This document shows, in pieces, positions 1-64,000 of a stretch of DNA of 64,000 nucleotides. Position 1 is the first letter of the stretch. Every line of letters starts with the position of its first letter. The DNA comes from Prauserella salsuginis (GTDB lineage Bacteria; Actinomycetota; Actinomycetes; Mycobacteriales; Pseudonocardiaceae): positions 124,001 to 188,000 of the forward strand of contig NZ_JANBBF010000011.1 of the NCBI RefSeq assembly GCF_024648885.1, in the 5' to 3' direction. The notes under the pieces are model-generated. The model was not told the DNA's origin and searched no databases. It saw only the letters and a list, made by a program, of their open reading frames with translations. The position numbers were made by a program, and so were the translations under genes.

Positions 1-699
1 CACGTGACTTGCCGTGGCACGCATGCCGATCGGGTCCCACCACGACTCGTCGACGGTGACGGTGGGATCGGAGAGGTCACATGCCAGTAGGAGCAGCCCC
101 TCGGGCGGAGCATCCGCGTGCCTGGCACCCCCGGGACCCGCGGTGTTGACCAGCAGGAGGGCCCAGTCCGCGCCGGTCGCGCTCGTCGCGAACGCCTTGG
201 TCCCGTCCAGCACCCATCCGCCCTCGACGGCGGTGATGCTCGTGCCGAACCGTGTACCTTCACCGGGCTTTCGCGCTTGCGGTTCGCCGCTCCACGCCAC
301 CCACTTCTGACCGCGGCGGGCGACGCCGTCGAACCAGCGTTCCTGCTGCTGTTCGGACGCCAGAGCCTGGAGAAGCACGAGCGAGTTGGTATGTCCCTCC
401 CAGCATCGGCCCAGCGAGAGGTCGGCCTTGGCCAGCTCCTTGGTCATCAGCCACAACGTCAGCGTGTCACCGTTCAACGGGCCGAGCCCCAGGCCTCCGT
501 GCTCACGTGGGACGGTCGCGGCGTTCAGGCCGGCGGCTGCCAGGTCGTCGAAGTCCTTGGCGGGAAAGGTGCCCGTCCGGTCGTGTTCGTCCGCGCGCTT
601 GGCACACTCTGTGGCGACGTCGCCGACCTGTTCGAGCAGTTCGTGGCTGTGCGGACCGAGGCTCTGCAGCCACGTCGCTTCCGAGATTGCGAGGTCCAC
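1..699 (-). CDS. Acyl-CoA dehydrogenase family protein (3' end outside window)
   Basis: The reverse strand is open for 233 codons from a GTG at 699 to the window edge. GAAGGAAGGA lies just upstream of the GTG and decides the start. The protein begins with the helical N-terminal domain of acyl-CoA dehydrogenases (TFPAKDFDDLAAAGL, then VPREHGGLGL), continues with the middle domain (WVAWSGEP, then GTKAFATSATGADW) and reaches the linker to the C-terminal FAD domain, which is missing here. Members oxidise acyl-CoA-type substrates with FAD; a few act on other substrates, so the substrate is not predicted. It starts 32 bases after the stop of the AroD/AroE-like gene and is probably in its operon. 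Confidence 0.85.
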   Translation of the reverse strand, partial: MDLAISEATWLQSLGPHSHELLEQVGDVATECAKRADEHDRTGTFPAKDFDDLAAAGLNAATVPREHGGLGLGPLNGDTLTLWLMTKELAKADLSLGRCWEGHTNSLVLLQALASEQQQERWFDGVARRGQKWVAWSGEPQARKPGEGTRFGTSITAVEGGWVLDGTKAFATSATGADWALLLVNTAGPGGARHADAPPEGLLLLACDLSDPTVTVDESWWDPIGMRATASHV

Positions 700-731
700 G
701 TGTGGTCCTTCCTTCTCCGGCTTCCAGGGAG

Positions 732-2261
732 TCACGTTCGGGGAGCCAGTGGTGTCGGGGAGGGCAGGTCGCGCCGCGCGATACGCGCTGCGCGCAGCAG
801 CGCGCGGGTCTGTTCGGTGGGGAGGTGTTGACCGGTCATGAAGTGGAACTGGCAACCGGCGTCGGCGAGCAGCACGTCCCACCCGTCGACGACGGCCAGT
901 CCGCGATCCCGGGCAGCGGCGACGACCGCCGTCTCCTCCGAGGTGTAGACCATGTCGACGACGACCGCGTCGTCGGGAAGTTCGAGCCGAAACGGCACGT
1001 CGTCGGTCACCGGTGTCGCGTGCACGAGCACCGAATACCCGTCCGCCCGGAACACGTCGAGCGGTGTGAAGTCGAAGCCGAGCGCTTCGGCGACGGCCCG
1101 GCCGCGGTGGGGATCACGGTTGACGAGAACCGGGTCGGCGCCGCACGCGGCGAGCGCGAGTGCGGCGGCGCGTCCGGCACCGCCGCAACCGACCACGGCG
1201 GCCTTGCGGCCGGATACGGGTATGTCGAAACCGTCCAACGCCCGGCTGATCGCGGGGCTGTTGGACGTGTCGGCACACCAGGCGTTTCCTCGCCGGACGA
1301 GCGAGTTCGCCGCCCCCGATCTCAGTGCCGTGTGACTGGTCGTTCGCGCCGTGGTGAGTGCTGCCTCCTTGTGCGGCGAAACAACGGTGGCGGCCCGCAG
1401 GGGAAAGCCGATCTCCGCGAGTCCTGATTCGGCGACGTCGCTCCAGAAAGAGGCGAAATCCTCGACCTGGAACGGTACGTACAGCGCCGGGATGTCGAGT
1501 GCGCGATAGCCGGCGTTGTGCACGCGTGGCGACACCGATCTCAGGACCGAACGACCGATAATGCCGTAGACGGCCTGCAGGGGAGGAAGGCACGGAAACC
1601 CGTAGTCCGCCACGAGTCGGTCAACGGTGGGTACGTCGGGACTGCTGTCGCTCAGGTTGCCGAAGACGACGGGCGCGCCGAGTCGGGGAGCCAGCAGGCG
1701 ACTCCAGACACCGGCGGATCCGGTCGCGAACGCTGTGACATCCGATCGCCCGATGTCGTGGAGAAAACGCAGTGGTGCCAACGCCTGTTCGGCCCGCGAC
1801 ACGTCGGTCGTGAGTAGATAGAGGCAGGCGCCGACGGTCGCCATACGGTCGAAGCGCTCGTGCAGCACGGAGCGTTCTGCGGTGGTTCCGTGCCAGGAGA
1901 TGCGACGCTGTGGCGCCGGAATGCGGTTCAGGATGTCCGGGGCCAGGTCGTGCTCGGCTTCCAGGTCGACCACGTCGTAGTACTCGGCCGCGGCGAGCAG
2001 GCGGGCGTGCCGCTCCTCGGTCGAGCCGTCGAACTCGCCGCCGTGGTCCCGGCTGCGAAGGCAGTACGCCAACCGACCGCCGGCACGGTCCCGCAGGCGG
2101 GCTGTGGCCACGTCACCGACGAGGTCGGCTCGAATCTCGACCAGATCGGCCCGGTGTCGTAGCGCGTCCGACTCGACGTCCTCCTGAGACAGCGGCTCGG
2201 TGACAACCGCGTTGACCGCAGCACTGGTCCATGGCGGTTCTGAACTTTCGGTGCGTAGCAA
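732..2261 (-). CDS. Fused type I 3-dehydroquinate dehydratase-like / shikimate dehydrogenase-like protein
   Basis: A 509-residue two-domain protein of the plant-like AroD-AroE layout. Residues about 20-225 resemble type I dehydroquinase (VEIRAD at 41, GGE at 74, ISWH at 121). Residues about 230-500 resemble shikimate dehydrogenase (SVSPRVHN, SPHK at 295, GCGGAGRA at 358). Several catalytic positions look changed: the Schiff-base lysine of type I enzymes aligns with Leu149 in GACLYLL, the later APGQ motif reads SPDV, and the shikimate dehydrogenase NTD motif reads ADTSNS. Actinobacteria normally use the unrelated type II dehydroquinase, so this is probably a paralogue for another substrate or a regulator-like relative rather than the housekeeping enzyme. 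The start is TTG, chosen because GGGAGG lies 5 bases upstream. It is probably co-transcribed with the acyl-CoA dehydrogenase gene. Confidence 0.8.
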   Translation of the reverse strand: MLRTESSEPPWTSAAVNAVVTEPLSQEDVESDALRHRADLVEIRADLVGDVATARLRDRAGGRLAYCLRSRDHGGEFDGSTEERHARLLAAAEYYDVVDLEAEHDLAPDILNRIPAPQRRISWHGTTAERSVLHERFDRMATVGACLYLLTTDVSRAEQALAPLRFLHDIGRSDVTAFATGSAGVWSRLLAPRLGAPVVFGNLSDSSPDVPTVDRLVADYGFPCLPPLQAVYGIIGRSVLRSVSPRVHNAGYRALDIPALYVPFQVEDFASFWSDVAESGLAEIGFPLRAATVVSPHKEAALTTARTTSHTALRSGAANSLVRRGNAWCADTSNSPAISRALDGFDIPVSGRKAAVVGCGGAGRAAALALAACGADPVLVNRDPHRGRAVAEALGFDFTPLDVFRADGYSVLVHATPVTDDVPFRLELPDDAVVVDMVYTSEETAVVAAARDRGLAVVDGWDVLLADAGCQFHFMTGQHLPTEQTRALLRAARIARRDLPSPTPLAPRT

Positions 2262-2410
2262 CGTCGCCTCCCGGTTTGCGAACAGCGGAATCGGTCAGGC
2301 GTGCCGGCCGGCACGATGCGGCGTCCCACGCGTTTCTGCGGAAAAGCGACCACCGAAATACGTGGAATCGTCGACGCCGGCCGTGTCGAATCGTGCGAGG
2401 GCTGTCGGTG

Positions 2411-3817
2411 TCAGGTTCTCGTTCGCCGTCGCTTCACAATGTTGATGAGGGCGTCGAGGACGATGAACCCGATCAGGGTGACGCCGAGGACGGGCATGGC
2501 CCAGGCCAGGATTGCGCTGGTGATCACCAATGCGAGCAGTTCCGCCTTCGAGAGACTGCGCCAGACCGGCGGTGGGTTGGGCGGCCACAACGCATGGCGG
2601 GGGCGTCGGTTCCACCACATCCGATAGGCGAGGACGATCAGCACCAGGGTGCCGAGGGCCAGCAGCGAGACGACGACCTGATTGACGATGCCGAACAGCG
2701 TGCCGTCGTGTGCTTGGACGCCGAAGACGTTGAGCTTGGCCAGAAGCGGGTAGTCGTCGAACGTGACGCGTTCGATCACCTGGCCGGTGTAGGGATCGAC
2801 CGCGATGCTGTCCTTCTGGATCGGCCAGCCCGCACTGGTCTCCGCGACTTGCCACACTGCGCCCGGTTCGGCGGGCGCAGTGAACGTCAGCTCTCCGCGC
2901 ATGCCTTCGGCATCGGCGGTCTCGACTACGTGATCGATGCCGATCTGCTCTTCGCCCGGCGATACGGGAACTTTCTCGGTTGTGAGTTCCGGTGCGGTGG
3001 AGTCGAAGGTCTCGAGCAGTTGGTCCACACGGTCGCCCACGTAGTTCGACTGCGAGAAACCTGTGACAGCGAGCGCGACGAGCCCGAGGCTGAGGAGCAG
3101 TCCCAGCGAGCCGTGCACGCTCCGCAGTCGGGCGTATTTCGACGCCGGCCGGCGCGACCGGGTGAACAGGCCGCGCGATCCGTGGGAACGTCGCTGTGCG
3201 ACCCACAGCGCGAGCCCGCAGGCCACGATCACCGGGAGCCAGGTGGTCGCGAATTCGGAGTACAGCCGGCCCGGAGGGCCGAGGTGCAGATTGCCGTGGG
3301 AATGTCGTAACCACGCCTGTGCCGGCGGGCGATCCTTGACCGTGATGAGCTCGCCTTGCACGCGGTTGGTGTGTGGGTTCACGTAGACGGTGAGGTCTTC
3401 GTCAGCGAACTCGTCGACGTCCGGTAGTCCGGGCTTCGACAGGACGATCCCGGTGGTGCGGTCCTCGTCGGTAGGTGGGATGACCGCCTTGACCGTCCCC
3501 TCCGGATTGGCTGCCACGGCCGCGGCGACCTGGTCCGACACGGGCCGGGGCGATCCGGTGTCGGTGTCGACGAACAGTTCTTGCTCGTGCAGTGTGTCGA
3601 CGATTTGCGGGGTGAACGCGTTGGCCAGTCCGGTGAGGCACATGATGGCCAGGAACGGCGCAACCGCGAAACCGGCCAGGAAATGTACCCGCCGCGCGAG
3701 GAGTCCCAGTCCTGAACGCGGCTTCGCGGTGTTCGGGACATCGTGGGAAACGGCGTCCGAGGCGAGCGACGGTTCCTCGCGCGACTCCGATGACCCGTCC
3801 GTGGTGGGCTTTTCCAT
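2411..3817 (-). CDS. PepSY-associated transmembrane protein
   Basis: A 468-residue membrane protein of the PepSY_TM family. The start at 3817 is preferred over an upstream in-frame ATG at 3892 because GGGAG lies 4 bases before it. After a polar N-terminus (MEKPTTDG) a first membrane helix carries the family-typical VHFLAGF-PFLAIMCLTG segment. A long extracytoplasmic PepSY region with DPYTGQVIERV follows, then further helices near VKDRPPAQAWLRHSHGNLH, SLGLLLSLGLVALAV and VVVSLLALGTLVLIVLAYRMWW, and a basic tail KRRRT. Relatives are often linked to iron or flavin-dependent redox at the membrane, but no iron box is visible upstream, so the role is open. It stands alone. Confidence 0.85.
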   Translation of the reverse strand: MEKPTTDGSSESREEPSLASDAVSHDVPNTAKPRSGLGLLARRVHFLAGFAVAPFLAIMCLTGLANAFTPQIVDTLHEQELFVDTDTGSPRPVSDQVAAAVAANPEGTVKAVIPPTDEDRTTGIVLSKPGLPDVDEFADEDLTVYVNPHTNRVQGELITVKDRPPAQAWLRHSHGNLHLGPPGRLYSEFATTWLPVIVACGLALWVAQRRSHGSRGLFTRSRRPASKYARLRSVHGSLGLLLSLGLVALAVTGFSQSNYVGDRVDQLLETFDSTAPELTTEKVPVSPGEEQIGIDHVVETADAEGMRGELTFTAPAEPGAVWQVAETSAGWPIQKDSIAVDPYTGQVIERVTFDDYPLLAKLNVFGVQAHDGTLFGIVNQVVVSLLALGTLVLIVLAYRMWWNRRPRHALWPPNPPPVWRSLSKAELLALVITSAILAWAMPVLGVTLIGFIVLDALINIVKRRRTRT

Positions 3818-4344
3818 GGGACTCCCAAGGCAAGTGACACAGGGGCGGAACGACTCACAATGTGTCGGCTGTTCCTGGAACTGCGACATCAATTATGAGC
3901 CCGTATCTTCGTTGCTCATCTTCTACCGAGAATATGTTGATCCACTACTGCGGTGGTATCAATGTTCGGGTGACCAAAGGTTTTTCCGTTGTGACGGCCG
4001 GGAGGATTTGTTCAACGGGCGGGCTTTGCGCGGTGACCTGAAGGCCCGTGCGCTCGCTGGAACGGCAGATACAGGTAAATTGTAACCACGGTTAGTCATC
4101 ATTTGCGCCGAGTCTTCTTTTTGCTGCTCGGACGTGATAATCGGGCGTGACACGGAGTGAAGCGGGGTGGCCGTCATCGTCGGGTGTGATGCGGCGGTCT
4201 TCGTGCTCGAGTGGGTCTCGCCCGGACGACGTGGAAATGGTCATCGATGACGGTTGCGGACTTATCCGGCGCCCGGTGTGCCGTCCGCGATGCGGGCGAG
4301 GTAGTCCCGCAGGAAACCGTGACAGTGGTCCGCCGAGCCTGTAG
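3818..4344. other. Intergenic region, AT-richer than its surroundings
   Basis: No convincing gene. Short open frames exist on both strands, but they lack ribosome sites and high-GC third positions. The segment around 3890-3970 and 4075-4140 is relatively AT-rich and includes TAACC-AC-GGTTA at about 4082-4093, a short inverted repeat. It probably contains the PepSY gene promoter and the 3' end of the PadR transcript. Confidence 0.5.
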
Positions 4345-4896
4345 TCAGACCTCGTTCGGCGGGGCCGGCAGGTCGATACCCAGGTGGGCGGGGAGCTCGT
4401 CCAGCCAGGCGAGGGCGGCGCGTTCGTAGCCGATGCCGAGTTCGAGGGTGGCGCGCCGCCCGCCGCCGTGCGGTGAATCGTCCGCGGCGAGCTCGCCGCG
4501 GAGGCGTTCGTACTGTTCGAGTCGTTCGGTGTGCCGGCGCCGCTGGTCCTCGATCAGCTCGGCGAAGCGGCCGGGTGGGATGTCCGCAGCGAAGGCGACC
4601 GTCAACAGGAACGGCACCCGCACGTTCTCGTCCTTGGGGGTGCTCGCGACCCATTCCAGGTATGCGTCCCGTCCCGCATCGGTGATGCGGTAGCGCCGCC
4701 GCCCGCGCACCTCCTCCTTCGTCGACTCGGAGAGCCCCTCGCGTTCCAGCGCTGCGAGTTCCCGATAGGCCTGACTGTGCTGGATCGTCCAGAAATTGCC
4801 GACCCGATTCCGGGCCTCCTCCACGAGCTCCCAGCCCGTCATCGGTTTCTCCGAGAGGAGGCCGAGCAGGGCCCCCGCCGTCGCGCTCACTGCCAC
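4345..4896 (-). CDS. PadR-family transcriptional regulator
   Basis: About 183 residues. The N-terminal PadR winged helix is clear (ALLGLLSEKPMTGWEL, then FWTIQHSQAYRELAALEREGL and RYRITDAGRDAYLEW). The C-terminal Vir_act_alpha_C helices used for dimerisation follow. PadR proteins repress transporter or detoxification genes and release DNA on binding small planar ligands. The GTG at 4896 has AGGGAG 5 bases upstream and is preferred. An ATG at 4926 is also in frame and overlaps the stop of the upstream gene by ATGA, so the start is uncertain by 10 residues. It follows two membrane-protein genes on the same strand, its likely targets. Confidence 0.88.
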   Translation of the reverse strand: MAVSATAGALLGLLSEKPMTGWELVEEARNRVGNFWTIQHSQAYRELAALEREGLSESTKEEVRGRRRYRITDAGRDAYLEWVASTPKDENVRVPFLLTVAFAADIPPGRFAELIEDQRRRHTERLEQYERLRGELAADDSPHGGGRRATLELGIGYERAALAWLDELPAHLGIDLPAPPNEV

Positions 4897-4922
4897 GTGC
4901 ACTCCCTGATTGCGAACCGTGA

Positions 4923-5165
4923 TCATCGTGGCATGTCCCGCAACCGGGAGGTCGGGAGCGCGGCGTGGCTGAACGGCACCGAGACCATCTCCACCGCGCC
5001 CGGCCCGGTTCCGTTCGCGTGCACGCGCACTCGCTCGATGCCGGTCGCCACGAGGATCGAGAAGACGACGTCCGGCAGCTGCGCGGCAACGAACTGTCCG
5101 CCGAGCGAGAGCTCGGGGCGGCCTGCCTTCGCGGCGAAGGCGGGGCCGAAGTGTCCGGTGAACAT
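4923..5165 (-). pseudogene. Truncated N-terminal fragment of a small integral-membrane protein family
   Basis: An 80-residue frame beginning MFTGHFGPAFAAK and running to VSVPFSH. This matches the first about 70 residues of a family of roughly 240-residue multi-helix membrane proteins that start MF-GH-AAK and reach P-SHS before their next helices. Here the similarity stops after PFSH and the frame ends nine codons later, directly at the PadR gene. The remaining helices are not visible in any nearby frame, so this looks like a deletion remnant rather than a frameshift. Family assignment is from memory of the motif and is moderate. Confidence 0.55.
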
Positions 5166-5169
5166 GCGC

Positions 5170-5631
5170 TCAGTCAGCGGGCGCGGGGTCCGCCGGGATG
5201 CGGCGCCGGATCAGGTGCAGCGCGACGCTGCCGGCGACCGGCACAACGATCGCGGTGGCGGTGATGGCGAGCGTGCCGAGCCCGGAGTGCATCACCGGGA
5301 CGATCAAGAACCCGGTGACCAGTGCGATCAGGTTGAAGCCGATATGGGACAGCACGGCTCCGTGGTACCCGAGGCGCGCGGCTCTCTCGGCCAGGACGGC
5401 GCGGACGATCATGACGACCCCGAGCGCGGTGAGCGCGGAGAAGATCGCCGTGGTCGCGGGCGCGCGTTCGGTCCAGCGGAGGGCGATGGCGACGGGGAGC
5501 AGGGCCGTCATGATCACGATGCTCACGGTGTGCGCGCGCAGCAGCGGGGTGAGACGGAGGGCGGCGATGCCGAGGCCGAGGGCGGCGATCGCAGCGGCCG
5601 CGTGGATGAGGACGAGGACGGTGTGCCACAT
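5170..5631 (-). CDS. Small four-helix membrane protein, function unknown
   Basis: 153 residues from the ATG at 5631, which has GGGGG 5 bases upstream. It contains about four hydrophobic segments (VLVLIHAAAAIAALGLGIAAL, VSIVIMTALLPVAIAL, AVLSHIGFNLIALVTGFLIV, LAITATAIVVPVAGSVAL) and a basic tail (HLIRRRIP). I do not recognise the family with confidence. It is first in an operon with the truncated membrane gene and the PadR gene, which start 4 bases and a few bases after it, so PadR probably controls it. Confidence 0.75.
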   Translation of the reverse strand: MWHTVLVLIHAAAAIAALGLGIAALRLTPLLRAHTVSIVIMTALLPVAIALRWTERAPATTAIFSALTALGVVMIVRAVLAERAARLGYHGAVLSHIGFNLIALVTGFLIVPVMHSGLGTLAITATAIVVPVAGSVALHLIRRRIPADPAPAD

Positions 5632-5794
5632 GGCGACCCCCATCGATGGAGTGTCTTCACCGTGGCACCAATCACTGTTACATGTCAATATGTCATGTTG
5701 CAGCTTGGTCGCCAACGGCCCTCGGTGGCGACCGGGCGGCTGATCGCGGCGTCGCCGGGCGCTGTGTCCGTTCCCGTTGCGGCTCTTCGGCTGG

Positions 5795-6184
5795 TCACGC
5801 CGCGGGTTGGAACAGTTCGACGAGATTGCCGGACGGGTCCTCGAGCAGGATCTGCCGGCCGCCAGGGCCGGTGACGATGTCGTTACGGAAGCTGAGGCCG
5901 ACGGCGCGCAGCCGGTCGACCTCGGCTGTGATGTCGTCGACGATGAGGTGGATCCGGTTCCAGCCGCCGGGGCCCGGTACGGCACCGTCCGGCATCGCCC
6001 GGCCCGCCGAGCTGGTCGGGCCGCTGAGCAGGAGCCGCAGGTTGCCGCGGGTGACGTCGGCGAACGCCGGTGCGAATGTGCTCCGGACGGTGAAGCCGAG
6101 ATGGCCGGTATAGAAGGCAACGGCGTTTTCGACGTCGTCGACCAGGTAGCGAACGCTGACCAGGTTGTGCGGGATCTCGGACAT
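5795..6184 (-). CDS. VOC (glyoxalase/bleomycin-resistance fold) protein
   Basis: 129 residues with the two beta-alpha-beta-beta-beta modules of the vicinal oxygen chelate fold. The first is VRYLVDDVENAVAFYTGHLGF and the second is IHLIVDDITAEVDRLRAVGL, ending RQILLEDPSGNLVELFQ. The conserved C-terminal metal-ligand Glu (VELFQ) is present. Substrate is unknown; members include lyases, dioxygenases and drug-binding proteins. GGAGG lies upstream of the ATG. It is divergent from the ECF sigma factor gene, and such sigma factors often control a neighbouring small enzyme gene. A TGTCACA, resembling the -35 element described for ECF41 promoters, lies on its strand at 6276-6270, but no matching -10 is visible. 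Confidence 0.88.
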   Translation of the reverse strand: MSEIPHNLVSVRYLVDDVENAVAFYTGHLGFTVRSTFAPAFADVTRGNLRLLLSGPTSSAGRAMPDGAVPGPGGWNRIHLIVDDITAEVDRLRAVGLSFRNDIVTGPGGRQILLEDPSGNLVELFQPAA

Positions 6185-6277
6185 TGCTGTCGCTCCTCCG
6201 TCCTTTCCATGCGCGGTCACGTTTCGCCCGTTGGCGGGTTCTTCCTTATGAGCCCGGGCAAGGGGAAGGTGTGACAG

Positions 6278-7171
6278 ATGGAGCGCAGCGATTGGCTCGC
6301 CGAGCGGTTCGAGGAGCATCGACCGCGGCTGCGCGCGGTGGCCTACCGGATGCTCGGATCCCTGGCCGAGGCCGAGGACGCCGTACAGGACGCCTGGCTG
6401 CGGCTCAGCCGCGCCGAGACCGATGACATCGACAACCTCGGCGGCTGGCTCACCACTGTCGTCGGCCGGGAATGCCTCCATGTACTGCGGTCACGTCGCC
6501 GCCGGCGCGAAGACCTCGTGGCCCCCGTGGGTACACCGCTGCCCGATCCCGTCGTCTTCGCCGCCGATGAGGACGCCGATCCGGAGCGGGAGGCGCTGAT
6601 CGCCGACTCGGTGAGCCTCGCGTTACTGGTGGTGCTCGACTCGCTCGGTCCGGCGGAGCGGCTGGCGTTCGTGCTGCACGACATGTTCGACCTGCCTTTC
6701 GACGAGATCGCTCCGCTGGTGGGCCGCACTCCCGTGGCAGCCCGGCAGCTCGCGAGCCGCGCCCGTCGGCGGGTGCACGGCAGCGAGCCTCCCATCGCCG
6801 GCTCGGACCACATCCGACAGCGGGAGATCGTCGACGCCTTCTACGCCGCTGCGAACTCGGGGGACTTCTCGGCACTCGTGGCGGTTCTCGACCCCGACGT
6901 CGTGTTCCGCGCCGACTACGGATCCGGCAGGGCGCCTGCGGTGTATCGGGGAGCGGCGACCGTCGCCAAGCAGGCACGACGGGCCCGCGGTGCCGACCTG
7001 CACCGGGTGCTGGTCAACGGCCTTCCCGGCGTCGTCACCTCCCGCCGCGGCCGACCCGTGTCGATCATGGCGTTCACGGTCGTCGAGGGCAGGATCGTCG
7101 AGATAGACGGCATTCGTGACCCCGACCGGGTGCAGCGCTTGGCCGGCCACCTCGTCCGGCCGGGCCGATGA
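6278..7171 (+). CDS. sigJ: ECF41-type RNA polymerase sigma factor with SnoaL-like C-terminal domain
   Basis: 297 residues. Region 2 (FEEHRPRLRAVAYRMLGS, DAVQDAWLRL) and region 4 (LAFVLHDMFDLPFDEIAPLVGRTPVAARQLASRARRRV) are clear. After them a SnoaL-like domain of about 110 residues (EIVDAFYAAANSGDFSALVAVLDPDVVFRAD) ends with a DPDRVQRL motif, equivalent to the NPDKL motif of ECF41 proteins. In that group the C-terminal domain itself modulates sigma activity, so no separate anti-sigma factor is needed, and none is seen. The divergent VOC gene is the obvious candidate target. Confidence 0.92.
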   Translation: MERSDWLAERFEEHRPRLRAVAYRMLGSLAEAEDAVQDAWLRLSRAETDDIDNLGGWLTTVVGRECLHVLRSRRRRREDLVAPVGTPLPDPVVFAADEDADPEREALIADSVSLALLVVLDSLGPAERLAFVLHDMFDLPFDEIAPLVGRTPVAARQLASRARRRVHGSEPPIAGSDHIRQREIVDAFYAAANSGDFSALVAVLDPDVVFRADYGSGRAPAVYRGAATVAKQARRARGADLHRVLVNGLPGVVTSRRGRPVSIMAFTVVEGRIVEIDGIRDPDRVQRLAGHLVRPGR

Positions 7172-7252
7172 CTCGGCCCGGCCGGTCCTCGTCACTGCAC
7201 CTCAGGTCCAATGTGGTGGTTCCGGCTGCCCGGCCCCGACGGTGGTCACCGG

Positions 7253-9619
7253 TCAGACCGATGTCGGTTCCGGTGCCGTCGTCTCGGGTTTCGGCGAGGC
7301 CTGTTCGTTCGCACGGGCCTTGAAGGCCCGCAGGCGCAGGCTGTTGGTCACGACGAACACCGAGGACAACGCCATCGCGGCCCCCGCCAGCATCGGGTTG
7401 AGCAGGCCGGTTGCGGCCACCGGGATCAGGGCGGTGTTGTAGGCGAAGGCCCAGAACAGGTTGCCCCTGATGGTGCCCAGCGTGCGCCGGGACAGGCGGA
7501 TCGCGTCGGCGGCCGCTCGCAGATCGCCGCGGACGAGCGTCAGGTCGGAAGCCTCGATGGCGACGTCGGTGCCGGTGCCCATCGACAGGCCCAGGTCGGC
7601 CTGGGCCAGGGCGGCCGCGTCGTTGACGCCGTCGCCGACCATCGCGACCTTCTTGCCCTGCTGCTGCAGCCGCTTGACCTGGTCGACCTTGTCGGCCGGC
7701 ATGACCTCGGCGATCACGTTCCCGGGGGCGATGCCCACCTCGGCTGCCACCGCCGCGGCGACCGTCGTGTTGTCGCCGGTGAGCAGGATCGGGGTGAGCC
7801 CCAGGTCCTGCAGTTGCCGGATCGCCCTGGCCGAGGACGGTTTGATCGCGTCGGCCACGACGAGTACGCCGCGGGCCTTGCCGTCCCAGCCCACGGCCAC
7901 GGCGGTGCGGCCCTGGGCGGCGGCGTCGGCCATGGCCGTTTCGAGCGCAGGGGGCAGGTGCTGCGACCAGTCGGCCAACAGCTTCGGCCGTCCGACGAGG
8001 ACGGTGCGGCTGCTGCCATTGTCGTCCACAATGCCCTGAACGCCGAGACCTTCCACGTTGGCGAAGTCCGCCACAGTGGGAAGATCGCCCACCCGCGCGG
8101 TGGCGCCCTTCGCGATGGCCTGGGCGATCGGGTGCTCAGAGGCCTCCTCCAACGCTCCTGCCAGCCGCAGCACCTCGTCGGGGTCCTCGCCCTCGGTCGT
8201 GATCACGTCGAGCAGCGTCATCTGCCCGGTGGTGACGGTGCCGGTCTTGTCCAGCACGACGGTGTCGACCGTGCGGGTGGTCTCCAGCACCTCCGGGCCC
8301 TTGATCAGGATGCCCAGCTGCGCACCGCGGCCGGTGCCGACCATCAGTGCGGTCGGGGTGGCCAGGCCGAGTGCGCAGGGGCACGCGACGATCAGCACGG
8401 CGACCGCTGCGGTGAACGCGGCGGCCAGGGTGCCGCCGGAACCCACCCAGAAGCCGAAGGTTGCGAACGCCACGGCGATGACGATGGGCACGAAGATGCC
8501 GGAGATGCGGTCGGCGAGGCGCTGCGCCTTGGCCTTGCCGGTCTGGGCGTCCTCGACCATCTTGGCCATCTGCGCCAGCTGCGTATCGCTGCCCACTCGG
8601 GTGGCCTCGACGACGAGCTTTCCACCGGCGTTGACGGTGGCGCCCACGACGGCGTCACCGGGGCCGACCTCGACGGGTACCGACTCGCCGGTGACCATCG
8701 AGGCATCCACCGCCGAGCTGCCCTCGACGACACGGCCGTCGGTGGCGATCTTCTCGCCGGGTCGCACCACGAAGTGCTCACCCACGGCAAGCCGGTCGAT
8801 GCCGATCCGCTCCTCACGCCCGCCTCGCAGCACCGAGACCTCTTTGGCGCCCAGCTCCAGCAGTGCGCGCAGCGCGGCCCCGGACCGCCGCTTGGCGCGT
8901 GCCTCGAAGTACCGGCCGAGGAGGATGAAGGTGACCACTCCGGCGCCGACTTCGAGGTAGATGTTGCTCGCCCCGTCGGCGTGCCCCTGGGCGAGGGTCA
9001 ACTCGAACGCGTGGGTCACGCCGCGATCGCCGGCGGTGCCGAAGAACAGGGCGTACAGCGACCACAACAGGGCGGCGCTCGTGCCCATCGAGATGAGCGT
9101 GTCCATGGTCGCGGTGGCGTGTTTGAGGTTCTGCCAGGCCGCCCTGTGGAACGGGAATCCCGCCCACACGATCACCGGTGCGGCCAGGGTCAGCGAAGCG
9201 AAGCCCCAGAAGTCGAACTGCAGTGCCGGGAACATCGCCATCGCGACCACCGGGACGGTCAACACCGCTGCGATGATCACCCGGTTACGCAGCGCGCGGA
9301 CCGGAGCGTCCTCGTCGTCCTCGCTCGCGGCCACATCGCCGGTGCCGTCGCCGGTGTCGGTGCCGCCGGTGACCGGCTCGGGCAGTCGGGCGCTGTATCC
9401 GGCCTGCTCCACAGCGTCGACCAGCGCGGACTGCTCCACGCTGTCGTCGTAGGTGACCTTGGCCTTCTCGGTGGCGTAGTTGACGGTCGCGGTGACGCCG
9501 TCGAGCTTGTTGAGTTTGCGTTCGATCCGGTTCGCGCACGAGGCGCAGGTCATGCCGCTGATCGCCAGTTCGACACTGCTCGTGTCGGCCGGGGCCGCTG
9601 TTTCACTCGCCGTGGTCAT
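7253..9619 (-). CDS. copA: Copper-exporting P1B-type ATPase
   Basis: 788 residues. An N-terminal heavy-metal-associated domain carries GMTCASC (Cys25, Cys28). The membrane region has the CPC motif ([21 protein letters not shown]), typical of Cu(I) pumps. The actuator loop has TGES, the phosphorylation site is DKTGTVT, the nucleotide domain has SEHPIA, and the hinge has [20 protein letters not shown]. It pumps Cu(I) out of the cytoplasm. Start at 9619 with GAGGAGGG upstream; it overlaps the 3' end of the His-rich gene by 17 bases, so the two are translationally coupled. Part of the copZ operon controlled from the inverted repeat at 10167-10192. Confidence 0.97.
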
Positions 9620-9911
9620 GGCTGTTGCCCTCCTCGTTCCCGTTCGTGCCCGATCCGCCGCGGGCTTCGACGCCGAAACCGGCGGTGTGCACCCGCCCGT
9701 CGACCTCGAAGTCCGTCGGCCCGGATGTCGCCGCGTGATCGCCACCGCGGCCCGAGTGCTTGTCGTTGCTCGTGTCGCGGCCGTCCTCGTGCCTGTTCGT
9801 TTCAACGGTCGTCGGCCCGACAGGTCCGACGAGTTGGCCGATGCCGAATGCGCCGAACAGTGCCGCGGCCAGGATCGCGACATATCCGAGCAGTCTTCCC
9901 GCGGTGTTCAT
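9603..9911 (-). CDS. Single-helix membrane protein with His-containing tail in the copper operon
   Basis: 102 residues. One N-terminal hydrophobic helix ([22 protein letters not shown]) is followed by a hydrophilic tail with scattered His ([20 protein letters not shown], ending NSHDHGE), likely facing outward. Similar anchored proteins sit between copZ-like and copA-like genes in many actinobacterial copper operons; the molecular role is not established, perhaps as an extracytoplasmic copper acceptor. Start ATG at 9911 with GGACGGAG upstream. Confidence 0.75.
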
Positions 9912-9939
9912 CGTCTGCTCCGTCCTCGAGTCGGCACCG

Positions 9940-10146
9940 TCAGTCGCCGATCCGGTAGCCGGCTTCTTCGACCGCGGCACGGATGTCGGCCGGGTCCACC
10001 GGTCCGTCGCCGGTCACCGTCACCAGGCCGGATTCGAGTGCGACCTGGACGTCGGCCACCCCCGCGACCTCGCTGACTTCCTCGGTCACGCTCATGGCGC
10101 AGTGGTCGCAGGTCATGCCGATCACGGTGTAGGTGCTGGTGGTCAT
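9940..10146 (-). CDS. copZ: CopZ-like copper chaperone
   Basis: 68 residues, a single heavy-metal-associated ferredoxin-like domain. The metal site is GMTCDHC near the N-terminus, and VEEAGY near the C-terminus is typical of the fold. It carries Cu(I) in the cytoplasm to CopA and to copper sensors. GGAG lies before the ATG. It is first in the operon copZ, His-rich protein, copA, 21 bases downstream of the perfect inverted repeat at 10167. Confidence 0.93.
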   Translation of the reverse strand: MTTSTYTVIGMTCDHCAMSVTEEVSEVAGVADVQVALESGLVTVTGDGPVDPADIRAAVEEAGYRIGD

Positions 10147-10166
10147 GTTCGGGCTCCTTTGTTGAT

Positions 10167-10192
10167 TATACCCTATACCCCTATAGGGTATA
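10167..10192 (-). promoter_or_regulatory. CsoR-type copper operator of the copZ-copA operon
   Basis: Perfect inverted repeat: arms TATACCCTATA and TATAGGGTATA separated by CCCC. CsoR operators are A/T-flanked inverted repeats with C-rich and G-rich half sites of this kind. Position just upstream of copZ fits repression relieved by Cu(I). No csoR gene is present in the window, so the repressor must be encoded elsewhere. Confidence 0.8.
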
Positions 10193-10285
10193 TGAAGGGC
10201 AGATGTCCGGGTTCGGCGTGTTCCGGGGGTGGAACGCACGTGGGTTGCTCTGCCGTCGATTCCACCGGCAGCGGGTGACCCTGGC

Positions 10286-10306
10286 GATTACCCTACGGGG
10301 GTATAC
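10286..10306 (+). promoter_or_regulatory. Second CsoR-like operator between copZ and the araC gene
   Basis: TACCC-tacgg-GGGTA inverted repeat followed by TAC, of the same C/G-rich half-site type as the operator at 10167. A further half site, GGGGGTATC, is at 10331-10339. It faces the AraC-family gene 120 bases downstream, suggesting that gene may also respond to copper; this is inference from the motif. Confidence 0.5.
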
Positions 10307-10426
10307 CGCAGAGATGCAAGTACCTCATGGGGGTATCGTTTCCGGATGTCGGGCGCACGGATCGCTCGGCGGGCTGCACGGGTGTGGTTCTGGACACGTG
10401 TGCGCACCGGGCGTGATACTCCATGC

Positions 10427-11386
10427 GTGTCCGCTGTCGTCGATCGTCGCCGGTATGCCCGTCTCAGTACGGCTGAGGTGGGGCAGCGGGACGCGTTCGC
10501 CTACTGGCGGGAAATGATCTGCGCGACCTTCGTGCGGTTGGCCGCCGAGCCCGTCCAGAGCGGGCGGTTCAGCGGCTCGATCGAACACGTTCCGGTCGGG
10601 GACGTCGAGTTGTCGACCGTGGTGGCGGGTGGCCAGCACGTCTGCCGTACGCCCGGTCTCATCTCGGCCGACACCGAGGCGTACCTGCTGGCCAGCATCC
10701 AGGTCGAAGGGCGCGGAAGGGTCGAACAGGACGGGCGGATCGCGGAGCTGGCCGAGGGCGAGATGGCGTTCTACGACAGCACTCGGCCCTACACGCTGCA
10801 CTTCGACGATCCGTTTCACCAGCTGGTCGTGCAGGTCCCGAAGCACGAGCTGTGGCTGCGCGACACGCGCGGGTTGACCGGACGGACTCTCGGCACCGGC
10901 ACTCCCGGTGCGGTCGTGTCCGCCTTCTTCCGCTCGTTGTCCGAAACGGTGGCCACCTCGCCGGACGGGGGCACGGGGCTGGTGCCTCACGCGATCGGTC
11001 TGTTGTCGGCGGCGGCGACGTACGCGAGTGGATCGGCGCCGCCACGGGAAGCGGCCGAGGCGGTGACGCGCCAACGTGTGCTCGACGTCCTGCGGCGCAA
11101 CCTGTTCGATCCGCAGCTCGACGCAGATGCCGTCGCGAAGGCCTGCAACGTGTCGCGCCGTACGCTGTACCGCATCCTCGACGACGAGGGCGTGGCCACA
11201 CGACTCCGGCGGATGCGCATAGAGCGGGCACAGGAGCTGCTCGCGGCTGACCGGGACCGGCCGATCGGGTCGGTGGCGGCGGCTTGTGGTTTCGAAACGG
11301 AATCCGGGTTCTATCGGGCCTTCCGCGCCGCCACGGGACAGACACCTGCCGAGTACCGACACCGATGCGGCACAGCCGGTCAGTGA
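10427..11386 (+). CDS. AraC-family regulator with AraC_binding_2-type sensor domain
   Basis: About 319 residues from the GTG at 10427. An upstream extension is open, but its composition does not fit the family, whose members start about ten residues before FAYWREMI. Residues to about 200 form the cupin-like sensor domain (FSGSIEHVPVGDVELSTV, MAFYDSTRPYTLHFDDPFHQLVVQVP). The C-terminal 100 residues form two helix-turn-helix motifs (DAVAKACNVSRRTLYRILDDEG; IGSVAAACGFETESGFYRAFRAATGQTPAEYR). This architecture occurs in activators of nitrile and aldoxime degradation such as NitR, matching the nitrilase gene 87 bases downstream. Confidence 0.88.
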   Translation: MSAVVDRRRYARLSTAEVGQRDAFAYWREMICATFVRLAAEPVQSGRFSGSIEHVPVGDVELSTVVAGGQHVCRTPGLISADTEAYLLASIQVEGRGRVEQDGRIAELAEGEMAFYDSTRPYTLHFDDPFHQLVVQVPKHELWLRDTRGLTGRTLGTGTPGAVVSAFFRSLSETVATSPDGGTGLVPHAIGLLSAAATYASGSAPPREAAEAVTRQRVLDVLRRNLFDPQLDADAVAKACNVSRRTLYRILDDEGVATRLRRMRIERAQELLAADRDRPIGSVAAACGFETESGFYRAFRAATGQTPAEYRHRCGTAGQ

Positions 11387-11473
11387 CAGCGGCACGTTCG
11401 GTCAGCCACGCGACGCCCCCTCCGCGCACCGTGACAGCCAGCGCGCTGTCCGACGATGTTCAGGGAGGCAGAC

Positions 11474-12481
11474 ATGCAGGGCGAAGTTCGTGTTGCTGCG
11501 GTTCAGGCCGAGCCGGCCTGGCTCGATCTCGACACAGGGGTCGATCAGGCGATCGATCTGATCGGCCGGGCCGCCGGTGGCGGGGCTCAACTCGTCGCGT
11601 TCGGCGAGACCTTCATTCCCGGCTACCCGTGGTGGATCTGGCTGGACTCCCCGGCCGCCGGCATGGCCTACGTTCCGCGGTACGCGCAGAACTCGATGAC
11701 CCGCGACGGCGTGGAAATGCAGCGGATCGCCGACGCCGCCGCCCGCCACGGTGTACACGTCGTGCTCGGTTTCAGTGAACGTGCGGCCGGCAGCTTGTAC
11801 ATGGCACAGGCCTTCATCTCCGACACCGGCGAGCTGATCTCCGTGCGGCGCAAGCTCAAGCCCACCCACGTCGAGCGAACCGTATTCGGCGAGGGTGACG
11901 GCAGCGACCTGCAAGTGCACGACACACCGCTGGGGCGGCTCGGCGGACTCAACTGCTGGGAACACCTGCAGCCGCTCACGAAGTACGCGATGTACAGCAT
12001 GGACGAGCAGATCCACGTGGGCGCCTGGCCGAGCTTCTCGATCTACCGCGGTGCGGCACGCGCCCTGTCACCCGAGGTGAACACCGCAGCGAGCCTGATG
12101 TACGCGGTCGAGGGGCAGACTTTCGTCGTCGCGCCGACCGCGGTCATCGGCGCGGCCGCCCACGAGCTGTTCTGCGACACCGAAGCCAAGAGACAGTTGT
12201 TGCAGCTCGGCGGCGGGTTCGCACGCATTTACGGCCCGGAGGGATCTTCACTGGCCGAACCGCTCCGGGAGGACGAGGAAGGCATCCTGTACGCCGACCT
12301 CGACCCGGCGCTGATCGCGATCGCCAAGTCGGCGGCGGACCCGGTCGGGCACTACTCGCGGCCGGACGTGCTGCGGCTGCTGGTGAATCGCAACCCGGCT
12401 CCGCGAGTGGTGGAGACTCCGGCGCCGATCGCACGTGAACCCGAGGTCGAGGAGTTCCCGCCGGTGACGGCGCCGGAATGA
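11474..12481 (+). CDS. Nitrilase
   Basis: 335 residues of the nitrilase branch of the carbon-nitrogen hydrolases, converting nitriles directly to carboxylic acids and ammonia. The catalytic triad is visible: Glu in FGETFIPGYPWW, Lys in RRKLKPTHVER and Cys in GGLNCWEHLQPL. The WEH after the cysteine is typical of true nitrilases, as opposed to amidases. Length fits the family. ATG at 11474 is preferred over an upstream in-frame codon because GGGAGG precedes it. Likely under control of the adjacent AraC-family gene. Substrate range (aliphatic or aromatic) cannot be read from sequence. Confidence 0.93.
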   Translation: MQGEVRVAAVQAEPAWLDLDTGVDQAIDLIGRAAGGGAQLVAFGETFIPGYPWWIWLDSPAAGMAYVPRYAQNSMTRDGVEMQRIADAAARHGVHVVLGFSERAAGSLYMAQAFISDTGELISVRRKLKPTHVERTVFGEGDGSDLQVHDTPLGRLGGLNCWEHLQPLTKYAMYSMDEQIHVGAWPSFSIYRGAARALSPEVNTAASLMYAVEGQTFVVAPTAVIGAAAHELFCDTEAKRQLLQLGGGFARIYGPEGSSLAEPLREDEEGILYADLDPALIAIAKSAADPVGHYSRPDVLRLLVNRNPAPRVVETPAPIAREPEVEEFPPVTAPE

Positions 12482-12773
12482 CGTTGAATCATCCGTCCGG
12501 GTTGCACCACGGCAATCCATATTGGACACAACTGTGTCAACGGTGCAGCGACCACACAGGGCAGTGGAACAGATCGAGCGGTCCGTTTCGGACGGTGCAG
12601 CCAAGTGATGCATCGATCTCGTATAGGTGCGTTGTTTCCTTTGCCTGCCCGGTGTCATCAGTGTTCCGCGAGCGGACGTTCGTAACGTTGTCGACGTCCG
12701 GGGGAGTGGCACCGGGAACTTCTCCGCGTGACAGCGCGGGACTCGGTTCGCGGCCACTCGTGCCTGAGCGGGT
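12482..12773. other. Non-coding stretch with a short palindrome
   Basis: No gene seen between the convergent nitrilase and methyltransferase genes. GACACA-AC-TGTGTC at 12525-12538 is a 6-2-6 inverted repeat, 40 bases after the nitrilase stop; it is short for a terminator and may be an orphan operator. Confidence 0.4.
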
Positions 12774-12807
12774 CCGGTTCCCGGGCAGCGCGCCGCCCGG
12801 GAACCGG
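12774..12807. terminator. Bidirectional hairpin terminator
   Basis: Perfect 13-bp arms CCGGTTCCCGGGC and GCCCGGGAACCGG around an 8-base loop, 5 bases beyond the methyltransferase stop and downstream of the convergent nitrilase gene. No T-run, as is common in high-GC actinobacteria. Confidence 0.75.
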
Positions 12808-12811
12808 CGTG

Positions 12812-13534
12812 TCAGCCGTGGGTGATCGTGTAGACGCCGAGTTGCGGGTCGCCCGTGGGTGTGAGGGTCAGTCCGTGGGCGGCGACCTCGGCGCGGAGAC
12901 CGGTTTCGTCGACTAGATGCCACGCGTAGCTGACGGTCCGTTCGTCGATCGCGGTGTCGCCGTCGAGCGTGCGGTAGGTCATGAACCACGTGAGCGTGCC
13001 GTCCCCGGTGGGTTCGGCCTTCGCGCGTCCCTCGTAGGTCAGCCGCCCGACCTGTGCCGTCGCCGCGACGGACTCGGGCACCGGCATCGGCTCGGCGGGC
13101 GGCTGCAGGTTGACGATCGCGATCCCGCCGCGGTCGAGGCGCCCTGCCAGCAGTGACCACAGCCGGTCGCGCCCGGCCTCGTCGAAGTGGCCGAGCACGT
13201 TCATCGCGATGAGCACCGAGAACCCGGCCGGCAGTTCGACGTCGGGAAACGCGGCCGGCAACACGGTGACGCGCCGGCGCAGCCGCTCGTCACCGTGGAC
13301 GCGTGCCAGCAGTGCGGAACGCAACCCCGCAGAGGGTTCGACGGCGACGACGTCAGCGCCGGGCAGGGTCTCGGCGAGCAGTAGCGTGCCGTGCCCGCTG
13401 CCCGCGCCCAGGTCGACCGCTGTCGGGGCGGTTCGGGATGAGAGTACGTCGGTGAGTACAGGTCGCAACGCCGTCCAGAACGGAGCGATGAGCAGGTCGA
13501 TGAACTCGGCGGATTCGGAGTACTCGTCGGTCAT
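12812..13534 (-). CDS. Class I SAM-dependent methyltransferase
   Basis: 240 residues with a Rossmann-type methyltransferase core. Motif I is VDLGAGSGHGTLLLA, the acidic residue after strand 2 is in VVAVEPSAGLR, and motif post-I to III include VLIAMNVLGHFDEAGRDRLW and LDRGGIAIVNL. Substrate cannot be assigned. It is single and lies 118 bases downstream of a Fur/Zur-like box, which suggests control by iron or zinc; this is inference. Confidence 0.88.
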   Translation of the reverse strand: MTDEYSESAEFIDLLIAPFWTALRPVLTDVLSSRTAPTAVDLGAGSGHGTLLLAETLPGADVVAVEPSAGLRSALLARVHGDERLRRRVTVLPAAFPDVELPAGFSVLIAMNVLGHFDEAGRDRLWSLLAGRLDRGGIAIVNLQPPAEPMPVPESVAATAQVGRLTYEGRAKAEPTGDGTLTWFMTYRTLDGDTAIDERTVSYAWHLVDETGLRAEVAAHGLTLTPTGDPQLGVYTITHG

Positions 13535-13650
13535 GCGACTCCTTCGGGAGTGGCGGACTCCACCAGCGGATCGTGGTGGAGGGCTGGTCGGTCGGAGTCA
13601 TGGCCGAAACCCCCATCTCCTCGGCGGCTCGCTTCGGATCTACCTAATAG

Positions 13651-13668
13651 TAATGATAATCATTTCCA
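13651..13668 (-). promoter_or_regulatory. Fur/Zur-family operator-like box
   Basis: Core AATGAT-A-ATCATT is a perfect 6-1-6 repeat, identical to the core of the classical Fur box, in an otherwise GC-rich region. Actinobacterial Zur sites have the same family of sequence. It lies between the methyltransferase gene and the PadR gene; the PadR gene has its own operator, so the methyltransferase is the likelier target. Confidence 0.6.
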
Positions 13669-13782
13669 TAAGATCCGGACAGATGTGCATTCGACGTTCG
13701 AGTCATTGCCCTCGGGCGGCGTGAGCCGGAGTTCCGGACTGTCTTCGGGTCGTGGACATGGTCGAGGGCGGACGTGTCCTGT

Positions 13783-13816
13783 TAGTCAAGGATGCGATTA
13801 GTCAGAAAATTGACTA
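13783..13816 (+). promoter_or_regulatory. Repeated TAGTCA elements upstream of the PadR gene (candidate autoregulatory operator)
   Basis: TAGTCAA at 13783 and TAGTCA at 13799 are direct copies 16 bases apart, and TGACTA at 13811 inverts the second with a 6-base spacer. They sit 38-70 bases before the PadR start. PadR regulators often repress their own gene through such dyads. Confidence 0.5.
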
Positions 13817-13853
13817 TGGTGCCTCGGACGGACCCGACCGGGGAGGACATGCG

Positions 13854-14423
13854 ATGGCCTTGCGGCATGCGGTGCTGACGGCACTGCTGGACGGCGAACA
13901 CAGTGGGTATCAGCTGGCCAAATCGTTCGACGTCGGTATGGCCAACTTCTGGCACGCGCTGCCGCAGCAGCTCTACGCGGAGCTGGCGAAGCTGGAAGCC
14001 GACGGCCTGGTGGCGGGCCGTGAGGTCGTCCAGGAAGCGCGGCCGAACAAGCGACTGTTCACGGTCACCGACGCGGGCCTGGCCGAACTGCGCCGGTTCG
14101 CCCGCACCCCGTCGAAACCGTCGTTCATCCGCGACGACCTGCTCGTCAAGGTCGCGGCCGCGGACGCGGTCGACGCCGCGGAGCTGATCGCCCAGCTCGA
14201 CGAACGCGCCGCGATCGCCGGGGCGAAGGTCGAACTCTTCGACAAGCTTATGCGCAAGATGCGGGGCGAGCTCGGCGAAGCCGAATACCTGGCACACGGC
14301 ACGCAGGTCGGCCCCTACCTGACCTTACTGCGGGGGCGGCGATTCGAGAGCGAGAACCGCGAGTGGTGCACCGAGGCCGCCTCGGTGCTGCGAGCGAGGG
14401 CAGGCGCCGATGTCACGCGGTGA
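13854..14423 (+). CDS. PadR-family transcriptional regulator
   Basis: 189 residues from ATG 13854 with GGGAGG upstream. The N-terminal winged helix reads LRHAVLTALLDGEHSGYQLAKSF, then FWHALPQQLYAELAKLEADGLV and RLFTVTDAGLAELRRF. A long C-terminal helical part (LIAQLDERAAIAGAKVELFDKL) is of the dimerisation type. Its last four codons overlap the start of the SGNH hydrolase gene, so the two are translationally coupled. Candidate autoregulatory repeats lie upstream. Confidence 0.92.
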   Translation: MALRHAVLTALLDGEHSGYQLAKSFDVGMANFWHALPQQLYAELAKLEADGLVAGREVVQEARPNKRLFTVTDAGLAELRRFARTPSKPSFIRDDLLVKVAAADAVDAAELIAQLDERAAIAGAKVELFDKLMRKMRGELGEAEYLAHGTQVGPYLTLLRGRRFESENREWCTEAASVLRARAGADVTR

Positions 14424-15246
14424 GGGCAACCGGCAGGCAGTCGGCTACCGACGGTTCGTCGCCCTCGGTGACAGTCAGACCGAGGGCCTCAACGACGGCG
14501 ACGAGCTGCACGGTTTCCGGGGCTGGGCCGATCTGCTCGCCGACCGGCTCGCCGCTTCCGACCCGGAGCTGCGCTACGCCAATCTGGCCGTGCGTGGCCG
14601 CCGCGCCCGCGAGGTGCGCGCCGGCCAGCTGTCCGCCGCGCTGGCGTTGTCCCCCGACCTCGCCACCGTCATGGCCGGCGTCAACGATCTGATCCGCCCG
14701 CGGTTCGACGCCGAAGCGGTCTGCGGTCACATCGAGCACCTCATCGGAGCGCTCGCCGGCGCCGGGGCCACCGTCGTGACCTTCGCCTACCCCGACCCGG
14801 GGCGGCGGATGACCGCCGGGCGGCTGCTCACCGCCCGCACCCGGGAGTTCAACGCGCGCATCCGTGACACCGCCCTGCGACACGGCGCGGTGGTCGTCGA
14901 CCTCTCCGCACATCCCGTCACATCGGATCCCCGGCTGTGGAGCAGCGATCGCCTGCACCTCAACACGCTCGGTCACACGCGGCTGGCCGCCGCGGTCGCC
15001 CACGCCCTCGCGCTCCCGGGCAGCGGCACCACATGGACCCGTCCCCTCGAACCCCGGCCCACACCGGCCGTATGGCGCCGCGCCGGAACCGAACTCCGGT
15101 GGGCGGCGGATTTCGTGGGGCCCTGGCTCGTGCGCCGCGTCCGCGGTCGCTCGTCCGGTGACGGCAGGCAGGCGAAACGTCCCGCGCTCACCCCGGTCGA
15201 CCGCAGCTCGGACGTCGCGGGGAACGCCGGCACCGACACCGGCTGA
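14410..15246 (+). CDS. SGNH/GDSL-family hydrolase
   Basis: 278 residues. Block I is ALGDSQTEG with the nucleophile Ser, the block II Gly is in NLAVRGRRA, block III is GVND and block V is DRLHLN with the catalytic Asp and His. No signal peptide is seen, so it is probably cytoplasmic. The last about 75 residues are a basic, low-complexity tail outside the fold. It is an esterase or lipase-type enzyme of unknown substrate. It overlaps the PadR gene by 14 bases, so PadR likely senses or controls what it hydrolyses. Confidence 0.9.
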   Translation: MSRGEGNRQAVGYRRFVALGDSQTEGLNDGDELHGFRGWADLLADRLAASDPELRYANLAVRGRRAREVRAGQLSAALALSPDLATVMAGVNDLIRPRFDAEAVCGHIEHLIGALAGAGATVVTFAYPDPGRRMTAGRLLTARTREFNARIRDTALRHGAVVVDLSAHPVTSDPRLWSSDRLHLNTLGHTRLAAAVAHALALPGSGTTWTRPLEPRPTPAVWRRAGTELRWAADFVGPWLVRRVRGRSSGDGRQAKRPALTPVDRSSDVAGNAGTDTG

Positions 15247-15259
15247 CGCCGCAGGCGAA

Positions 15260-15275
15260 CCGGGAGCGCTCCCGG
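15260..15275. repeat. 16-bp perfect palindrome after the SGNH hydrolase gene
   Basis: CCGGGAGCGCTCCCGG, 14 bases after the stop codon. Possibly a weak terminator or an operator of the following FadH-like gene. Confidence 0.4.
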
Positions 15276-15363
15276 AACGGTGCCGTTCGCGTTTCCAGGG
15301 CCGAACCGGACCACGCGCCGGACCCGGCATTGGTCGAGGTGGCCACAACGAACCCGAAAGTGA

Positions 15364-17397
<2,034 letters not shown>

Positions 17398-17667
17398 CCC
17401 CTGAGCCCCGATACTCTGCCCCCGATACCCCGAGCTCGATACCCCGACCCCGACACTCCGGCTGTGTCGCGCCGAGCGCGGCGCGAGAACGGGCACGGGC
17501 CGCCGAGCGCGGTCGTGACCGTGGTGCCGGTGCCCGCCGGAGGCCGGCCTGATGTCACCGCCTGAGTGCCGGCCAGCGTGCTCGCCGACGTGCCGACAGC
17601 CGACCCGGCCCGTCGTGGAAGTCGACCGGGGCCGGCGTCGTCGTTCCCGCGGCCCCGGTCGACGGCC
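17398..17667. other. Non-coding stretch with degenerate CCCCGATAC repeats
   Basis: No gene recognised. Bases 17400-17460 contain several imperfect copies of CCCCGATAC and CCCCGACAC in tandem just after the FadH stop. Nothing else is visible before the small reverse-strand frame ending at 17668. Confidence 0.45.
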
Positions 17668-17769
17668 TCATTCCTGGTGCGGAGTCTTGTACGCCTTCAC
17701 TTCCTCTGATTCGAACAGCTGCTTGATGTAGGTCATGTCGCCGTCGACGGAGGCGTCCGGTTTCGCCAC
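17668..17769 (-). CDS. 33-residue small protein, unknown function
   Basis: GTG at 17769 with AGGGAG 6 bases upstream opens a 33-codon frame, about 79% G or C at third positions. The peptide begins VAKPDASVDGDMTYIKQLF and ends VKAYKTPHQE; it is charged, lacks Cys and has no signal sequence. Upstream on its strand is an AT-rich segment (AAAATATTTAACCG), suitable for a promoter. It is isolated between FadH and the PPOX protein. I do not recognise the family; it could be a small regulator or a peptide precursor. Confidence 0.5.
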   Translation of the reverse strand: MAKPDASVDGDMTYIKQLFESEEVKAYKTPHQE

Positions 17770-18085
17770 GTAGACTCCCTGGTCGCGATCTCCGAAAATA
17801 TTTAACCGATTACGTGTGGTCGGAAGTATTATTCACCGAAATTGGTCGCTTGTGCTAAACAAAGAAATCGTCGGCGGTGTCGGGTATGCCGCTTCCGCTC
17901 GTCCGTCCACACGGGTTCCGCGCGACGGGCGGCGTACTCACTCCGCGGCGAGTGCGGTCTCCGCGAGGGCGAGTGGGCGCAGGAGTTGTGGGCGCGGGAC
18001 CCGAGTGTCCGTCGGCGGTCCGGTACACGGGCAGGGCACCGTCGCCGACGGGCGTCCCGGTTCCGGTCACGGTAACTTGCCGGGC
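17770..18085. other. Intergenic region with AT-rich promoter-like segment
   Basis: Bases 17793-17870 are unusually AT-rich for the window (ATATTTAACC, AGTATTATTCACC, CTAAACAAAG) and probably hold divergent promoters for the 33-residue frame and the PPOX gene. No further gene seen. Confidence 0.4.
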
Positions 18086-18523
18086 ATGCACGAGATGACA
18101 CGCGACGAATGGTGGCACTTCGCGAGCGAAGGTACGCGCACGGGCAAGGTCGGTGTGGTGCGCGCCGACGGCTCGCCGCACGTCACCCCGGTCTGGTTCG
18201 TCCTCCACGAAGACGATGCCGGTGACGAGATCGTGTTCAACACCGGTGCCGACACGGTGAAGGGACGCGCGCTGCGCCGCGACCCGCGGTTGTCGATGAC
18301 GGTCGACGACCAGGCTCCGCCGTACTCGTACGTGCACGTCACCGCCGAGGCGAGGCTGTCCGACGACCTCGACGAGATGCTGCTGTGGGCGACGACGATC
18401 GGCGGTCGCTACATGGGGGAGGAGAAGGCGGAGGCCTTCGGAAAGCGCAACGCTGTCCCCGGCGAACTGCTCGTCCGAGCCCGCATCACGAAGGTCGTCG
18501 CCCACGCCGACCTGGCGGGCTGA
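18086..18523 (+). CDS. PPOX-class F420-dependent oxidoreductase-like protein
   Basis: 145 residues with the split-barrel flavin-binding fold: GKVGVVRADGSPHVTPVWFV, then ADTVKGRALRRDPRLSMTVDD and YVHVTAEARL. The spacing matches the actinobacterial group that binds F420 or FMN. Start at the ATG 18086; longer in-frame extensions run into the AT-rich promoter area and are unlikely. The substrate is unknown. A strong hairpin terminator follows. Confidence 0.88.
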   Translation: MHEMTRDEWWHFASEGTRTGKVGVVRADGSPHVTPVWFVLHEDDAGDEIVFNTGADTVKGRALRRDPRLSMTVDDQAPPYSYVHVTAEARLSDDLDEMLLWATTIGGRYMGEEKAEAFGKRNAVPGELLVRARITKVVAHADLAG

Positions 18524-18600
18524 GGTCGAACCTGGCGGTTCTGGAACGCCGGACTTCCTGCGGGGTGCCATGCGGATCGTTGCCGGGTTGATGGTCGAAA

Positions 18601-18649
18601 CGTCGTAGGGCGCTGCCATCGCGGGCCGCGACGGCAGCGCCCTACGACG
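18601..18649 (+). terminator. Strong hairpin terminator
   Basis: Perfect 17-bp arms CGTCGTAGGGCGCTGCC and GGCAGCGCCCTACGACG around a 15-base loop, 77 bases after the PPOX stop and before the next gene. Confidence 0.85.
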
Positions 18650-18674
18650 TGCGACACGAGCGGTGGAGATCCCC

Positions 18675-19010
18675 ATGGGTGACGAGCGGGACGTGATCGA
18701 CTTTGACACCGAGTACGTGCTCGCCGAGGCGTTTCCGGGGCGTGTCGACGCCCCGGCCGTGTATCGCCGCTGCACGTGGTGCACGGATCAGCAGCCGTGG
18801 CCGGCCGCAGAGCTCACCGTGTTCAAGACTCGGGTGAGCGGTGACCCGCAGGGACGTCTCCTGCTCTATTGCCCGGACCACGTGGACGGCAGGGACGCCG
18901 CGGGGCCTGCAGGTACGTCCGGCCGGACAGGGCCGCGGTGCCCGCAGTGCTGGGTCGAGGTGCCGACCGGCACCGGGTTCTGCGACATGTGTGAGATCGC
19001 GGTCGGATAG
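18675..19010 (+). CDS. Hypothetical zinc-ribbon-like protein
   Basis: 111 residues. CTWC in the middle and CPQCW followed by FCDMC near the C-terminus give two CxxC-type pairs, likely a structural zinc site. Between them is a segment with LLYCPDHVDG. ATG at 18675 has GGAG upstream. I do not recognise a named family. Confidence 0.7.
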   Translation: MGDERDVIDFDTEYVLAEAFPGRVDAPAVYRRCTWCTDQQPWPAAELTVFKTRVSGDPQGRLLLYCPDHVDGRDAAGPAGTSGRTGPRCPQCWVEVPTGTGFCDMCEIAVG

Positions 19011-19086
19011 CCCGACGCGTGGCGTGACGACCTTCCGGGTGCGAGATCCTGCATTCAAGTCAGCTCAGGTTGTCTGTATCTAACGT

Positions 19087-19115
19087 TTGACACAACTTGC
19101 AGTCGCGGCTATAAA
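19087..19115 (+). promoter_or_regulatory. Near-consensus vegetative promoter of hsp20
   Basis: TTGACA at 19087-19092 and TATAAA at 19110-19115 separated by exactly 17 bases. Transcription would begin near 19122, leaving an untranslated leader of about 270 bases before the Hsp20 start. A small CCACTC/GAGTGG hairpin occurs in the leader at 19325-19341. No HspR (HAIR) or CIRCE element is visible. Confidence 0.75.
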
Positions 19116-19390
19116 TTCAGGTGAAGGCAGTGGACGAGCCGGAGTCGACCGAGAGACGGCATCGGAGGGGTTCACGATGCTGATGGCGACGCTCAGGCCG
19201 GTGCGGCCGCCGCCGTGAACGAGGGTCTTGGCGTGACGGCTCCACGTCGGTCACCGGCCGACGGGATGCCGTGGAAGCCTCCTCGGGAACAACTTTCTTT
19301 AGTCCATCGATGTCAAGGTTGAGGCCACTCGACGAGAGTGGCGGTGGTGAGTCACGACGAGCGTGTGACAACCGGAGAAGGAGGTAGTTG

Positions 19391-19828
19391 GTGGCCATGT
19401 TGATGCGGACGGACCCGTTCCGTGAGCTGGACCGGATCTCGCAGCAGTTCTTCGGTCAGAACGGAACCTCGACGAGGCCCGCGGCGATGCCGATGGACGC
19501 GTTCCGTTCCGGGGACGACTACGTCGTCAAGTTTGATCTGCCCGGCGTTTCGGCCGACTCGATCGATCTGGACGTTGAGCGCAACGTCCTCACCGTGAAG
19601 GCCGAGCGCAGCGCGGACTACGGCGAGGGCGACGAGGTGCAGGTCTCGGAACGTCCACGTGGGACGTTCTCCCGTCAGCTGTTCCTCGGGGACACGCTCG
19701 ACGCCGACAAGGTGCAGGCCAGTTACGATGCCGGCGTGCTGACGCTGCGGATCCCGGTGGCCGAGCAGGCCAAGCCGCGCAAGATCGCCATCACCGGCGG
19801 TGAGGAGCGCAAGGAGATCAACGCCTGA
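19391..19828 (+). CDS. Hsp20/alpha-crystallin small heat-shock protein
   Basis: 145 residues. The alpha-crystallin domain covers about residues 35-130 ([33 protein letters not shown]) and ends with the I-x-I-like LRIPV and a short tail. It binds unfolding proteins and prevents aggregation without ATP. GTG at 19391 is preferred because AGGAGG lies 6 bases upstream. It is driven by the consensus promoter at 19087 and followed by two genes on the same strand, one with a J domain. Confidence 0.94.
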
Positions 19829-19970
19829 GCGCAGTCGATGCGCTCCGAGCCGGCCCCGCGGCGACGGGCAGGTCCATTGCCGCGGGGCCGGACGTCGCTT
19901 CCAAGGCACGCGCCCGACTCCCGACAGGTACGGCTCTCGACAAGTACGACTTCTCGGCACGGAGGACGCC

Positions 19971-20243
19971 ATGCGCCGCCACGACACGACCGAAGGTGCC
20001 TGGGCCAACCAGCAGATTCCCGTTTCAGCAGCCGACATTCCGGCTCCGGACGACGCGGGAGTGCCGGGCAACGCGGCCGTTCCGGGTGATGTGGCGCCGG
20101 ACGATGCCGCCTGGTCGGTCGGCCCGGTAACGGACTCGGTGACCGGTGCGGCGGCCGCGCCGGAGTTCGCGCTCGAGGCGAACCCGGCGGACGTGGCCGA
20201 GCAGCAGCTGACCGTGCCGACCGAGCCCCCGGACCGCGGCTGA
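19971..20243 (+). CDS. Small acidic hypothetical protein
   Basis: 90 residues, Ala/Pro/Asp-rich, no membrane segment. The C-terminal ANPADVAEQQ motif recurs in small actinobacterial proteins of unknown function. GGAGG lies 5 bases before the ATG. It lies between hsp20 and the J-domain gene and is probably part of a stress operon. Confidence 0.65.
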   Translation: MRRHDTTEGAWANQQIPVSAADIPAPDDAGVPGNAAVPGDVAPDDAAWSVGPVTDSVTGAAAAPEFALEANPADVAEQQLTVPTEPPDRG

Positions 20244-20261
20244 GCCGGGTGGCGCGTCGTC

Positions 20262-20690
20262 GTGAACACTCGTCGTGCACAAGGGGTGAGGACGGTGGAC
20301 GCCGAACGCCGCGACGATCCGTACGTCCTGCTGGGCGTCCCGCGCGGGGCGGATCTGCGTGAGATCACCGCGGCGTACCGGCGCCGCGTCCGGCAGCTGC
20401 ATCCCGACACCGCGGCGGCCCACGGTGCCGTAACTGCCGACGGTGGGGTGGACTCCGTGGGCGGGGGCGCCGAGCAGTTGGCCGCGGTCGTGGCGGCCTA
20501 CGAACTGCTGCGATCCCGGCTGCGCCGATGCTCCGGCCCGGAATCGCGCCGACCCACGGCCGCCGTCGACGACCGGGTCCACCCGGTCGACCGTCAAGGC
20601 GGTGTCTCGATCCCGGTACGTGTCCACAATGGCCCGATGTCACGCACCCCGAACCTGCGAGCGGGCCCGGTCCGCCGCCACCGGGATTGA
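20262..20690 (+). CDS. J-domain (DnaJ-like) protein
   Basis: 142 residues. The J domain is near the N-terminus: DPYVLLGVPRGADLREITAAYRRR, then HPD, then LAAVVAAYELL. There is no zinc-finger or substrate domain, only a basic tail, so it is a minimal J protein that would stimulate a DnaK. A loop between HPD and the last helix is expanded (AHGAVTADGGVDSVGGG). The start is uncertain: GTG at 20262 or GTG at 20295, both in frame. Confidence 0.82.
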   Translation: MNTRRAQGVRTVDAERRDDPYVLLGVPRGADLREITAAYRRRVRQLHPDTAAAHGAVTADGGVDSVGGGAEQLAAVVAAYELLRSRLRRCSGPESRRPTAAVDDRVHPVDRQGGVSIPVRVHNGPMSRTPNLRAGPVRRHRD

Positions 20691-20786
20691 CCGCGCGGAA
20701 GTCGCGGCACGCGCCGAGCTTCGCCGGGATCGAATCAGAACGCCGGCCGGCCACGCGAAGTCGGTGCAGTTGGCCTCGGCAGGGCC

Positions 20787-20977
20787 GTGGAAGAGATCGG
20801 AGAAGGCGCCGGAGGTTCGATCGAGAACTCGGCGAAGACGCCGGTGAGACCGTCGAACAGGTGGGCCGCAGCGCGCACCAGCTCGTCGACGGCGACGAGG
20901 ACTACGACGGGGACGACGACTGGGGGACCGGGGAGCGGCGAGGCGACCGCGCTCCCGCGAACGACGTGACGAGCTAG
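20787..20977 (+). pseudogene. Possible decayed coding sequence with frame switch
   Basis: One frame reads VEEIGEGAGG from 20787; about ten codons later a different frame reads RFDRELGEDAGETVEQVG, continuing to a TAG at 20977, with high G/C at third positions and an acidic stretch (DGDEDYDGDDD). Neither frame alone is a convincing gene, but joined they look like one protein, so a frameshift or decay is likely. No family recognised. Confidence 0.3.
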
Positions 20978-21068
20978 AACCCGAGCGGCGCACGGAAGGC
21001 ACCCGCCGGGGCTCGTCGTCCGGGTCGCGCCGGTAGCGCGACCGGTTGGAAGGAAGGACGTCGCGCCG

Positions 21069-21458
21069 GTGACGACCGACGACCGCGCCGACGTGTCGTT
21101 CAGGAGCACCGTGCGGGCCGGGGAGATCATCTTCCTCGATGCGCCCGAAACCCGGGTCGAGTTCAGCGGCGACACCGATGATCGGACGTCGACCTCCGGT
21201 AGCAGACGAGTCCGTCTTCCTGACCCGGTTCGTGCGGGTGCGACCTACCGCGACATCCGGATCGACCACTGGATCACGGCGAGCTCGCATGTCGACACGT
21301 CGACCTGGCCGCTCGCGTCATGCGACTCCGTGACGGCACAGCACTCGCCGACCCCGGGCCCGGACCTGCGGAGCCGACCCGTCACGCCGAACGCTCGAGA
21401 GTCCTCGCGGCGCTGGTCCCCGGGGCGAGCTCGAGTCGGCGCAGCAGCTGGGCGTTGA
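21069..21458 (+). CDS. Hypothetical protein, 3' end overlapping the convergent copper ATPase
   Basis: GTG at 21069 with GGAAGGA about 10 bases upstream. The first about 85 residues look like a real protein (VRAGEIIFLDAPETRVEFSGD, LPDPVRAGATYRDIRIDHWI), but the last about 40 residues are Arg/Pro/Ser-rich and run antisense into the P-type ATPase gene. The original C-terminus may have been lost by frameshift. Family unknown. Confidence 0.35.
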   Translation: MTTDDRADVSFRSTVRAGEIIFLDAPETRVEFSGDTDDRTSTSGSRRVRLPDPVRAGATYRDIRIDHWITASSHVDTSTWPLASCDSVTAQHSPTPGPDLRSRPVTPNARESSRRWSPGRARVGAAAGR

Positions 21459-23601
21459 GGGCCACGACGACGGTCGAGACGGACATCAGGATCGCACCGA
21501 CACTCATCGGCAGCAGGAATCCGACGGGCGCGAGCACGCCCGCGGCCAGCGGGACCGACACCAGGTTGTACCCGGCGGCCCACCACAGGTTCTGCTTCAT
21601 CTTCCGGAAGGTCGCCCGGGACAGTTCGATGACCGACAGCACCGAACGCGGATCGGAACTCGCGAGGATCACGCCCGCCGAGCCGATCGCGACATCGGTA
21701 CCCGCGCCGATGGCGATGCCCACGTCCGCTTGGGCGAGGGCGGGAGCGTCGTTGACGCCGTCCCCGACCATGGCGACCCGGTAGTTCTCGTCCTGGAGCT
21801 GTGCGACCTTGGCGGCCTTGTCCTCGGGCCGGACGCCGGCGAACACCCGGTCGATGCCGAGTTCCGCCGCGACCGTGTCCGCCACGGCCTGTGCGTCACC
21901 GGTGATCATCACGACCTCGGCGCCCGCGGCGTGCAGGGCGTCGACGGCCTCGCGCGATTCGGGCCTGATCTCGTCGGCGAGCCGCAGCGCACCGATGACC
22001 TCGCCGTCGGAGAGGACGTGGAGGATGATCGCGCCTTCACCGCGCCACCGGTCGGCGACGCCCATTTCCTCGGCTCCGCGCTGGTCGAGCAGGTGCGGGC
22101 CGCCGACCTCGATCACGGAGCCGCCCACGGTCGCCTTCACGCCGACCGCCGGCGACGACGAGAAGTCCGACGCCGCGGGAATGCTCAGTTCCCGTGCGCG
22201 GGCGGCGCCCACCACGGCCCGGGCCAGCGGGTGCTCACTGTCGGCCTCGGCAGCGGCTGCCAGGGCCAGCACGTCGCCGGCGTCACGGTCGCCGGCCGGT
22301 TCGACGGCGGTGACGGCGGGCTCGCCCTTGGTCAGGGTTCCGGTCTTGTCGAACAGCACCGCGTCGACGGTGCGCATCGACTCGAGTGCCAGCCGGTCCT
22401 TGACCAGCACCCCGCCGCGGGCGGCACGTTCGGTCGCGATGGAGACGACCAGCGGGATCGCCAGCCCCAGGGCGTGCGGGCAGGCGATGACCAGCACGGT
22501 GATCGTGCGGACCACGGCGTCGTCGGGCAGTCCGGTCAGCGACCAGACGGTCGCCGTGATCGCGGCCGCGCCGAGGGCGAACCAGAACAGCCAGGCGGCG
22601 GCCGTGTCGGCGATGCGCTGCGCACGGGACGAGGAGGCCTGCGCGTCGGCGACGAGCTTCCGGATGCCCGCCAACGCCGTGTCGTCGCCGGTCGCCGTGA
22701 CCTCGACGCGTACCCCGGAATCGGTGGCGACGGTGCCGGCCACGACCTGGTCGCCGGTTCCGCGCCGTACGGGCTTGGACTCGCCGGTGACCATCGATTC
22801 GTCCATCGAGGCGGAGCCGTCGACGATCGTGCCGTCCGCCGGGACCGACGATCCGGGGCGAACGACGACGACGTCCCCGACGGCCAGTTCGGCGGGAGCG
22901 ACCGTCACCACCTGGTCGCCCTCGACCTTCTCGGCCTCATCGGGCAGCAGTGCCGCCAGCGAGTCGAGCGCCGAGGTGGTCTGGGCCAGCGAGCGCATCT
23001 CGAGCCAGTGCCCCAGCAGCATGATGACCACCAGGAGCGCGAGCTCCCACCAGAAGTTCAGTTCGTGGTCGAGGATTCGCAGGCTGGCGCCCCAGGAGGC
23101 GATGAAGGCGACCGTGATGGCCAGGGCGATGAGCAGCATCATCCCGGGGCTGCGGGTGCGGATCTCGGACAGGCCGCCCGTGAGGAACGGCCGCCCACCC
23201 CACAGGTAGACGACGGTGCCCAGCACCGGCGATACCCACCAGACCCATGCGGCGCCGGGCAGCTGGTAGCCGATGAGCTCGGCGAACATGTCGTTGAACC
23301 CGACCACGGGGACGGCCAGCGCGAGCATGATCCAGAACAGCCGCCGGAACTGCCCCACATGGTCTCCGTGACCGGCGTGGCCGCCGTGCCCTTCGTGGCC
23401 GCCGTGATCGCCGTGGCCGCCGTGATCGGCGTTGTCGCCATGGCCGGAGTGGCCGCCGTGATCGCCGTGGTTCTGGACGGCCGGGCTCTCGTCGTGCGCT
23501 TCGTCGTGGGACCGATGGCCTGTGTGCGGGCCGGCTTCGTGGTGGTGCCCGTGACCGGGTGCCTCGGGCGACCGGGTCGAAGGATCGTGGCTCATGGTCA
23601 T
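21382..23601 (-). CDS. copB: CopB-like P1B-3-type heavy-metal ATPase with His-rich N-terminus
   Basis: 739 residues. The first about 85 residues are a His/Gly/Asp-rich tail (GHGHHHEAGPH, then tandem GDHGGH, GHEGHGGHAGH), a likely copper ligand region replacing the CxxC domain. The pump core has the membrane motif CPH (ACPHALGLAIP), which marks the Cu/Ag group P1B-3, plus TGES, DKTGTLT, SEHPLA and GDGVNDAPALAQADVGIAIG. It exports copper or silver. ATG at 23601 or 23595. A CsoR-like operator lies 108 bases upstream, shared with the divergent cueP gene. It converges on the uncertain gene ending at 21458. Confidence 0.94.
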   Translation of the reverse strand: MTMSHDPSTRSPEAPGHGHHHEAGPHTGHRSHDEAHDESPAVQNHGDHGGHSGHGDNADHGGHGDHGGHEGHGGHAGHGDHVGQFRRLFWIMLALAVPVVGFNDMFAELIGYQLPGAAWVWWVSPVLGTVVYLWGGRPFLTGGLSEIRTRSPGMMLLIALAITVAFIASWGASLRILDHELNFWWELALLVVIMLLGHWLEMRSLAQTTSALDSLAALLPDEAEKVEGDQVVTVAPAELAVGDVVVVRPGSSVPADGTIVDGSASMDESMVTGESKPVRRGTGDQVVAGTVATDSGVRVEVTATGDDTALAGIRKLVADAQASSSRAQRIADTAAAWLFWFALGAAAITATVWSLTGLPDDAVVRTITVLVIACPHALGLAIPLVVSIATERAARGGVLVKDRLALESMRTVDAVLFDKTGTLTKGEPAVTAVEPAGDRDAGDVLALAAAAEADSEHPLARAVVGAARARELSIPAASDFSSSPAVGVKATVGGSVIEVGGPHLLDQRGAEEMGVADRWRGEGAIILHVLSDGEVIGALRLADEIRPESREAVDALHAAGAEVVMITGDAQAVADTVAAELGIDRVFAGVRPEDKAAKVAQLQDENYRVAMVGDGVNDAPALAQADVGIAIGAGTDVAIGSAGVILASSDPRSVLSVIELSRATFRKMKQNLWWAAGYNLVSVPLAAGVLAPVGFLLPMSVGAILMSVSTVVVALNAQLLRRLELAPGTSAARTLERSA

Positions 23602-23708
23602 CGCTTTCGTTCGGCGTCCTCGTCGAGAGTGCGGCGAGGGCGGAGGTTTCGCAGTGCTCGCGTCCGGACTGTCGTCGCGGGACGTGGCTGCCGGTGCTCA
23701 ACGGATAC

Positions 23709-23728
23709 GGTATACCCCTAGGGGGTAG
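23709..23728. promoter_or_regulatory. CsoR-like operator between copB and cueP
   Basis: TACCCC-TAG-GGGGTA inverted repeat within GGTATACCCCTAGGGGGTAG. The same type of C-rich/G-rich half sites occurs before copZ at 10167, which suggests a common copper repressor for both ATPase loci. Confidence 0.65.
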
Positions 23729-23871
23729 TTGTCCAGCAGCCGTGCAGGCTCGTCGATCACCGCAGCGTGACCGTGGGAGAATCGCGGCCGTCACGCCCGA
23801 ATCCGCCGGCGAGGCTCGGTACCTCGCAACCGCGTCGCGACGCCGGCAGACCGTTCGTCGAGGATCACGCC

Positions 23872-24489
23872 ATGGCTCACCCTGCGTCGCGGCGGCGGAA
23901 CCCGGTCATCGCCGCCGTCTCGGTCCTGATCGCCGGACTCGCACTCGCCGGTTGTTCCGGCTCGGAGCCGGATTCCGCACCGCCGGCCGACACCCGCAGC
24001 GCGGCCGGCGGTGGTCTGCTTGCCGAACACGAGCTGGCCGGCCTCGACACCCCCGAGGTCATCGAACGGCTGGACCGGATGCACGTCGACGACCGCCCGT
24101 CCGACCTGCTCGCATCCGTGCAGCCCGACGCACTCGTCCTCAGCGACGAGCGGCAACGCGAGGTCGAGCTGCCCATGCCCGACGACGAGGTCTACGTCTC
24201 GGTCGCGCCCTACCGGACGCAGACCCACGACTGCCACTTCCACAGCCTGACCACGTGCGAGGGCGAGCTCGGTAACGCGCCGGTCCGGGTCGTGCTCACC
24301 GGTCCCGGTGGCGACGTCCTCGTCGACGAGAACCGGGAGACCTTCGACAACGGCTTCGTCGGCCTGTGGGTGCCACGGGACATCGAGGCGAAGCTGACGA
24401 TCGAGCACGAGGGCCGGACCGGGACCGCACGCATCGCGACGCGCAGCGGCGACGACCCGACCTGCATCACGGACCTGCGGCTGACCTGA
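23872..24489 (+). CDS. cueP: CueP-like copper-binding lipoprotein
   Basis: 205 residues. A signal sequence ends in the lipobox LAGC (Cys28), so it would be anchored outside the membrane. The mature part carries the CueP signature with the motif CHFHSLTTC (Cys121 to Cys129) and a third conserved Cys near the end (PTCITDLRL). CueP of Salmonella is a periplasmic copper-binding protein that supplies copper and protects against it. GAGG lies 8 bases before the ATG. Divergent from copB across a copper operator, so the two work together in envelope copper handling. Confidence 0.88.
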   Translation: MAHPASRRRNPVIAAVSVLIAGLALAGCSGSEPDSAPPADTRSAAGGGLLAEHELAGLDTPEVIERLDRMHVDDRPSDLLASVQPDALVLSDERQREVELPMPDDEVYVSVAPYRTQTHDCHFHSLTTCEGELGNAPVRVVLTGPGGDVLVDENRETFDNGFVGLWVPRDIEAKLTIEHEGRTGTARIATRSGDDPTCITDLRLT

Positions 24490-24540
24490 GCATGTCCGGG
24501 CCGTCCGAGGTCCGGGGCCGGCCGTCGGGGCTGCGGGGCG

Positions 24541-24987
24541 TCAGCTCGTCGCGAGCTCGGCCCCCACGGGGACGGTGAGCCTGTCGCCGAGATAGCCGTC
24601 GACGTCGCCCGCCCCGAGTGCGTGCACCGCCCAGCTGCGCCGCTCGTGGTCGATGACGTGCAGCTCCCACACGCACGCGAACAGTTGCGGGTCGGCAGGC
24701 ACGAAACCGTCCTCGCCGTCGCGGAGGAGGCGCTGACAGAGGATGTCGCCGTCCCACCAGTGCACCAGCAGCCAGACGGCGTCCTCGCCGCGGTGGACGA
24801 TCACGAACCCGCAGTCGCCCGCGGCCGCGGTGGCGGGCAGGACGGTGCTCGCGGTGTCGACGGCCGACTTCAGGAGCTCGTCGTCGGTCGGGTTCCCGTC
24901 GGCGCTGATGGTGTAGACCTTGAGCTGCCGGCCGTCGACCTCCCGCAGGCCGTGGAAGTCGGTGCGGCGGAGTGGCAGCGACGGCAC
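24541..24987 (-). CDS. Conserved hypothetical protein
   Basis: 148 residues, no signal peptide or membrane helix. Contains LREVDGRQLKVYTISADG near the N-terminus and LVHWWDGDILCQRL in the middle, giving the look of a small globular alpha/beta protein. Family not recognised. It converges on cueP and stands alone. Confidence 0.7.
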   Translation of the reverse strand: MPSLPLRRTDFHGLREVDGRQLKVYTISADGNPTDDELLKSAVDTASTVLPATAAAGDCGFVIVHRGEDAVWLLVHWWDGDILCQRLLRDGEDGFVPADPQLFACVWELHVIDHERRSWAVHALGAGDVDGYLGDRLTVPVGAELATS

Positions 24988-25050
24988 GTGGAGTTCCTTT
25001 CGTGTGACAGCCGGACGGGGCGAGCCTATCGGCCGATGGGGCGGGGTCGT

Positions 25051-26310
25051 TCACGTCGCGGTGGGACCGCGCGGAGCTGCTCCCTCCGGCGGGCTCGCGG
25101 ATCCTGGGTGAGTACCGGGACCGCTGCCGTCCACCGGGCCGGCAGCGGGGGAGCGGAGCCGTAGCAGTGCGGTGGCTGCAGCGGCCGCGGCGGCGAGGAC
25201 GGCCGCGACGAGCAGCGCAGGTCCGTAGCCCCGGGTCAGCAACGGTGCCACCCCCAGCGGTCCGAGTACCTGTCCGAGGCTGTAGCCCGCGGTCAGCAGC
25301 GCCGTGGCCCGCGGAACGCCCAGGTGGGCACCGGTCGCGAGCGTCAGAGTGGTGACGCCCATGAACGTGCCGCCGAACAACACCGCCGACACCAGTGCCG
25401 CCGCGATGCCGCCGAACAGTGCCGGCAGTGCCATCCCCACCGCCTGGAGCAGCAGGGCAGCGATCAGCAGGCTCGGGCGCGAGAAGCGGTGCGCCGCCGC
25501 GGCCCAGAGCACACACGACGGTGCGGCCGCCAGTCCGACCAGTACCCAGGCTCCGTTGCCCAGCCACGCAGGGCCGGTGCGGGACAACGCCGCGACCAGG
25601 AACGTGCCCGCGATGATGTAACCGGCGCCTTCGAGGGAGTAGCCGACCAGCAGCGCCGCGAACCGCCTGCGGCCGCTCGCGCCCCCGGCGCGGGTATCCG
25701 GTGACACCGCGGGCGCCTGAGGCGCGGGCAGCCGCCACGCCACCGCGGCGAGCGCCGTGGTCAACGTCGCCGCGACCCACCACGCCAGTTGCCAGCCGCC
25801 GACCGCGTCGACGGCGAGCACGCACAGGCCGGACACCGCGATTCCCGCGCCGACGCCGCAGTACACCCATCCCGTCAGGTGCTGCGCGTGACTGCGCAGC
25901 CGCTGCAGTGTGGCGTTCGACGCGATCACGAAGATCAGTGCGCTGGCGACGCCGGCCACCGCGCGCATCGCCAGCCAGGCCACCGTGTCGGTCGTGACCG
26001 CCATTCCGGCCAGCGTTGCCGCCAGTAGCACCAGGCACGTCCGCAAAGCCGGTATCGACCGCGCGAGCCGCGGCAATACGATGGCCGCGACCGCACCGGC
26101 CAGGTACCCCACGTAGTTCGCGGTGGCCAGCGCGTTGCCGGTCTGCGCGCTCATGCCGGCCTGCGCCTGCATCAGCGGCAGGATCGGAGTGAACACGAAC
26201 CGGCCGATGCCCATCGCCGCCGCCAGCGCGAACGCACCCTGCACCACCATCTGCCAGGCCGGGCGGCACTGCTCGCCGCTGCGTTCCGGGCGGGTGTTCA
26301 CCGCTCCCAC
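25051..26310 (-). CDS. YbfB/YjiJ-type MFS transporter
   Basis: 419 residues with about 12 membrane helices. The first helix carries GIGRFVFTPILPLM, characteristic of the YbfB/YjiJ MFS family, followed by NYVGYLAGA. Substrate unknown; members are often divergent from a LysR regulator, as here. Start GTG 26310, with another GTG nine bases downstream also possible. The shared intergenic dyad at 26400 probably controls it. Confidence 0.9.
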   Translation of the reverse strand: MGAVNTRPERSGEQCRPAWQMVVQGAFALAAAMGIGRFVFTPILPLMQAQAGMSAQTGNALATANYVGYLAGAVAAIVLPRLARSIPALRTCLVLLAATLAGMAVTTDTVAWLAMRAVAGVASALIFVIASNATLQRLRSHAQHLTGWVYCGVGAGIAVSGLCVLAVDAVGGWQLAWWVAATLTTALAAVAWRLPAPQAPAVSPDTRAGGASGRRRFAALLVGYSLEGAGYIIAGTFLVAALSRTGPAWLGNGAWVLVGLAAAPSCVLWAAAAHRFSRPSLLIAALLLQAVGMALPALFGGIAAALVSAVLFGGTFMGVTTLTLATGAHLGVPRATALLTAGYSLGQVLGPLGVAPLLTRGYGPALLVAAVLAAAAAAATALLRLRSPAAGPVDGSGPGTHPGSASPPEGAAPRGPTAT

Positions 26311-26399
26311 CGATCCGTACCTCCGGTGTCGACGTGTCGCCGCGAGCCTGCGACGCGGCCTGCCGGGCAGCCCAGCCAGGCGCGGTCTCCACGCTAGGT

Positions 26400-26417
26400 A
26401 CTCCGGGGTACCGGAGT
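26400..26417. promoter_or_regulatory. Dyad in the LysR/MFS divergent promoter
   Basis: ACTCCG-GGGTAC-CGGAGT inverted repeat 36 bases before the LysR start. Position between divergent genes fits a LysR recognition site. Confidence 0.5.
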
Positions 26418-26453
26418 GAAATGCTCGTTGCGGTGGGTCTATGTTCCCCAGGC

Positions 26454-27296
26454 ATGGATGTAGAGCTGCGGCATCTGCGGGCGTTCGTCGCCGTCGTCCA
26501 CCACCGCTCGTACACCCGCGCTGCCGCCGAACTGAGCGTCACCCAACCTGTCCTGTCCCGCACCGTTCAGCAGCTGGAGGCGATCCTGCAGGTGCGGCTA
26601 CTGGAGCGCAGTACCCGCCATGTCCGTGTGACGAGCGTGGGGCAGCAGTTCCTTGGTCACGCCGAACGGATTCTCGGCGAGCTCGGGCAGGCCCTCTCGG
26701 CGGTCGGGGCCCAACGGACCCTGCGGCTCGGATTCAGCTGGTTGCTTCCCGATCCGTGGGCCCAGAACACCGCCGCCGCGTTCGAGAACGCGACCGGTGC
26801 CACCGTCACCGTGATGCGGCGCGACGATCCGGTGGCTGCGCTGCACCGGGCCGACGTCGACGTGGCGTTCGTGCGCGGCGATCCCGACCTCGGCGGGGCG
26901 GCGGAGGTGCACCTGTTCGACGAGGACCGCGTCGCCGTCGTGTCCACCCGGTCCAGCCTGGCGGATCGGCAGCGGCTCGACTGGGAGGAGATTCCGACGT
27001 GGCCGCTGGTCGTCAACACCGTGTCCGGCACCACCGGGGACTGGTCGTGGCCGGACGGCGAGCGCTCCGTCGAGATCGTGACCTGCACCAACTACGACGA
27101 ATGGCTCGAAACCGTCGCCGCGGACCGCGGCATCGGCGTCGTTCCGGTCGTGGCGGCACGCCGCAGCAACCACTCCGGTGTCCGCTTCATCCCGCTGACC
27201 GGAGCGCCGCCGGTGCCGGTCCGCCTGGCGTACGTGCCCGCCACGGCCGGTGCGCTGATCCGCCACTTCGTCGACGCCGCCACCGGCGCCGCGTAG
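26454..27296 (+). CDS. LysR-family transcriptional regulator
   Basis: 280 residues. The N-terminal winged helix is clear (VELRHLRAFVAVVHHRSYTRAAAELSVTQPVLSRTVQQLEAIL), then the periplasmic-binding-like effector domain starting at LRLGFSW. It most likely regulates the divergent YbfB-like transporter gene. Length and order match the family. Confidence 0.92.
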   Translation: MDVELRHLRAFVAVVHHRSYTRAAAELSVTQPVLSRTVQQLEAILQVRLLERSTRHVRVTSVGQQFLGHAERILGELGQALSAVGAQRTLRLGFSWLLPDPWAQNTAAAFENATGATVTVMRRDDPVAALHRADVDVAFVRGDPDLGGAAEVHLFDEDRVAVVSTRSSLADRQRLDWEEIPTWPLVVNTVSGTTGDWSWPDGERSVEIVTCTNYDEWLETVAADRGIGVVPVVAARRSNHSGVRFIPLTGAPPVPVRLAYVPATAGALIRHFVDAATGAA

Positions 27297-27318
27297 TGGC
27301 CACCCTCTCGGGCTCCGG

Positions 27319-28032
27319 TCAGCGCGGGGCGCGGGCCAAGTAGACGGTGCTGCTCGCCTCGCGGCGCAGCAGAGGATTGTCGAAGGTCACGACCTCCGCG
27401 GTGACGCCGGTGAACTGCTCACCGAGCGTCGCGGTGAACTCGTCGTCGGGCCGGTCGTCGGACCAGAGTGCGAACACGCCGCCTGGCCGCAGCCGATCGC
27501 GCAGCGCAGCGAGTCCCTCGGGAAAGTAGAAACCGGTATGGCTCTCGTGCAGCACGTGCCGCGGTGAGTGGTCGATGTCGACGACGACGGCGTCGAACCG
27601 GCGGCCCGGCTCCTGCGGATCGAGCCCCTGTTCGGAGGCGACCATCGCGAAGAAGTCGCCGTGGACGAACCGGCACCGTGGATCGGCGGCCAACGTCCCG
27701 CCTGCCGGGAGCAGTGCGCGTTCGTGCCAGTCGATCACCGGCGCCAGTGCTTCGACGACCACCAGCGAGCGCACCCGATCGTCGTCCAGCACCGCAGCGG
27801 CCGTGCAGCCGAGGCCGAGCCCGCCCACGGCCACGTCGAGATCCGTTCCGTCCAACCGGGTCACGGCGCGTCGGCCCAGTTCCGTCTCCGACACGGTGAA
27901 CAGACTGGACATGAGGAACTCGTCGTTGAGCTTGATCTCGTGCACCTCGCGGTCGAGCGCGGGGTCCCGGCGCACCCGTAGCGACAGTTCGCCCATCGGC
28001 GTCTGCTGCCAGTCGAGTTCCTGAAAACGCAT
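27319..28032 (-). CDS. Spermidine-synthase-like (polyamine aminopropyltransferase fold) protein
   Basis: 237 residues. VGGLGLGCTAAAVLDDDRVRSLVVVEALAPVIDWH matches the nucleotide-binding core of spermidine-synthase-type proteins, and DAVVVDIDHSP the second motif. Such actinobacterial proteins are usually annotated as spermidine synthase, but the aminopropyltransferase activity is not certain from sequence. ATG at 28032. Convergent with the LysR gene 22 bases away. Confidence 0.8.
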   Translation of the reverse strand: MRFQELDWQQTPMGELSLRVRRDPALDREVHEIKLNDEFLMSSLFTVSETELGRRAVTRLDGTDLDVAVGGLGLGCTAAAVLDDDRVRSLVVVEALAPVIDWHERALLPAGGTLAADPRCRFVHGDFFAMVASEQGLDPQEPGRRFDAVVVDIDHSPRHVLHESHTGFYFPEGLAALRDRLRPGGVFALWSDDRPDDEFTATLGEQFTGVTAEVVTFDNPLLRREASSTVYLARAPR

Positions 28033-28099
28033 GGTCACGTGCTCACCTTCGGTTGCGGGGCGTGGGATGCGTACAGGGTCCTGCACGCACCGGCGGCGC

Positions 28100-30229
28100 C
28101 TACGCCCGGCTCAGCGCCGGCGATGTCGACTGCCGGGTGACCGTGGCGACGTCCGGATCCGCCGCGAAGGACAGGAAGTCCGACAGCCGGCGCTCGTGGG
28201 TCAGGTGGAGTTCGTGCATGGCCCTCGTGCAGGCGATGTAGAGCATGCACTTGTCCATCTCGTTGCCGTAGTTGTCCTCGTCGGCGTCCGGCACGATCAC
28301 GCGGTCGAACTCCAGGCCCTTGGAGATGTGCGCCGAGGTGATGACGATGCCGCTGCCGAACGTCGTGCTGTCGTAGTCGAGCAGAGTCGCCTCGACGCCC
28401 ACCTCGGTCACCGCGCGGTGCACGGCCTCGGCCTGGGCGATGGTCTTGCAGATGATGCCGAGTGAACGGAAGTCGCTGCGGCCGTGCCGCTCGATGATGT
28501 CGAGGATCTCCGCATGCTGGTCGTCGCAGGCGACGATCTGGGGCAGGGAGCCGCGGCGCTCGATGGGGACCAGCTTGTCGTTACGGGAGATGTTCTGGGC
28601 GAACTCGGTGATCTCCGCAGTGGAACGGTAGCTCTTGCACAGTTCGAGGCAGTCCGCGTCCGGGAAGATGCCGTGGATCGTGGCCAGTGACGACGAGCTG
28701 AACGGGTTCACCGACTGGTTGGAGTCGCCCAGGATCGTCATCTGGCACGAGAACAGCTCCCGCAGCACGGCGTACTGGACGGCCGTGTAGTCCTGCATCT
28801 CGTCGACCAGCAGATGCCGGATGTGGCCGAAGGTCTCCTGCCGGGCCGTCCTGATCATGGTGTAGATCAGCGGGAACACGTCCGAGTACTCGATCTTCTT
28901 CTTGCCCAGCGGTTTGAACATGGTGCGCCGGTTGTCGTCGGCCTCGTAGAAGGCCTTGTAGACCGCGAATGCGTCCTTGTAGGGCAGCATCGCCCGCACC
29001 TGCTTGCGGACACCGCTGGTGTCGGCCGCGCTCCACTTGCCGCCGCGGTCGCGCACCTCGTTCTTGAGCAGGTGCACGGCGGTGTCGGCCACGTGGTCGA
29101 GCCGAGTGAAGATCGGCATCGCCCGCGCGTCCTCGAAGGCGTCGGCCACCCAGTCCTCGGACAGCCGCTTGCTCTTCTGCGCGATCTCGGCCGGGGTGAA
29201 CTCGCCGGAGATGGAGGCGATCCACTCGTCGAGTCGTGCGACGAACTCGGGCGTGGCCTTGAACCGCATGCGCTCGGCCGCCGCGTCGTCGACCCGGTCG
29301 AGGAGGTTGACCACCTGCTCGCTGAACGTCTCGTACCCGGTGACCTTGTCGAGGAACCGGCTCGCGATCCGGTCGAAGTCGATCTCGGCGACCCGCTCCT
29401 CACCCAGCTCGGGCAGCACGTCGGCGATGTAGTCGCCGAAGACCTTGTTGGGGGAGAGGATCATGACGTTGTCGGAGGAGAGCGTGTCCTTGAAGCGATA
29501 CAGCAGGAACGCCACCCGGTGCAGGGCGATCGAGGTCTTCCCGGAGCCCGCGACGCCCTGCAGGATCAGCACGTCGGCGGTGTCGTTGCGGATCACCGCG
29601 TTCTGCTCGCGCTGGATGGTGGCGACGATGTTCTTCATCCGGTCGTCGGCCGACTGGCCGAGCTCACGCTGCAGGATCTCGTCGCCGATGTTGAGCGCGC
29701 TGTCGAACATGTACTCCAGGCGCCCGCCGGAGATCTTGTACTGCCGTTTGCGCGTGATGTCGCCGTGGGCGGTGCCCTTCGGCGTCTCGTAGCAGGCCCG
29801 CCCGGTCTCGTAGTCGTAGAACAGGCTGGACACGGGTGCCCGCCAGTCGTGGATCACGATCTCCTGGGTCTCCGGGTGCGAGAAGTTGTGCACCCCGATG
29901 TAGTGGGTCGCGGCATCCGACTCACCGTCGGTGTGGAAGTCGACGCGACCGAAGTACGGCGACTGCAGCAGCTTCTCGACACGCTTGTGCAGCAGCTGCG
30001 CGTGCTCGGTCATCTTGATCGACAGGTCGACCTCGCCGCGGTAGTTGGCCTTCTCGGCGAAGTCCATGTCCCGGAGGTTGTCCCACAGGTGCTTCTTGCG
30101 GGCGTCGATGTCGTCCGCGGCCTTGTCGATGTCGGCGGAGAGCCGTTCCCGCTCCTTGCCCAGCAGGTTGAGCGTCTCGGCCAGGTAGTGGTGCTCCTGC
30201 TCCTCGTCGCTCGTGCGCGCGTCGGTCAA
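28100..30229 (-). CDS. helD: HelD-like RNA polymerase recycling ATPase (UvrD/Rep helicase fold)
   Basis: 709 residues. The N-terminal coiled coil (about residues 10-75, HYLAETLNLLGKERERL to HAQLLHKRVEKLL) is the arm that enters the polymerase secondary channel. The 1A domain has Walker A GVAGSGKTSIALHR; later motifs include DEMQDYT, LGDSNQSVNPFS, SYRST and ITSAHISKGLEFDRVI. HelD frees stalled polymerase from nucleic acid, and one actinobacterial group (HelR) protects against rifamycins. A GTG at 30235 is in frame, but the AGGAGG is placed correctly for the TTG at 30229. It lies directly behind a TTACGTAA operator whose -10-like GAGAGT is at 30266-30261. Confidence 0.93.
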   Translation of the reverse strand: MTDARTSDEEQEHHYLAETLNLLGKERERLSADIDKAADDIDARKKHLWDNLRDMDFAEKANYRGEVDLSIKMTEHAQLLHKRVEKLLQSPYFGRVDFHTDGESDAATHYIGVHNFSHPETQEIVIHDWRAPVSSLFYDYETGRACYETPKGTAHGDITRKRQYKISGGRLEYMFDSALNIGDEILQRELGQSADDRMKNIVATIQREQNAVIRNDTADVLILQGVAGSGKTSIALHRVAFLLYRFKDTLSSDNVMILSPNKVFGDYIADVLPELGEERVAEIDFDRIASRFLDKVTGYETFSEQVVNLLDRVDDAAAERMRFKATPEFVARLDEWIASISGEFTPAEIAQKSKRLSEDWVADAFEDARAMPIFTRLDHVADTAVHLLKNEVRDRGGKWSAADTSGVRKQVRAMLPYKDAFAVYKAFYEADDNRRTMFKPLGKKKIEYSDVFPLIYTMIRTARQETFGHIRHLLVDEMQDYTAVQYAVLRELFSCQMTILGDSNQSVNPFSSSSLATIHGIFPDADCLELCKSYRSTAEITEFAQNISRNDKLVPIERRGSLPQIVACDDQHAEILDIIERHGRSDFRSLGIICKTIAQAEAVHRAVTEVGVEATLLDYDSTTFGSGIVITSAHISKGLEFDRVIVPDADEDNYGNEMDKCMLYIACTRAMHELHLTHERRLSDFLSFAADPDVATVTRQSTSPALSRA

Positions 30230-30263
30230 CGCCACCTCCTGGCCGAACCGTGATTCCGAAACT

Positions 30264-30283
30264 CTCCCGTTACGTAAGGGTAG
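30264..30283 (-). promoter_or_regulatory. TTACGTAA palindromic operator, site 1 (helD)
   Basis: CTCCCGTTACGTAAGGGTAG, 18 of 20 matching the shared consensus CTACCCTTACGTAAGGGTAG. On the helD strand it is followed by GAGAGT in -10 position, about 30 bases before the start codon. One of five copies in 5.3 kb. Confidence 0.8.
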
Positions 30284-30375
30284 GATACAGCTCGGGCCGG
30301 GTCGACGGCCCCGGTGCGGTCGACGCGGCGACGTGATCTCCGGTGTCGCCGCGCCGACCCGTTTCGCCCGGCCGT

Positions 30376-30403
30376 GACCGGGGCGTGCTGGGACGCCCCG
30401 GTC
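30376..30403 (-). terminator. Hairpin terminator of the sulP gene
   Basis: Perfect 11-bp arms GACCGGGGCGT and ACGCCCCGGTC with a 6-base loop, 4 bases beyond the sulP stop. Confidence 0.75.
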
Positions 30404-30406
30404 TAG

Positions 30407-31897
30407 TCAGTGCGCCCCGGTCATGTTGCCCGCCAGCGTGGTGTGGCGCTTCTCGCTGTCGTCGTTCATGCCGGTGATCGTGACGGTGGTGCCCCGTGCC
30501 TCGTACTTCGTCGTGATGGCGTCGAGCGAGGCGACGGTGGAGGCGTCCCAGACGTGTGCGTCGGAGAGGTCGATGACCACGTTCGACGGGTCGTTCGCGT
30601 AGTCGAACTGGAACACCAGGTCGTTGCTCGAGGCGAAGAACAGCTGCCCCGTCACGTGGTAGATCTTGGTCGTGCCGTCGGGGTCGAGGACGCTTTCCAC
30701 CGACACCAGGTGCGCGACCCGGCGGGCGAACAGCACCATCGCCACGAGCACCCCGACGACGACGCCGATGGCGAGGTTGTGGGTCGCGACGGTCACGGCG
30801 ACGGTGGCCACCATGACCGTGGTCTCGCTCTTCGGCATCCGTATCAGCGTCTTCGGGTGGATGCTGTGCCAGTCGAACGTGCCGACCGCCACCATGATCA
30901 TCACGCCGACCAGTGCCGCCATCGGGATGAGTCCGACGATCTGGCCGAGTGCGACCACGAGGATCAGCAGGAACACGCCCGACAGGAAGGTCGAGGCGCG
31001 GGTGCGGGCGCCCGACTTCACGTTGATCATCGTCTGGCCGATCATGGCGCAGCCGCCCATGCCGCCGAAGAAGCCGGTGACGATGTTGGCGATGCCCTGG
31101 CCCCACGACTCGCGGGTCTTGTCGGAGTGGGTGTCGGTGATGTCGTCGACGAGCTTGGCCGTCATCAGCGACTCCATCAGCCCGACGAGGGCCATGGCGA
31201 AGGCGTACGGCGCGATGATGGTGAGCGTCTCGAACGTGAACGGCACCGCGGGGATGCCGAGGATCGGCAGGCTGTCGGGCAGCTCACCCTGGTCGCCGAC
31301 CGTCGGCACGGCGATGCCGGCACTCACGGTGAACACGGTGAGCACGATGATCGCCACCAGTGGCGCGGGGACGGCCTTCGTGAGCTTGGGCAGGCCGACC
31401 ATGATCGCCAGGCCGACGGCGAGTAGCGGGTAGACCAGCCACGGCACGTCGATCAGGTAGGGCAGCTGCGCGGTGAAGATGAGGATCGCGAGCGCGTTGA
31501 CGAAGCCGACCATGACGCTGCGCGGCAGGAACCGCATCAACCGCGCCACGCCGGCCCCGGCCATCAGCACTTGCAGCAGCCCGCCCAGCACGACGGCAGC
31601 GAACAGGTACTCGACGCCGTACTCACGCGCCAGCGGGGCGAGCACGAGCGCGATCGCTCCCGTGGCGGCGGAGATCATCGCGGGCCGGCCGCCCGTGAAC
31701 GCGATCGCCACCGCCATGACGAACGACGCGAACAGGCCGACGCGGGGGTCGACCCCGGCGATGATCGAGAAGGACACGGCTTCGGGGATCAGGGCCAGGG
31801 CGACGACCAGGCCGGAGAGTGCCTCAGTGCGCAGAATGCGGGGCGACAGCCAGGCCGGGCGGCCGAGTTTCGGGCGCAGGGCAGCAGGAAGTGACAT
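30407..31897 (-). CDS. SulP-family anion transporter with STAS domain
   Basis: 496 residues. About 10-14 membrane segments with family motifs ALSGLVVALALIPEAVSFSIIAGVDPRVGL and SAATGAIALVLAPL in the first part, FFGGMGGCAMIGQTMINVKSGARTR in the middle, and a C-terminal cytoplasmic STAS domain (VVIDLSDAHVWDASTVASLDAI). SulP proteins move sulfate, bicarbonate or other anions; the substrate cannot be told. It carries operator site 2 about 83 bases upstream and shares this element with helD, merR and prfC. Confidence 0.94.
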   Translation of the reverse strand: MSLPAALRPKLGRPAWLSPRILRTEALSGLVVALALIPEAVSFSIIAGVDPRVGLFASFVMAVAIAFTGGRPAMISAATGAIALVLAPLAREYGVEYLFAAVVLGGLLQVLMAGAGVARLMRFLPRSVMVGFVNALAILIFTAQLPYLIDVPWLVYPLLAVGLAIMVGLPKLTKAVPAPLVAIIVLTVFTVSAGIAVPTVGDQGELPDSLPILGIPAVPFTFETLTIIAPYAFAMALVGLMESLMTAKLVDDITDTHSDKTRESWGQGIANIVTGFFGGMGGCAMIGQTMINVKSGARTRASTFLSGVFLLILVVALGQIVGLIPMAALVGVMIMVAVGTFDWHSIHPKTLIRMPKSETTVMVATVAVTVATHNLAIGVVVGVLVAMVLFARRVAHLVSVESVLDPDGTTKIYHVTGQLFFASSNDLVFQFDYANDPSNVVIDLSDAHVWDASTVASLDAITTKYEARGTTVTITGMNDDSEKRHTTLAGNMTGAH

Positions 31898-31979
31898 CAG
31901 CTTCTTTCGTCAGAAGGCGTGCGGAGAAAAGGAAAGAGGGGAGCCGCGTCGACGGGGCTCGTACCGAACGGAGACGACT

Positions 31980-31999
31980 CTACCGTTACGTAAGGGAAG
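31980..31999 (-). promoter_or_regulatory. TTACGTAA palindromic operator, site 2 (sulP)
   Basis: CTACCGTTACGTAAGGGAAG, 18 of 20 to the consensus. On the sulP strand it is followed directly by TAGAGT in -10 position. The rest of 31898-32149 holds no recognisable gene. Confidence 0.8.
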
Positions 32000-32149
32000 T
32001 ATCGGCCGGAATGTGATCCAGGTCCGGTGTGATCTGCGTCCGGTTTCGTGGCTGCGGCGCCCGGCGATGGTGCAGACGTGTGCGCCGACGACGTCGGAGC
32101 GGCTGCGGGCCGGACACTCCTGCGGGCGGGAAGCTCCTCCGGGGTCGGT

Positions 32150-33403
32150 TCAGTGCCGCTCCGGTGGCGCGGGTGGTGGGGTGCGGACCAGCACCGCCGC
32201 GATCGCGACAGTCACGGGCAGGGCGGTGAGCATGAGGAGGATGGCGCGGTAGGTGTCGGCGACGTCGTGGCCCATGGCCACCAGGAGCGGCCCGAACGCG
32301 GATGCGCCCACGGTGATCGAATGCACGACGCCGCGGATGGCGCCGAGGTGGCGGAGCCCGAAGCAGCGGGGGAACGCCACCGCTTCGAGGGTCCGAACAC
32401 CGTTCGCGCAGGCGCCGAGCGCGACGCCGTAGAGCACGGCTGTGAAGCCCGGGGTCACCCAACCGGCCCCTGCGGTCGCCAGTGCGAGCAGGAGCATGGT
32501 CAGCACGATCAGCACTCGGTCGGAGAAGCGGTCGGCCAGCCAGCCGAGACCGAACGCCGTGATCAGTCCCGCAATGGTTTGGGGCAGAAACGTGGCGGCC
32601 GCCTCCGTGGCGGACAGGCCGCGTTCGCCGAGCAGGGACACCTGGTGGAAGTTGAGACCGGTCGTGACGAGCGAGCAGACGGCAACCCCGGCGGCGACGG
32701 CCCAGAACATGCCGGTGCGCATGGCCTGACCCCGAGTCCAGTCCACAGTGGGCAGTGGTCCGCGGGGCCGGTCGTCCGCCTCGCCGCCGCGAGGGGGTGC
32801 GGGTGGAGTGCGGGGCAGCAGGATCAGTGCGGCGGGGATGACCAGCAGCCACACCGCGATGCCTTCGCCGATCCACACGGTGCGCCAGTCGGCGACGGCG
32901 ATCAGCCGCTCGAGCAGGACCGGCGCCAGCGAGATCCCGGCCGTGCCGATCGCCGAACTGAGTCCGATCGCGAAGCCCCGGCGCCGGTGTACGTAGATCG
33001 CGACGGTCGTCGTCGCGACGAGGTTGAGCGCGCCCTGCCCGCCGACCCGGACACCGATGAACGCCGCGGTCAACCCGGTGATTTCGCTCGCGGCGCTGCT
33101 CACGATGAGGATCAGCCCGAAACACGCGGCGATCGTCGCCATGATGCGCCGCGGTCCGTAGCGGTCGATGAGGCGGCCGAGCAGCGGCAGGACCAACGTG
33201 CCCGACAGTGATCCGATCAGATACGCGCCGGAGACCAGCGACCTCGAGATGTCCAGGTCCTCGATGATCGGGTCGATGAACACCGACATCGCCGCCGTCT
33301 GCCCGGGGGCGGTCAGCGCCAGCGCCACGGCGGCGGCCGAGACCACCCGGGTCGTGTGGGCACGGCCGGGGAGCGGTGTGGTCGTGTTGGTGGCGGTCGG
33401 CAC
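32150..33403 (-). CDS. MFS transporter (OFA/monocarboxylate-like)
   Basis: 417 residues with about 12 helices. The N-terminal half has SVFIDPIIEDLDISRSLVSGAYLIGSL and GRLIDRYGPRR, the pattern of the oxalate/formate antiporter and monocarboxylate group. Substrate unknown. GTG at 33403 with AAAGGAC upstream. It is separated from the nearest TTACGTAA site by about 300 bases, so direct membership in that regulon is uncertain. Confidence 0.88.
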   Translation of the reverse strand: MPTATNTTTPLPGRAHTTRVVSAAAVALALTAPGQTAAMSVFIDPIIEDLDISRSLVSGAYLIGSLSGTLVLPLLGRLIDRYGPRRIMATIAACFGLILIVSSAASEITGLTAAFIGVRVGGQGALNLVATTTVAIYVHRRRGFAIGLSSAIGTAGISLAPVLLERLIAVADWRTVWIGEGIAVWLLVIPAALILLPRTPPAPPRGGEADDRPRGPLPTVDWTRGQAMRTGMFWAVAAGVAVCSLVTTGLNFHQVSLLGERGLSATEAAATFLPQTIAGLITAFGLGWLADRFSDRVLIVLTMLLLALATAGAGWVTPGFTAVLYGVALGACANGVRTLEAVAFPRCFGLRHLGAIRGVVHSITVGASAFGPLLVAMGHDVADTYRAILLMLTALPVTVAIAAVLVRTPPPAPPERH

Positions 33404-33485
33404 GCGGTCGGGTCCTTTCGTCGATCAGTCGCTGTCGTCCGGTATTGCCGGGGGCCCGGTCGGTGCCGTGCTGCGTTGCCCTGCG

Positions 33486-33575
33486 CCCCGAACTGTGGCT
33501 CCCCGAACGGTGCCGCGCCCAGCGCGGCGGCACCGGGTCTCGCGGTGCCGAGCGTCGCGGCGCCGAACGGCCGAG
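33486..33575 (-). repeat. Six degenerate 15-bp tandem units (pentapeptide-like) in the MFS-merR gap
   Basis: Units of 15 bases starting at 33486, 33501, 33516, 33531, 33546 and 33561, sharing a CCCCGAACGGTGCCG-like theme. Translated on the reverse strand they give five-residue steps beginning FG, LG or PG (FGAAT, LGTAR, LGAAP). This resembles a pentapeptide-repeat fragment, but there is no convincing start or ribosome site. The rest of 33404-33710 shows nothing else. Confidence 0.4.
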
Positions 33576-33710
33576 CGGTGTGCGGTCGGCGGCGCGCCGG
33601 GAGGTTCGAGCGGGCGGCGGGAGGCTTACTGAGCGGAGGCCGCCTTCCGGGCACGCCTCGACGACGAGGCATGGAGCGCCGGAGGTGACTCGCGGGCGAC
33701 CGTGCCGGCC

Positions 33711-33730
33711 GGACACTTACGTAACGGTAA
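33711..33730 (+). promoter_or_regulatory. TTACGTAA palindromic operator, site 3 (merR)
   Basis: GGACACTTACGTAACGGTAA, 15 of 20 to the consensus, followed by TAATCT in -10 position, 80 bases before the MerR start. The weakest copy, as expected if the regulator binds its own promoter less tightly. Confidence 0.7.
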
Positions 33731-33809
33731 TCTCGGGGTGACGCGGTCGCGTACCTGGGTGCAGCCCGGGCCCGTTACGGTCGGGACCTTGTCGAGGAAG
33801 GGGTGCGGT

Positions 33810-34193
33810 GTGGCCGAACACATGCAGATCGGCGAGGTGGCCGAGCGCACGGGGCTGTCGCTGCGCACGATCCGCTACTACGAAGAGGTCGGCCTCGCCG
33901 TGCCCAGCGCTCGCAGTCAGGGCGGCTTCCGGCTGTACAGCGAGTCCGATGTCGACCGGCTGCTGCTCATCAAGCGGATGAAGCCGCTCGGATTCCAGCT
34001 CGAGGAGATGCGCGAGTTGCTCTCGCTCCTCGATGCAGCGCCCGACGATCAGGATCCGGAGGCCAGGCTGCGCGAGTTCGCCGGGGTCGCCGAACAGCGA
34101 TGCGCCGAACTGCGCTCGCGGCTGAGCAATGCCGAGGAGTTCGCCGGCATGCTCCGCGAGCGGCTGGACGAACTCGCGCGCCCGCGCTCGTAA
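33810..34193 (+). CDS. MerR-family transcriptional regulator, candidate regulator of the TTACGTAA sites
   Basis: 127 residues. The winged-helix N-terminus reads MQIGEVAERTGLSLRTIRYYEEVGL, and KRMKPLGFQLEEMRELLSLL completes the DNA-binding part. A C-terminal dimerisation helix (LREFAGVAEQRCAELRSRL) follows. Only one Cys is present, so it is unlikely to be a metal or redox sensor of the classical type, and there is no separate ligand-binding domain. GTG at 33810 with AAGGGG upstream. MerR proteins bind palindromes inside long promoter spacers, which fits the operators found at this and neighbouring promoters. Confidence 0.92.
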   Translation: MAEHMQIGEVAERTGLSLRTIRYYEEVGLAVPSARSQGGFRLYSESDVDRLLLIKRMKPLGFQLEEMRELLSLLDAAPDDQDPEARLREFAGVAEQRCAELRSRLSNAEEFAGMLRERLDELARPRS

Positions 34194-34252
34194 CGCTGTT
34201 ACGAGCGCGGCTGCCCCGTGTCGAGGCCGGTGTGGTGGTTCGTCTGCCGGGG

Positions 34253-34486
34253 TCAGTCGCCCAGCGGCACGTCGGGTAGGTGGTCCCAGAGGTCACGAAC
34301 GTGCCTGAACTGTCGTTCCGGAAGCGCGTCCAGCACCTTGAGCACGGCGTCGCGGCTGTGGTGCTGGCTTGCCGCCGTGATCAGTTGCTGCTTACTCGGC
34401 GGTGTTCCGTCGAACGCCTCTTCGACGGCGTCGATGATCTCGATGCGGGTGACGGGGTCGTGGTCCTGGTGAGCTGTCTCGGTCAC
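34253..34486 (-). CDS. DUF2795-family small protein
   Basis: 77 residues, matching the DUF2795 pattern: PPSKQQLITAASQHHSRDAVLKVLDALPERQF. Function of the family is unknown. The GTG start at 34486 coincides with the transcription start expected from the -10-like TAGAGT on this strand at 34498-34493, so it may be translated from a leaderless mRNA. Its start codon is inside the large palindrome. Confidence 0.82.
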   Translation of the reverse strand: MTETAHQDHDPVTRIEIIDAVEEAFDGTPPSKQQLITAASQHHSRDAVLKVLDALPERQFRHVRDLWDHLPDVPLGD

Positions 34487-34528
34487 ACGGCAACTCTACT
34501 CTTACGTAAGGGTAGAGTTGCCGTGTGA
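34483..34528. promoter_or_regulatory. 46-bp near-perfect palindrome containing TTACGTAA operator, site 4
   Basis: Centre CTACTCTTACGTAAGGGTAG at 34496-34515 (19 of 20 to the consensus). Flanking arms TCACACGGCAACT and AGTTGCCGTGTGA extend the symmetry to 46 bases with a single mismatched pair. TAGAGT occurs in -10 position on both strands and a GTG lies at the mirrored place on each side. The reverse-strand GTG opens the DUF2795 gene; the forward one opens only an antisense frame. Confidence 0.85.
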
Positions 34529-34563
34529 TGTGGCGTCGGTCGCAGTGGTCTGCGGCCGGATGC

Positions 34564-35436
34564 TCAGGAGGGCCGACGGGTCGCGCCCGGGCTTGCCTGT
34601 TCGCGGGCCGCGTCGGTGTGGACCTGATACAGCGGCCGGTCCGCCGGAGCGATGCGGTAGCGACCCGGCGGCAGGCTGATCCGCCGGTCGTCGACGGCGG
34701 CGGTCGTCGCGGTCTCCAGGTGCACGGACTGCGCCGCCGTGATGGCGGCGACCGTGTCGTCGTGACCGTCGTCGGTGCCGGTGAGAACACCTCCGGGGCA
34801 GGGCCGTACGAACAGCTGCGCGCAGTCGTGTTCGGCGCCGGAGGGTGCGTGGCACCGCAGTGGTCCGGGCAGATGCGCCACATCGAACACCGGGGCACGG
34901 ACGGTGCGAGTCGTGGCGTCCGCGCCCTGGATCATCACGACGGGGCTGGGGCGCAGGCAGCTGTTGACCCCGTCCGCCGGCGCGGCGAGGAAGCCGGGCA
35001 GCAGGATCGGCGCGTCCCGGGAGTGGGCGTACCGCTGTGCGGCCGGGGTCGCCGAGTGGTGGGTTGCGACGACGAGCCGCGTGTTTCGGCGGTGCGGCGA
35101 CGTCGTGCCATGTCGTGATGTCTCGGTATGCCGTGCCGCCTCGGTGTGCTGTGCCGTGACCTCTTCGACGTGCACGCCGTGTCCGCTCAGCAACGATTCG
35201 AGTGCCGCCCGTGCTGCGTCGGCTCCGGGAGTGTTGCCGTGGTGTACGGCGACGAGCTCGCCCGCGGCGAGCGTCACGGGCGGCGGGAAATCCCGTTGCG
35301 GGCCTCCGTGGGGGAGTAGGGCCGCGACGCCGGTCAGCAGTCCGTGCAGGAGTCGGTCCGATCCGGGATCGACGTGTCCTCGGTGGCTGCCAGTGCCGGC
35401 AGAGCGGTGATCAGCGGGCGTTGCCGCCGGGTTCAC
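34564..35436 (-). CDS. Hypothetical protein in the MerR-linked cluster
   Basis: About 290 residues from the GTG at 35436, which has GGAG 9 bases upstream; further upstream in-frame sequence exists, so the start is uncertain. Features seen: LAAGELVAVHHGNTPGADAARAALESLL near residue 55, a His/Thr-rich stretch (HTEAARHTETSRHG), LVVATHHSATPAAQRYAHS, and RISLPPGRYRIAPADRPLYQVH near the end. No signal peptide or membrane helix. Family not recognised. It lies between the large palindrome and site 5. Confidence 0.6.
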   Translation of the reverse strand: MNPAATPADHRSAGTGSHRGHVDPGSDRLLHGLLTGVAALLPHGGPQRDFPPPVTLAAGELVAVHHGNTPGADAARAALESLLSGHGVHVEEVTAQHTEAARHTETSRHGTTSPHRRNTRLVVATHHSATPAAQRYAHSRDAPILLPGFLAAPADGVNSCLRPSPVVMIQGADATTRTVRAPVFDVAHLPGPLRCHAPSGAEHDCAQLFVRPCPGGVLTGTDDGHDDTVAAITAAQSVHLETATTAAVDDRRISLPPGRYRIAPADRPLYQVHTDAAREQASPGATRRPS

Positions 35437-35579
35437 GATGGCGCACTCCGCTCTCGCCCACGGTCGGTTGTCGCTTCGCAGCTCCTCCGCTACGGGCGCA
35501 TGGCTGTTCCTGGAGATGGAGGTGGCGGTGGCCCGGCAAGCCGTCCGTTTCTCGGCGGGCCACTGCCACCCGTGAAAAC

Positions 35580-35599
35580 ATACCCTAACGTAAGGGTAG
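35580..35599 (+). promoter_or_regulatory. TTACGTAA-type operator, site 5 (prfC)
   Basis: ATACCCTAACGTAAGGGTAG, 18 of 20 to the consensus (TAACGTAA core). TAGAGT follows at 35597-35602, and a GTGAAA 19 bases upstream gives the long spacer typical of MerR-controlled promoters. It is 40 bases before the prfC start. Confidence 0.8.
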
Positions 35600-35638
35600 A
35601 GTTGAAGGCGACCATGTCGGACGTTGATGGAGGCGCTC

Positions 35639-37240
35639 GTGACAGCCACCGACGGCGCGCAGGATGTAACCCACGAGGCGCGCCGTAGAAGGTCCTTCGC
35701 GGTCATCAGTCACCCGGACGCCGGTAAATCGACGTTGACGGAGGCGCTCGCGCTGCACGCGCGCGTGATCTCCGAGGCGGGCGCCGTGCACGGGAAAGCC
35801 GGCCGTCGCGGTGTCGTGTCGGACTGGATGTCGATGGAGCAGGCGCGTGGTATCTCGATCACGTCGGCGGCGTTGCAGTTCGAGTATCGCGACTGTGTCA
35901 TCAACCTGCTGGACACGCCTGGTCACGCGGATTTCTCCGAGGACACCTATCGGGTGCTGTCGGCGGTCGATTCGGCGGTGATGTTGCTGGATGCGGCCAA
36001 GGGGCTCGAACCGCAGACGCTGAAGTTGTTCGACGTGTGCCGGCATCGGGGGATTCCGGTGCTGACGTTCATCAACAAGTGGGACCGGCCCGGCCGGGAG
36101 GCGCTCGAACTGTGCGACGAGCTCCTCGAGCGCATCGAACTGCAGCCCATGCCGCTGACCTGGCCCGTCGGTGTGGCAGGACAGTTCCGCGGTGTCGTCG
36201 ACCTCGACGACGGTGCGTTCGTTCGCTACGAACGCACCGCGGGCGGCGCGACGGTGGCTCCTGAGTACCGTATGAGCCCCGACGACGCCGAGGCCGAAGT
36301 GGGGGAGGACTGGACGCGGGCCGTCGAGGAGGCCGAGCTGCTGACCTCGTCCGACGGCGAGTTCGACCCCACGCGGTACGAGGACGCGTCCGCGACGCCA
36401 GTGCTGTTCGGGGCGGCGGTGCTCAACTTCGGCGTCCGCCGGCTGCTGGACCTGCTCATTGACCTTGCCCCCGCACCGGAACCGCGGAAGGACGCCGACG
36501 GCGCGCCCCGCCCGTTGGACGGCGAGTTCTCGGCGTTCGTGTTCAAGGTGCAGACCGGCATGGATCCGGCCCATCGCGACCAGGTGGCGTTCGCCCGCGT
36601 GTGCTCCGGCGTGTTCGAACGCGGCATGGTCGTCACCAACGCCACGACGAAACGTCCGTTCGCCACGAAGTACGTGCAGCAGGTGTTCGGACAGCAACGC
36701 TCCACAATGGATACGGCATATCCGGGGGACGTGATCGGCCTCGTCAACGCCACGGCGTTGCGGGTCGGCGACACCCTGTACTCCGGCAAACCCGCGGTGC
36801 GCTTCCCCGGACTGCCGCAGTTCGCGCCCGCGCATTTCGCGGTCGCCCGGCCCGCGGATCTGAGCCGATCGAAGCAGTTCCGCAAGGGTGTCGACCAGCT
36901 CGCGGCCGAGGGTGTGGTGCAGTTGCTCCGCTCCGATCTGCGCGGTGACGCCTCGCCGGTGTTCGCGGCGGTGGGGCCGATGCAGTTCGAGGTCGCGTCG
37001 CATCGACTCGAGCACGAGTTCTCCTGTCCGGTGGTGCTCGACCGGCTGCCCTACAGTGCCGTGCGCCGACTCGGTGACTCCTCGCAGCGCGGCATCGTCG
37101 ACGCGGGCAGGCGCAGCGAGGTCCTCGACCGCGGTGACGGCACCGAGCTCGCGCTGTTCGAGGACGAGATGTCGATGCGGGTCATGCTGCGCCAGCATCC
37201 CGAACTCGCGCTGGAGTCGTTGCTCGCCGAAGGGGACTGA
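35639..37240 (+). CDS. prfC: Peptide chain release factor 3
   Basis: 533 residues. The GTPase domain has SHPDAGKST (G1), GISITSA (G2), DTPGHADF (G3) and NKWD (G4). The domain II/III region (FSAFVFKVQTGMDPAHRDQVAFARVCSG, GPMQFEV) matches RF3. RF3 removes RF1 and RF2 from ribosomes after termination. The GTG at 35639 is chosen because GGAGG lies 5 bases before it; ATG at 35627 is also in frame. Operator site 5 lies directly upstream. RF3 is not universal in actinobacteria, and its placement under the same operator as helD is unusual. Confidence 0.95.
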   Translation: MTATDGAQDVTHEARRRRSFAVISHPDAGKSTLTEALALHARVISEAGAVHGKAGRRGVVSDWMSMEQARGISITSAALQFEYRDCVINLLDTPGHADFSEDTYRVLSAVDSAVMLLDAAKGLEPQTLKLFDVCRHRGIPVLTFINKWDRPGREALELCDELLERIELQPMPLTWPVGVAGQFRGVVDLDDGAFVRYERTAGGATVAPEYRMSPDDAEAEVGEDWTRAVEEAELLTSSDGEFDPTRYEDASATPVLFGAAVLNFGVRRLLDLLIDLAPAPEPRKDADGAPRPLDGEFSAFVFKVQTGMDPAHRDQVAFARVCSGVFERGMVVTNATTKRPFATKYVQQVFGQQRSTMDTAYPGDVIGLVNATALRVGDTLYSGKPAVRFPGLPQFAPAHFAVARPADLSRSKQFRKGVDQLAAEGVVQLLRSDLRGDASPVFAAVGPMQFEVASHRLEHEFSCPVVLDRLPYSAVRRLGDSSQRGIVDAGRRSEVLDRGDGTELALFEDEMSMRVMLRQHPELALESLLAEGD

Positions 37241-37286
37241 CGCGCGAGAATCATGCCGGAAGCGGGCCGGACGCTGCCGCGTCGGC

Positions 37287-38126
37287 TCAGTTCACCGGTG
37301 AGCGGCGTTCGAGCAGCACCGTGTCGTGCCACCGGCCGTCCCGCTGGGCGATGCGTTCGCGCACGCCCACGGTGCGGTAGCCGGCCGCGTGGTGCAGGGC
37401 GACACTCGCGCGGTTCTGGGTGAAGATCGACGTCTGCAGTGTCCACAGCCCGTCGGCGTCGGCCTCGGTCACCTGCTTGTACAGCAACGCTTTTCCGATC
37501 CCGCGTCCCCGGTGATTCCCTCCGGTGTAGACGGAGGTTTCCGCCATGCCCTGGTAGCACTCCCGCGTGGACACGGGCGTCGCAGCGGTCCAGCCGACGA
37601 CCTCGCCGTCGATCTCGGCGACCCAGCGATGGCCCGGTAGCCAGGTGGCGTCGAGGTACTCCTTGCCGGGCACGGTCGTCTCGAACGTCGCGATACCGGT
37701 CGCGATGCCTTCGCCGTAGATGCGCAGAACGGCGGTCCAGTCCTCGTCGCGCAGGGCCCGGACGGTCACGTCGGAGGGCAGGTCCTCGGGGCAGCAGGGC
37801 CGTGGGCCGAGTGCGCCCATGACGGCGTCCGCGGCGTGGGGGAGTCCGGTGCAGCACGCCTCGTTGACGGTGACGACCGTGGCCGTGCCCTCCTTGTGCG
37901 TCTCGACGAATCCGACGTCGGCGAGTTTGCGCACGTGGAACGAACAGGTCGACTGACTCGTCCCGAGTAGTTCGGTGAGCGCCCCGACCGTGATGCCTTT
38001 CGGGCTGGTGGCGACCGCGTGCAGGAGGCGCACCCGTACCGGTTCGGCGAGGCATGCGAACCACTCCGCGTACGTGCTCGCATCCGAGGTGGGCAGGACC
38101 TGGGCTTGGCGCAGCGCGATCGGCAT
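37287..38126 (-). CDS. ArsR-type repressor fused to an ArsN-like GNAT N-acetyltransferase
   Basis: 279 residues. Residues about 20-115 form an ArsR/SmtB winged helix (FACLAEPVRVRLLHAVATSPKGITVGALTELL). CysCys pairs at 91-92 (ACCTGLPHA) and 111-112 (PCCPEDLP) could bind arsenite. From about 119 a GNAT domain follows (VRALRDEDWTAVLRIYGEGIATGIATFETTVP, acetyl-CoA site GNHRGRGIGKALLY), close to phosphinothricin and arsinothricin acetyltransferases (ArsN1). The enzyme would acetylate the arsenic antibiotic arsinothricin or a similar glutamate analogue, while the ArsR part senses arsenic. It is divergent from a flavoprotein gene across repeated ATCGATAC boxes. Confidence 0.9.
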   Translation of the reverse strand: MPIALRQAQVLPTSDASTYAEWFACLAEPVRVRLLHAVATSPKGITVGALTELLGTSQSTCSFHVRKLADVGFVETHKEGTATVVTVNEACCTGLPHAADAVMGALGPRPCCPEDLPSDVTVRALRDEDWTAVLRIYGEGIATGIATFETTVPGKEYLDATWLPGHRWVAEIDGEVVGWTAATPVSTRECYQGMAETSVYTGGNHRGRGIGKALLYKQVTEADADGLWTLQTSIFTQNRASVALHHAAGYRTVGVRERIAQRDGRWHDTVLLERRSPVN

Positions 38127-38137
38127 GCGGCCAGTAT

Positions 38138-38214
38138 ATCGATACCTGTCGATGGTTGCTTTCATCGACTGCCATCGATACTGTCGTCCTCAGGTCAATC
38201 GATACACGTCGATG
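38138..38214. promoter_or_regulatory. Repeated ArsR-type operators
   Basis: ATCGATACCTGTCGATG at 38138-38154 and ATCGATACACGTCGATG at 38198-38214 are near-identical imperfect dyads, with a third partial copy ATCGATACTGTCG at 38174-38186. They lie between the divergent ArsR-GNAT and flavoprotein genes. GTCGATACAGTCG recurs at 42901-42913 upstream of the other arsR gene. Confidence 0.75.
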
Positions 38215-38227
38215 AAAGGCATTGGTC

Positions 38228-39601
38228 GTGAGTGTCGAAATGAGGGATGCGGCGATGAACGAGGCACCGGTCGTCGTGGTGGGTGCGGGTCCCGTGGGCC
38301 TGGCCGCTGCTGCGGAGCTGCTGGAACGGGGTATCGAACCGCTCGTGCTCGAACGCGGCGAACACGCGGGCGCTGCCGTGGCCGAATGGGGGCACGTACG
38401 GCTGTTCTCGCGGTGGTCCGAGCTCGTGGCCCCGCCGGCACGGCGACTGCTCGCTGCCCACGGCCATCGCCTGCCGGACGACCGCACGTACCCGACCGGC
38501 GCCCAGTGGGCCGCCGAGTACCTCCGGCCGCTGGCGACGACGCTGGGGCGGCGCGTGCGCTGCGGCACCGAGGTCGTCGGTCTCGCGCGCCGCGGCCGGG
38601 ACCGCGTGGTGGACGCGGGCAGGGACACCGAACCGCTGACCGTCCACGTGCGCACCGCCGACGGTGAGGAGCGGATCACGGCGCGAGCGGTGGTCGATGC
38701 GTCCGGAACCTGGTCCACGCCGAACCCGCTCGGCGGCGACGGACTGCCCGCGGTCGGCGAGGGCGCCGCGGCCGAGCGGATCGCCCGCCATGTTCCCGAT
38801 CTGAGCGACGCGCAGCTGCGCGCGCGGTACGTGGGGCGGCACGTCGTCGTCGCGGGCAGCGGTCACTCGGCGCTGACTGCGTTGATCATGTTCGACGAAC
38901 TGGCCGCCGAACGGCCGGACACCCGGGTCACCTGGGTCCTGCGCCGCGGGCGGTTCGACGACGCGTTCGGCGGAGGTGCCGCTGACCAGTTGCCGGCGCG
39001 GGGTGCGCTGGGCGACCGCGCCCGGTCCGCTGTGGCGGCGGGGCGTATCGTCGTCGAGGCCGGATTCCGGACCGACGCCGTCGAACGCGACGTCCACGGC
39101 AAGCTACGGCTGACCACTGTGGACGGCCGCGGCATCGGTGACGTGGACGAGATCGTGGCACTGACCGGGTTCCGGCCCGACCTGTCGTGGCTGTCCGAGG
39201 TGCGGCTCGAACTGGACACGACGCTGCAGGCGCCGGTGCGGCTGGCCCCGCTGATCGACCCGAACGTGCACTCGTGCGGCACCGTCTATCCGCACGGCGC
39301 GGCCGAACTAGCCCACCCGGAACCAGACGTGTACCTGGCCGGGATGAAGAGCTATGGCCGGGCGCCGACGTTCCCCGCCATGACGGGCTACGAACAGGTC
39401 CGCAGCATCGCCGCGGAGTTGGCGGGCGACACCGAATCCGCCCGCCGCGTCGAGCTCACCCTCCCCGAGACCGGCGTCTGCGGCGGTTCGGGCTTGTTCG
39501 ACGAGCAGGCCGACGAGCCGATGGCCGAGGACGCCGGCGGGTGTTGCGGCGGAACCGTTGAGATCGCGACGCCGGCCGCGTCGACCTCGGCGCCGAGCTG
39601 A
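38228..39601 (+). CDS. FAD-dependent oxidoreductase of the arsenic island with Cys-rich tail
   Basis: About 457 residues. N-terminal FAD-binding Rossmann motif VVVVGAGPVGLAAAAELLERG, a second NAD(P)-type motif VVVAGSGHSALTAL near residue 215. It belongs to the flavin monooxygenase/thioredoxin-reductase-like group often found in ars loci. The C-terminus carries CGGSG and CCGGT clusters, possible arsenite ligands. Start GTG 38228 (AAAGG upstream) or ATG 38255. It is divergently transcribed from the ArsR-GNAT fusion over the ATCGATAC boxes. Exact reaction unknown. Confidence 0.85.
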   Translation: MSVEMRDAAMNEAPVVVVGAGPVGLAAAAELLERGIEPLVLERGEHAGAAVAEWGHVRLFSRWSELVAPPARRLLAAHGHRLPDDRTYPTGAQWAAEYLRPLATTLGRRVRCGTEVVGLARRGRDRVVDAGRDTEPLTVHVRTADGEERITARAVVDASGTWSTPNPLGGDGLPAVGEGAAAERIARHVPDLSDAQLRARYVGRHVVVAGSGHSALTALIMFDELAAERPDTRVTWVLRRGRFDDAFGGGAADQLPARGALGDRARSAVAAGRIVVEAGFRTDAVERDVHGKLRLTTVDGRGIGDVDEIVALTGFRPDLSWLSEVRLELDTTLQAPVRLAPLIDPNVHSCGTVYPHGAAELAHPEPDVYLAGMKSYGRAPTFPAMTGYEQVRSIAAELAGDTESARRVELTLPETGVCGGSGLFDEQADEPMAEDAGGCCGGTVEIATPAASTSAPS

Positions 39602-39611
39602 TTCGGACCGC

Positions 39612-39647
39612 GGTGGTCTTCCGTGCGAGATCGTCCGGAAGACCACC
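39612..39647. terminator. Bidirectional hairpin terminator
   Basis: Perfect 12-bp arms GGTGGTCTTCCG and CGGAAGACCACC around a 12-base loop, between the convergent flavoprotein and arsO genes. Confidence 0.8.
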
Positions 39648-39685
39648 AGCCGGCTGTCGCGCGGGTGACCGTCACCGGGCGCCGG

Positions 39686-40744
39686 TCACGCCACGCGCAG
39701 GCGTTCGGTGATGTCGGCGACGGCCGGCTTCGCGGTGCGGCTCGCGCCGATCAGGGTCGCCGACGCCGGGCCTGTCCAGTCGCCGTAGCCGAGCAGGTAC
39801 AGCCGCGGTTCGTCGACCGACCGGGTGCCGATCGTCTTCGGCACCCCGCCCGGCAGCGGCAGCTCCAGTGGTTCGAGGTGATCGAGCGCGGGGCGGAACC
39901 CGGTGCACCAGACGATCACGTCGCACGGCTGCTCGGTGCCGTCATCCCAGGCCACGCCGTCGCGGGTGAGCCGGTCGAACATCGGCCGGGCACGGCACAC
40001 ACCGCGGTCGCGAGCCTCGAGGACAGGCGGAACCATCACGATGTCACCGAGCGCCGAGACACTCTCGGCGTCCGTGCCGGCTCGGCGGGCGGCATCCCGA
40101 CGGGTCGCGACGTCGAACAGCACGCGGCCGTCCACGTCGTCGGGCATGAACCGCGGCTCCCTGCGCGTGACCCAGGTCGTTGTCGCGACCGTCGAGACCT
40201 CAGCCAGGATCTGCGCCGCCGAATTGCCGCCTCCCACGACCACGACGCGGCGGCCGCGGAACCGCTCCGGTGAGCGGTAGTCGACGGTGTGCAGCTGCTC
40301 ACCCACGAACTCGGCGGCACCCGGGTAGTGGGGCAGTATCGGCGAGTCCCAGGTTCCGGTCGCACTGATGACGAATGAGGCGTGCCAGATGCCGTGGTCG
40401 GTGTCGACGGCCAGCCGCGCGCCCGCGTCATGGACGCCGCGCACCCGCACGGGGCGCCGAACGGGCAGGTCGTAGCGCCGCTCGTAGTCCTGCAGGTATC
40501 CGGCGACGTGAGTTGCGGTGGGGAAGGGCTCGCCTTCCTGGCGGGGCATCCACCAGCCGGGCAACGGGTTGTGCTCGGCAGGGGAGAACAGCCGCAGCGA
40601 GTCCCAGCCGCGGCGCCACGCGCCGCCGGGCTCGTCCCGCGCGTCGAGGACGACGAACCGCAGCCCGGCCCTGCGCAAGAAATACCCTGCCGCGAGCCCG
40701 GCCTGACCGCCGCCGACCACGACCACGTCCACGGTCCCGGTCAC
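39686..40744 (-). CDS. arsO: ArsO-like flavin-dependent monooxygenase
   Basis: 352 residues. FAD motif VVVVGGGQAGLAAGYFLRRAGL at the N-terminus, a central VVVVGGGNSAAQILAEV for NAD(P)H, WCTGFRP before a C-terminal YLLGYGDWTG segment. This length and motif set matches ArsO proteins encoded in ars operons. Its substrate is not firmly established. It is last in the arsR-acr3-arsC-arsO transcript, 112 bases after arsC. Confidence 0.88.
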   Translation of the reverse strand: MTGTVDVVVVGGGQAGLAAGYFLRRAGLRFVVLDARDEPGGAWRRGWDSLRLFSPAEHNPLPGWWMPRQEGEPFPTATHVAGYLQDYERRYDLPVRRPVRVRGVHDAGARLAVDTDHGIWHASFVISATGTWDSPILPHYPGAAEFVGEQLHTVDYRSPERFRGRRVVVVGGGNSAAQILAEVSTVATTTWVTRREPRFMPDDVDGRVLFDVATRRDAARRAGTDAESVSALGDIVMVPPVLEARDRGVCRARPMFDRLTRDGVAWDDGTEQPCDVIVWCTGFRPALDHLEPLELPLPGGVPKTIGTRSVDEPRLYLLGYGDWTGPASATLIGASRTAKPAVADITERLRVA

Positions 40745-40856
40745 GCCTCACCCTCCCCGGTCGCCGTCCCTGTTCGCCGCGCAGCCCGGTTGCCCCGTCG
40801 CTTGGACGATGGGCCGCTCCGCCGTCGTGCTGTCGGCCTCCCGACGGTGCGGGGCG

Positions 40857-41264
40857 TCAAGCCGTCGGCACGAGCTCGGCCAGTAGCGCCCGCACCCGCC
40901 GGTCGATGTCGTCGCGAATCGGCCGCACGTCGTCGACTCCTCTGCCCGCGGGGTCGTCCAGCTGCCAGTCCAGGTAGCGCTTACCGGGGAACACCGGGCA
41001 GGCATCGCCGCAGCCCATCGTGATCACCACGTCGGCCGCCTGCACCGCCTCGGTGGTCAACGGTTTGGGGAACTCCTTGCTCAGATCCAGCCCGAGCTCG
41101 CCCATCACCTCGCGCACGGCCGGGTTGATCGACTCGGCGGGTGCCGATCCCGCGGAACGGACGGTCACCCGGCCCGCGGCGTGGTGGTCGAGCAGCGCGG
41201 CGGCCATCTGCGAACGGCCCGCGTTGTGCACGCAGACGAACAGCACCTCGGGGATGTCGGACAC
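40857..41264 (-). CDS. arsC: Arsenate reductase (low-molecular-weight phosphatase type)
   Basis: 135 residues. The catalytic P-loop is CVHNAGRSQ (Cys11), and GCGDACPVFPG holds Cys85 and Cys89, which relay oxidation in thiol-coupled ArsC enzymes. It reduces arsenate to arsenite for Acr3 to export. GTG at 41264 with GGAAGGAG upstream. 26 bases after acr3 in the same operon. Confidence 0.95.
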   Translation of the reverse strand: MSDIPEVLFVCVHNAGRSQMAAALLDHHAAGRVTVRSAGSAPAESINPAVREVMGELGLDLSKEFPKPLTTEAVQAADVVITMGCGDACPVFPGKRYLDWQLDDPAGRGVDDVRPIRDDIDRRVRALLAELVPTA

Positions 41265-41290
41265 GGGGTTCTCCTTCCGGTTGCGGCGGA

Positions 41291-42406
41291 TCACCGCGGA
41301 GTGGATCGGTGCGGGTCGGACTGCTGCCGGTCGGGGGACGGGAAGAAGCGGCGCCGGAGTGCCAGCGAGACGTACACGAGCGCCACCAGCACCGGCACCT
41401 CGATGAGCGGGCCGACGACCCCGGCGAGCGCCTGGCCGCTGGCGGCGCCGAAGGTCGCGATGGCCACCGCGATCGCCAACTCGAAGTTGTTGCCCGCCGC
41501 GGTGAAGGCGAGTGTCGTCGTGCGTTCGTAATTCAGGCCGACGGCCTTGCCGAGCGCGTAGGAACCCGCCCACATCACGGCGAAGTAGATCAGCAGGGGC
41601 AGCGCGATGCGGACCACGTCGAGCGGGTTGCCGGTGATCCGCTCGCCCTGCAGTGCGAACAGCAGCACGATGGTGAACAACAGGCCGTAGAGCGCCAGCG
41701 GTCCGATACGCGGCAGGAACCGCGACTCGTACCAGGCGCGGCCCTTCGCGCGTTCGCCGAACCGCCGCGTGAGATAGCCGGCGAGCAGCGGAATGCCGAG
41801 GAATATCAGCACGTTCACCACGATCTGCCACGCCGACACGTCGAGGTCCGACGTGGGCAGGCCCAGCCAGCCCGGCAGCAGTTCGAGATAGAACCAGCCG
41901 AGCGCGCCGAACGCGAAGACCTGGAACACCGAGTTCAGCGCCACCAGGACCGCCGCGGCCTCGCGATCGCCGCAGGCCAGGTCGTTCCAGATGATCACCA
42001 TGGCGATGCAGCGCGCCAGCCCTACGATGATCAGGCCGGTGCGGTACTCGGGCAGGTCCGGCAGCAGCAGCCACGCCAGCGCGAACATGACGGCAGGTCC
42101 GAGGACCCAGTTGAGCACCAGCGACGGCCACAGCAGCCGGTGGTCGCGCGTGACGGTGTCGAGCCGGTCGTAGCGGACCTTCGCGAGCACCGGGTACATC
42201 ATCACCAGCAGGCCGAGCGCGATCGGCACCGAGATGCCGCCGACGGAGATCGCCTCGAGTGTCGTGTCCAGCCCGGGGATCCATCTGCCTGCGAGCAGCC
42301 CCACCACCATCGCCGCCGCGATCCACAGTGGCAGGAACCTGTCCAGTGTGGACAGCTTGCCGACGACGCCGCGGTCGTCGGCCGTTGCTTCGGTGTCGAC
42401 GGTCAT
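41291..42406 (-). CDS. acr3: Acr3-family arsenite exporter
   Basis: 371 residues with about 10 helices. LDRFLPLWIAAAMVVGLLAG at the start, GLARCIAMVIIWN with the essential Cys in helix 4, and TLAFTAAGNNFELAIAVAIATFG in helix 9 are Acr3 signatures. It expels As(III) using the membrane potential. It overlaps the arsR stop by ATGA. Confidence 0.96.
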   Translation of the reverse strand: MTVDTEATADDRGVVGKLSTLDRFLPLWIAAAMVVGLLAGRWIPGLDTTLEAISVGGISVPIALGLLVMMYPVLAKVRYDRLDTVTRDHRLLWPSLVLNWVLGPAVMFALAWLLLPDLPEYRTGLIIVGLARCIAMVIIWNDLACGDREAAAVLVALNSVFQVFAFGALGWFYLELLPGWLGLPTSDLDVSAWQIVVNVLIFLGIPLLAGYLTRRFGERAKGRAWYESRFLPRIGPLALYGLLFTIVLLFALQGERITGNPLDVVRIALPLLIYFAVMWAGSYALGKAVGLNYERTTTLAFTAAGNNFELAIAVAIATFGAASGQALAGVVGPLIEVPVLVALVYVSLALRRRFFPSPDRQQSDPHRSTPR

Positions 42407-42882
42407 GCGGTGACCTCCGTCTCGGCCGACGTGTCGGCGGGGTTTCCAGCGGGCCGGAGCACGGCCGACAGCCGGGCGAGGACGTCCGGGGCCGCGCGGT
42501 AGTACACCCAGGTCGCGCGCCGTTCGCTCGTCACGAGCCCGGCCTCGCGCAGAACCTTGAGATGGTGCGAGATCGTCGGCCCGGTGAGGTCGAACGTCCC
42601 GGTCAGATCGCACACGCACGCCTCGCCGCCCGCGTGCGAGGCGATGAGCGAGAGCAGTCGGAGGCGCACCGGGTCGGCGAGGGCCTTGAAAGCCTGTGCC
42701 AGTTCGGTGGCCTGGTCCTGTGACAACGGGTCGCCGGCCAGCGACGTCTCGCAGGGCTCGGACGTCGCCGTCGCGGACATCGTGGGCGTCACGGACATTG
42801 CCGGAGTCGGGGACTGCGGCGGCGTCTCGGGATGCGGTCGCGCCCCGGCGTTCCGGTCGGACACCGGCGGCTGTTTCGACAT
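42403..42882 (-). CDS. arsR: ArsR-family arsenic repressor
   Basis: 159 residues. The winged helix reads FKALADPVRLRLLSLIASHAGGEACVCDLTGTFDLTGPTISHHLKVLREAGLV; the ACVCDL pair is the classical As(III) site of ArsR. A Ser/Thr/Pro-rich N-terminal extension of about 55 residues is unusual, and starts at internal Met codons are possible. GTCGATACAGTCG at 42901 upstream resembles the boxes of the divergent ArsR-GNAT locus, so the two repressors may cross-regulate. Confidence 0.92.
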   Translation of the reverse strand: MSKQPPVSDRNAGARPHPETPPQSPTPAMSVTPTMSATATSEPCETSLAGDPLSQDQATELAQAFKALADPVRLRLLSLIASHAGGEACVCDLTGTFDLTGPTISHHLKVLREAGLVTSERRATWVYYRAAPDVLARLSAVLRPAGNPADTSAETEVTA

Positions 42883-43035
42883 TCGTCTATCTTGATGTCC
42901 GTCGATACAGTCGTCAACCGGCCGTGAGCGGCGCCTCATCCGGGGTTCGTGTCGTTCCCACCCGTCGCCCGGCCACCGCCCCCAAGGACGCGCTACCGCG
43001 CGACTGTGCTCTCGGGGGTCGGCATGTGCAGGTTC

Positions 43036-43716
43036 TCAGGCCTGAAGGGTCAGGCTGTCGCCGAGGGCGGCGTAGGTCGCGTCGATGCTGTCGATCAGGT
43101 CGGCGCGCGTTGTGGCGGCCTGCCCGTGCTCCGGCTCGGCCGCGGGGCGGAACGCCGTTTCCCGGTTCGCGCGGACCCAGCGGCGTGCGGCGGTGCGCCA
43201 CGCCGCCATGGCGATCTCCGACAGTAGCCGGATCCGAACGTCCGAGGTCGCGGTGCCGTCGAGGCGGTCGCCGAGCTGCTCGGCGATACGTTCCTGGGTT
43301 AGCAGCGAGGCCAGGTCGCTGTGGTCGCGCAGCTGTGGTGTGCGCGCGATCAGTCCCCGGGTGGCGAGGAATCGGCGCTCCCACTCGGTGTCCATGCTCC
43401 GGACGGCCGCCGTCAGGCACGCGTGCAGCACGTCCAGTACCGGCCCCGTCAGCGACGCGTTCGCGAGCTCGTCGAGGTAGGTGTCCCACAGCTCGTGCTC
43501 CGCGGCCGTCGCCACCGCTTCCTTCGACTCGAAGTAGCGGAAGAAGGTGCGCTTCGACACCTCGACCGTGTCGACGAGCTCGTCGAGTGTCACAGCGTCG
43601 AAGCCGCGTTCGAGGAACAGGTGCAGTGCCGCTTCGCTCAGGGCGTGCCGGGTGCGGCGCTTCTTGCGCTCCCGCAGCGGCAGCGGCCGGTCGTCGTGGG
43701 TGTTCGTCTCGCTCAC
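43036..43716 (-). CDS. TetR-family regulator
   Basis: About 226 residues. The N-terminal helix-turn-helix is clear (RTRHALSEAALHLFLERGFDAVTLDELVDTVEVSKRTFFRYFESKEAVA), then a helical ligand domain. The start is one of several GTG codons (43725 or 43716); none has a strong ribosome site. It is divergent from an MFS gene, and a perfect CGCCACT-G-AGTGGCG palindrome lies between them. Confidence 0.9.
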   Translation of the reverse strand: MSETNTHDDRPLPLRERKKRRTRHALSEAALHLFLERGFDAVTLDELVDTVEVSKRTFFRYFESKEAVATAAEHELWDTYLDELANASLTGPVLDVLHACLTAAVRSMDTEWERRFLATRGLIARTPQLRDHSDLASLLTQERIAEQLGDRLDGTATSDVRIRLLSEIAMAAWRTAARRWVRANRETAFRPAAEPEHGQAATTRADLIDSIDATYAALGDSLTLQA

Positions 43717-43781
43717 GGTCCGCACGATATCGCCACTGGGGCACCTCTGACATCTCGTGTAGTCTGTCACCCATAAGCAAA

Positions 43782-43796
43782 CGCCACTGAGTGGCG
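43782..43796. promoter_or_regulatory. TetR-type operator palindrome
   Basis: CGCCACT-G-AGTGGCG, perfect 7-1-7 dyad, midway between the divergent TetR and MFS genes. A half site CGCCACTGG occurs at 43731. Confidence 0.75.
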
Positions 43797-43828
43797 AATC
43801 TGAGTGGTAAATCTGGGGAGGGATGGTT

Positions 43829-45100
43829 GTGCCCGTTCGTCAGCGCAGTGCTTTGATCGTGCTGCTGCTCGCCTCGACCCTGACCGTGATGGCCGGTGCC
43901 GCGGTCATGCCGGTGCTGGAGCTGATCCGGTCGGACCTGGACATCGACGGCGTGCTGGCGGGATTCGTCATCACGGCGCACGGCGTCGTGATCGCCGCGG
44001 CGGGCCCGCTGGTCGGCCGGCTCATCGACCGCTACGGGGTGCGGCGCCCGCTCGTCGCCGGACTGATCGTCTACGGCATCGGCGGGAGCGCCGGCCTGAT
44101 CACGACGGACTACCCGACGCTGCTCGCCAGCCGGGTCGTACTCGGACTGGGTGCCGCCGTGGTGTTCACCGGTACGACCGTCGCACTGTTGTCGCTCTAC
44201 CGCGGGAGTGAACGTGACCGTGTGATGGGCTGGCGCTCCACTGCGACCACGATCGGCGGTCTGGTGTGGCCGTTGTTGGCCGGCGCATTGGGTGGGGTGT
44301 CGTGGCACGGAGCGTTCGCCGTGTACTTCGTCGGCGTGCCGCTCGGGATCGCCGCCATTCGATTCCTGCCCGACGACGCCGACCGGGACGCCGACCGGGA
44401 CGGTGGCGCCGAGCGCGCCGGCGGCGCGGTGCGGCTGCTGCGCCGGTATCCGTCCCTGCTCGGGTGGTACGGGTTGATGCTGCTGATGGGGCTGGCGATG
44501 TATTCGACGGCGGTGTTCCTGCCGACGCGGCTTGCCGGAATCGGTGTGCACAGCCCGCTTCTGGTGTCGCTGTTCATGGTCGCCTCGTCGCTCGTGGCCG
44601 CGGTCTCCGGGTTGCTGTACGCCCGCATCCGGGGCCGTGCCGGGCTCGGCGCATTGCTGCGGTTCTCGCTCGCGTGCTGGACGGTGGGGTTCGTGCTGCT
44701 CGCCGTGACCGGCGTGTACCCGCTCGTGCTGGTTGCCGGTGCGGTGTTCGGTCTCGGCAACGGGCTCCTGTTGCCGGTCCTGACGGTGCTCATCGGTGAC
44801 ACGCCGAGTGTGCACGACCGTGGCACGGCCACATCGCTGTCGGGCACCGCGATGTTCGTGGGCCAGTTCGCCTCGCCGCTGGTGTTCGGCCCGCTCATCG
44901 AGGCCACGAGCGTGGCCACCGGGTTCGCCGTGGCGGCGGTGTTGTGCGGAGCCGCCTTCGTCGTCCTCGCGGCGACGCCCATCCGAACCCCGCGCAACGA
45001 GTCCGATCCGGAATCCGAGGTCGATGGCGAACCCGGGTCCGATGCGGAGTCCGAGTCCGAGCCGGGATCTCGTCCGGAGCGAGCGGGCCGACCCGGGTGA
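43829..45100 (+). CDS. MFS transporter (drug exporter-like, 12 helices)
   Basis: 423 residues. The usual loop 2-3 motif is GRLIDRYGVRRP, and VLGLGAAVVFTGTT in helix 4 fits the 12-helix export group. The tail is a striking acidic run (DPESEVDGEPGSDAESESEPG). GTG at 43829 is preferred over ATG 43823, since the GGGAGG is too close to the ATG. Regulated, probably, by the divergent TetR. Confidence 0.88.
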   Translation: MPVRQRSALIVLLLASTLTVMAGAAVMPVLELIRSDLDIDGVLAGFVITAHGVVIAAAGPLVGRLIDRYGVRRPLVAGLIVYGIGGSAGLITTDYPTLLASRVVLGLGAAVVFTGTTVALLSLYRGSERDRVMGWRSTATTIGGLVWPLLAGALGGVSWHGAFAVYFVGVPLGIAAIRFLPDDADRDADRDGGAERAGGAVRLLRRYPSLLGWYGLMLLMGLAMYSTAVFLPTRLAGIGVHSPLLVSLFMVASSLVAAVSGLLYARIRGRAGLGALLRFSLACWTVGFVLLAVTGVYPLVLVAGAVFGLGNGLLLPVLTVLIGDTPSVHDRGTATSLSGTAMFVGQFASPLVFGPLIEATSVATGFAVAAVLCGAAFVVLAATPIRTPRNESDPESEVDGEPGSDAESESEPGSRPERAGRPG

Positions 45101-45191
45101 CACATCCGTGGTCTCGCCGTTGCCGCGGCCCGGCTCGGAAGGTCCAGAGCGGATCATCCGTGGCCGGGTCGTGCGACGACGGGGGCGTGCG

Positions 45192-46619
45192 TCAGTCGCC
45201 GCGGTGTTTCGGGAGGAACGCCGCGACGGCAAGTGCGGTGAGCGCCGCCAGTGCGCCGACGGCCAGCACGATCCGGAATCCGGCTTCGGAGGGCACTGAC
45301 ACGCCACCGACACTGATCGTCAGCCCGGCCAGCACCGCCCCGGTGATCGCGCTCGAGGAGGACGTGCCGACCGAACGCATCAGCGTGTTGAGGCTGTTCG
45401 CGGACGCCGTCTGCGACACCGGAACGGCCGCCATGATCAGAGCCGGCATGGCCCCGTAGGCCAGGCCGATGCCGGCACCGATGATGCTCGTGAAGAGCAT
45501 GAGCTGCCAGATCTGGCCCATCAGTACGGTCCCGAGGCCGTAGCCGCATGCGACGACGACCGCGCCGGTCATCAGGGTGACCTTCGGTCCCGCGGCCGCG
45601 GAGATCCGGGCGGACACCGGCGACATCGCCATCATGATCAGGCCGTTCGGTGCCATGACCAGCCCGGTGACGAGAATCGTCTGCCCGAGGCCGTGCCCGG
45701 TGGCCGCCGGTGCCTGCAGCAGCTGCGGGACGACGAGAGACATCGCGAACATGGCGAATCCGAACACCGCCGAGGCGAGGTTGGTGAGCAGCACCTGGCG
45801 GCGCGCGTTCGTCCGCAGATCGACCAGTGGAGCCGGGGAACGCAGTTCCCATCTGCCCCAGATCACCAGGACGACGACTGCCGCGCAGGCCAGTCCGAGC
45901 GTCGGTCCGCTGGTCCAGCCCCAGTCGGCCCCCTTCGAGATCGCCAGCAGCAGGCACAGGAGCGCGACGGACAGTCCGATCGCGCCGGGCAGGTCGAAAC
46001 GGCCGCCGGTCCGTACCGGCGACCCCGGTACCACGGTCGCGATCAGTACTCCGGACGCCAGGCCGAGTCCGGCGGTGACCCAGAACATCACGTGCCAGTC
46101 GGCCTGTTCGATGAGCAGGGCGGAGGCCGGCAGTCCCAGCGCACCGCCGACGCCGAGTGAGCCGCTCATCAGCGCCGTTCCGGAGCCGAGACGATCGCGG
46201 GGGAGGACGTCGCGCATGATGCTGATCCCCAGCGGGATCACACCGGCCGCGAAGCCCTGGAGTGCCCTGCCGATCACCATCATCGGCAGGTTTCCGGCGA
46301 GGGCGCAGCACACGGACCCCGTCACCTGGAGGCCGATGCTCAGCAGCAGCATGCGGCGTTTGCCGTACATGTCGCCGAGTCGGCCGACGGTCGGGGTCGC
46401 GACCGCGCCCGCGAGCAGTGTTGCGGTGACGGCCCACGCCGTGTCGGCCGCCGAGGCGCCCAGTAGTGCCGGAAGCGTCGGTACCAGCGGCACGACCACC
46501 GTCTGCATGAGCGAGACGATGATGCCGCTGAATGCCAGCACCATCACGACCGTGTGCGGCCGCGCGGGTGCGCGGCGCGTCTCGCCGGCTGGTGGTGGTG
46601 CCGTCACGGTCGTGGACAT
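45192..46619 (-). CDS. DHA2-family (14-helix) MFS exporter
   Basis: 475 residues. MQTVVVPLVPTLPALLG in helix 1, GRLGDMYGKRRMLLLS in loop 2-3, and motif C-like GGALGLPASALLIEQADWHVMFWVTAG in helix 5 match the DHA2 multidrug group. ATG at 46619. Divergent from a TetR gene that probably represses it. Confidence 0.92.
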   Translation of the reverse strand: MSTTVTAPPPAGETRRAPARPHTVVMVLAFSGIIVSLMQTVVVPLVPTLPALLGASAADTAWAVTATLLAGAVATPTVGRLGDMYGKRRMLLLSIGLQVTGSVCCALAGNLPMMVIGRALQGFAAGVIPLGISIMRDVLPRDRLGSGTALMSGSLGVGGALGLPASALLIEQADWHVMFWVTAGLGLASGVLIATVVPGSPVRTGGRFDLPGAIGLSVALLCLLLAISKGADWGWTSGPTLGLACAAVVVLVIWGRWELRSPAPLVDLRTNARRQVLLTNLASAVFGFAMFAMSLVVPQLLQAPAATGHGLGQTILVTGLVMAPNGLIMMAMSPVSARISAAAGPKVTLMTGAVVVACGYGLGTVLMGQIWQLMLFTSIIGAGIGLAYGAMPALIMAAVPVSQTASANSLNTLMRSVGTSSSSAITGAVLAGLTISVGGVSVPSEAGFRIVLAVGALAALTALAVAAFLPKHRGD

Positions 46620-46714
46620 GGGGAACTCCTCGGTCGGTGCTGTGCCGTGCGTGGCGGCTGCGGCCACCGGATCGCCGCGGTCGGCGTGTGCCGTTCCGGT
46701 GCTTACGGTACACA

Positions 46715-46737
46715 AAATCAGTCGCGTGACTTAATTT
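46715..46737. promoter_or_regulatory. Dyad between the DHA2 exporter and its TetR gene
   Basis: AGTC-GCGT-GACT inside AT-rich flanks (AAAATC and TAATTT). The position between the divergent genes fits a TetR operator. Confidence 0.5.
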
Positions 46738-46817
46738 AACATTCGGATGTTGTCGCGCCGGAAGGCCCGGACGTGTGACGCGTAAGCTGCGGCGAACCCG
46801 GCGGGAGGTGTTGAGTC

Positions 46818-47474
46818 GTGATGACCGGTAACGGAGTGGAACGCACGTCGCGGGCCGCCGCGACGCGGCAGCTGATCATCGAGGCGGCCGAGCGGTTGTT
46901 CGCCGAACGCGGCGTGACCGCCGTGTCGAACCGGCAGGTCAGCGAAGCGGCCGGGCAGGGCAACAACACGGCCGTCGGCTACCACTTCGGCGGCAAGGCC
47001 GACCTGGTTCGCGCAATCGTGCGCCACCGGTACGAACGGGTCGAGCACCTGCGTGAGGAGATGCTGGAGCAGGTCCGCGGGTCCCGGGAAGTCCGCGACT
47101 GGGTGTCCTGCCTGGTCCTGCCCATGACCCGGCACCTCGCGGCATCGGGGTCGCCGACCTGGTTCGCCCGGTTCGCGGCACAGGCAGCCACCGAGCCCGC
47201 GTTCGCCGCGATGATCACCGAGGAGGCGCTGAACTCACCGGTGCTGAACGAGGTCCGGGCCGGCTTGGACGCCTGTCTGCCCGAACTGCCGCGGAGCGTG
47301 CGGCAGCAGCGCGCGGAGATGGCGCGCACCCTCATGGTGCACACCGTCGCGGACCGTGAGCGTGCGCTCGCCGACGGCACGGAACCGTCGGCCGAGTCGT
47401 GGGACGAGGCCGCCCACGGGCTGATCGACGCGCTGACCGGGATGTGGACCGCTCCGGTGACACCGCTGCACTGA
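46818..47474 (+). CDS. TetR-family regulator of the DHA2 exporter
   Basis: 218 residues. TRQLIIEAAERLFAERGVTAVSNRQVSEAAGQGNNTAVGYHFGGKADLV is the helix-turn-helix domain; a C-terminal helical ligand domain follows (LEQVRGSREVRDWVSCLVLP). GGGAGG precedes the GTG at 46818. Likely represses the divergent exporter. Confidence 0.92.
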   Translation: MMTGNGVERTSRAAATRQLIIEAAERLFAERGVTAVSNRQVSEAAGQGNNTAVGYHFGGKADLVRAIVRHRYERVEHLREEMLEQVRGSREVRDWVSCLVLPMTRHLAASGSPTWFARFAAQAATEPAFAAMITEEALNSPVLNEVRAGLDACLPELPRSVRQQRAEMARTLMVHTVADRERALADGTEPSAESWDEAAHGLIDALTGMWTAPVTPLH

Positions 47475-47567
47475 AGCCGCTGCGCTGACACCGCGCACCG
47501 ACACCGCTGTGCTGGCGGCCGACCGGTGGTCGCCGGGGTCTCCGCGTATCGACGCCGCGCGCGGCGG

Positions 47568-48170
47568 TCACAGCCAATCGCGATGGCGGGCGTACCTCGC
47601 CGCGTCGTGCCGGGTGCGCGTCTGGGTCTTCTGCATCGTCGTGGACAGATAGTTGCGGACGGTGCCTTCGGCGAGGTGCAGCTGCGCCGCGATGTCGGCC
47701 ACCGAGTAGCCCTCGCTCGTCGCGCGCAGCACGTCGGCCTCCCTGTCGGTGAGTGGGCAGTCGTCGACGACGGCGAGCGCGGAGACGTCCGGGTCGATCC
47801 AGCGCTTTCCGCCGTGGAGCGTCGCGATCACCGACGCGATGTGCGCCGGTTCGGCCGATTTGCTGACGAACCCCTGTACACCGAGCTTGAGTGCCTTCCG
47901 CAGCACGCCGGGCCTCGCGTGCCGGGTGAGCATGAGGATCACCTGTTCCGGCAGCGCGTCGCGGATCCGGGTGACCGCGCCCAGGCCGTCGAGTCCGGGC
48001 ATCTCCAGGTCGATGACGAGTACGTCCGGCCGGTGCCGCAGTGTCTCCCGCACGGCGGACTCGCCGTCCTCGGCCTCGGTGAGCACGGTGACGTCGCCCT
48101 CCATCGGCAGCAGCGCGGCCATGGCCTTCCGTAGCAGCGCCTCGTCGTCGGCCAGTACCACGGTGGTCAC
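47568..48170 (-). CDS. NarL/FixJ-type response regulator (DesR-like)
   Basis: 200 residues. The receiver domain has acidic pocket ADDEALLRK, phosphorylation site Asp54 in LVIDLEMPG and Lys in FVSKSA. The LuxR-type helix-turn-helix is LTDREADVLRATSEGYSVADIAAQLHLAEGTVRNYLS. The GTG start overlaps the kinase stop by GTGA, marking the partner. Controls, probably, the divergent ABC exporter. Confidence 0.95.
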   Translation of the reverse strand: MTTVVLADDEALLRKAMAALLPMEGDVTVLTEAEDGESAVRETLRHRPDVLVIDLEMPGLDGLGAVTRIRDALPEQVILMLTRHARPGVLRKALKLGVQGFVSKSAEPAHIASVIATLHGGKRWIDPDVSALAVVDDCPLTDREADVLRATSEGYSVADIAAQLHLAEGTVRNYLSTTMQKTQTRTRHDAARYARHRDWL

Positions 48171-49312
48171 GCCGGTTCCTCCTCGCCGATCTCGGTTCCC
48201 GTCACGGGTGCGGCGGCACCGAACTCCGCCGCGGTGACGAACCGGCCGCCCTGCTGCTGCACAGTCAGTGCCCCGCCCGCGTCGGAGATGCGGTCGGTGA
48301 GCGTCGCGAGTCCACTCAGGACGGGTCGGGTGTCCTGCGCGCCGTCGTTGACGATGGTGATGCCCGATGCCGACAACGTGATGCGGACCCGTTCGGCCTG
48401 TGCGTGTCGGAGGATGTTCGTCGTGGTCTCGCGCAGTACCTGGCCGAGCAGTTCGCTCTGGCCCGGAGCGGGATCATCGCGGCGGTCGATGTCGATGCCG
48501 ATTCCCGCCGCCTCGAACAGGTTCTTCGCGTTCTCCAGTTCCGCCGTCAGGTTCAGGCGGCGTTGGGCGTAGGCGAGTTCCTTGGTGCGGGTGATCGTCT
48601 CACCCACCAGATCGTGGATCTCCTGCAGTTCGTCCTCCGCGCGCTTCGGGTCGGTGGCCACGAGCCTGCGTGCGAGCGCCGCCTTGAGCTTGACGACGTG
48701 CAGGGTGTGGCCCTGGATGTCGTGCAGGTCGCTGGCGAAGCGCATGCGTTCTCCGGCGACGGCGAGTTCCGCCTCCCGGTACCGCGCCCGTTCGAGGTCC
48801 GTCACGACGTCGTAGAAGCGCTTGTTGGGAAACTCGGCCAGGGAAGCCAGCAGCAGCAGGCCACCGGGGATGGCGACGTCGGCCAGGAGGGTTCCCGCCG
48901 CGCCGCCGGTGGTCACGAGCAGGCGCAGGGCCCCGATCGCCGCACCGCCGACGGTGAGAGCCACCGTCGCGGCGATACGCCGGCGCGGCAGCCGCGACAC
49001 GACGAACGGCCCCACGACGAGGAGTGGGAAGAACGCTGTGCGCATGTCCGAGGCCAGCGCACCGTAGAGCCACACGCCCGCCGTCAGCGCGAGGCACGGC
49101 ACGGCGACCCGGAGGATGCCCCCGTGGGCCCAGTGCACGAACGCGTACCCCGCCGTCGCGACACCCACGGCGAGTACGGTCCGGTCGAGCCATGTGTCGG
49201 TGTCGACGATGATGAGCAGGATGCCGATACCCAGGACCGGTGGCATCAACACGGTGAGGTTGATCTTGCGCAGCCGGGTCTGTGCGTCGGACTGGTCGTC
49301 GGTGGTCGTCAC
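48167..49312 (-). CDS. DesK-like sensor histidine kinase
   Basis: 381 residues. Several membrane helices lie in the first half (NLTVLMPPVLGIGILLIIVD to TLLADVAIPGGLLLLASL). The HisKA_3 box is FASDLHDIQGHTLHVVKLKAALA with the phosphorylated His, and the ATP-binding N box is QVLRETTTNILRHAQAERV. The DesK group senses membrane state or cell-envelope compounds. GTG at 49312 with GAGGA upstream. It is divergent from the ABC exporter genes it likely controls. Confidence 0.93.
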   Translation of the reverse strand: MTTTDDQSDAQTRLRKINLTVLMPPVLGIGILLIIVDTDTWLDRTVLAVGVATAGYAFVHWAHGGILRVAVPCLALTAGVWLYGALASDMRTAFFPLLVVGPFVVSRLPRRRIAATVALTVGGAAIGALRLLVTTGGAAGTLLADVAIPGGLLLLASLAEFPNKRFYDVVTDLERARYREAELAVAGERMRFASDLHDIQGHTLHVVKLKAALARRLVATDPKRAEDELQEIHDLVGETITRTKELAYAQRRLNLTAELENAKNLFEAAGIGIDIDRRDDPAPGQSELLGQVLRETTTNILRHAQAERVRITLSASGITIVNDGAQDTRPVLSGLATLTDRISDAGGALTVQQQGGRFVTAAEFGAAAPVTGTEIGEEEPA

Positions 49313-49476
49313 GGGTCCTCGTCGGCCGGGAGCGGGCAGATCCGTTCCCAGCATTCCGTGCCGGGCGTGCGGCCGCCAGTGACACCACGTCATGGGTGCG
49401 TACTGGGAAATGTCATGCCGAGGTCGTGACGCCGCGACACTGCCCTAGCGGCGCCCCACGGCGTGGAATCGACGTC

Positions 49477-50376
49477 ATGAACAGCACAGACGACACACCG
49501 GTCATCGACGTCGAGAGGCTCAACCTCGTCTACGGCGAGTTCCACGCGGTCAAGGACCTCACCTTCCAGGTGCGGCGCGGCGAGTTCTACGCGCTGCTCG
49601 GCACCAACGGTGCGGGCAAGACCTCGACGTTGGAGGTCATCGAGGGGCACCGGCCACCGGCCTCGGGCACCGTGCGCGTGTTCGGCGACAGCCCGCGCGA
49701 CAGGGGTTCCGTGCGTCCGCGCATGGGCATCATGCTGCAGGAGAGCGGGTTCTCCCCGGATCTCACGGTCGCGGAGTCGGTCCGGATCATCGGCGCGCTG
49801 ACCCGGCGCGCCGACGACGTCGACCGCGTCGTGGACCTGGTCGGGCTCACCTCGAAGGCACGCACCAAGGTCTCTCAGCTCTCCGGTGGTGAGAAGCGCA
49901 GGCTCGACTTCGCCACCGCCGTGTACGGCACGCCCGAGCTGATCGTGCTCGACGAGCCGACCACCGGTCTGGACATCCAGTCCCGCGACGAGCTCTGGGA
50001 CGCCGTCGACCGGCTGCGCGAGGGCGGCACCACGGTCGTGCTCACCACGCATTACCTCGAGGAAGCGCAGCAGCGGGCCGACCGGATCGGCCTGATGCAC
50101 CAGGGGGTGTTCCACAGGGAAGGCACGGTCGCCGAGCTGACGGGCGCGTTGCCGGGTGTGATCAGCTTCGGTCTGCCGTCCCGCCCACTCGCCGGGGTCC
50201 CGGCGTTGCCGCTGCACGTGGAGCGACAGGGCGACGGGACGTTCCGTGTCGAGACCCACCGCGTCCAGAAGGATCTGTACACGCTGCTCGGCTGGGCCGA
50301 GGACCACGGCGTCGATCTCATCGGACTCGAAGCGGGCCCCACCCGTCTCGACGACGTCTTCCGCGCCATCAACTGA
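49477..50376 (+). CDS. ABC transporter ATP-binding protein (DrrA-like exporter)
   Basis: 299 residues. Walker A GTNGAGKTS, Q loop in MLQESGF, signature LSGGEKRR, Walker B LIVLDEPTTGLD, H loop TTHYLEEAQ. The C-terminal extension ending RLDDVFRAIN is typical of DrrA/CcmA-type export ATPases. It works with the permease 71 bases downstream; the substrate may be an antibiotic or a lipid sensed by the divergent kinase. Confidence 0.95.
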   Translation: MNSTDDTPVIDVERLNLVYGEFHAVKDLTFQVRRGEFYALLGTNGAGKTSTLEVIEGHRPPASGTVRVFGDSPRDRGSVRPRMGIMLQESGFSPDLTVAESVRIIGALTRRADDVDRVVDLVGLTSKARTKVSQLSGGEKRRLDFATAVYGTPELIVLDEPTTGLDIQSRDELWDAVDRLREGGTTVVLTTHYLEEAQQRADRIGLMHQGVFHREGTVAELTGALPGVISFGLPSRPLAGVPALPLHVERQGDGTFRVETHRVQKDLYTLLGWAEDHGVDLIGLEAGPTRLDDVFRAIN

Positions 50377-50447
50377 GCCGACTTTCTCACCCGGCTCCGC
50401 CACCTGCTCGTCCGGCTTCGCGACCTTCTCATCGAGGGAGTACATCC

Positions 50448-51167
50448 ATGCTCGCCATCGCCTACGGCGAACTCGTCCAGCTCTTCCGCAACCGGCTCGT
50501 ACTGCTGACCAGCTTCATCATGCCGATCGCCATCAGCGCGTTCTTCGTCTACCGCCACGAGATCTTCGCCGACATGGGCAGTCTCGGCTACATCGCCGCG
50601 ATCGTGGTGTTCACCGTAGGAGCGTTCGGCCTCTACACCAGTGCGGTGACGACGCTCGCCTCCCGCAGGCAGAACCTGTTCCTCAAGCGGCTCCGGTCGA
50701 CGGCGATCGGGGACAGCGGAATCCTCGGCGGCCTGTTGCTGCCGGTGACCGCGCTCGCGGCCGTCCAGGTGACCGGGATCCTCATCGTCTTCGGCGTCGT
50801 CGCGGGCGGACCGGCGGACGTCGTCCTGCTCGCCGTGGGGGTCGTCGCGACACTCGCCATGCTGGTGGGATTCGCCCTGGCGACGGCGGGGCTGACGAAC
50901 TCGCCCGAACACGCGCAGGTCACGACGTTGCCCGTGGCGATCGGCGTCATCGTCGTGGCGAGTTGGATCGGTCTCACCGGCACCGAGGACCTGGAGTTGG
51001 TGAAACGGTTGGTGCCCGGCGGCGCGGCCACCGAACTGGTACTGAACGCCTGGAACGGCGGGGTGGAGCTGTCGCAGTCGCTGATCCTGCTCGCCCCGAC
51101 CTTCGCCTGGGTGTTCGTTGCGGCCAACCTGGCGGCGAAGCTGTTCCGCTGGGAACCGCGCCGCTGA
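50448..51167 (+). CDS. ABC-2 type permease
   Basis: 239 residues, about six helices (NRLVLLTSFIMPIAISAFFV, IAAIVVFTVGAFGLYTSAVTTLASRRQ, LLLPVTALAAVQVTGILIVFGVV). This is the half-size permease that pairs with DrrA-like ATPases. GAGGGAG precedes the ATG. Operon with the preceding ATPase gene. Confidence 0.92.
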   Translation: MLAIAYGELVQLFRNRLVLLTSFIMPIAISAFFVYRHEIFADMGSLGYIAAIVVFTVGAFGLYTSAVTTLASRRQNLFLKRLRSTAIGDSGILGGLLLPVTALAAVQVTGILIVFGVVAGGPADVVLLAVGVVATLAMLVGFALATAGLTNSPEHAQVTTLPVAIGVIVVASWIGLTGTEDLELVKRLVPGGAATELVLNAWNGGVELSQSLILLAPTFAWVFVAANLAAKLFRWEPRR

Positions 51168-51290
51168 CGGCGATCCGTGTGGTCCCGCTGCGTACGCACC
51201 GCCGCCGACGTCGCATCCCCAACACCCGGACGTGCAACACGGGCTCGTGGGTGCGGTCGCGCGGCAGCGCGTCGATCAGGGGCGGTGGTC

Positions 51291-51350
51291 GGGCCCCAGG
51301 GGACCAACCCGGACGCCAGGGGAGCAACCCGGGCCCCAGGGGAGCAACCC
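51291..51350 (+). repeat. Three 20-bp tandem repeats
   Basis: Units at 51291, 51311 and 51331, consensus GGGCCCCAGGGGAGCAACCC, differing at a few bases. A GGGCTCGTGGGT sequence flanks the array on both sides (51241 and 51351). They lie between convergent ABC gene ends; no gene recognised in 51168-51362. Confidence 0.75.
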
Positions 51351-51362
51351 GGGCTCGTGGGT

Positions 51363-53009
<1,647 letters not shown>

Positions 53010-53021
53010 GCTTCTCCTCCG

Positions 53022-54128
53022 TCACTCGCCGCGTCCGGCGCGATTGCTTTTCGCGAGCAGCCACAACAGGTACGGCGCGCCGACCGCGCCGGTCACGACG
53101 CCGACGGGGAACTGCTGATCGCCGAACAGGTGTTGGGCCACGAAGTCCGAGCTCAAGGTCACGAGTGCACCCACAAGGGCAGCGGGCACGGTGCCGGGGC
53201 GAGCTCCGCCGAGCAGGCGTGACGCGATCGGCCCCGACAGGAACGCCACGAACGCGACCGGTCCCGCCGCTGCGGTGCCGACCCCGATCAGTCCCGTCGC
53301 TACCAGCAGCAGCGCCAGTCGGGTGCGTTCGACGGGCAGGCCGAGTCCGCGCGCCGAGTCGTCGCCGAGTTGCAGTCGCGGCAGCGCCCGCGCGAGCAGC
53401 AGGGCCGTGGGCACGAGCACCACCAGGCAGCCCAGCAGCGCTGCGACCTCGTCCCACGAACTGTCGTACAGGCTGCCGGTGCGCCACAGCAGCGCCTGCT
53501 GCGCGTCGGTCATGTCGGCGCGTGTCATGAGGAACGACACCGCCGACAGCAGCGCCGCGTTGACGCCGATGCCGATCAGCACGAGCCGGTAACCGCTGAT
53601 GCCGCGTTGCCAGGCGAGCGCGTAGATCAGCGCCGACGCGGCGACGGCGCCGGTGAACGCACCTGCGGACACGGCGAACCCGCTCGCGCCGAACGCGACG
53701 ATGGCCAGTACGGCCGCGGCGCTGGCGCCGGCCGAGATGCCGAGTACGTCGGGACTGGCCAGCGGATTGCGGAGCAGTCGCTGGAACAGCGAGCCCGCCA
53801 GTCCGAACGCGACACCCACGAGAAGGCCGGTCACCGCACGCGGCAGGCGCAGGTCGAACAGCACGTAGTCGATCCGCGGCTGGAGCTCACCGACCTGCTG
53901 GCCGACGAGCCTGGCCAGCAGGTCCGGGATGCCGATGCGGAAGTCGCCGACGGCGAGTGCGGCCAGCAGCACCGCGGTGACGGCGGCCGCGAGGCCTGCC
54001 GTCACGACGATCGCCCGCGAGCGTTCCCTGCGGCGGGCACGCGAGACGCGGGCCACGTCGCCGGACGTCGCCCTGTTGGCCGGCGGGGCCGGTGCGGTCG
54101 CGGCGGTCGCGGGGGTCGAGGGGGTCAC
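53022..54128 (-). CDS. Ferric-siderophore ABC permease (FecCD family, FepG-like)
   Basis: 368 residues, about ten helices. FecCD motifs DLRLPRAVTGLLVGVAFGLAGSLFQRLLRNPLASPDVLGISAGA and GPVAFVAFLSGPIASRLLG are clear. The N-terminus has an extra Ala/Pro/Thr-rich cytoplasmic stretch of about 40 residues. GTG at 54128 overlaps the stop of the other permease gene. Forms a heterodimer with it. Confidence 0.94.
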   Translation of the reverse strand: MTPSTPATAATAPAPPANRATSGDVARVSRARRRERSRAIVVTAGLAAAVTAVLLAALAVGDFRIGIPDLLARLVGQQVGELQPRIDYVLFDLRLPRAVTGLLVGVAFGLAGSLFQRLLRNPLASPDVLGISAGASAAAVLAIVAFGASGFAVSAGAFTGAVAASALIYALAWQRGISGYRLVLIGIGVNAALLSAVSFLMTRADMTDAQQALLWRTGSLYDSSWDEVAALLGCLVVLVPTALLLARALPRLQLGDDSARGLGLPVERTRLALLLVATGLIGVGTAAAGPVAFVAFLSGPIASRLLGGARPGTVPAALVGALVTLSSDFVAQHLFGDQQFPVGVVTGAVGAPYLLWLLAKSNRAGRGE

Positions 54129-55108
54129 AGCCGGGCCAACTTCCGCCGTCGCACCAGCACCACGAGCACGGGTGCGCCGAGCAGTGCCGTCACGACCCCC
54201 GCCTGCACCTCGCCGGGCCGTGCGACGACCCGGCCGAGCACGTCGGCCAGCACCAGCAGGACCGGTCCGATCAGCATCGACAGCGGCAGGATCCGCCGGT
54301 AGTCGGGACCGGCCACCATGCGCGCGAGATGCGGCACCGCGAGCCCGAGGAACGTGATCGGGCCGGCGAGGGCGGTCGCGGCACCGGCGAGCACGACGAC
54401 CGCGAGACCGCAGCACACGCGGTCGGTCGTCGTGTTCTGCCCGAACGACCGCGCGACGTCGTCCCCGAGCGACAGTCCGTTGAGGACCTTGCCGAGCAGC
54501 AGCGCACCGACGATCCCGGCCGCGAGGAAGGGCAGCGCCTGCTCGACGATCTCCGGATCGCGGCCCGCGAGCGTGCCCACCTGCCAGAACCGGAACCGGT
54601 CGTGTGTCGCGGGATCGGTCAGCAGGACGGCACTCTGCAGCGAGCTCAGCGCCGCGGTCAGGGCCGCACCCGTGAGGGCCAGTTTCAACGGGGACGCGCC
54701 GCCCCGGCCGAGCGAGCCGATGACGTAGACCACCGCCGAGGCGGTTGCGGCACCCGCGAATCCGAACCACACGTATCCGGTCAGGCTGGTCACGCCGAAC
54801 ACCGCGATGCCCACGACCACGAACAGTGCGGCGCCCGCGTTGACGCCGAAGATGCCGGGGTCGGCCAGCGGATTGCGGGTGACGCCCTGGATGAGCGTGC
54901 CGGCCAGTCCGAGTGCCGCGCCGACGAGCAGACCCGCCAGTGTCCGGGGCACGCGGCGTTCGGTGACGATCAGGTGGTCGACCTGGCCGGGATCGAACGC
55001 CGTGAGCGCGTCGAACACGGTGGTCACCGGGATGTCCTTCGTCCCGACCGCCAGGCTGAGGACAGCCGCCACCGCCAGGCAGGCGCCGATACCGAGTGGT
55101 TTCCGCAC
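54125..55108 (-). CDS. Ferric-siderophore ABC permease (FecCD family, FepD-like)
   Basis: 327 residues, about nine helices. ERRVPRTLAGLLVGAALGLAGTLIQGVTRNPLADPGIFGVNAGAA and GPITFLGLAVPHLAR are the FecCD signatures. It partners the permease that follows. It begins 16 bases after the binding protein gene. Confidence 0.94.
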   Translation of the reverse strand: MRKPLGIGACLAVAAVLSLAVGTKDIPVTTVFDALTAFDPGQVDHLIVTERRVPRTLAGLLVGAALGLAGTLIQGVTRNPLADPGIFGVNAGAALFVVVGIAVFGVTSLTGYVWFGFAGAATASAVVYVIGSLGRGGASPLKLALTGAALTAALSSLQSAVLLTDPATHDRFRFWQVGTLAGRDPEIVEQALPFLAAGIVGALLLGKVLNGLSLGDDVARSFGQNTTTDRVCCGLAVVVLAGAATALAGPITFLGLAVPHLARMVAGPDYRRILPLSMLIGPVLLVLADVLGRVVARPGEVQAGVVTALLGAPVLVVLVRRRKLARL

Positions 55109-55123
55109 AGTCGCCGGCAGCGG

Positions 55124-56146
55124 TCAGCCGAGCGTGTCCGCGAGCAGCGGCACGACCTCGTCGAGGGCCCAGGACAGGCCGACCACCGAGTTGCTGGAGA
55201 AGGCCAGCGAGATGTCCTGGTCGCTCAGTACGAGGTCGTTGCCCTTCTCGACCGACGGAATCGCCCGGTACAGCGGGTCGCCGGTGACGTCCTCGGGGTC
55301 GGCGCCGATGAGGAACACCGCGGTCAGGTCGGCGTCGAGCAGATCGAGGCGTTCGTCGGAGATGGGGACGCTGAACCCGCGGCCGCCGGGCTGGCGTTCG
55401 ATACGCGGCGAGTTGACGAAGCCGAGCCGTTGCATGAACTCGACCCGGCCGTCGCCGTCGAGGTAGGCGCCCCACTCGTCGGGCAGCCGCGAGGCCAGCA
55501 CCATCTCCGTGCCCTTGAACTCGGGGTGCTCGCCGGCGACGCGGTCGAACTTGGCGTTCAGGTCCTTCCGCAGCTGCTCGGCCTCGTCCTGCCTGCCGAG
55601 CGCCTTGCCGATCATGTCGAGCTGCTGCTGCCACGTCGTGAGGTAGTCGTCGGCTCCTTCGGGCAGGCTGACGACGGGCACGCCGATCTCGGTGAGCCGG
55701 TCGTGCCGTGCGCGTTCACCGCTGGAACGCGTGTCGAGGATGAGGTCGGGGTTCAGTCCTGCGACCTGCTCCATGTTCACTTCGAGCGTGCCCAGCTTCG
55801 CCGGTGGCCGGTCGTACTCCTGCTGCGACCACGGGCCGAGACCGTCGTCGCCGACCTCGAGCCAGTCCGCCGTGCCGACCGGTTGCACGCCGAGCGCCAT
55901 CGCGACCTCGGCATCGGTCCACCCGAGCGCCACGACGCGCTGCGGCGGCTCGTCGATGGTCACGTCACCGAACTTCGTGGGGATCGTGACGGGGAACTGC
56001 GAGTCGTCGGCCTCCGGGTTGAGCTGCCCCTCGCCGCCGTCGGCACGGCCGTCGGCACCGGTCGTGGTGCAGCCGGTCAGGGCCACGAGCACACCCGCGA
56101 GGAACACGGCGAACAGGGTTCGCAGGGGCCGAGCGGCACGACTCAT
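55124..56146 (-). CDS. Ferric-siderophore-binding lipoprotein (FepB-like)
   Basis: 340 residues. The signal peptide ends at lipobox LTGC; the mature protein has the two-lobed fold of siderophore binding proteins (VTIDEPPQRVVALGWTDAEVAMALGVQPVG, then LNPDLILD and the C-terminal lobe FSVPISDERLDLLDADLTAVFLIG). It captures a ferric siderophore outside the membrane. First gene of the operon, 26 bases behind an IdeR/DmdR-type iron box, so expressed under iron starvation. No siderophore synthesis gene is seen nearby. Confidence 0.94.
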   Translation of the reverse strand: MSRAARPLRTLFAVFLAGVLVALTGCTTTGADGRADGGEGQLNPEADDSQFPVTIPTKFGDVTIDEPPQRVVALGWTDAEVAMALGVQPVGTADWLEVGDDGLGPWSQQEYDRPPAKLGTLEVNMEQVAGLNPDLILDTRSSGERARHDRLTEIGVPVVSLPEGADDYLTTWQQQLDMIGKALGRQDEAEQLRKDLNAKFDRVAGEHPEFKGTEMVLASRLPDEWGAYLDGDGRVEFMQRLGFVNSPRIERQPGGRGFSVPISDERLDLLDADLTAVFLIGADPEDVTGDPLYRAIPSVEKGNDLVLSDQDISLAFSSNSVVGLSWALDEVVPLLADTLG

Positions 56147-56172
56147 GGGTACGCCCTTTCGAGGGAGGCAGG

Positions 56173-56191
56173 TAAACTGTGCCTACCCTAA
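56173..56191 (-). promoter_or_regulatory. IdeR/DmdR-type iron box
   Basis: On the operon strand it reads TTAGGGTAGGCACAGTTTA; it matches the consensus TTAGGTTAGGCTAACCTAA at 13 of 19 positions with the left half best conserved (TTAGG, TAGGC). Lies 26 bases before the binding protein gene. Confidence 0.75.
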
Positions 56192-56507
56192 CTACGAGCG
56201 TGTGCTCTCGGAACTCCTGGTGACGTGGGCCGGGTCACGCGGACTGCGTCCCGTGGCGCCGCTGCGCCCCAAGGGCACCTTCGGGGCGTTCAGCGGCGCC
56301 CCCAATTGTTCCCTTCACGTCTCTTCCCACTGCTGGTCGCGAACTCGACCTCAGGAGTGGTCGTGCGGGGCGTCTCCCGGTGCAGTACCTCGATAAGAGG
56401 GGAGGATTCGTGGCTCCCGCCCGTCTCCCACCGCCACCCAGACGGACGCGCTCCGCGCGGCAGTGCTCGATCAATGCCCCGCAGGTGCCCCTGGGGCAGC
56501 CCGACCG
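56192..56507. other. Non-coding spacer
   Basis: No gene seen between the siderophore operon promoter and the terminator of the ligase-dehydrogenase gene. Only short GC-rich hairpins such as GCCCC-TGGGGC near 56488 are present. Confidence 0.5.
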
Positions 56508-56548
56508 GGGCGGTGCCGGCTCGCTTCGGGGGTGAGCCGGCACCGCCC
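56508..56548 (-). terminator. Hairpin terminator of the ligase-dehydrogenase gene
   Basis: Perfect 14-bp arms GGGCGGTGCCGGCT and AGCCGGCACCGCCC around a 13-base loop, 4 bases beyond the stop. Confidence 0.85.
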
Positions 56549-56552
56549 GCGA

Positions 56553-59225
56553 TCACTCGGCCGGAGCCAGGTAGTCGGCGACCGCCTTCGACGCGAGCAA
56601 CGGCTCCGCGCTCCGCTTGCCCCGGTGGGCGACGTAGTTGGCGACCATCCCCCTCCCGCCGAACGGCGCGTTGCCGTTGTCGGTGTGCAGCAGGGTGGTG
56701 TTGACGCAGACCTCGTGCCGCTTCTGCAGGAGCTCAACGGTCTCCGGCAGATCGCCGTAGACCATCGCCCCCATGGCCCGTTCCTCGAAGAACGGCGACG
56801 CCAGGAACCCGTGCAGTTCGTCCTGTGTGGAGTAGCGCAACACGTTGAAGATCGGCGCGAACAGTTCCTCGCAGTTCGGTTTGCCGCCGATGTCGCGCAG
56901 CAGCACGGTCGGCTGCAGCTCACGGGTGGCGAGCTCGGCGTGCCCGCCGTGGACGATGTCGCCCGCGTGGCGGTGCAGGTGGTCGAGCGCGAATCCGAAA
57001 GCCTGCTCGTAGTGCATCGGGCCGTAGTCGGCGTGCGGATCGGCGTTGGTGCCGAAGACGAGGTCGTCGAGCCGCTTGGTGAGCAGCTCGAGGAACCGCT
57101 CGGAGACGGACTCGTGCACGAACAGCACGTCCGGCCCGAAGCAGTCCTGCCCCGAGTTCAGCAGGCGGATCTCGACGGCGTCGGTGACCGCCCTGTCGAC
57201 GTCGGCGTTCTCACCGACGATGAACGGGTTGATGCCCTGGCCGAAGTAGACGAACAGCTGCTCGTCGCCGAGCTTCGAACGGATCTTCTCGGCGTTGGCG
57301 TAGGTACCCGTGAAGATCACCAGATCGGCCTCGGTGACGGGGCCCTCCACGAAGTCCCGCTGCGTGCTGGCCGACAGCTGGAGCGGGAGCCCGTGGTGGG
57401 GTTCGAGCAGCTCGTGCAGCCGGATCAGCTGCTTGTTGATGTGACTGGACGGGCGGAACACCACTCGCTCGCTGTAGAGCGCGGGCACCAGCAGGTACAG
57501 CACGTACGAGTAGAGCGGGATGTTCGACGGCATGAACACCGCGGTGGAGCCGATCCGCGGCGGCCGATATGTCGACACCTCCTCGAAGGCGCCGCTCAGC
57601 GTCTCGATCGCGGTGTCCAGTTCGCCTTCGGCGGTCTTGTGGTTGGACACCTCGGTCAGGATCGCGAGAATCTCCTCGCGGTGAGTCCTGAGGTAGTTCT
57701 CGACCGCGCGCAGCGCCGGTGCACGGTCGGCCAGCGGCACCCCGGTGTCGGTGCCGTCCTCACGGGCGAGCGCGACCGGGGAGTTCGACGCGGCGGTGTT
57801 GTCCGAGGCTTTCTCCACGGTCGTACGGAGCTGGTTCATGTCTACCTTTCCGTTTCTGTTGCGAGGGAAGGCGGGAACGACGACGACTTTGTTGGGGCGT
57901 TCGTGGACGGCGAGCCGGTCGTTGAAGAGTCGCCGCCACATCCGCGGGTCGCGGCGCGAGTCGTCGGCGACGGCGAACACGAGCTGGCAACCGCGCCGGG
58001 TGTCCTCGAAGGGGACGACCTCGACCGGCGCTCCGCAGGCTTCGGCCTTGCGTGCCAGCGCCTCGGGATACAGCGTGTGCCCGTGCCGGTGCACCGCACC
58101 TTTTCGGCCCAGCACGGCGACGTTGCCGCGCTCGTCGAGATAGCCGACGTCACCGGTGCGGTAGGCCGACCTGTCCACGTGGCGCAACGTGCCGTCGTCG
58201 GCCAGCAGCGCGGTCATGAAATCGGGGGTCCGCACCAGCAGCTCGCCGACCTCGCCGGGCGGCAACGACGTGCCGTCCTCGCCGAGGATGTCGATCTCGA
58301 TGCCGTCCAACGGTTTGCCGAGCAGCGTCGGATCGTCCACACCGGCCAGCGCGATGTTGCCCGCCTCGCTGGATCCGTAGCCGTCCAGCAGCGGGGCGCC
58401 GATGACGTCGCGGAACTCGGTGGCGAGCGTGATCCCCAACGGCGCACCGCCGACACACCACATGCGCACCGAGGCCAGCGCCCCCGGTGCCACGGGTTTG
58501 CGTTCGAGCATGCGCAGGATGCTGTGGTAGGTCGACGGTGCTCCGTCCACGACCGTCACGTTCAGCCCTTCGACGGCTTCGAGCGCCCGGTCGAGCCGGG
58601 TGGGTGGAACGACGATCAGGCAGGCGTCGGCGAACCACCAGAGGAGAACCAGCGAGAGCCCGTACTGGTGCGAGAACGGCAGGAGCGGCAGCAGCACGTC
58701 GTCAGCGGTGTAGCCCATCCGCCGCTGCGAACGGTGGATGTTCGCCAGCACGCTGCCGCCCGACCTGACCACGCCGGTCGGACTGCCCGTCGTGCCCGAC
58801 GACCAGACGATCAGCGCGTCCTGCCGGGCACTCCACGAGGCGAGGTCGATGTGCAGCGCGGATTCGGGGGCCGCGTCGTCCTCGGCTGTCAGTTCGCGCA
58901 GGCCGAACGTTCGGACCGGCTCGACCGGCCGGGCCGACGCCGCGTCGTCGCAGAGAAGCCACGTCGCCGAAGCTTTCGTGAGCGCACTGTTGCGGGCCTG
59001 GTCGGTCAACTGGTCGTCGAGCAGCATGATGCTGGCGTCGAGGTGCATCAGGGTGAGCAGCGCGATGACGAGGTCGGGGGAGTTGGCGCCGGAGAGCCCG
59101 ACCCGGTCGCCTGCGCGGAATCCCTGTTCGCGCAGGCGCCGCGTCATCGCTGCGCCTCGCCGTTCGATGTCGGCCACGGTCAGCACGCCGGTGGGGGTGA
59201 TGATTCTCGGTTTGGTGGAGTCCAT
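56553..59225 (-). CDS. Fused acyl-adenylating ligase (ANL) and aldehyde dehydrogenase-family protein
   Basis: 890 residues. Residues about 1-455 are an ANL enzyme: SSGTTGSPTGVVRSGG (A3), DGYGSSEAGN (A5), YRTGDVGYLDERGN (A7), LGRKG (A8) and a C-terminal PRNRNGKVD with the catalytic Lys (A10). After a linker, residues about 500-890 are an aldehyde dehydrogenase-type domain (IFTGTYANAEKIRS, NSGQDCFGPD with the catalytic Cys, NCEELFAPIFNV). The pair could activate a carboxylic acid and reduce it to an aldehyde in one protein, like a carboxylate reductase built from other parts; the direction is inference. ATG at 59225 with GGAG upstream. Operon with the diiron protein. Confidence 0.9.
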   Translation of the reverse strand: MDSTKPRIITPTGVLTVADIERRGAAMTRRLREQGFRAGDRVGLSGANSPDLVIALLTLMHLDASIMLLDDQLTDQARNSALTKASATWLLCDDAASARPVEPVRTFGLRELTAEDDAAPESALHIDLASWSARQDALIVWSSGTTGSPTGVVRSGGSVLANIHRSQRRMGYTADDVLLPLLPFSHQYGLSLVLLWWFADACLIVVPPTRLDRALEAVEGLNVTVVDGAPSTYHSILRMLERKPVAPGALASVRMWCVGGAPLGITLATEFRDVIGAPLLDGYGSSEAGNIALAGVDDPTLLGKPLDGIEIDILGEDGTSLPPGEVGELLVRTPDFMTALLADDGTLRHVDRSAYRTGDVGYLDERGNVAVLGRKGAVHRHGHTLYPEALARKAEACGAPVEVVPFEDTRRGCQLVFAVADDSRRDPRMWRRLFNDRLAVHERPNKVVVVPAFPRNRNGKVDMNQLRTTVEKASDNTAASNSPVALAREDGTDTGVPLADRAPALRAVENYLRTHREEILAILTEVSNHKTAEGELDTAIETLSGAFEEVSTYRPPRIGSTAVFMPSNIPLYSYVLYLLVPALYSERVVFRPSSHINKQLIRLHELLEPHHGLPLQLSASTQRDFVEGPVTEADLVIFTGTYANAEKIRSKLGDEQLFVYFGQGINPFIVGENADVDRAVTDAVEIRLLNSGQDCFGPDVLFVHESVSERFLELLTKRLDDLVFGTNADPHADYGPMHYEQAFGFALDHLHRHAGDIVHGGHAELATRELQPTVLLRDIGGKPNCEELFAPIFNVLRYSTQDELHGFLASPFFEERAMGAMVYGDLPETVELLQKRHEVCVNTTLLHTDNGNAPFGGRGMVANYVAHRGKRSAEPLLASKAVADYLAPAE

Positions 59226-59310
59226 GGTTGCTCCTGGGTGGAGGCGGCCGCTGCACTCGGGCATGCGGCTTGCGTCGGTGCGCCCGCCCGATGCCGGACG
59301 GGCGGCCGGG

Positions 59311-60246
59311 TCAGCGAGCCGGGGCGGCATCGGCGGAGTACTCCCGCAGCAGGTGGTCGATGAACTTCGGGTCGGTCCCGATCAGCGACAGGTGCTTGCG
59401 CAGGATGTTGACGCTCATCTCGCGGAAGTCGACGGCGATGCCCTCGAACTCGTTGTCCAGCCGGAGCGCCAGCGGCACGGCCTTCTCCAGCACCTCGTTG
59501 ATCTGGTCGCCATAGCCCTCGTTGACGCCCGTGCGCAGGGCGTGCAGGCCGAATCCGACGTGCCGGGACTCGTCGCGGCACATCGCCGTGAAGGCGGTCT
59601 TGATCCCGTTGAACAGGTCGATGTCGCGCAGCGCGTGGACGAGCACGCGCTGTCCCACGAGTGCCAGTACTCCCTCGGTGATGAGGTGGAACAGCGTCAC
59701 GGCCTGCAGCCACTGGCCGTAGTTCATCGGACGTTCGTGCAGTCCCCGTACGATGTCCGATTCGAGCATGCTGAGCTCGGCGTGTGCGGGCGTGCTGAGG
59801 TTCCAGGCTTCGGTGAGCATGGCCCGCGGGTTCTCGCTCATGCCCATGACTTCCTCACCGAGGCGGAAAACCGCCCGGGTGTGGCGCGTCTCGTCGGCGA
59901 TCTGTGTCCCGAGGAAGAGGGAGTACTCCTCGTCGGGCGAACCGGTGAGGATCGGGCCGAGCATGTCGAGGCCCGTGTACTCGCCGATGATGAACGTGGC
60001 GATGGCGTTCTCGATCATCGTGCGCACCCCTTGGGGTACGCGCGGGTCGGCGAGCATCTCGTGGTCCATACCGAGGGAGATGTCCTCGGCCGACCACTGC
60101 TGGCGTTCCCACCTTTGGTACAGCTCAACGGGTTTTGGCTTGCGGCCGGCCACCAGATCGGCGTGCCGCAGGACGTCCGAGGACGGCAGCGCGGCCAGGT
60201 CGCCGAGCCGTGCTTCGTCCACGAGCAGAGTGCTCCAGCGGTTCAA
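59311..60246 (-). CDS. Ferritin-like diiron protein (ribonucleotide reductase R2-like fold)
   Basis: 311 residues, all helical. Metal-ligand pattern: Glu in helix 1 (FIIGEYTGLDML), ExxH in ADETRHTRAVF, Glu in LITEGVLALVG, and ExxH in CRDESRHVGFG. This is the R2-like diiron oxygenase layout. It lacks the large-subunit partner, so it is an oxidase or oxygenase rather than a ribonucleotide reductase. TTG start with GGAGG upstream. It precedes the ligase-aldehyde dehydrogenase gene by 85 bases, so the two likely act on the same substrate. Confidence 0.87.
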   Translation of the reverse strand: MNRWSTLLVDEARLGDLAALPSSDVLRHADLVAGRKPKPVELYQRWERQQWSAEDISLGMDHEMLADPRVPQGVRTMIENAIATFIIGEYTGLDMLGPILTGSPDEEYSLFLGTQIADETRHTRAVFRLGEEVMGMSENPRAMLTEAWNLSTPAHAELSMLESDIVRGLHERPMNYGQWLQAVTLFHLITEGVLALVGQRVLVHALRDIDLFNGIKTAFTAMCRDESRHVGFGLHALRTGVNEGYGDQINEVLEKAVPLALRLDNEFEGIAVDFREMSVNILRKHLSLIGTDPKFIDHLLREYSADAAPAR

Positions 60247-61023
60247 GTCAGTCCTCCAGTGTGGAAGGCGAGCGGTGTCGGACGTCGACGACGCGTGAGA
60301 ACGGGCCGCCGGACGGACGAACGGGTCGTGGCCGGACGCGCTCGAAGAAGAACTGGAGACGATGCCGTGTCGCCTTCCATCGCGGGGAGCGCGACGAAAG
60401 GCCGATGTGAACCGAACGTGATTGAAGGTAGTACCGCCTTAACTCGGCCGTGTGAACGTTCGTCGAGAAGTTTGCAGTAGGGAATCCTCGGTGCTACCGA
60501 CTGTGTCGGCGAGTGGATGTCGAGGCGCCGGGGCACCCGTCAGCTCGCGGCGCCCGTTAAGGCGCTGTGAGCTGAGCGTGCGACCGATCCGAGCGCAGCC
60601 ATCCGAAAGTCGGTGGTGTCCTGCGATTCGGTTGACACCCGCGTGCGGTCGCGGCAACCTCGCCGGCATCGCACTGATTTGCGGGCAGCACAGGCTGCCT
60701 CGCGAGGGGGCTGCGTGCGGCCATCGCTCGAATTCGAACCGGGACCATTGCCCGATGTGGACCGAACGCGCACAGCTGGGGAGCTTCGAGGTGCGCGGCA
60801 GGGCGAACACCTCAGACAACGAGACAATTTGTCGTAGCAATCTTCGGCGAAGCCGGAGAAGAACCTCATAAGGCACGACCGTGAAGTGTGACCGGTGTTT
60901 TTCCGGCGCATTCCTCGTCGTGTCATCAGGTCGTGCAATCAGGTGGTCAGTCCTTGTAGAGACGACACAGCACCGGAAATGGTGTACGAAACGACGCGAG
61001 GTGACCGGCATGGGGGTTTTCCG
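60247..61023. other. 777-bp divergent intergenic region with a direct repeat
   Basis: Contains the promoters of the diiron and GNAT genes. CCGATGTGRACCGAACG occurs twice, at 60402-60418 and 60752-60768 (16 of 17 identical, same orientation, 350 bases apart). I searched both strands for a lanthipeptide precursor and found none with a ribosome site and good codon usage. Confidence 0.6.
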
Positions 61024-61689
61024 ATGGTAAGAAAAATGTGCGTTCTCCGGTTTCCCGGTGAGAACGACTATCAGCTGGTCGAGTCGTGGTTGCGGCCGCT
61101 CTCGCCGACCAGCGCGCTGACGGGCGACACCCACGAGGTGGTGACCGCGGAGGCGGTGCGCGAGCTCAACGAGAGCGGCAAGGTGCGGTATCTGATGGTC
61201 GTGACCGACGACGGGGCTCCGGTCGGCGTCGTGAACTACCGGACGTCGGGTACGGCGGGGTCCTATGTGATCGGGGGTGCCATCGGTGACCCCGAGAAAT
61301 GGAACGGCGGGGCGGGTGCGGATGCACTGGGGCAACTCGTCGATTTCCTTTTTCACGAACTCAACGCGCACCGGGTGGAGTTCAGCACGGCCTCCTACAA
61401 CAAGCACACCCTGGCGATCCTCACCAAAGGTGGCTTCGTCCTCGAAGGTGTGCTGCGCGACTACTACTTCATGGACGGCATGTACCACGACCGCACCGTG
61501 TGGTCGATCCTGCGCGACGAGTTCTACGAGGGCGCCGCAGCACACGCCGATCAGTTCCCGGTCGAGGACCTCGTGCCGGAGAAGGACAAGCGACAGGCGC
61601 AGGAGGCGCTCGCGAAGTACCTCGCCTCGGACCCGCCGACCTCGCTGACCAGCTTCGGCGACCGCATCGCCCGCGTGCGGCCGTACTGA
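61024..61689 (+). CDS. GNAT-family N-acetyltransferase
   Basis: 221 residues with the GNAT core (YLMVVTDDGAPVGVVNYRTSG, then VIGGAIGDPEKWNGGAGADALGQLVDFLFHELNAHRVEFSTASYNKHTLAILTKGGFVLEGVLRDYYFMDGMYHDRTVWSIL), as in RimJ/RimL-type acetyltransferases. An upstream in-frame ATG at 60979 is possible, but GGGGG is placed for 61024. It starts a transcript with the lanthipeptide synthetase 20 bases downstream, so it may acetylate the peptide or its precursor. Confidence 0.88.
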   Translation: MVRKMCVLRFPGENDYQLVESWLRPLSPTSALTGDTHEVVTAEAVRELNESGKVRYLMVVTDDGAPVGVVNYRTSGTAGSYVIGGAIGDPEKWNGGAGADALGQLVDFLFHELNAHRVEFSTASYNKHTLAILTKGGFVLEGVLRDYYFMDGMYHDRTVWSILRDEFYEGAAAHADQFPVEDLVPEKDKRQAQEALAKYLASDPPTSLTSFGDRIARVRPY

Positions 61690-61709
61690 TTCCGGCAGGA
61701 GGACGTCCG

Positions 61710-64000
61710 ATGAATCCGCTCGCGCAGCTCTACACGCTCGCAGATCCCGTGTTCTTCGAGGATCCGGCCCGATGGCGGCCGGACGGCGCGGCTTTTCCGC
61801 TGGCCATGCAGGCCCCTCCGGAGGGGTGGAAGCGGGGTGGTTCCGACGGCTGGGTGTCGCTGCGACCGGAGTCCGTCCGGCTGCCGCCGCAGGGATGGAA
61901 GATCCACATCAGCGCGACGCCGGCCAACGCCGAGGAGGCGGTCCGGGTGGCCGCCGACTACTGCTTCCGCAACGGCATCACGTTCAAATTCCTCGGCGGC
62001 AGCAACCTGGTCAGGGCCTTCGGCCTCAAGTACGCGCCCAGAGCGGCGAGCGGCAAGGTCGTCACTCTCTACCCGGTCGACGATCACCAACTGACGACGT
62101 GTCTCGAAGACCTGGACGCCGAACTCGCAGGGAACACCGGCCCGTACATCCTCAGCGACCTGCGGTTCTGCAGTGGGCCGCTCTACGTCCGCTACGGCGG
62201 TTTCGCGAAACGCTTCTGCGTGACCGACGAGGGCGAGCGGGTACTGGCGATCGAGCGGCCGGACGGAACACTCGTACCCGACGAGCGGAAGCCGGTGTTC
62301 ACGGTTCCGGACTGGGTGTCGGTGCCCGACGTGCTCCGGCCGAGTCTGGAACGGCGCAACGCGACCGGCGCCACCCTGGATTACCGCGTCGTCGAGGCGC
62401 TGCACTTCTCCAACGGCGGCGGGGTGTATGTGGCCAGGCGTAACACCGACGACACGGAGATCGTGCTCAAGGAGGCGCGCCCGCACGCGGGCCTGAGCGA
62501 CGCCGACACCGATGCCGTCGGCCGGATGGACCACGAGATCTGGGCGTTGCGGCGGCTCGCCGGTATCGACGGCATTCCCGCGGTCCACGAGGTGACCACC
62601 GTGTGGGAGCACCAGTTCGTGGCGATGGACCGGGTGCCCGGCATGACGCTGCAGCAATGGCTCGCGCGGCACTATCCGTTGATCGGCGCGGCAGGCGGGG
62701 AGGCCGAACGTGCCGCCTACGTGCAGCGGGCCGAGCGCATTCACGCCAACGTGAAACGCCTGATCGAACGGATCCACGAACGCGGCGTTGTGTTCGCCGA
62801 TCTCCATCCCGCCAACATCATCGTCGACGAGAACGACGAGGTGGGGCTCGTCGACTTCGAGGCGGCGTTCGAGGCGGGCGCGGGCCGGACGCAGCACATG
62901 GGGCACGCAGGCTTCACGTCGGCCACGGCCCTCGACGAGGACATCGACCGCAACGCGCTCGCGATCCTCCGGCTGTGGTTCTACCTGCCGCTGACGAGCG
63001 TGCTCGCGATCGCGCCCGACAAGCTGGACGCGCTGGTCGAGGTCGCCGCGGAGCTGTTCGACCTGCCGGCCGATTTCGCGACATCGATCACCGCCGCGGC
63101 GAAACGCGCCCCGGCGTCGCCGGCCTCGCCGGTGTCCGCGTTGCCGCGGGGCACGCCGGAGCCCGCCGACCGTCGTTGGCGCGACTCCGTCGCCGCCGCG
63201 ATCACGGTCAGCGCGGAACCGGACCGGACCGACCGGCTCTTTCCCGGCGACACCGAGCAGTTCGTCACGGGCGGTGCCGGCTTCGCCCACGGTGCGGCCG
63301 GCGTCCTGTGGTCGCTGCAGGTGACGGGCTACGACGTCGACGAGGAACATCGGCGCTGGCTGCTCGAACGTGCCGACGAACCCGTGGCGGCGCCGGGGTT
63401 CCTGGACGGGGCGCACGGGATCGCGTACGTGCTCGACGAGTTCGGTCACCGGGACGCGGCGGCCGCGCTGATCGACCGTTCGGCCGAGGCAGTCGACCAG
63501 ATGCGTGATGTGAGCTACATGAGCGGCCTGGCCGGGGTGGGGCTGCACTTGCTTCACCTGCACGGGAAGTATGGCTCGACCGGAAGCGGCCGCAGCGGCG
63601 ACCGGCTGTCCGACGCCCTCCGCATCGCGCTGCGGCTGGAGGAGGCGGTGGCCGACGGGCGGGCACACGGCGTCGACAGGCCACCGGGCCGGCTCGGCCG
63701 TGCGGCGGATTCGGGAACCCACGGCGGTCTGATCCGAGGCTGGTCCGGACCCGCGCTGTTCTTTCTGCGGCTGTTCGAGGCGACCGGTGACAAGGGCTGG
63801 CTGGACACGGCGATCGCGGCGGTGCATCGGGATCTGCGGCTGTGCGTCGCCGACGAGGCCGGCAGCTGGCAGGTCGACGGCGGATTCCGGCGCCTGCCGT
63901 ATCTGGACGTCGGTTCGGCGGGAATCGCCGTCGTAGTGGACGAGATTCTCCGGCACGTCGACGACGACGAACTCGAAGCTGCGGTGGCACCGCTCGTCTC
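61710..64000 (+). CDS. lanKC: Class III lanthipeptide synthetase LanKC (3' end outside window)
   Basis: At least 763 residues; no stop before the window end. Order seen: an N-terminal lyase domain (LPPQGWKIHISATPANAEEAVRVAADYCFRNGI; SDLRFCSGPLYVRYGGF), a Ser/Thr kinase domain (IVLKEARPH, VVFADLHPANIIVDENDEVGLVDFEAAFE), and the start of the LanC-like cyclase (TGGAGFAHGAAGVLWSL, LDGAHGIAYVL, HGGLIRGWSGPALFFLRL). The zinc-ligand Cys of LanC and LanL cyclases is replaced by the GWSG motif, which points to class III. It phosphorylates Ser/Thr in a precursor peptide, eliminates phosphate and forms thioether rings. AGGAGG lies 7 bases before the ATG. The precursor gene is probably right of the window. 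Confidence 0.93.
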   Translation, partial: MNPLAQLYTLADPVFFEDPARWRPDGAAFPLAMQAPPEGWKRGGSDGWVSLRPESVRLPPQGWKIHISATPANAEEAVRVAADYCFRNGITFKFLGGSNLVRAFGLKYAPRAASGKVVTLYPVDDHQLTTCLEDLDAELAGNTGPYILSDLRFCSGPLYVRYGGFAKRFCVTDEGERVLAIERPDGTLVPDERKPVFTVPDWVSVPDVLRPSLERRNATGATLDYRVVEALHFSNGGGVYVARRNTDDTEIVLKEARPHAGLSDADTDAVGRMDHEIWALRRLAGIDGIPAVHEVTTVWEHQFVAMDRVPGMTLQQWLARHYPLIGAAGGEAERAAYVQRAERIHANVKRLIERIHERGVVFADLHPANIIVDENDEVGLVDFEAAFEAGAGRTQHMGHAGFTSATALDEDIDRNALAILRLWFYLPLTSVLAIAPDKLDALVEVAAELFDLPADFATSITAAAKRAPASPASPVSALPRGTPEPADRRWRDSVAAAITVSAEPDRTDRLFPGDTEQFVTGGAGFAHGAAGVLWSLQVTGYDVDEEHRRWLLERADEPVAAPGFLDGAHGIAYVLDEFGHRDAAAALIDRSAEAVDQMRDVSYMSGLAGVGLHLLHLHGKYGSTGSGRSGDRLSDALRIALRLEEAVADGRAHGVDRPPGRLGRAADSGTHGGLIRGWSGPALFFLRLFEATGDKGWLDTAIAAVHRDLRLCVADEAGSWQVDGGFRRLPYLDVGSAGIAVVVDEILRHVDDDELEAAVAPLV

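Follow-up and report, generated by a model that had tools for sequence, protein, structure and literature searches.

The window, i.e., the whole stretch of 64,000 nucleotides that was analysed, carries a cluster of helD, sulP, a small merR gene, a DUF2795 gene and prfC, and a palindromic site lies upstream of each of the five (Table 1), all where the sequence-only reading had placed them. Two other HelD-like matches are present in the genome (31% and 37% identical to helD). The window copy of the spermidine-synthase-like protein matched no family in the profile search, and its relative in locus L061, 64% identical, matches PF01564. SulP scores under the cut-off of the sulfate-permease model TIGR00815. 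The stem-loop in the sulP leader has seven pairs in eight sequences; two pairs show changes in both partners, and one of the two is also broken in two sequences, with a covariation term of only -0.19. The window prfC is the second copy in the genome, the other (G000:C6:30470-32035) being 87% identical, and no operator was found at the other prfC copies in the six regions read, the window genome's included. Four other species of the window's genus in which MerR is present (G002, G003, G005 and G006) have their sole RF3 gene outside the cluster. A PADLOC scan for anti-phage defence gave only matches resembling a generic helicase or HTH protein, and a defence reading was rejected on that ground.

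Table 1 Genes, operator sites and other features of the cluster and of the adjoining ars group
Feature	Position	Strand	Remarks
Spermidine-synthase-like protein	27319-28041	-	next gene after helD, same strand
helD, RNA polymerase recycling factor (HelD_BACSU type)	28100-30235	-	NF041464, 523.8 bits (cut-off 419)
helD operator, 26 bp	30261-30286		2 mismatches, PWM 35.2; -10-like GAGAGT, minus strand, 30261-30266
sulP, SulP-family anion transporter with STAS domain	30407-31897	-	PF00916, 2.4e-47 (over cut-off); PF01740
Stem-loop, sulP 5' leader	31941-31960	-	directly after predicted start site
sulP operator, 26 bp	31977-32002		2 mismatches, PWM 34.8; -10 TAGAGT, minus strand, 31977-31982
merR operator, weak	33708-33733		PWM 13.2; -10-like TAATCT, 33728-33733
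merR, 123-aa MerR-family regulator	33822-34193	+	PF13411, 5e-20; PF00376, 5e-14; PF09278, 1.1e-9
DUF2795 gene	34253-34486	-	PF11387, 1.4e-9; GTG start
DUF2795 operator, 26 bp	34493-34518		PWM 43.6; -10 TAGAGT, minus strand, 34493-34498
prfC operator, 26 bp	35577-35602		2 mismatches, PWM 39.2; -10 TAGAGT, 35597-35602
prfC, peptide chain release factor 3	35639-37240	+	NF001964, 584.1 bits (cut-off 473); start codon uncertain
ars genes, whole group	37287-42939		no operator inside; no PWM match of at least 8
ArsR-ArsN1-like fusion	37287-38165	-	ArsN1 below equivalog cut-off
Flavoprotein	38222-39601	+	ars group
ArsO	39686-40744	-	over its cut-off
ArsC-like	40857-41270	-	below equivalog cut-off
Acr3	41291-42475	-	over its cut-off
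ArsR-like	42403-42939	-	start uncertain

The operator and its co-inheritance with MerR

The operator is a 26-bp palindrome, AnnCTACCCTnACGTnAGGGTAGnnT. Its 20-mer is found with 1-2 mismatches at four sites (30264, 31980, 34496 and 35580), a quality of match that did not occur in 100 dinucleotide shuffles, while the merR site (33711) has five mismatches and is much the weakest (PWM 13.2 vs 34.8-43.6 at the other four); an identical copy of its 20-mer lies upstream of merR in L038. The DUF2795 operator forms the core of a 44-bp palindrome (34484-34527) with one mismatched pair, and the Rfam match at 34481-34533 is this palindrome, which resembles a miRNA hairpin, no family reaching the gathering score in the scan of 24,000-46,000. 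The sequence-only reading had described the motif as confined to these sites within the 64 kb, which holds for exact copies, although the exact TTACGTAA occurs four times in the window and the prfC site reads TAACGTAA instead. Allowing up to three mismatches to the inner 16-mer, a search of genome G000 (5,641,633 bases) gave seven sites, i.e., the window's five (1-2 mismatches) and two with three mismatches, and the reversed control pattern gave three matches; beyond the window's five, the 5.64-Mb genome contains no other credible site.

The operator and the regulator are inherited together. Among relatives, the operator (up to three mismatches) is present in 15 of the 17 genomes with a close MerR orthologue and in 0/43 without one (Fisher p = 2.6e-12), and phylum-wide (up to two mismatches) in 14/21 with MerR and 0/275 without (Fisher p = 3.5e-19), so that all operator-bearing genomes have a close orthologue (15/15 and 14/14). 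Seven of the 21 MerR genomes of the phylum sample lack a site at that threshold; the two relatives under the pattern cut-off have weaker PWM matches near MerR (L232, 29.9; L233, 14.9). The proposed link between the motif and this MerR is thus backed by co-inheritance in both samples, and the scatter of the motif without MerR that had been named as contrary evidence was not seen. Palindromes at the putative target promoters that are inherited with their regulator fit a MerR-family regulon. Of at least 313 confirmed MerR relatives, the best 80 make up the named loci, and 77 of these 80, fetched by MerR similarity, have a site scoring at least 12, the exceptions being L043, L047 and L054. Scanning 1.99 Mb of loci with the PWM, whose training sites came from a subset of the same loci, gave 230 matches of at least 12, whereas the reversed matrix gave 0 and three shuffled ones gave 4, 0 and 0. 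Among the 24 pattern matches in Streptomyces, that of G409 appears on a single strand, precedes an unrelated gene (L178) and could be due to chance.

Pfam places an N-terminal winged HTH and a MerR-type dimerisation region in the MerR protein, with no Pfam domain outside these in its 123 aa and no C-terminal ligand-binding domain of the sort that marks the drug-sensing subfamily (BmrR, TipA, EcmrR). Its best PDB match is 4ua1 ('Regulatory protein'), followed by CueR, with TipA, CadR, MtaN and BmrR also among the matches; the best NCBIfam model is CueR (81.8 vs a cut-off of 147.4 bits), and no equivalog cut-off was reached. Metal-sensing members of the MerR family (CueR, ZntR, CadR, MerR) carry conserved cysteines in two places, where the dimerisation helix begins and in a loop of the C-terminal end. 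No such metal-binding set was found in MerR or its aligned orthologues (76 sequences, five of the 80 loci being left out), in which one Cys column is conserved in 73/76 and L079, L099 and L100 have no Cys at all. The DNA-binding half is almost invariant across the alignment.

Likenesses to known systems are partial. The CueR, ZntR and HmrR regulons share the small two-domain MerR, the promoter palindrome and often a divergent regulator-transporter pair, yet here the metal-binding cysteines and a 19-20 bp -35/-10 spacer were not found, and in place of a metal pump the putative targets comprise an anion transporter together with RNA/translation factors. TipA, Mta and BmrR have the same DNA-binding fold, but the present MerR ends after the dimerisation region and lacks their C-terminal drug-binding domain. 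In the HelR rifamycin-associated element and the WhiB7 antibiotic regulons, a stress regulator controls factors for RNA polymerase rescue or antibiotic tolerance, with operators and regulators that differ from those here; the helD of the window belongs with HelD of B. subtilis, and the HelR models score it at 134.8 and 129.1 bits vs cut-offs of 1100 and 750. An even palindrome of 22 bp is given for ZntR in an excerpt of PMC1526738. No published description of this MerR regulon was among the literature matches listed; in term searches, the main text of the survey PMC6205960 mentions none of SulP, MerR and release factor, and that of PMC6514093 neither MerR nor release factor.

Putative regulon membership in other lineages

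The operator is conserved in other classes of the phylum. The putative core targets are sulP and merR, while prfC, helD, DUF2795, an ADP-ribosylglycohydrolase and others are lineage-specific. A site lies upstream of sulP in 93/98 sequences holding the family, of MerR in 70/99 (family 0, which includes some other MerR proteins), of helD in 9/10 (seven without two same-species repeats) and of the spermidine-synthase-like gene in 8/28, all counted as sequences, not independent species; L200-L239 partly repeat species of L038-L117 (L224/L038, L221/L041, L200/L087). Downstream genes were called by a GC-position script, by which 317 of 454 site-directions received a gene and 12 of 227 sites had none on either side, some short predicted genes being wrong-strand shadows. 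The notion of one operator serving five promoters stands; the regulon as first drawn was too narrow, the conserved core being merR and sulP, with HelD, RF3 and DUF2795 as lineage-specific members. With the operator comes a candidate regulator for SulP, a transporter that many Actinomycetota possess, and RNA polymerase rescue and translation termination appear to stand beside it under a single switch.

At the RNase J starts of Saccharothrix and Lentzea, the palindromes are of a second, more widely spaced class. Eight of the 12 RNase J sites belong to it, three in Streptomyces score 14.5-18.2, and the sole strong one (L098, 29.4) is shared with a divergent prfC, for which reason RNase J was downgraded as a firm member. 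SulP, phosphofructokinase, nicotinate phosphoribosyltransferase and nitroreductase occur near sites, and this set resembles the content of a DosR-type regulon. A DosR-like dormancy regulon was rejected, as the only site beside the nitroreductase is that of a divergent prfC (L108), and the others are mostly single cases.

Promoter architecture and proposed mode of regulation

Each site is followed, in the direction of its gene, by TAGAGT (sulP, DUF2795, prfC) or a close variant (GAGAGT at helD, TAATCT at merR), as had been noticed. The operator overlaps a TAnnnT -10, which starts 7.5 bp from the dyad centre over 122 oriented sites. The symmetry of the palindrome in part imposes this -10 reading, as TAGAGT is mirrored by ACTCTA in the far half; moreover, the far-side A is conserved (0.71) even where only one flank carries a gene, and the bases may therefore be protein contacts rather than promoter. 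At 17-19 bp, neither the oriented sites nor a set of 104 one-sided and 98 two-sided ones showed a clear -35 signal. An operator between -35 and -10 elements spaced 19-20 bp apart is typical of the MerR family, albeit not required, and is not the arrangement found here. Classical MerR promoters had been expected from a 19-base spacer at prfC, where the gap from GTGAAA to TAGAGT is real; no such -35 is common to the other sites, however, and with the -10 overlapped by the operator the classical promoter was rejected. At the DUF2795 gene of the window, TAGAGT lies 6 nt before the GTG start, and the start codon follows the operator by 6-7 nt in the window, L062, L072 and L203 and by 46-283 nt in L087, L114 and L200; the window gene is probably leaderless, an argument from four sequences, of which L203 has a weak site (19.3).

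Leaning modestly to this side, we favour a mechanism in which the small MerR binds AnnCTACCCTnACGTnAGGGTAGnnT at its own promoter and at those of sulP, helD, the DUF2795 gene and prfC, where it would lie across the -10 element and act mainly as a repressor. A stress signal would release it from the operator, leading to more SulP and also to more HelD and extra RF3, by which stalled transcription and translation are relieved. Repression is favoured because there is no clear conserved -35 and the operator overlaps the -10, although MerR proteins usually activate, which counts against it. If confirmed, repression over the -10 would depart from the distortion-activation model of most studied MerR promoters, and the clean operator-regulator pair in several classes makes the signal searchable with a reporter. 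More tentatively, the regulon could extend over several actinobacterial classes, with a MerR lacking an effector domain that represses, through an operator shifted by about half a helical turn from the classical MerR position, SulP and a stress kit of rescue and spare housekeeping machines. The kit would consist of HelD and a second RF3, to which some lineages add another RNase J, phosphofructokinase, phosphoglucose isomerase or nicotinate phosphoribosyltransferase. If so, the kit and SulP would be a swap-in or top-up of core machinery during oxyanion poisoning or similar stress.

The same regulon could also be run by a ligand-dependent activator that bends DNA at promoters with a -10 and no good -35, a possible but doubtful alternative. 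This would be classical MerR-family behaviour (excerpts of PMC9909328 and PMC8113463), promoters without a clear -35 consensus may need help, and prfC has its -35-like GTGAAA 19 bp from TAGAGT. Yet no -35 at 19-20 bp is conserved over the 122 oriented sites, and the dyad centre lies 7.5 bp from the -10, vs 12 bp by our own count in the EcmrR promoter oligonucleotide of the PMC8113463 excerpt. With this offset of roughly half a helical turn, the protein would share one face of the DNA with the polymerase.

The arsenic neighbourhood and other readings

The cluster adjoins an ars operon, whose genes begin 46 bases past prfC and include ArsR, Acr3, ArsO and ArsC types, as in the arsRBOCT-type operon of Streptomyces named in the reference list of PMC5312570. 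It is nevertheless unlikely that the island is an arsenic-stress module and the MerR regulon an arm of arsenic resistance. Of the 15 relatives that bear the operator, six (G015 and five members of the window's genus) have acr3 no more than ~9 kb from a site, the other nine have it elsewhere or on another contig, and the neighbourhood is not general across relatives. An acr3 match in two pieces adjoins a MerR homologue in G057:C47, one site (L212) has a divergent gene for an ArsP-like permease, and acr3 or arsC occurs in 10 of the 80 loci (best 80 of at least 313), four of them Prauserella and four Streptomyces, with acr3 near the Streptomyces loci L094 and L113. Against this, none of the 24 operator-bearing genomes of the Streptomyces sample, some of them fragmented, has acr3 within 10 kb on the contig, which weakens arsenic as a general signal. 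An arsenic regulon would have ars genes under the same operator, but the ars genes of the window have no site of their own, leaving a partial link of neighbourhood, and the single Cys of MerR is absent in 3/76 orthologues. The idea that the island supplies cysteine-poor replacement enzymes under arsenite failed as well, operator-linked RF3 (n=6) having 3-6 Cys and outside copies (n=6) 3-5.

A different regulator might recognise the palindrome, MerR being only one co-inherited target, which we regard as very improbable. MerR binding is itself a prediction from sequence comparison, Streptomyces islands hold several MerR paralogues, the wider-spaced palindromes at RNase J starts form a class of their own, and TetR-like and ArsR-like families (assigned by eye) recur in 12 and 8 scanned sequences; these two families, however, have no upstream sites, as against MerR family 0, and both the near-invariant DNA-binding half of MerR and the one-sided, clean co-occurrence speak for MerR. 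Finally, the view that the palindrome arose by chance or from a repeat and that its five copies are functionless has nothing of weight in its favour and is refuted by the empty shuffles, the confinement to one cluster and the conservation in other classes.

The operator and its probable MerR partner

The operator system is real, non-random and present in several classes of the phylum. Judging from its sequence features, it appears to be a MerR regulon whose operator sits in a non-classical position and whose targets are unusual; mechanism and signal are inferred. The five palindrome copies noticed in the sequence-only reading, upstream of helD, sulP, merR, the DUF2795 gene and prfC, were all recovered in place, and protein family matches agree with these gene names. 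Four sites, all but that of merR, carry 1-2 mismatches to the 20-mer, which had 0 such matches in 100 shuffles, while the merR site is weaker, with 5 mismatches counted by hand. An exact TTACGTAA had been assigned to all five, yet only four copies exist because the prfC site reads TAACGTAA. Searching the 5.64 Mb genome with the inner 16-mer at up to 3 mismatches returned the five known sites (1-2 mismatches) and two others (3 mismatches), against three matches for the reversed pattern; the motif is thus confined to the cluster.

With the MerR protein as query, the best 80 of at least 313 related loci were taken from named genomes. Most come from Pseudonocardiaceae and Streptomyces, and a small number from Actinomadura, Micromonospora, Modestobacter, Demequina and others. 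Many display the palindrome near merR, sulP, prfC and helD in a motif scan. The operator consensus AnnCTACCCTnACGTnAGGGTAGnnT is a 26-bp palindrome, with the central ACGT at 0.98-1.00 across 122 gene-oriented sites. A symmetrised weight matrix, trained on sites from part of the same loci that were later scanned, gave 230 matches with a score of 12 or more in 1.99 Mb. On the same sequences, the reversed matrix matched nowhere, and three column-shuffled versions matched 4, 0 and 0 times. At this score, 77 of the 80 named loci contain at least one site, and L043, L047 and L054 are without any.

The operator follows its probable regulator across genomes. A close MerR orthologue occurs in 17 of 60 relatives (E < 1e-29; next best genome 2e-16), and all 15 relatives having an operator with its -10 at up to 3 mismatches fall within these 17; none of the 43 relatives without the orthologue has such an operator, and the reversed pattern gave one match each in 2 genomes. 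The other two MerR-bearing relatives, G020 and G055, show weaker matches in their fetched regions (29.9 and 14.9). Among 296 genomes sampled phylum-wide, four of them shared with the former sample (G000, the window's own genome, G042, G049 and G055), 21 have MerR (E at most 1e-25). The 14 with an operator at up to 2 mismatches all belong to these 21. The association is strong in both samples: Fisher tests gave p = 2.6e-12 counting genomes and 4.2e-9 counting genera in the relatives, and p = 3.5e-19 phylum-wide. These tests take genomes to be independent, which is only partly true. In a presumed Streptomyces sample, 24 of 61 genomes carry the operator, and divergent merR and sulP flank most sites in the loci read.

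MerR itself comprises 123 amino acids with MerR domains only, and a family search found no effector domain. An alignment of the window's MerR with those of 75 of the 80 loci (76 sequences) shows a nearly invariant DNA-binding half. A single cysteine is conserved in 73 of the 76, missing in L079, L099 and L100, and the protein therefore lacks the cysteine set of metal-sensor MerRs. Among PDB entries, the top matches by sequence are 4ua1 ('Regulatory protein'), CueR, TipA and CadR. Open-access literature searches covered the motif strings, MerR combined with HelD/SulP or with SulP, and arsenic combined with SulP/MerR/RF3 or with ribonuclease J and release factor; none of the matches listed describes this operator or regulon in its title or in the opening lines of its abstract.

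Predicted members of the regulon

Sites scoring at least 12 within ~300 bp upstream were counted by family in 121 scanned sequences (the window and 120 loci, some species repeated). They precede sulP in 93 of 98 sequences with the family, merR in 70/99, prfC in 29/45, helD in 9/10, DUF2795 in 7/9, RNase J in 12/17, spermidine-synthase-like genes in 8/28, MFS transporters in 6/17, a zinc-finger-like protein in 5/6 and ADP-ribosylglycohydrolase in 4/5. Phosphofructokinase, phosphoglucose isomerase, nicotinate phosphoribosyltransferase and an ArsP-like permease are linked to the operator in single or few cases. Based on these counts, the regulon core is merR and sulP, and HelD, RF3 and DUF2795 are lineage-specific additions. 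RNase J is the least certain member: 11 of its 12 sites score just 12.8-18.2, eight of these fall into another palindrome class, and the sole strong site (L098) is one shared with prfC. In loci of Saccharothrix and Lentzea, this other palindrome, CTCACGTAACGTGAG, occurs at the start codon of RNase J. Its half-sites resemble the main operator's but are set wider apart, and it is possibly the operator of a different MerR paralogue.

It could be speculated that a MerR without effector domain represses a stress kit (HelD, a second RF3 and in places a second RNase J) together with SulP. This is a doubtful reading, already tentative and marked down slightly on account of the weak RNase J sites. The window's genome has two prfC genes, 87% identical, and the copy outside the cluster, on another contig, has no operator in its fetched surroundings (best score -2.6). 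Likewise, two RF3 copies are found in relative G004 and three in G057, and the island RNase J of G380, whose own site is weak (16.5), has a 71% identical second copy elsewhere without operator. For helD, the window's genome holds only distant relatives (31% and 37% identical). At E 1e-100, G011, G015, G016, G020 and G030 each yield a single RF3 gene, which sits beside MerR or a site. Against the second-copy picture, the only RF3 is located elsewhere in seven genomes with MerR and operator (G002, G003, G005, G006, G009, G026 and G050), and RF3 also occurs in nine genomes without MerR.

Promoter layout and possible mode of action

TAGAGT lies at the gene-side end of the operator and is supported as the probable -10 element, because in four sequences, those of the window, L062, L072 and L203, the DUF2795 start codon comes only 6-7 nt later, which would fit a leaderless transcript. 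The distance is 46-283 nt in L087, L114 and L200. The classical MerR promoter with a 19-base spacer was not borne out, as oriented operator sites have no clear -35 at 17, 18 or 19 bp. The dyad centre lies 7.5 bp before the -10. The corresponding distance is 12 bp when counted on the oligo of the EcmrR promoter given in PMC8113463, so that the two differ by nearly half a helical turn. According to a passage of PMC9909328, MerR proteins of the classical kind work from the DNA face opposite RNA polymerase; the offset therefore suggests that MerR and polymerase would compete here, and hence that MerR may repress. Repression-only regulation is put forward as one possibility in a passage of PMC1526738, for a palindrome of the MerR family that lies at a 17-bp promoter in Brucella.

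Just past the predicted sulP transcription start, a stem-loop is conserved in the window, L038, L041, L055, L058, L066, L081 and L091, with one clean compensatory change; in the window a pyrimidine-rich stretch comes after it, and it could be an attenuator. The DUF2795 operator sits at the centre of a longer palindrome of 44 bp, which contains a single mismatched pair and reaches into the start codon; its Rfam miRNA match is sub-threshold (33 bits versus 93.5).

Positions of individual features (window coordinates unless a locus is named)
Feature	Position	Strand	Remark
sulP leader stem-loop	31941-31960		GAGCC...GGCTC
MFS gene	32150-33403	minus	between sulP and merR; no good own site, nearest the weak merR site
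DUF2795 palindrome	34484-34527
ArsR-ArsN1-like fusion	37287-38165
CTCACGTAACGTGAG	L053:5404, L056:8409, L062:8407, L070:8413, L072:8416, L074:8413
CTCACGTAACGTGAG variants	L063:8409, L071:8417		one base different
Zinc-finger-like protein	L087:11341-12129		also in L089, L108, L109, L200
Divergent gene pair	L208:7063-8297		L160 is the same place, in G345

Arsenic genes and distant sites

Arsenic genes are a recurrent neighbour of the operator island, not the rule. In the window, they start 46 bases past prfC and comprise an ArsR-ArsN1-like fusion, a flavoprotein, ArsO (539.8 bits), an ArsC-like reductase, Acr3 (441 bits) and an ArsR-like regulator; a matrix scan found no operator at them. Of the 15 operator-bearing relatives, 6 have acr3 no more than ~9 kb from a site, and five of these are of the window's genus; 10 of the 80 named loci, four of them Prauserella, contain acr3 or arsC. 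Within 10 kb, acr3 is found in 0 of 24 operator-bearing genomes of the Streptomyces sample. The fusion joins an ArsR-type HTH to an ArsN1-like acetyltransferase of the arsinothricin resistance type (131.2 bits, below the curated cut-off of 170).

In several Streptomyces loci, the operator-bearing zinc-finger-like protein is ~260 aa long and matches DUF6300 below cut-off. In a distant phylum member, two divergent genes of ADP-ribose/NAD metabolism, for an ADP-ribosylglycohydrolase-family protein and a nicotinate phosphoribosyltransferase, have one site between them.
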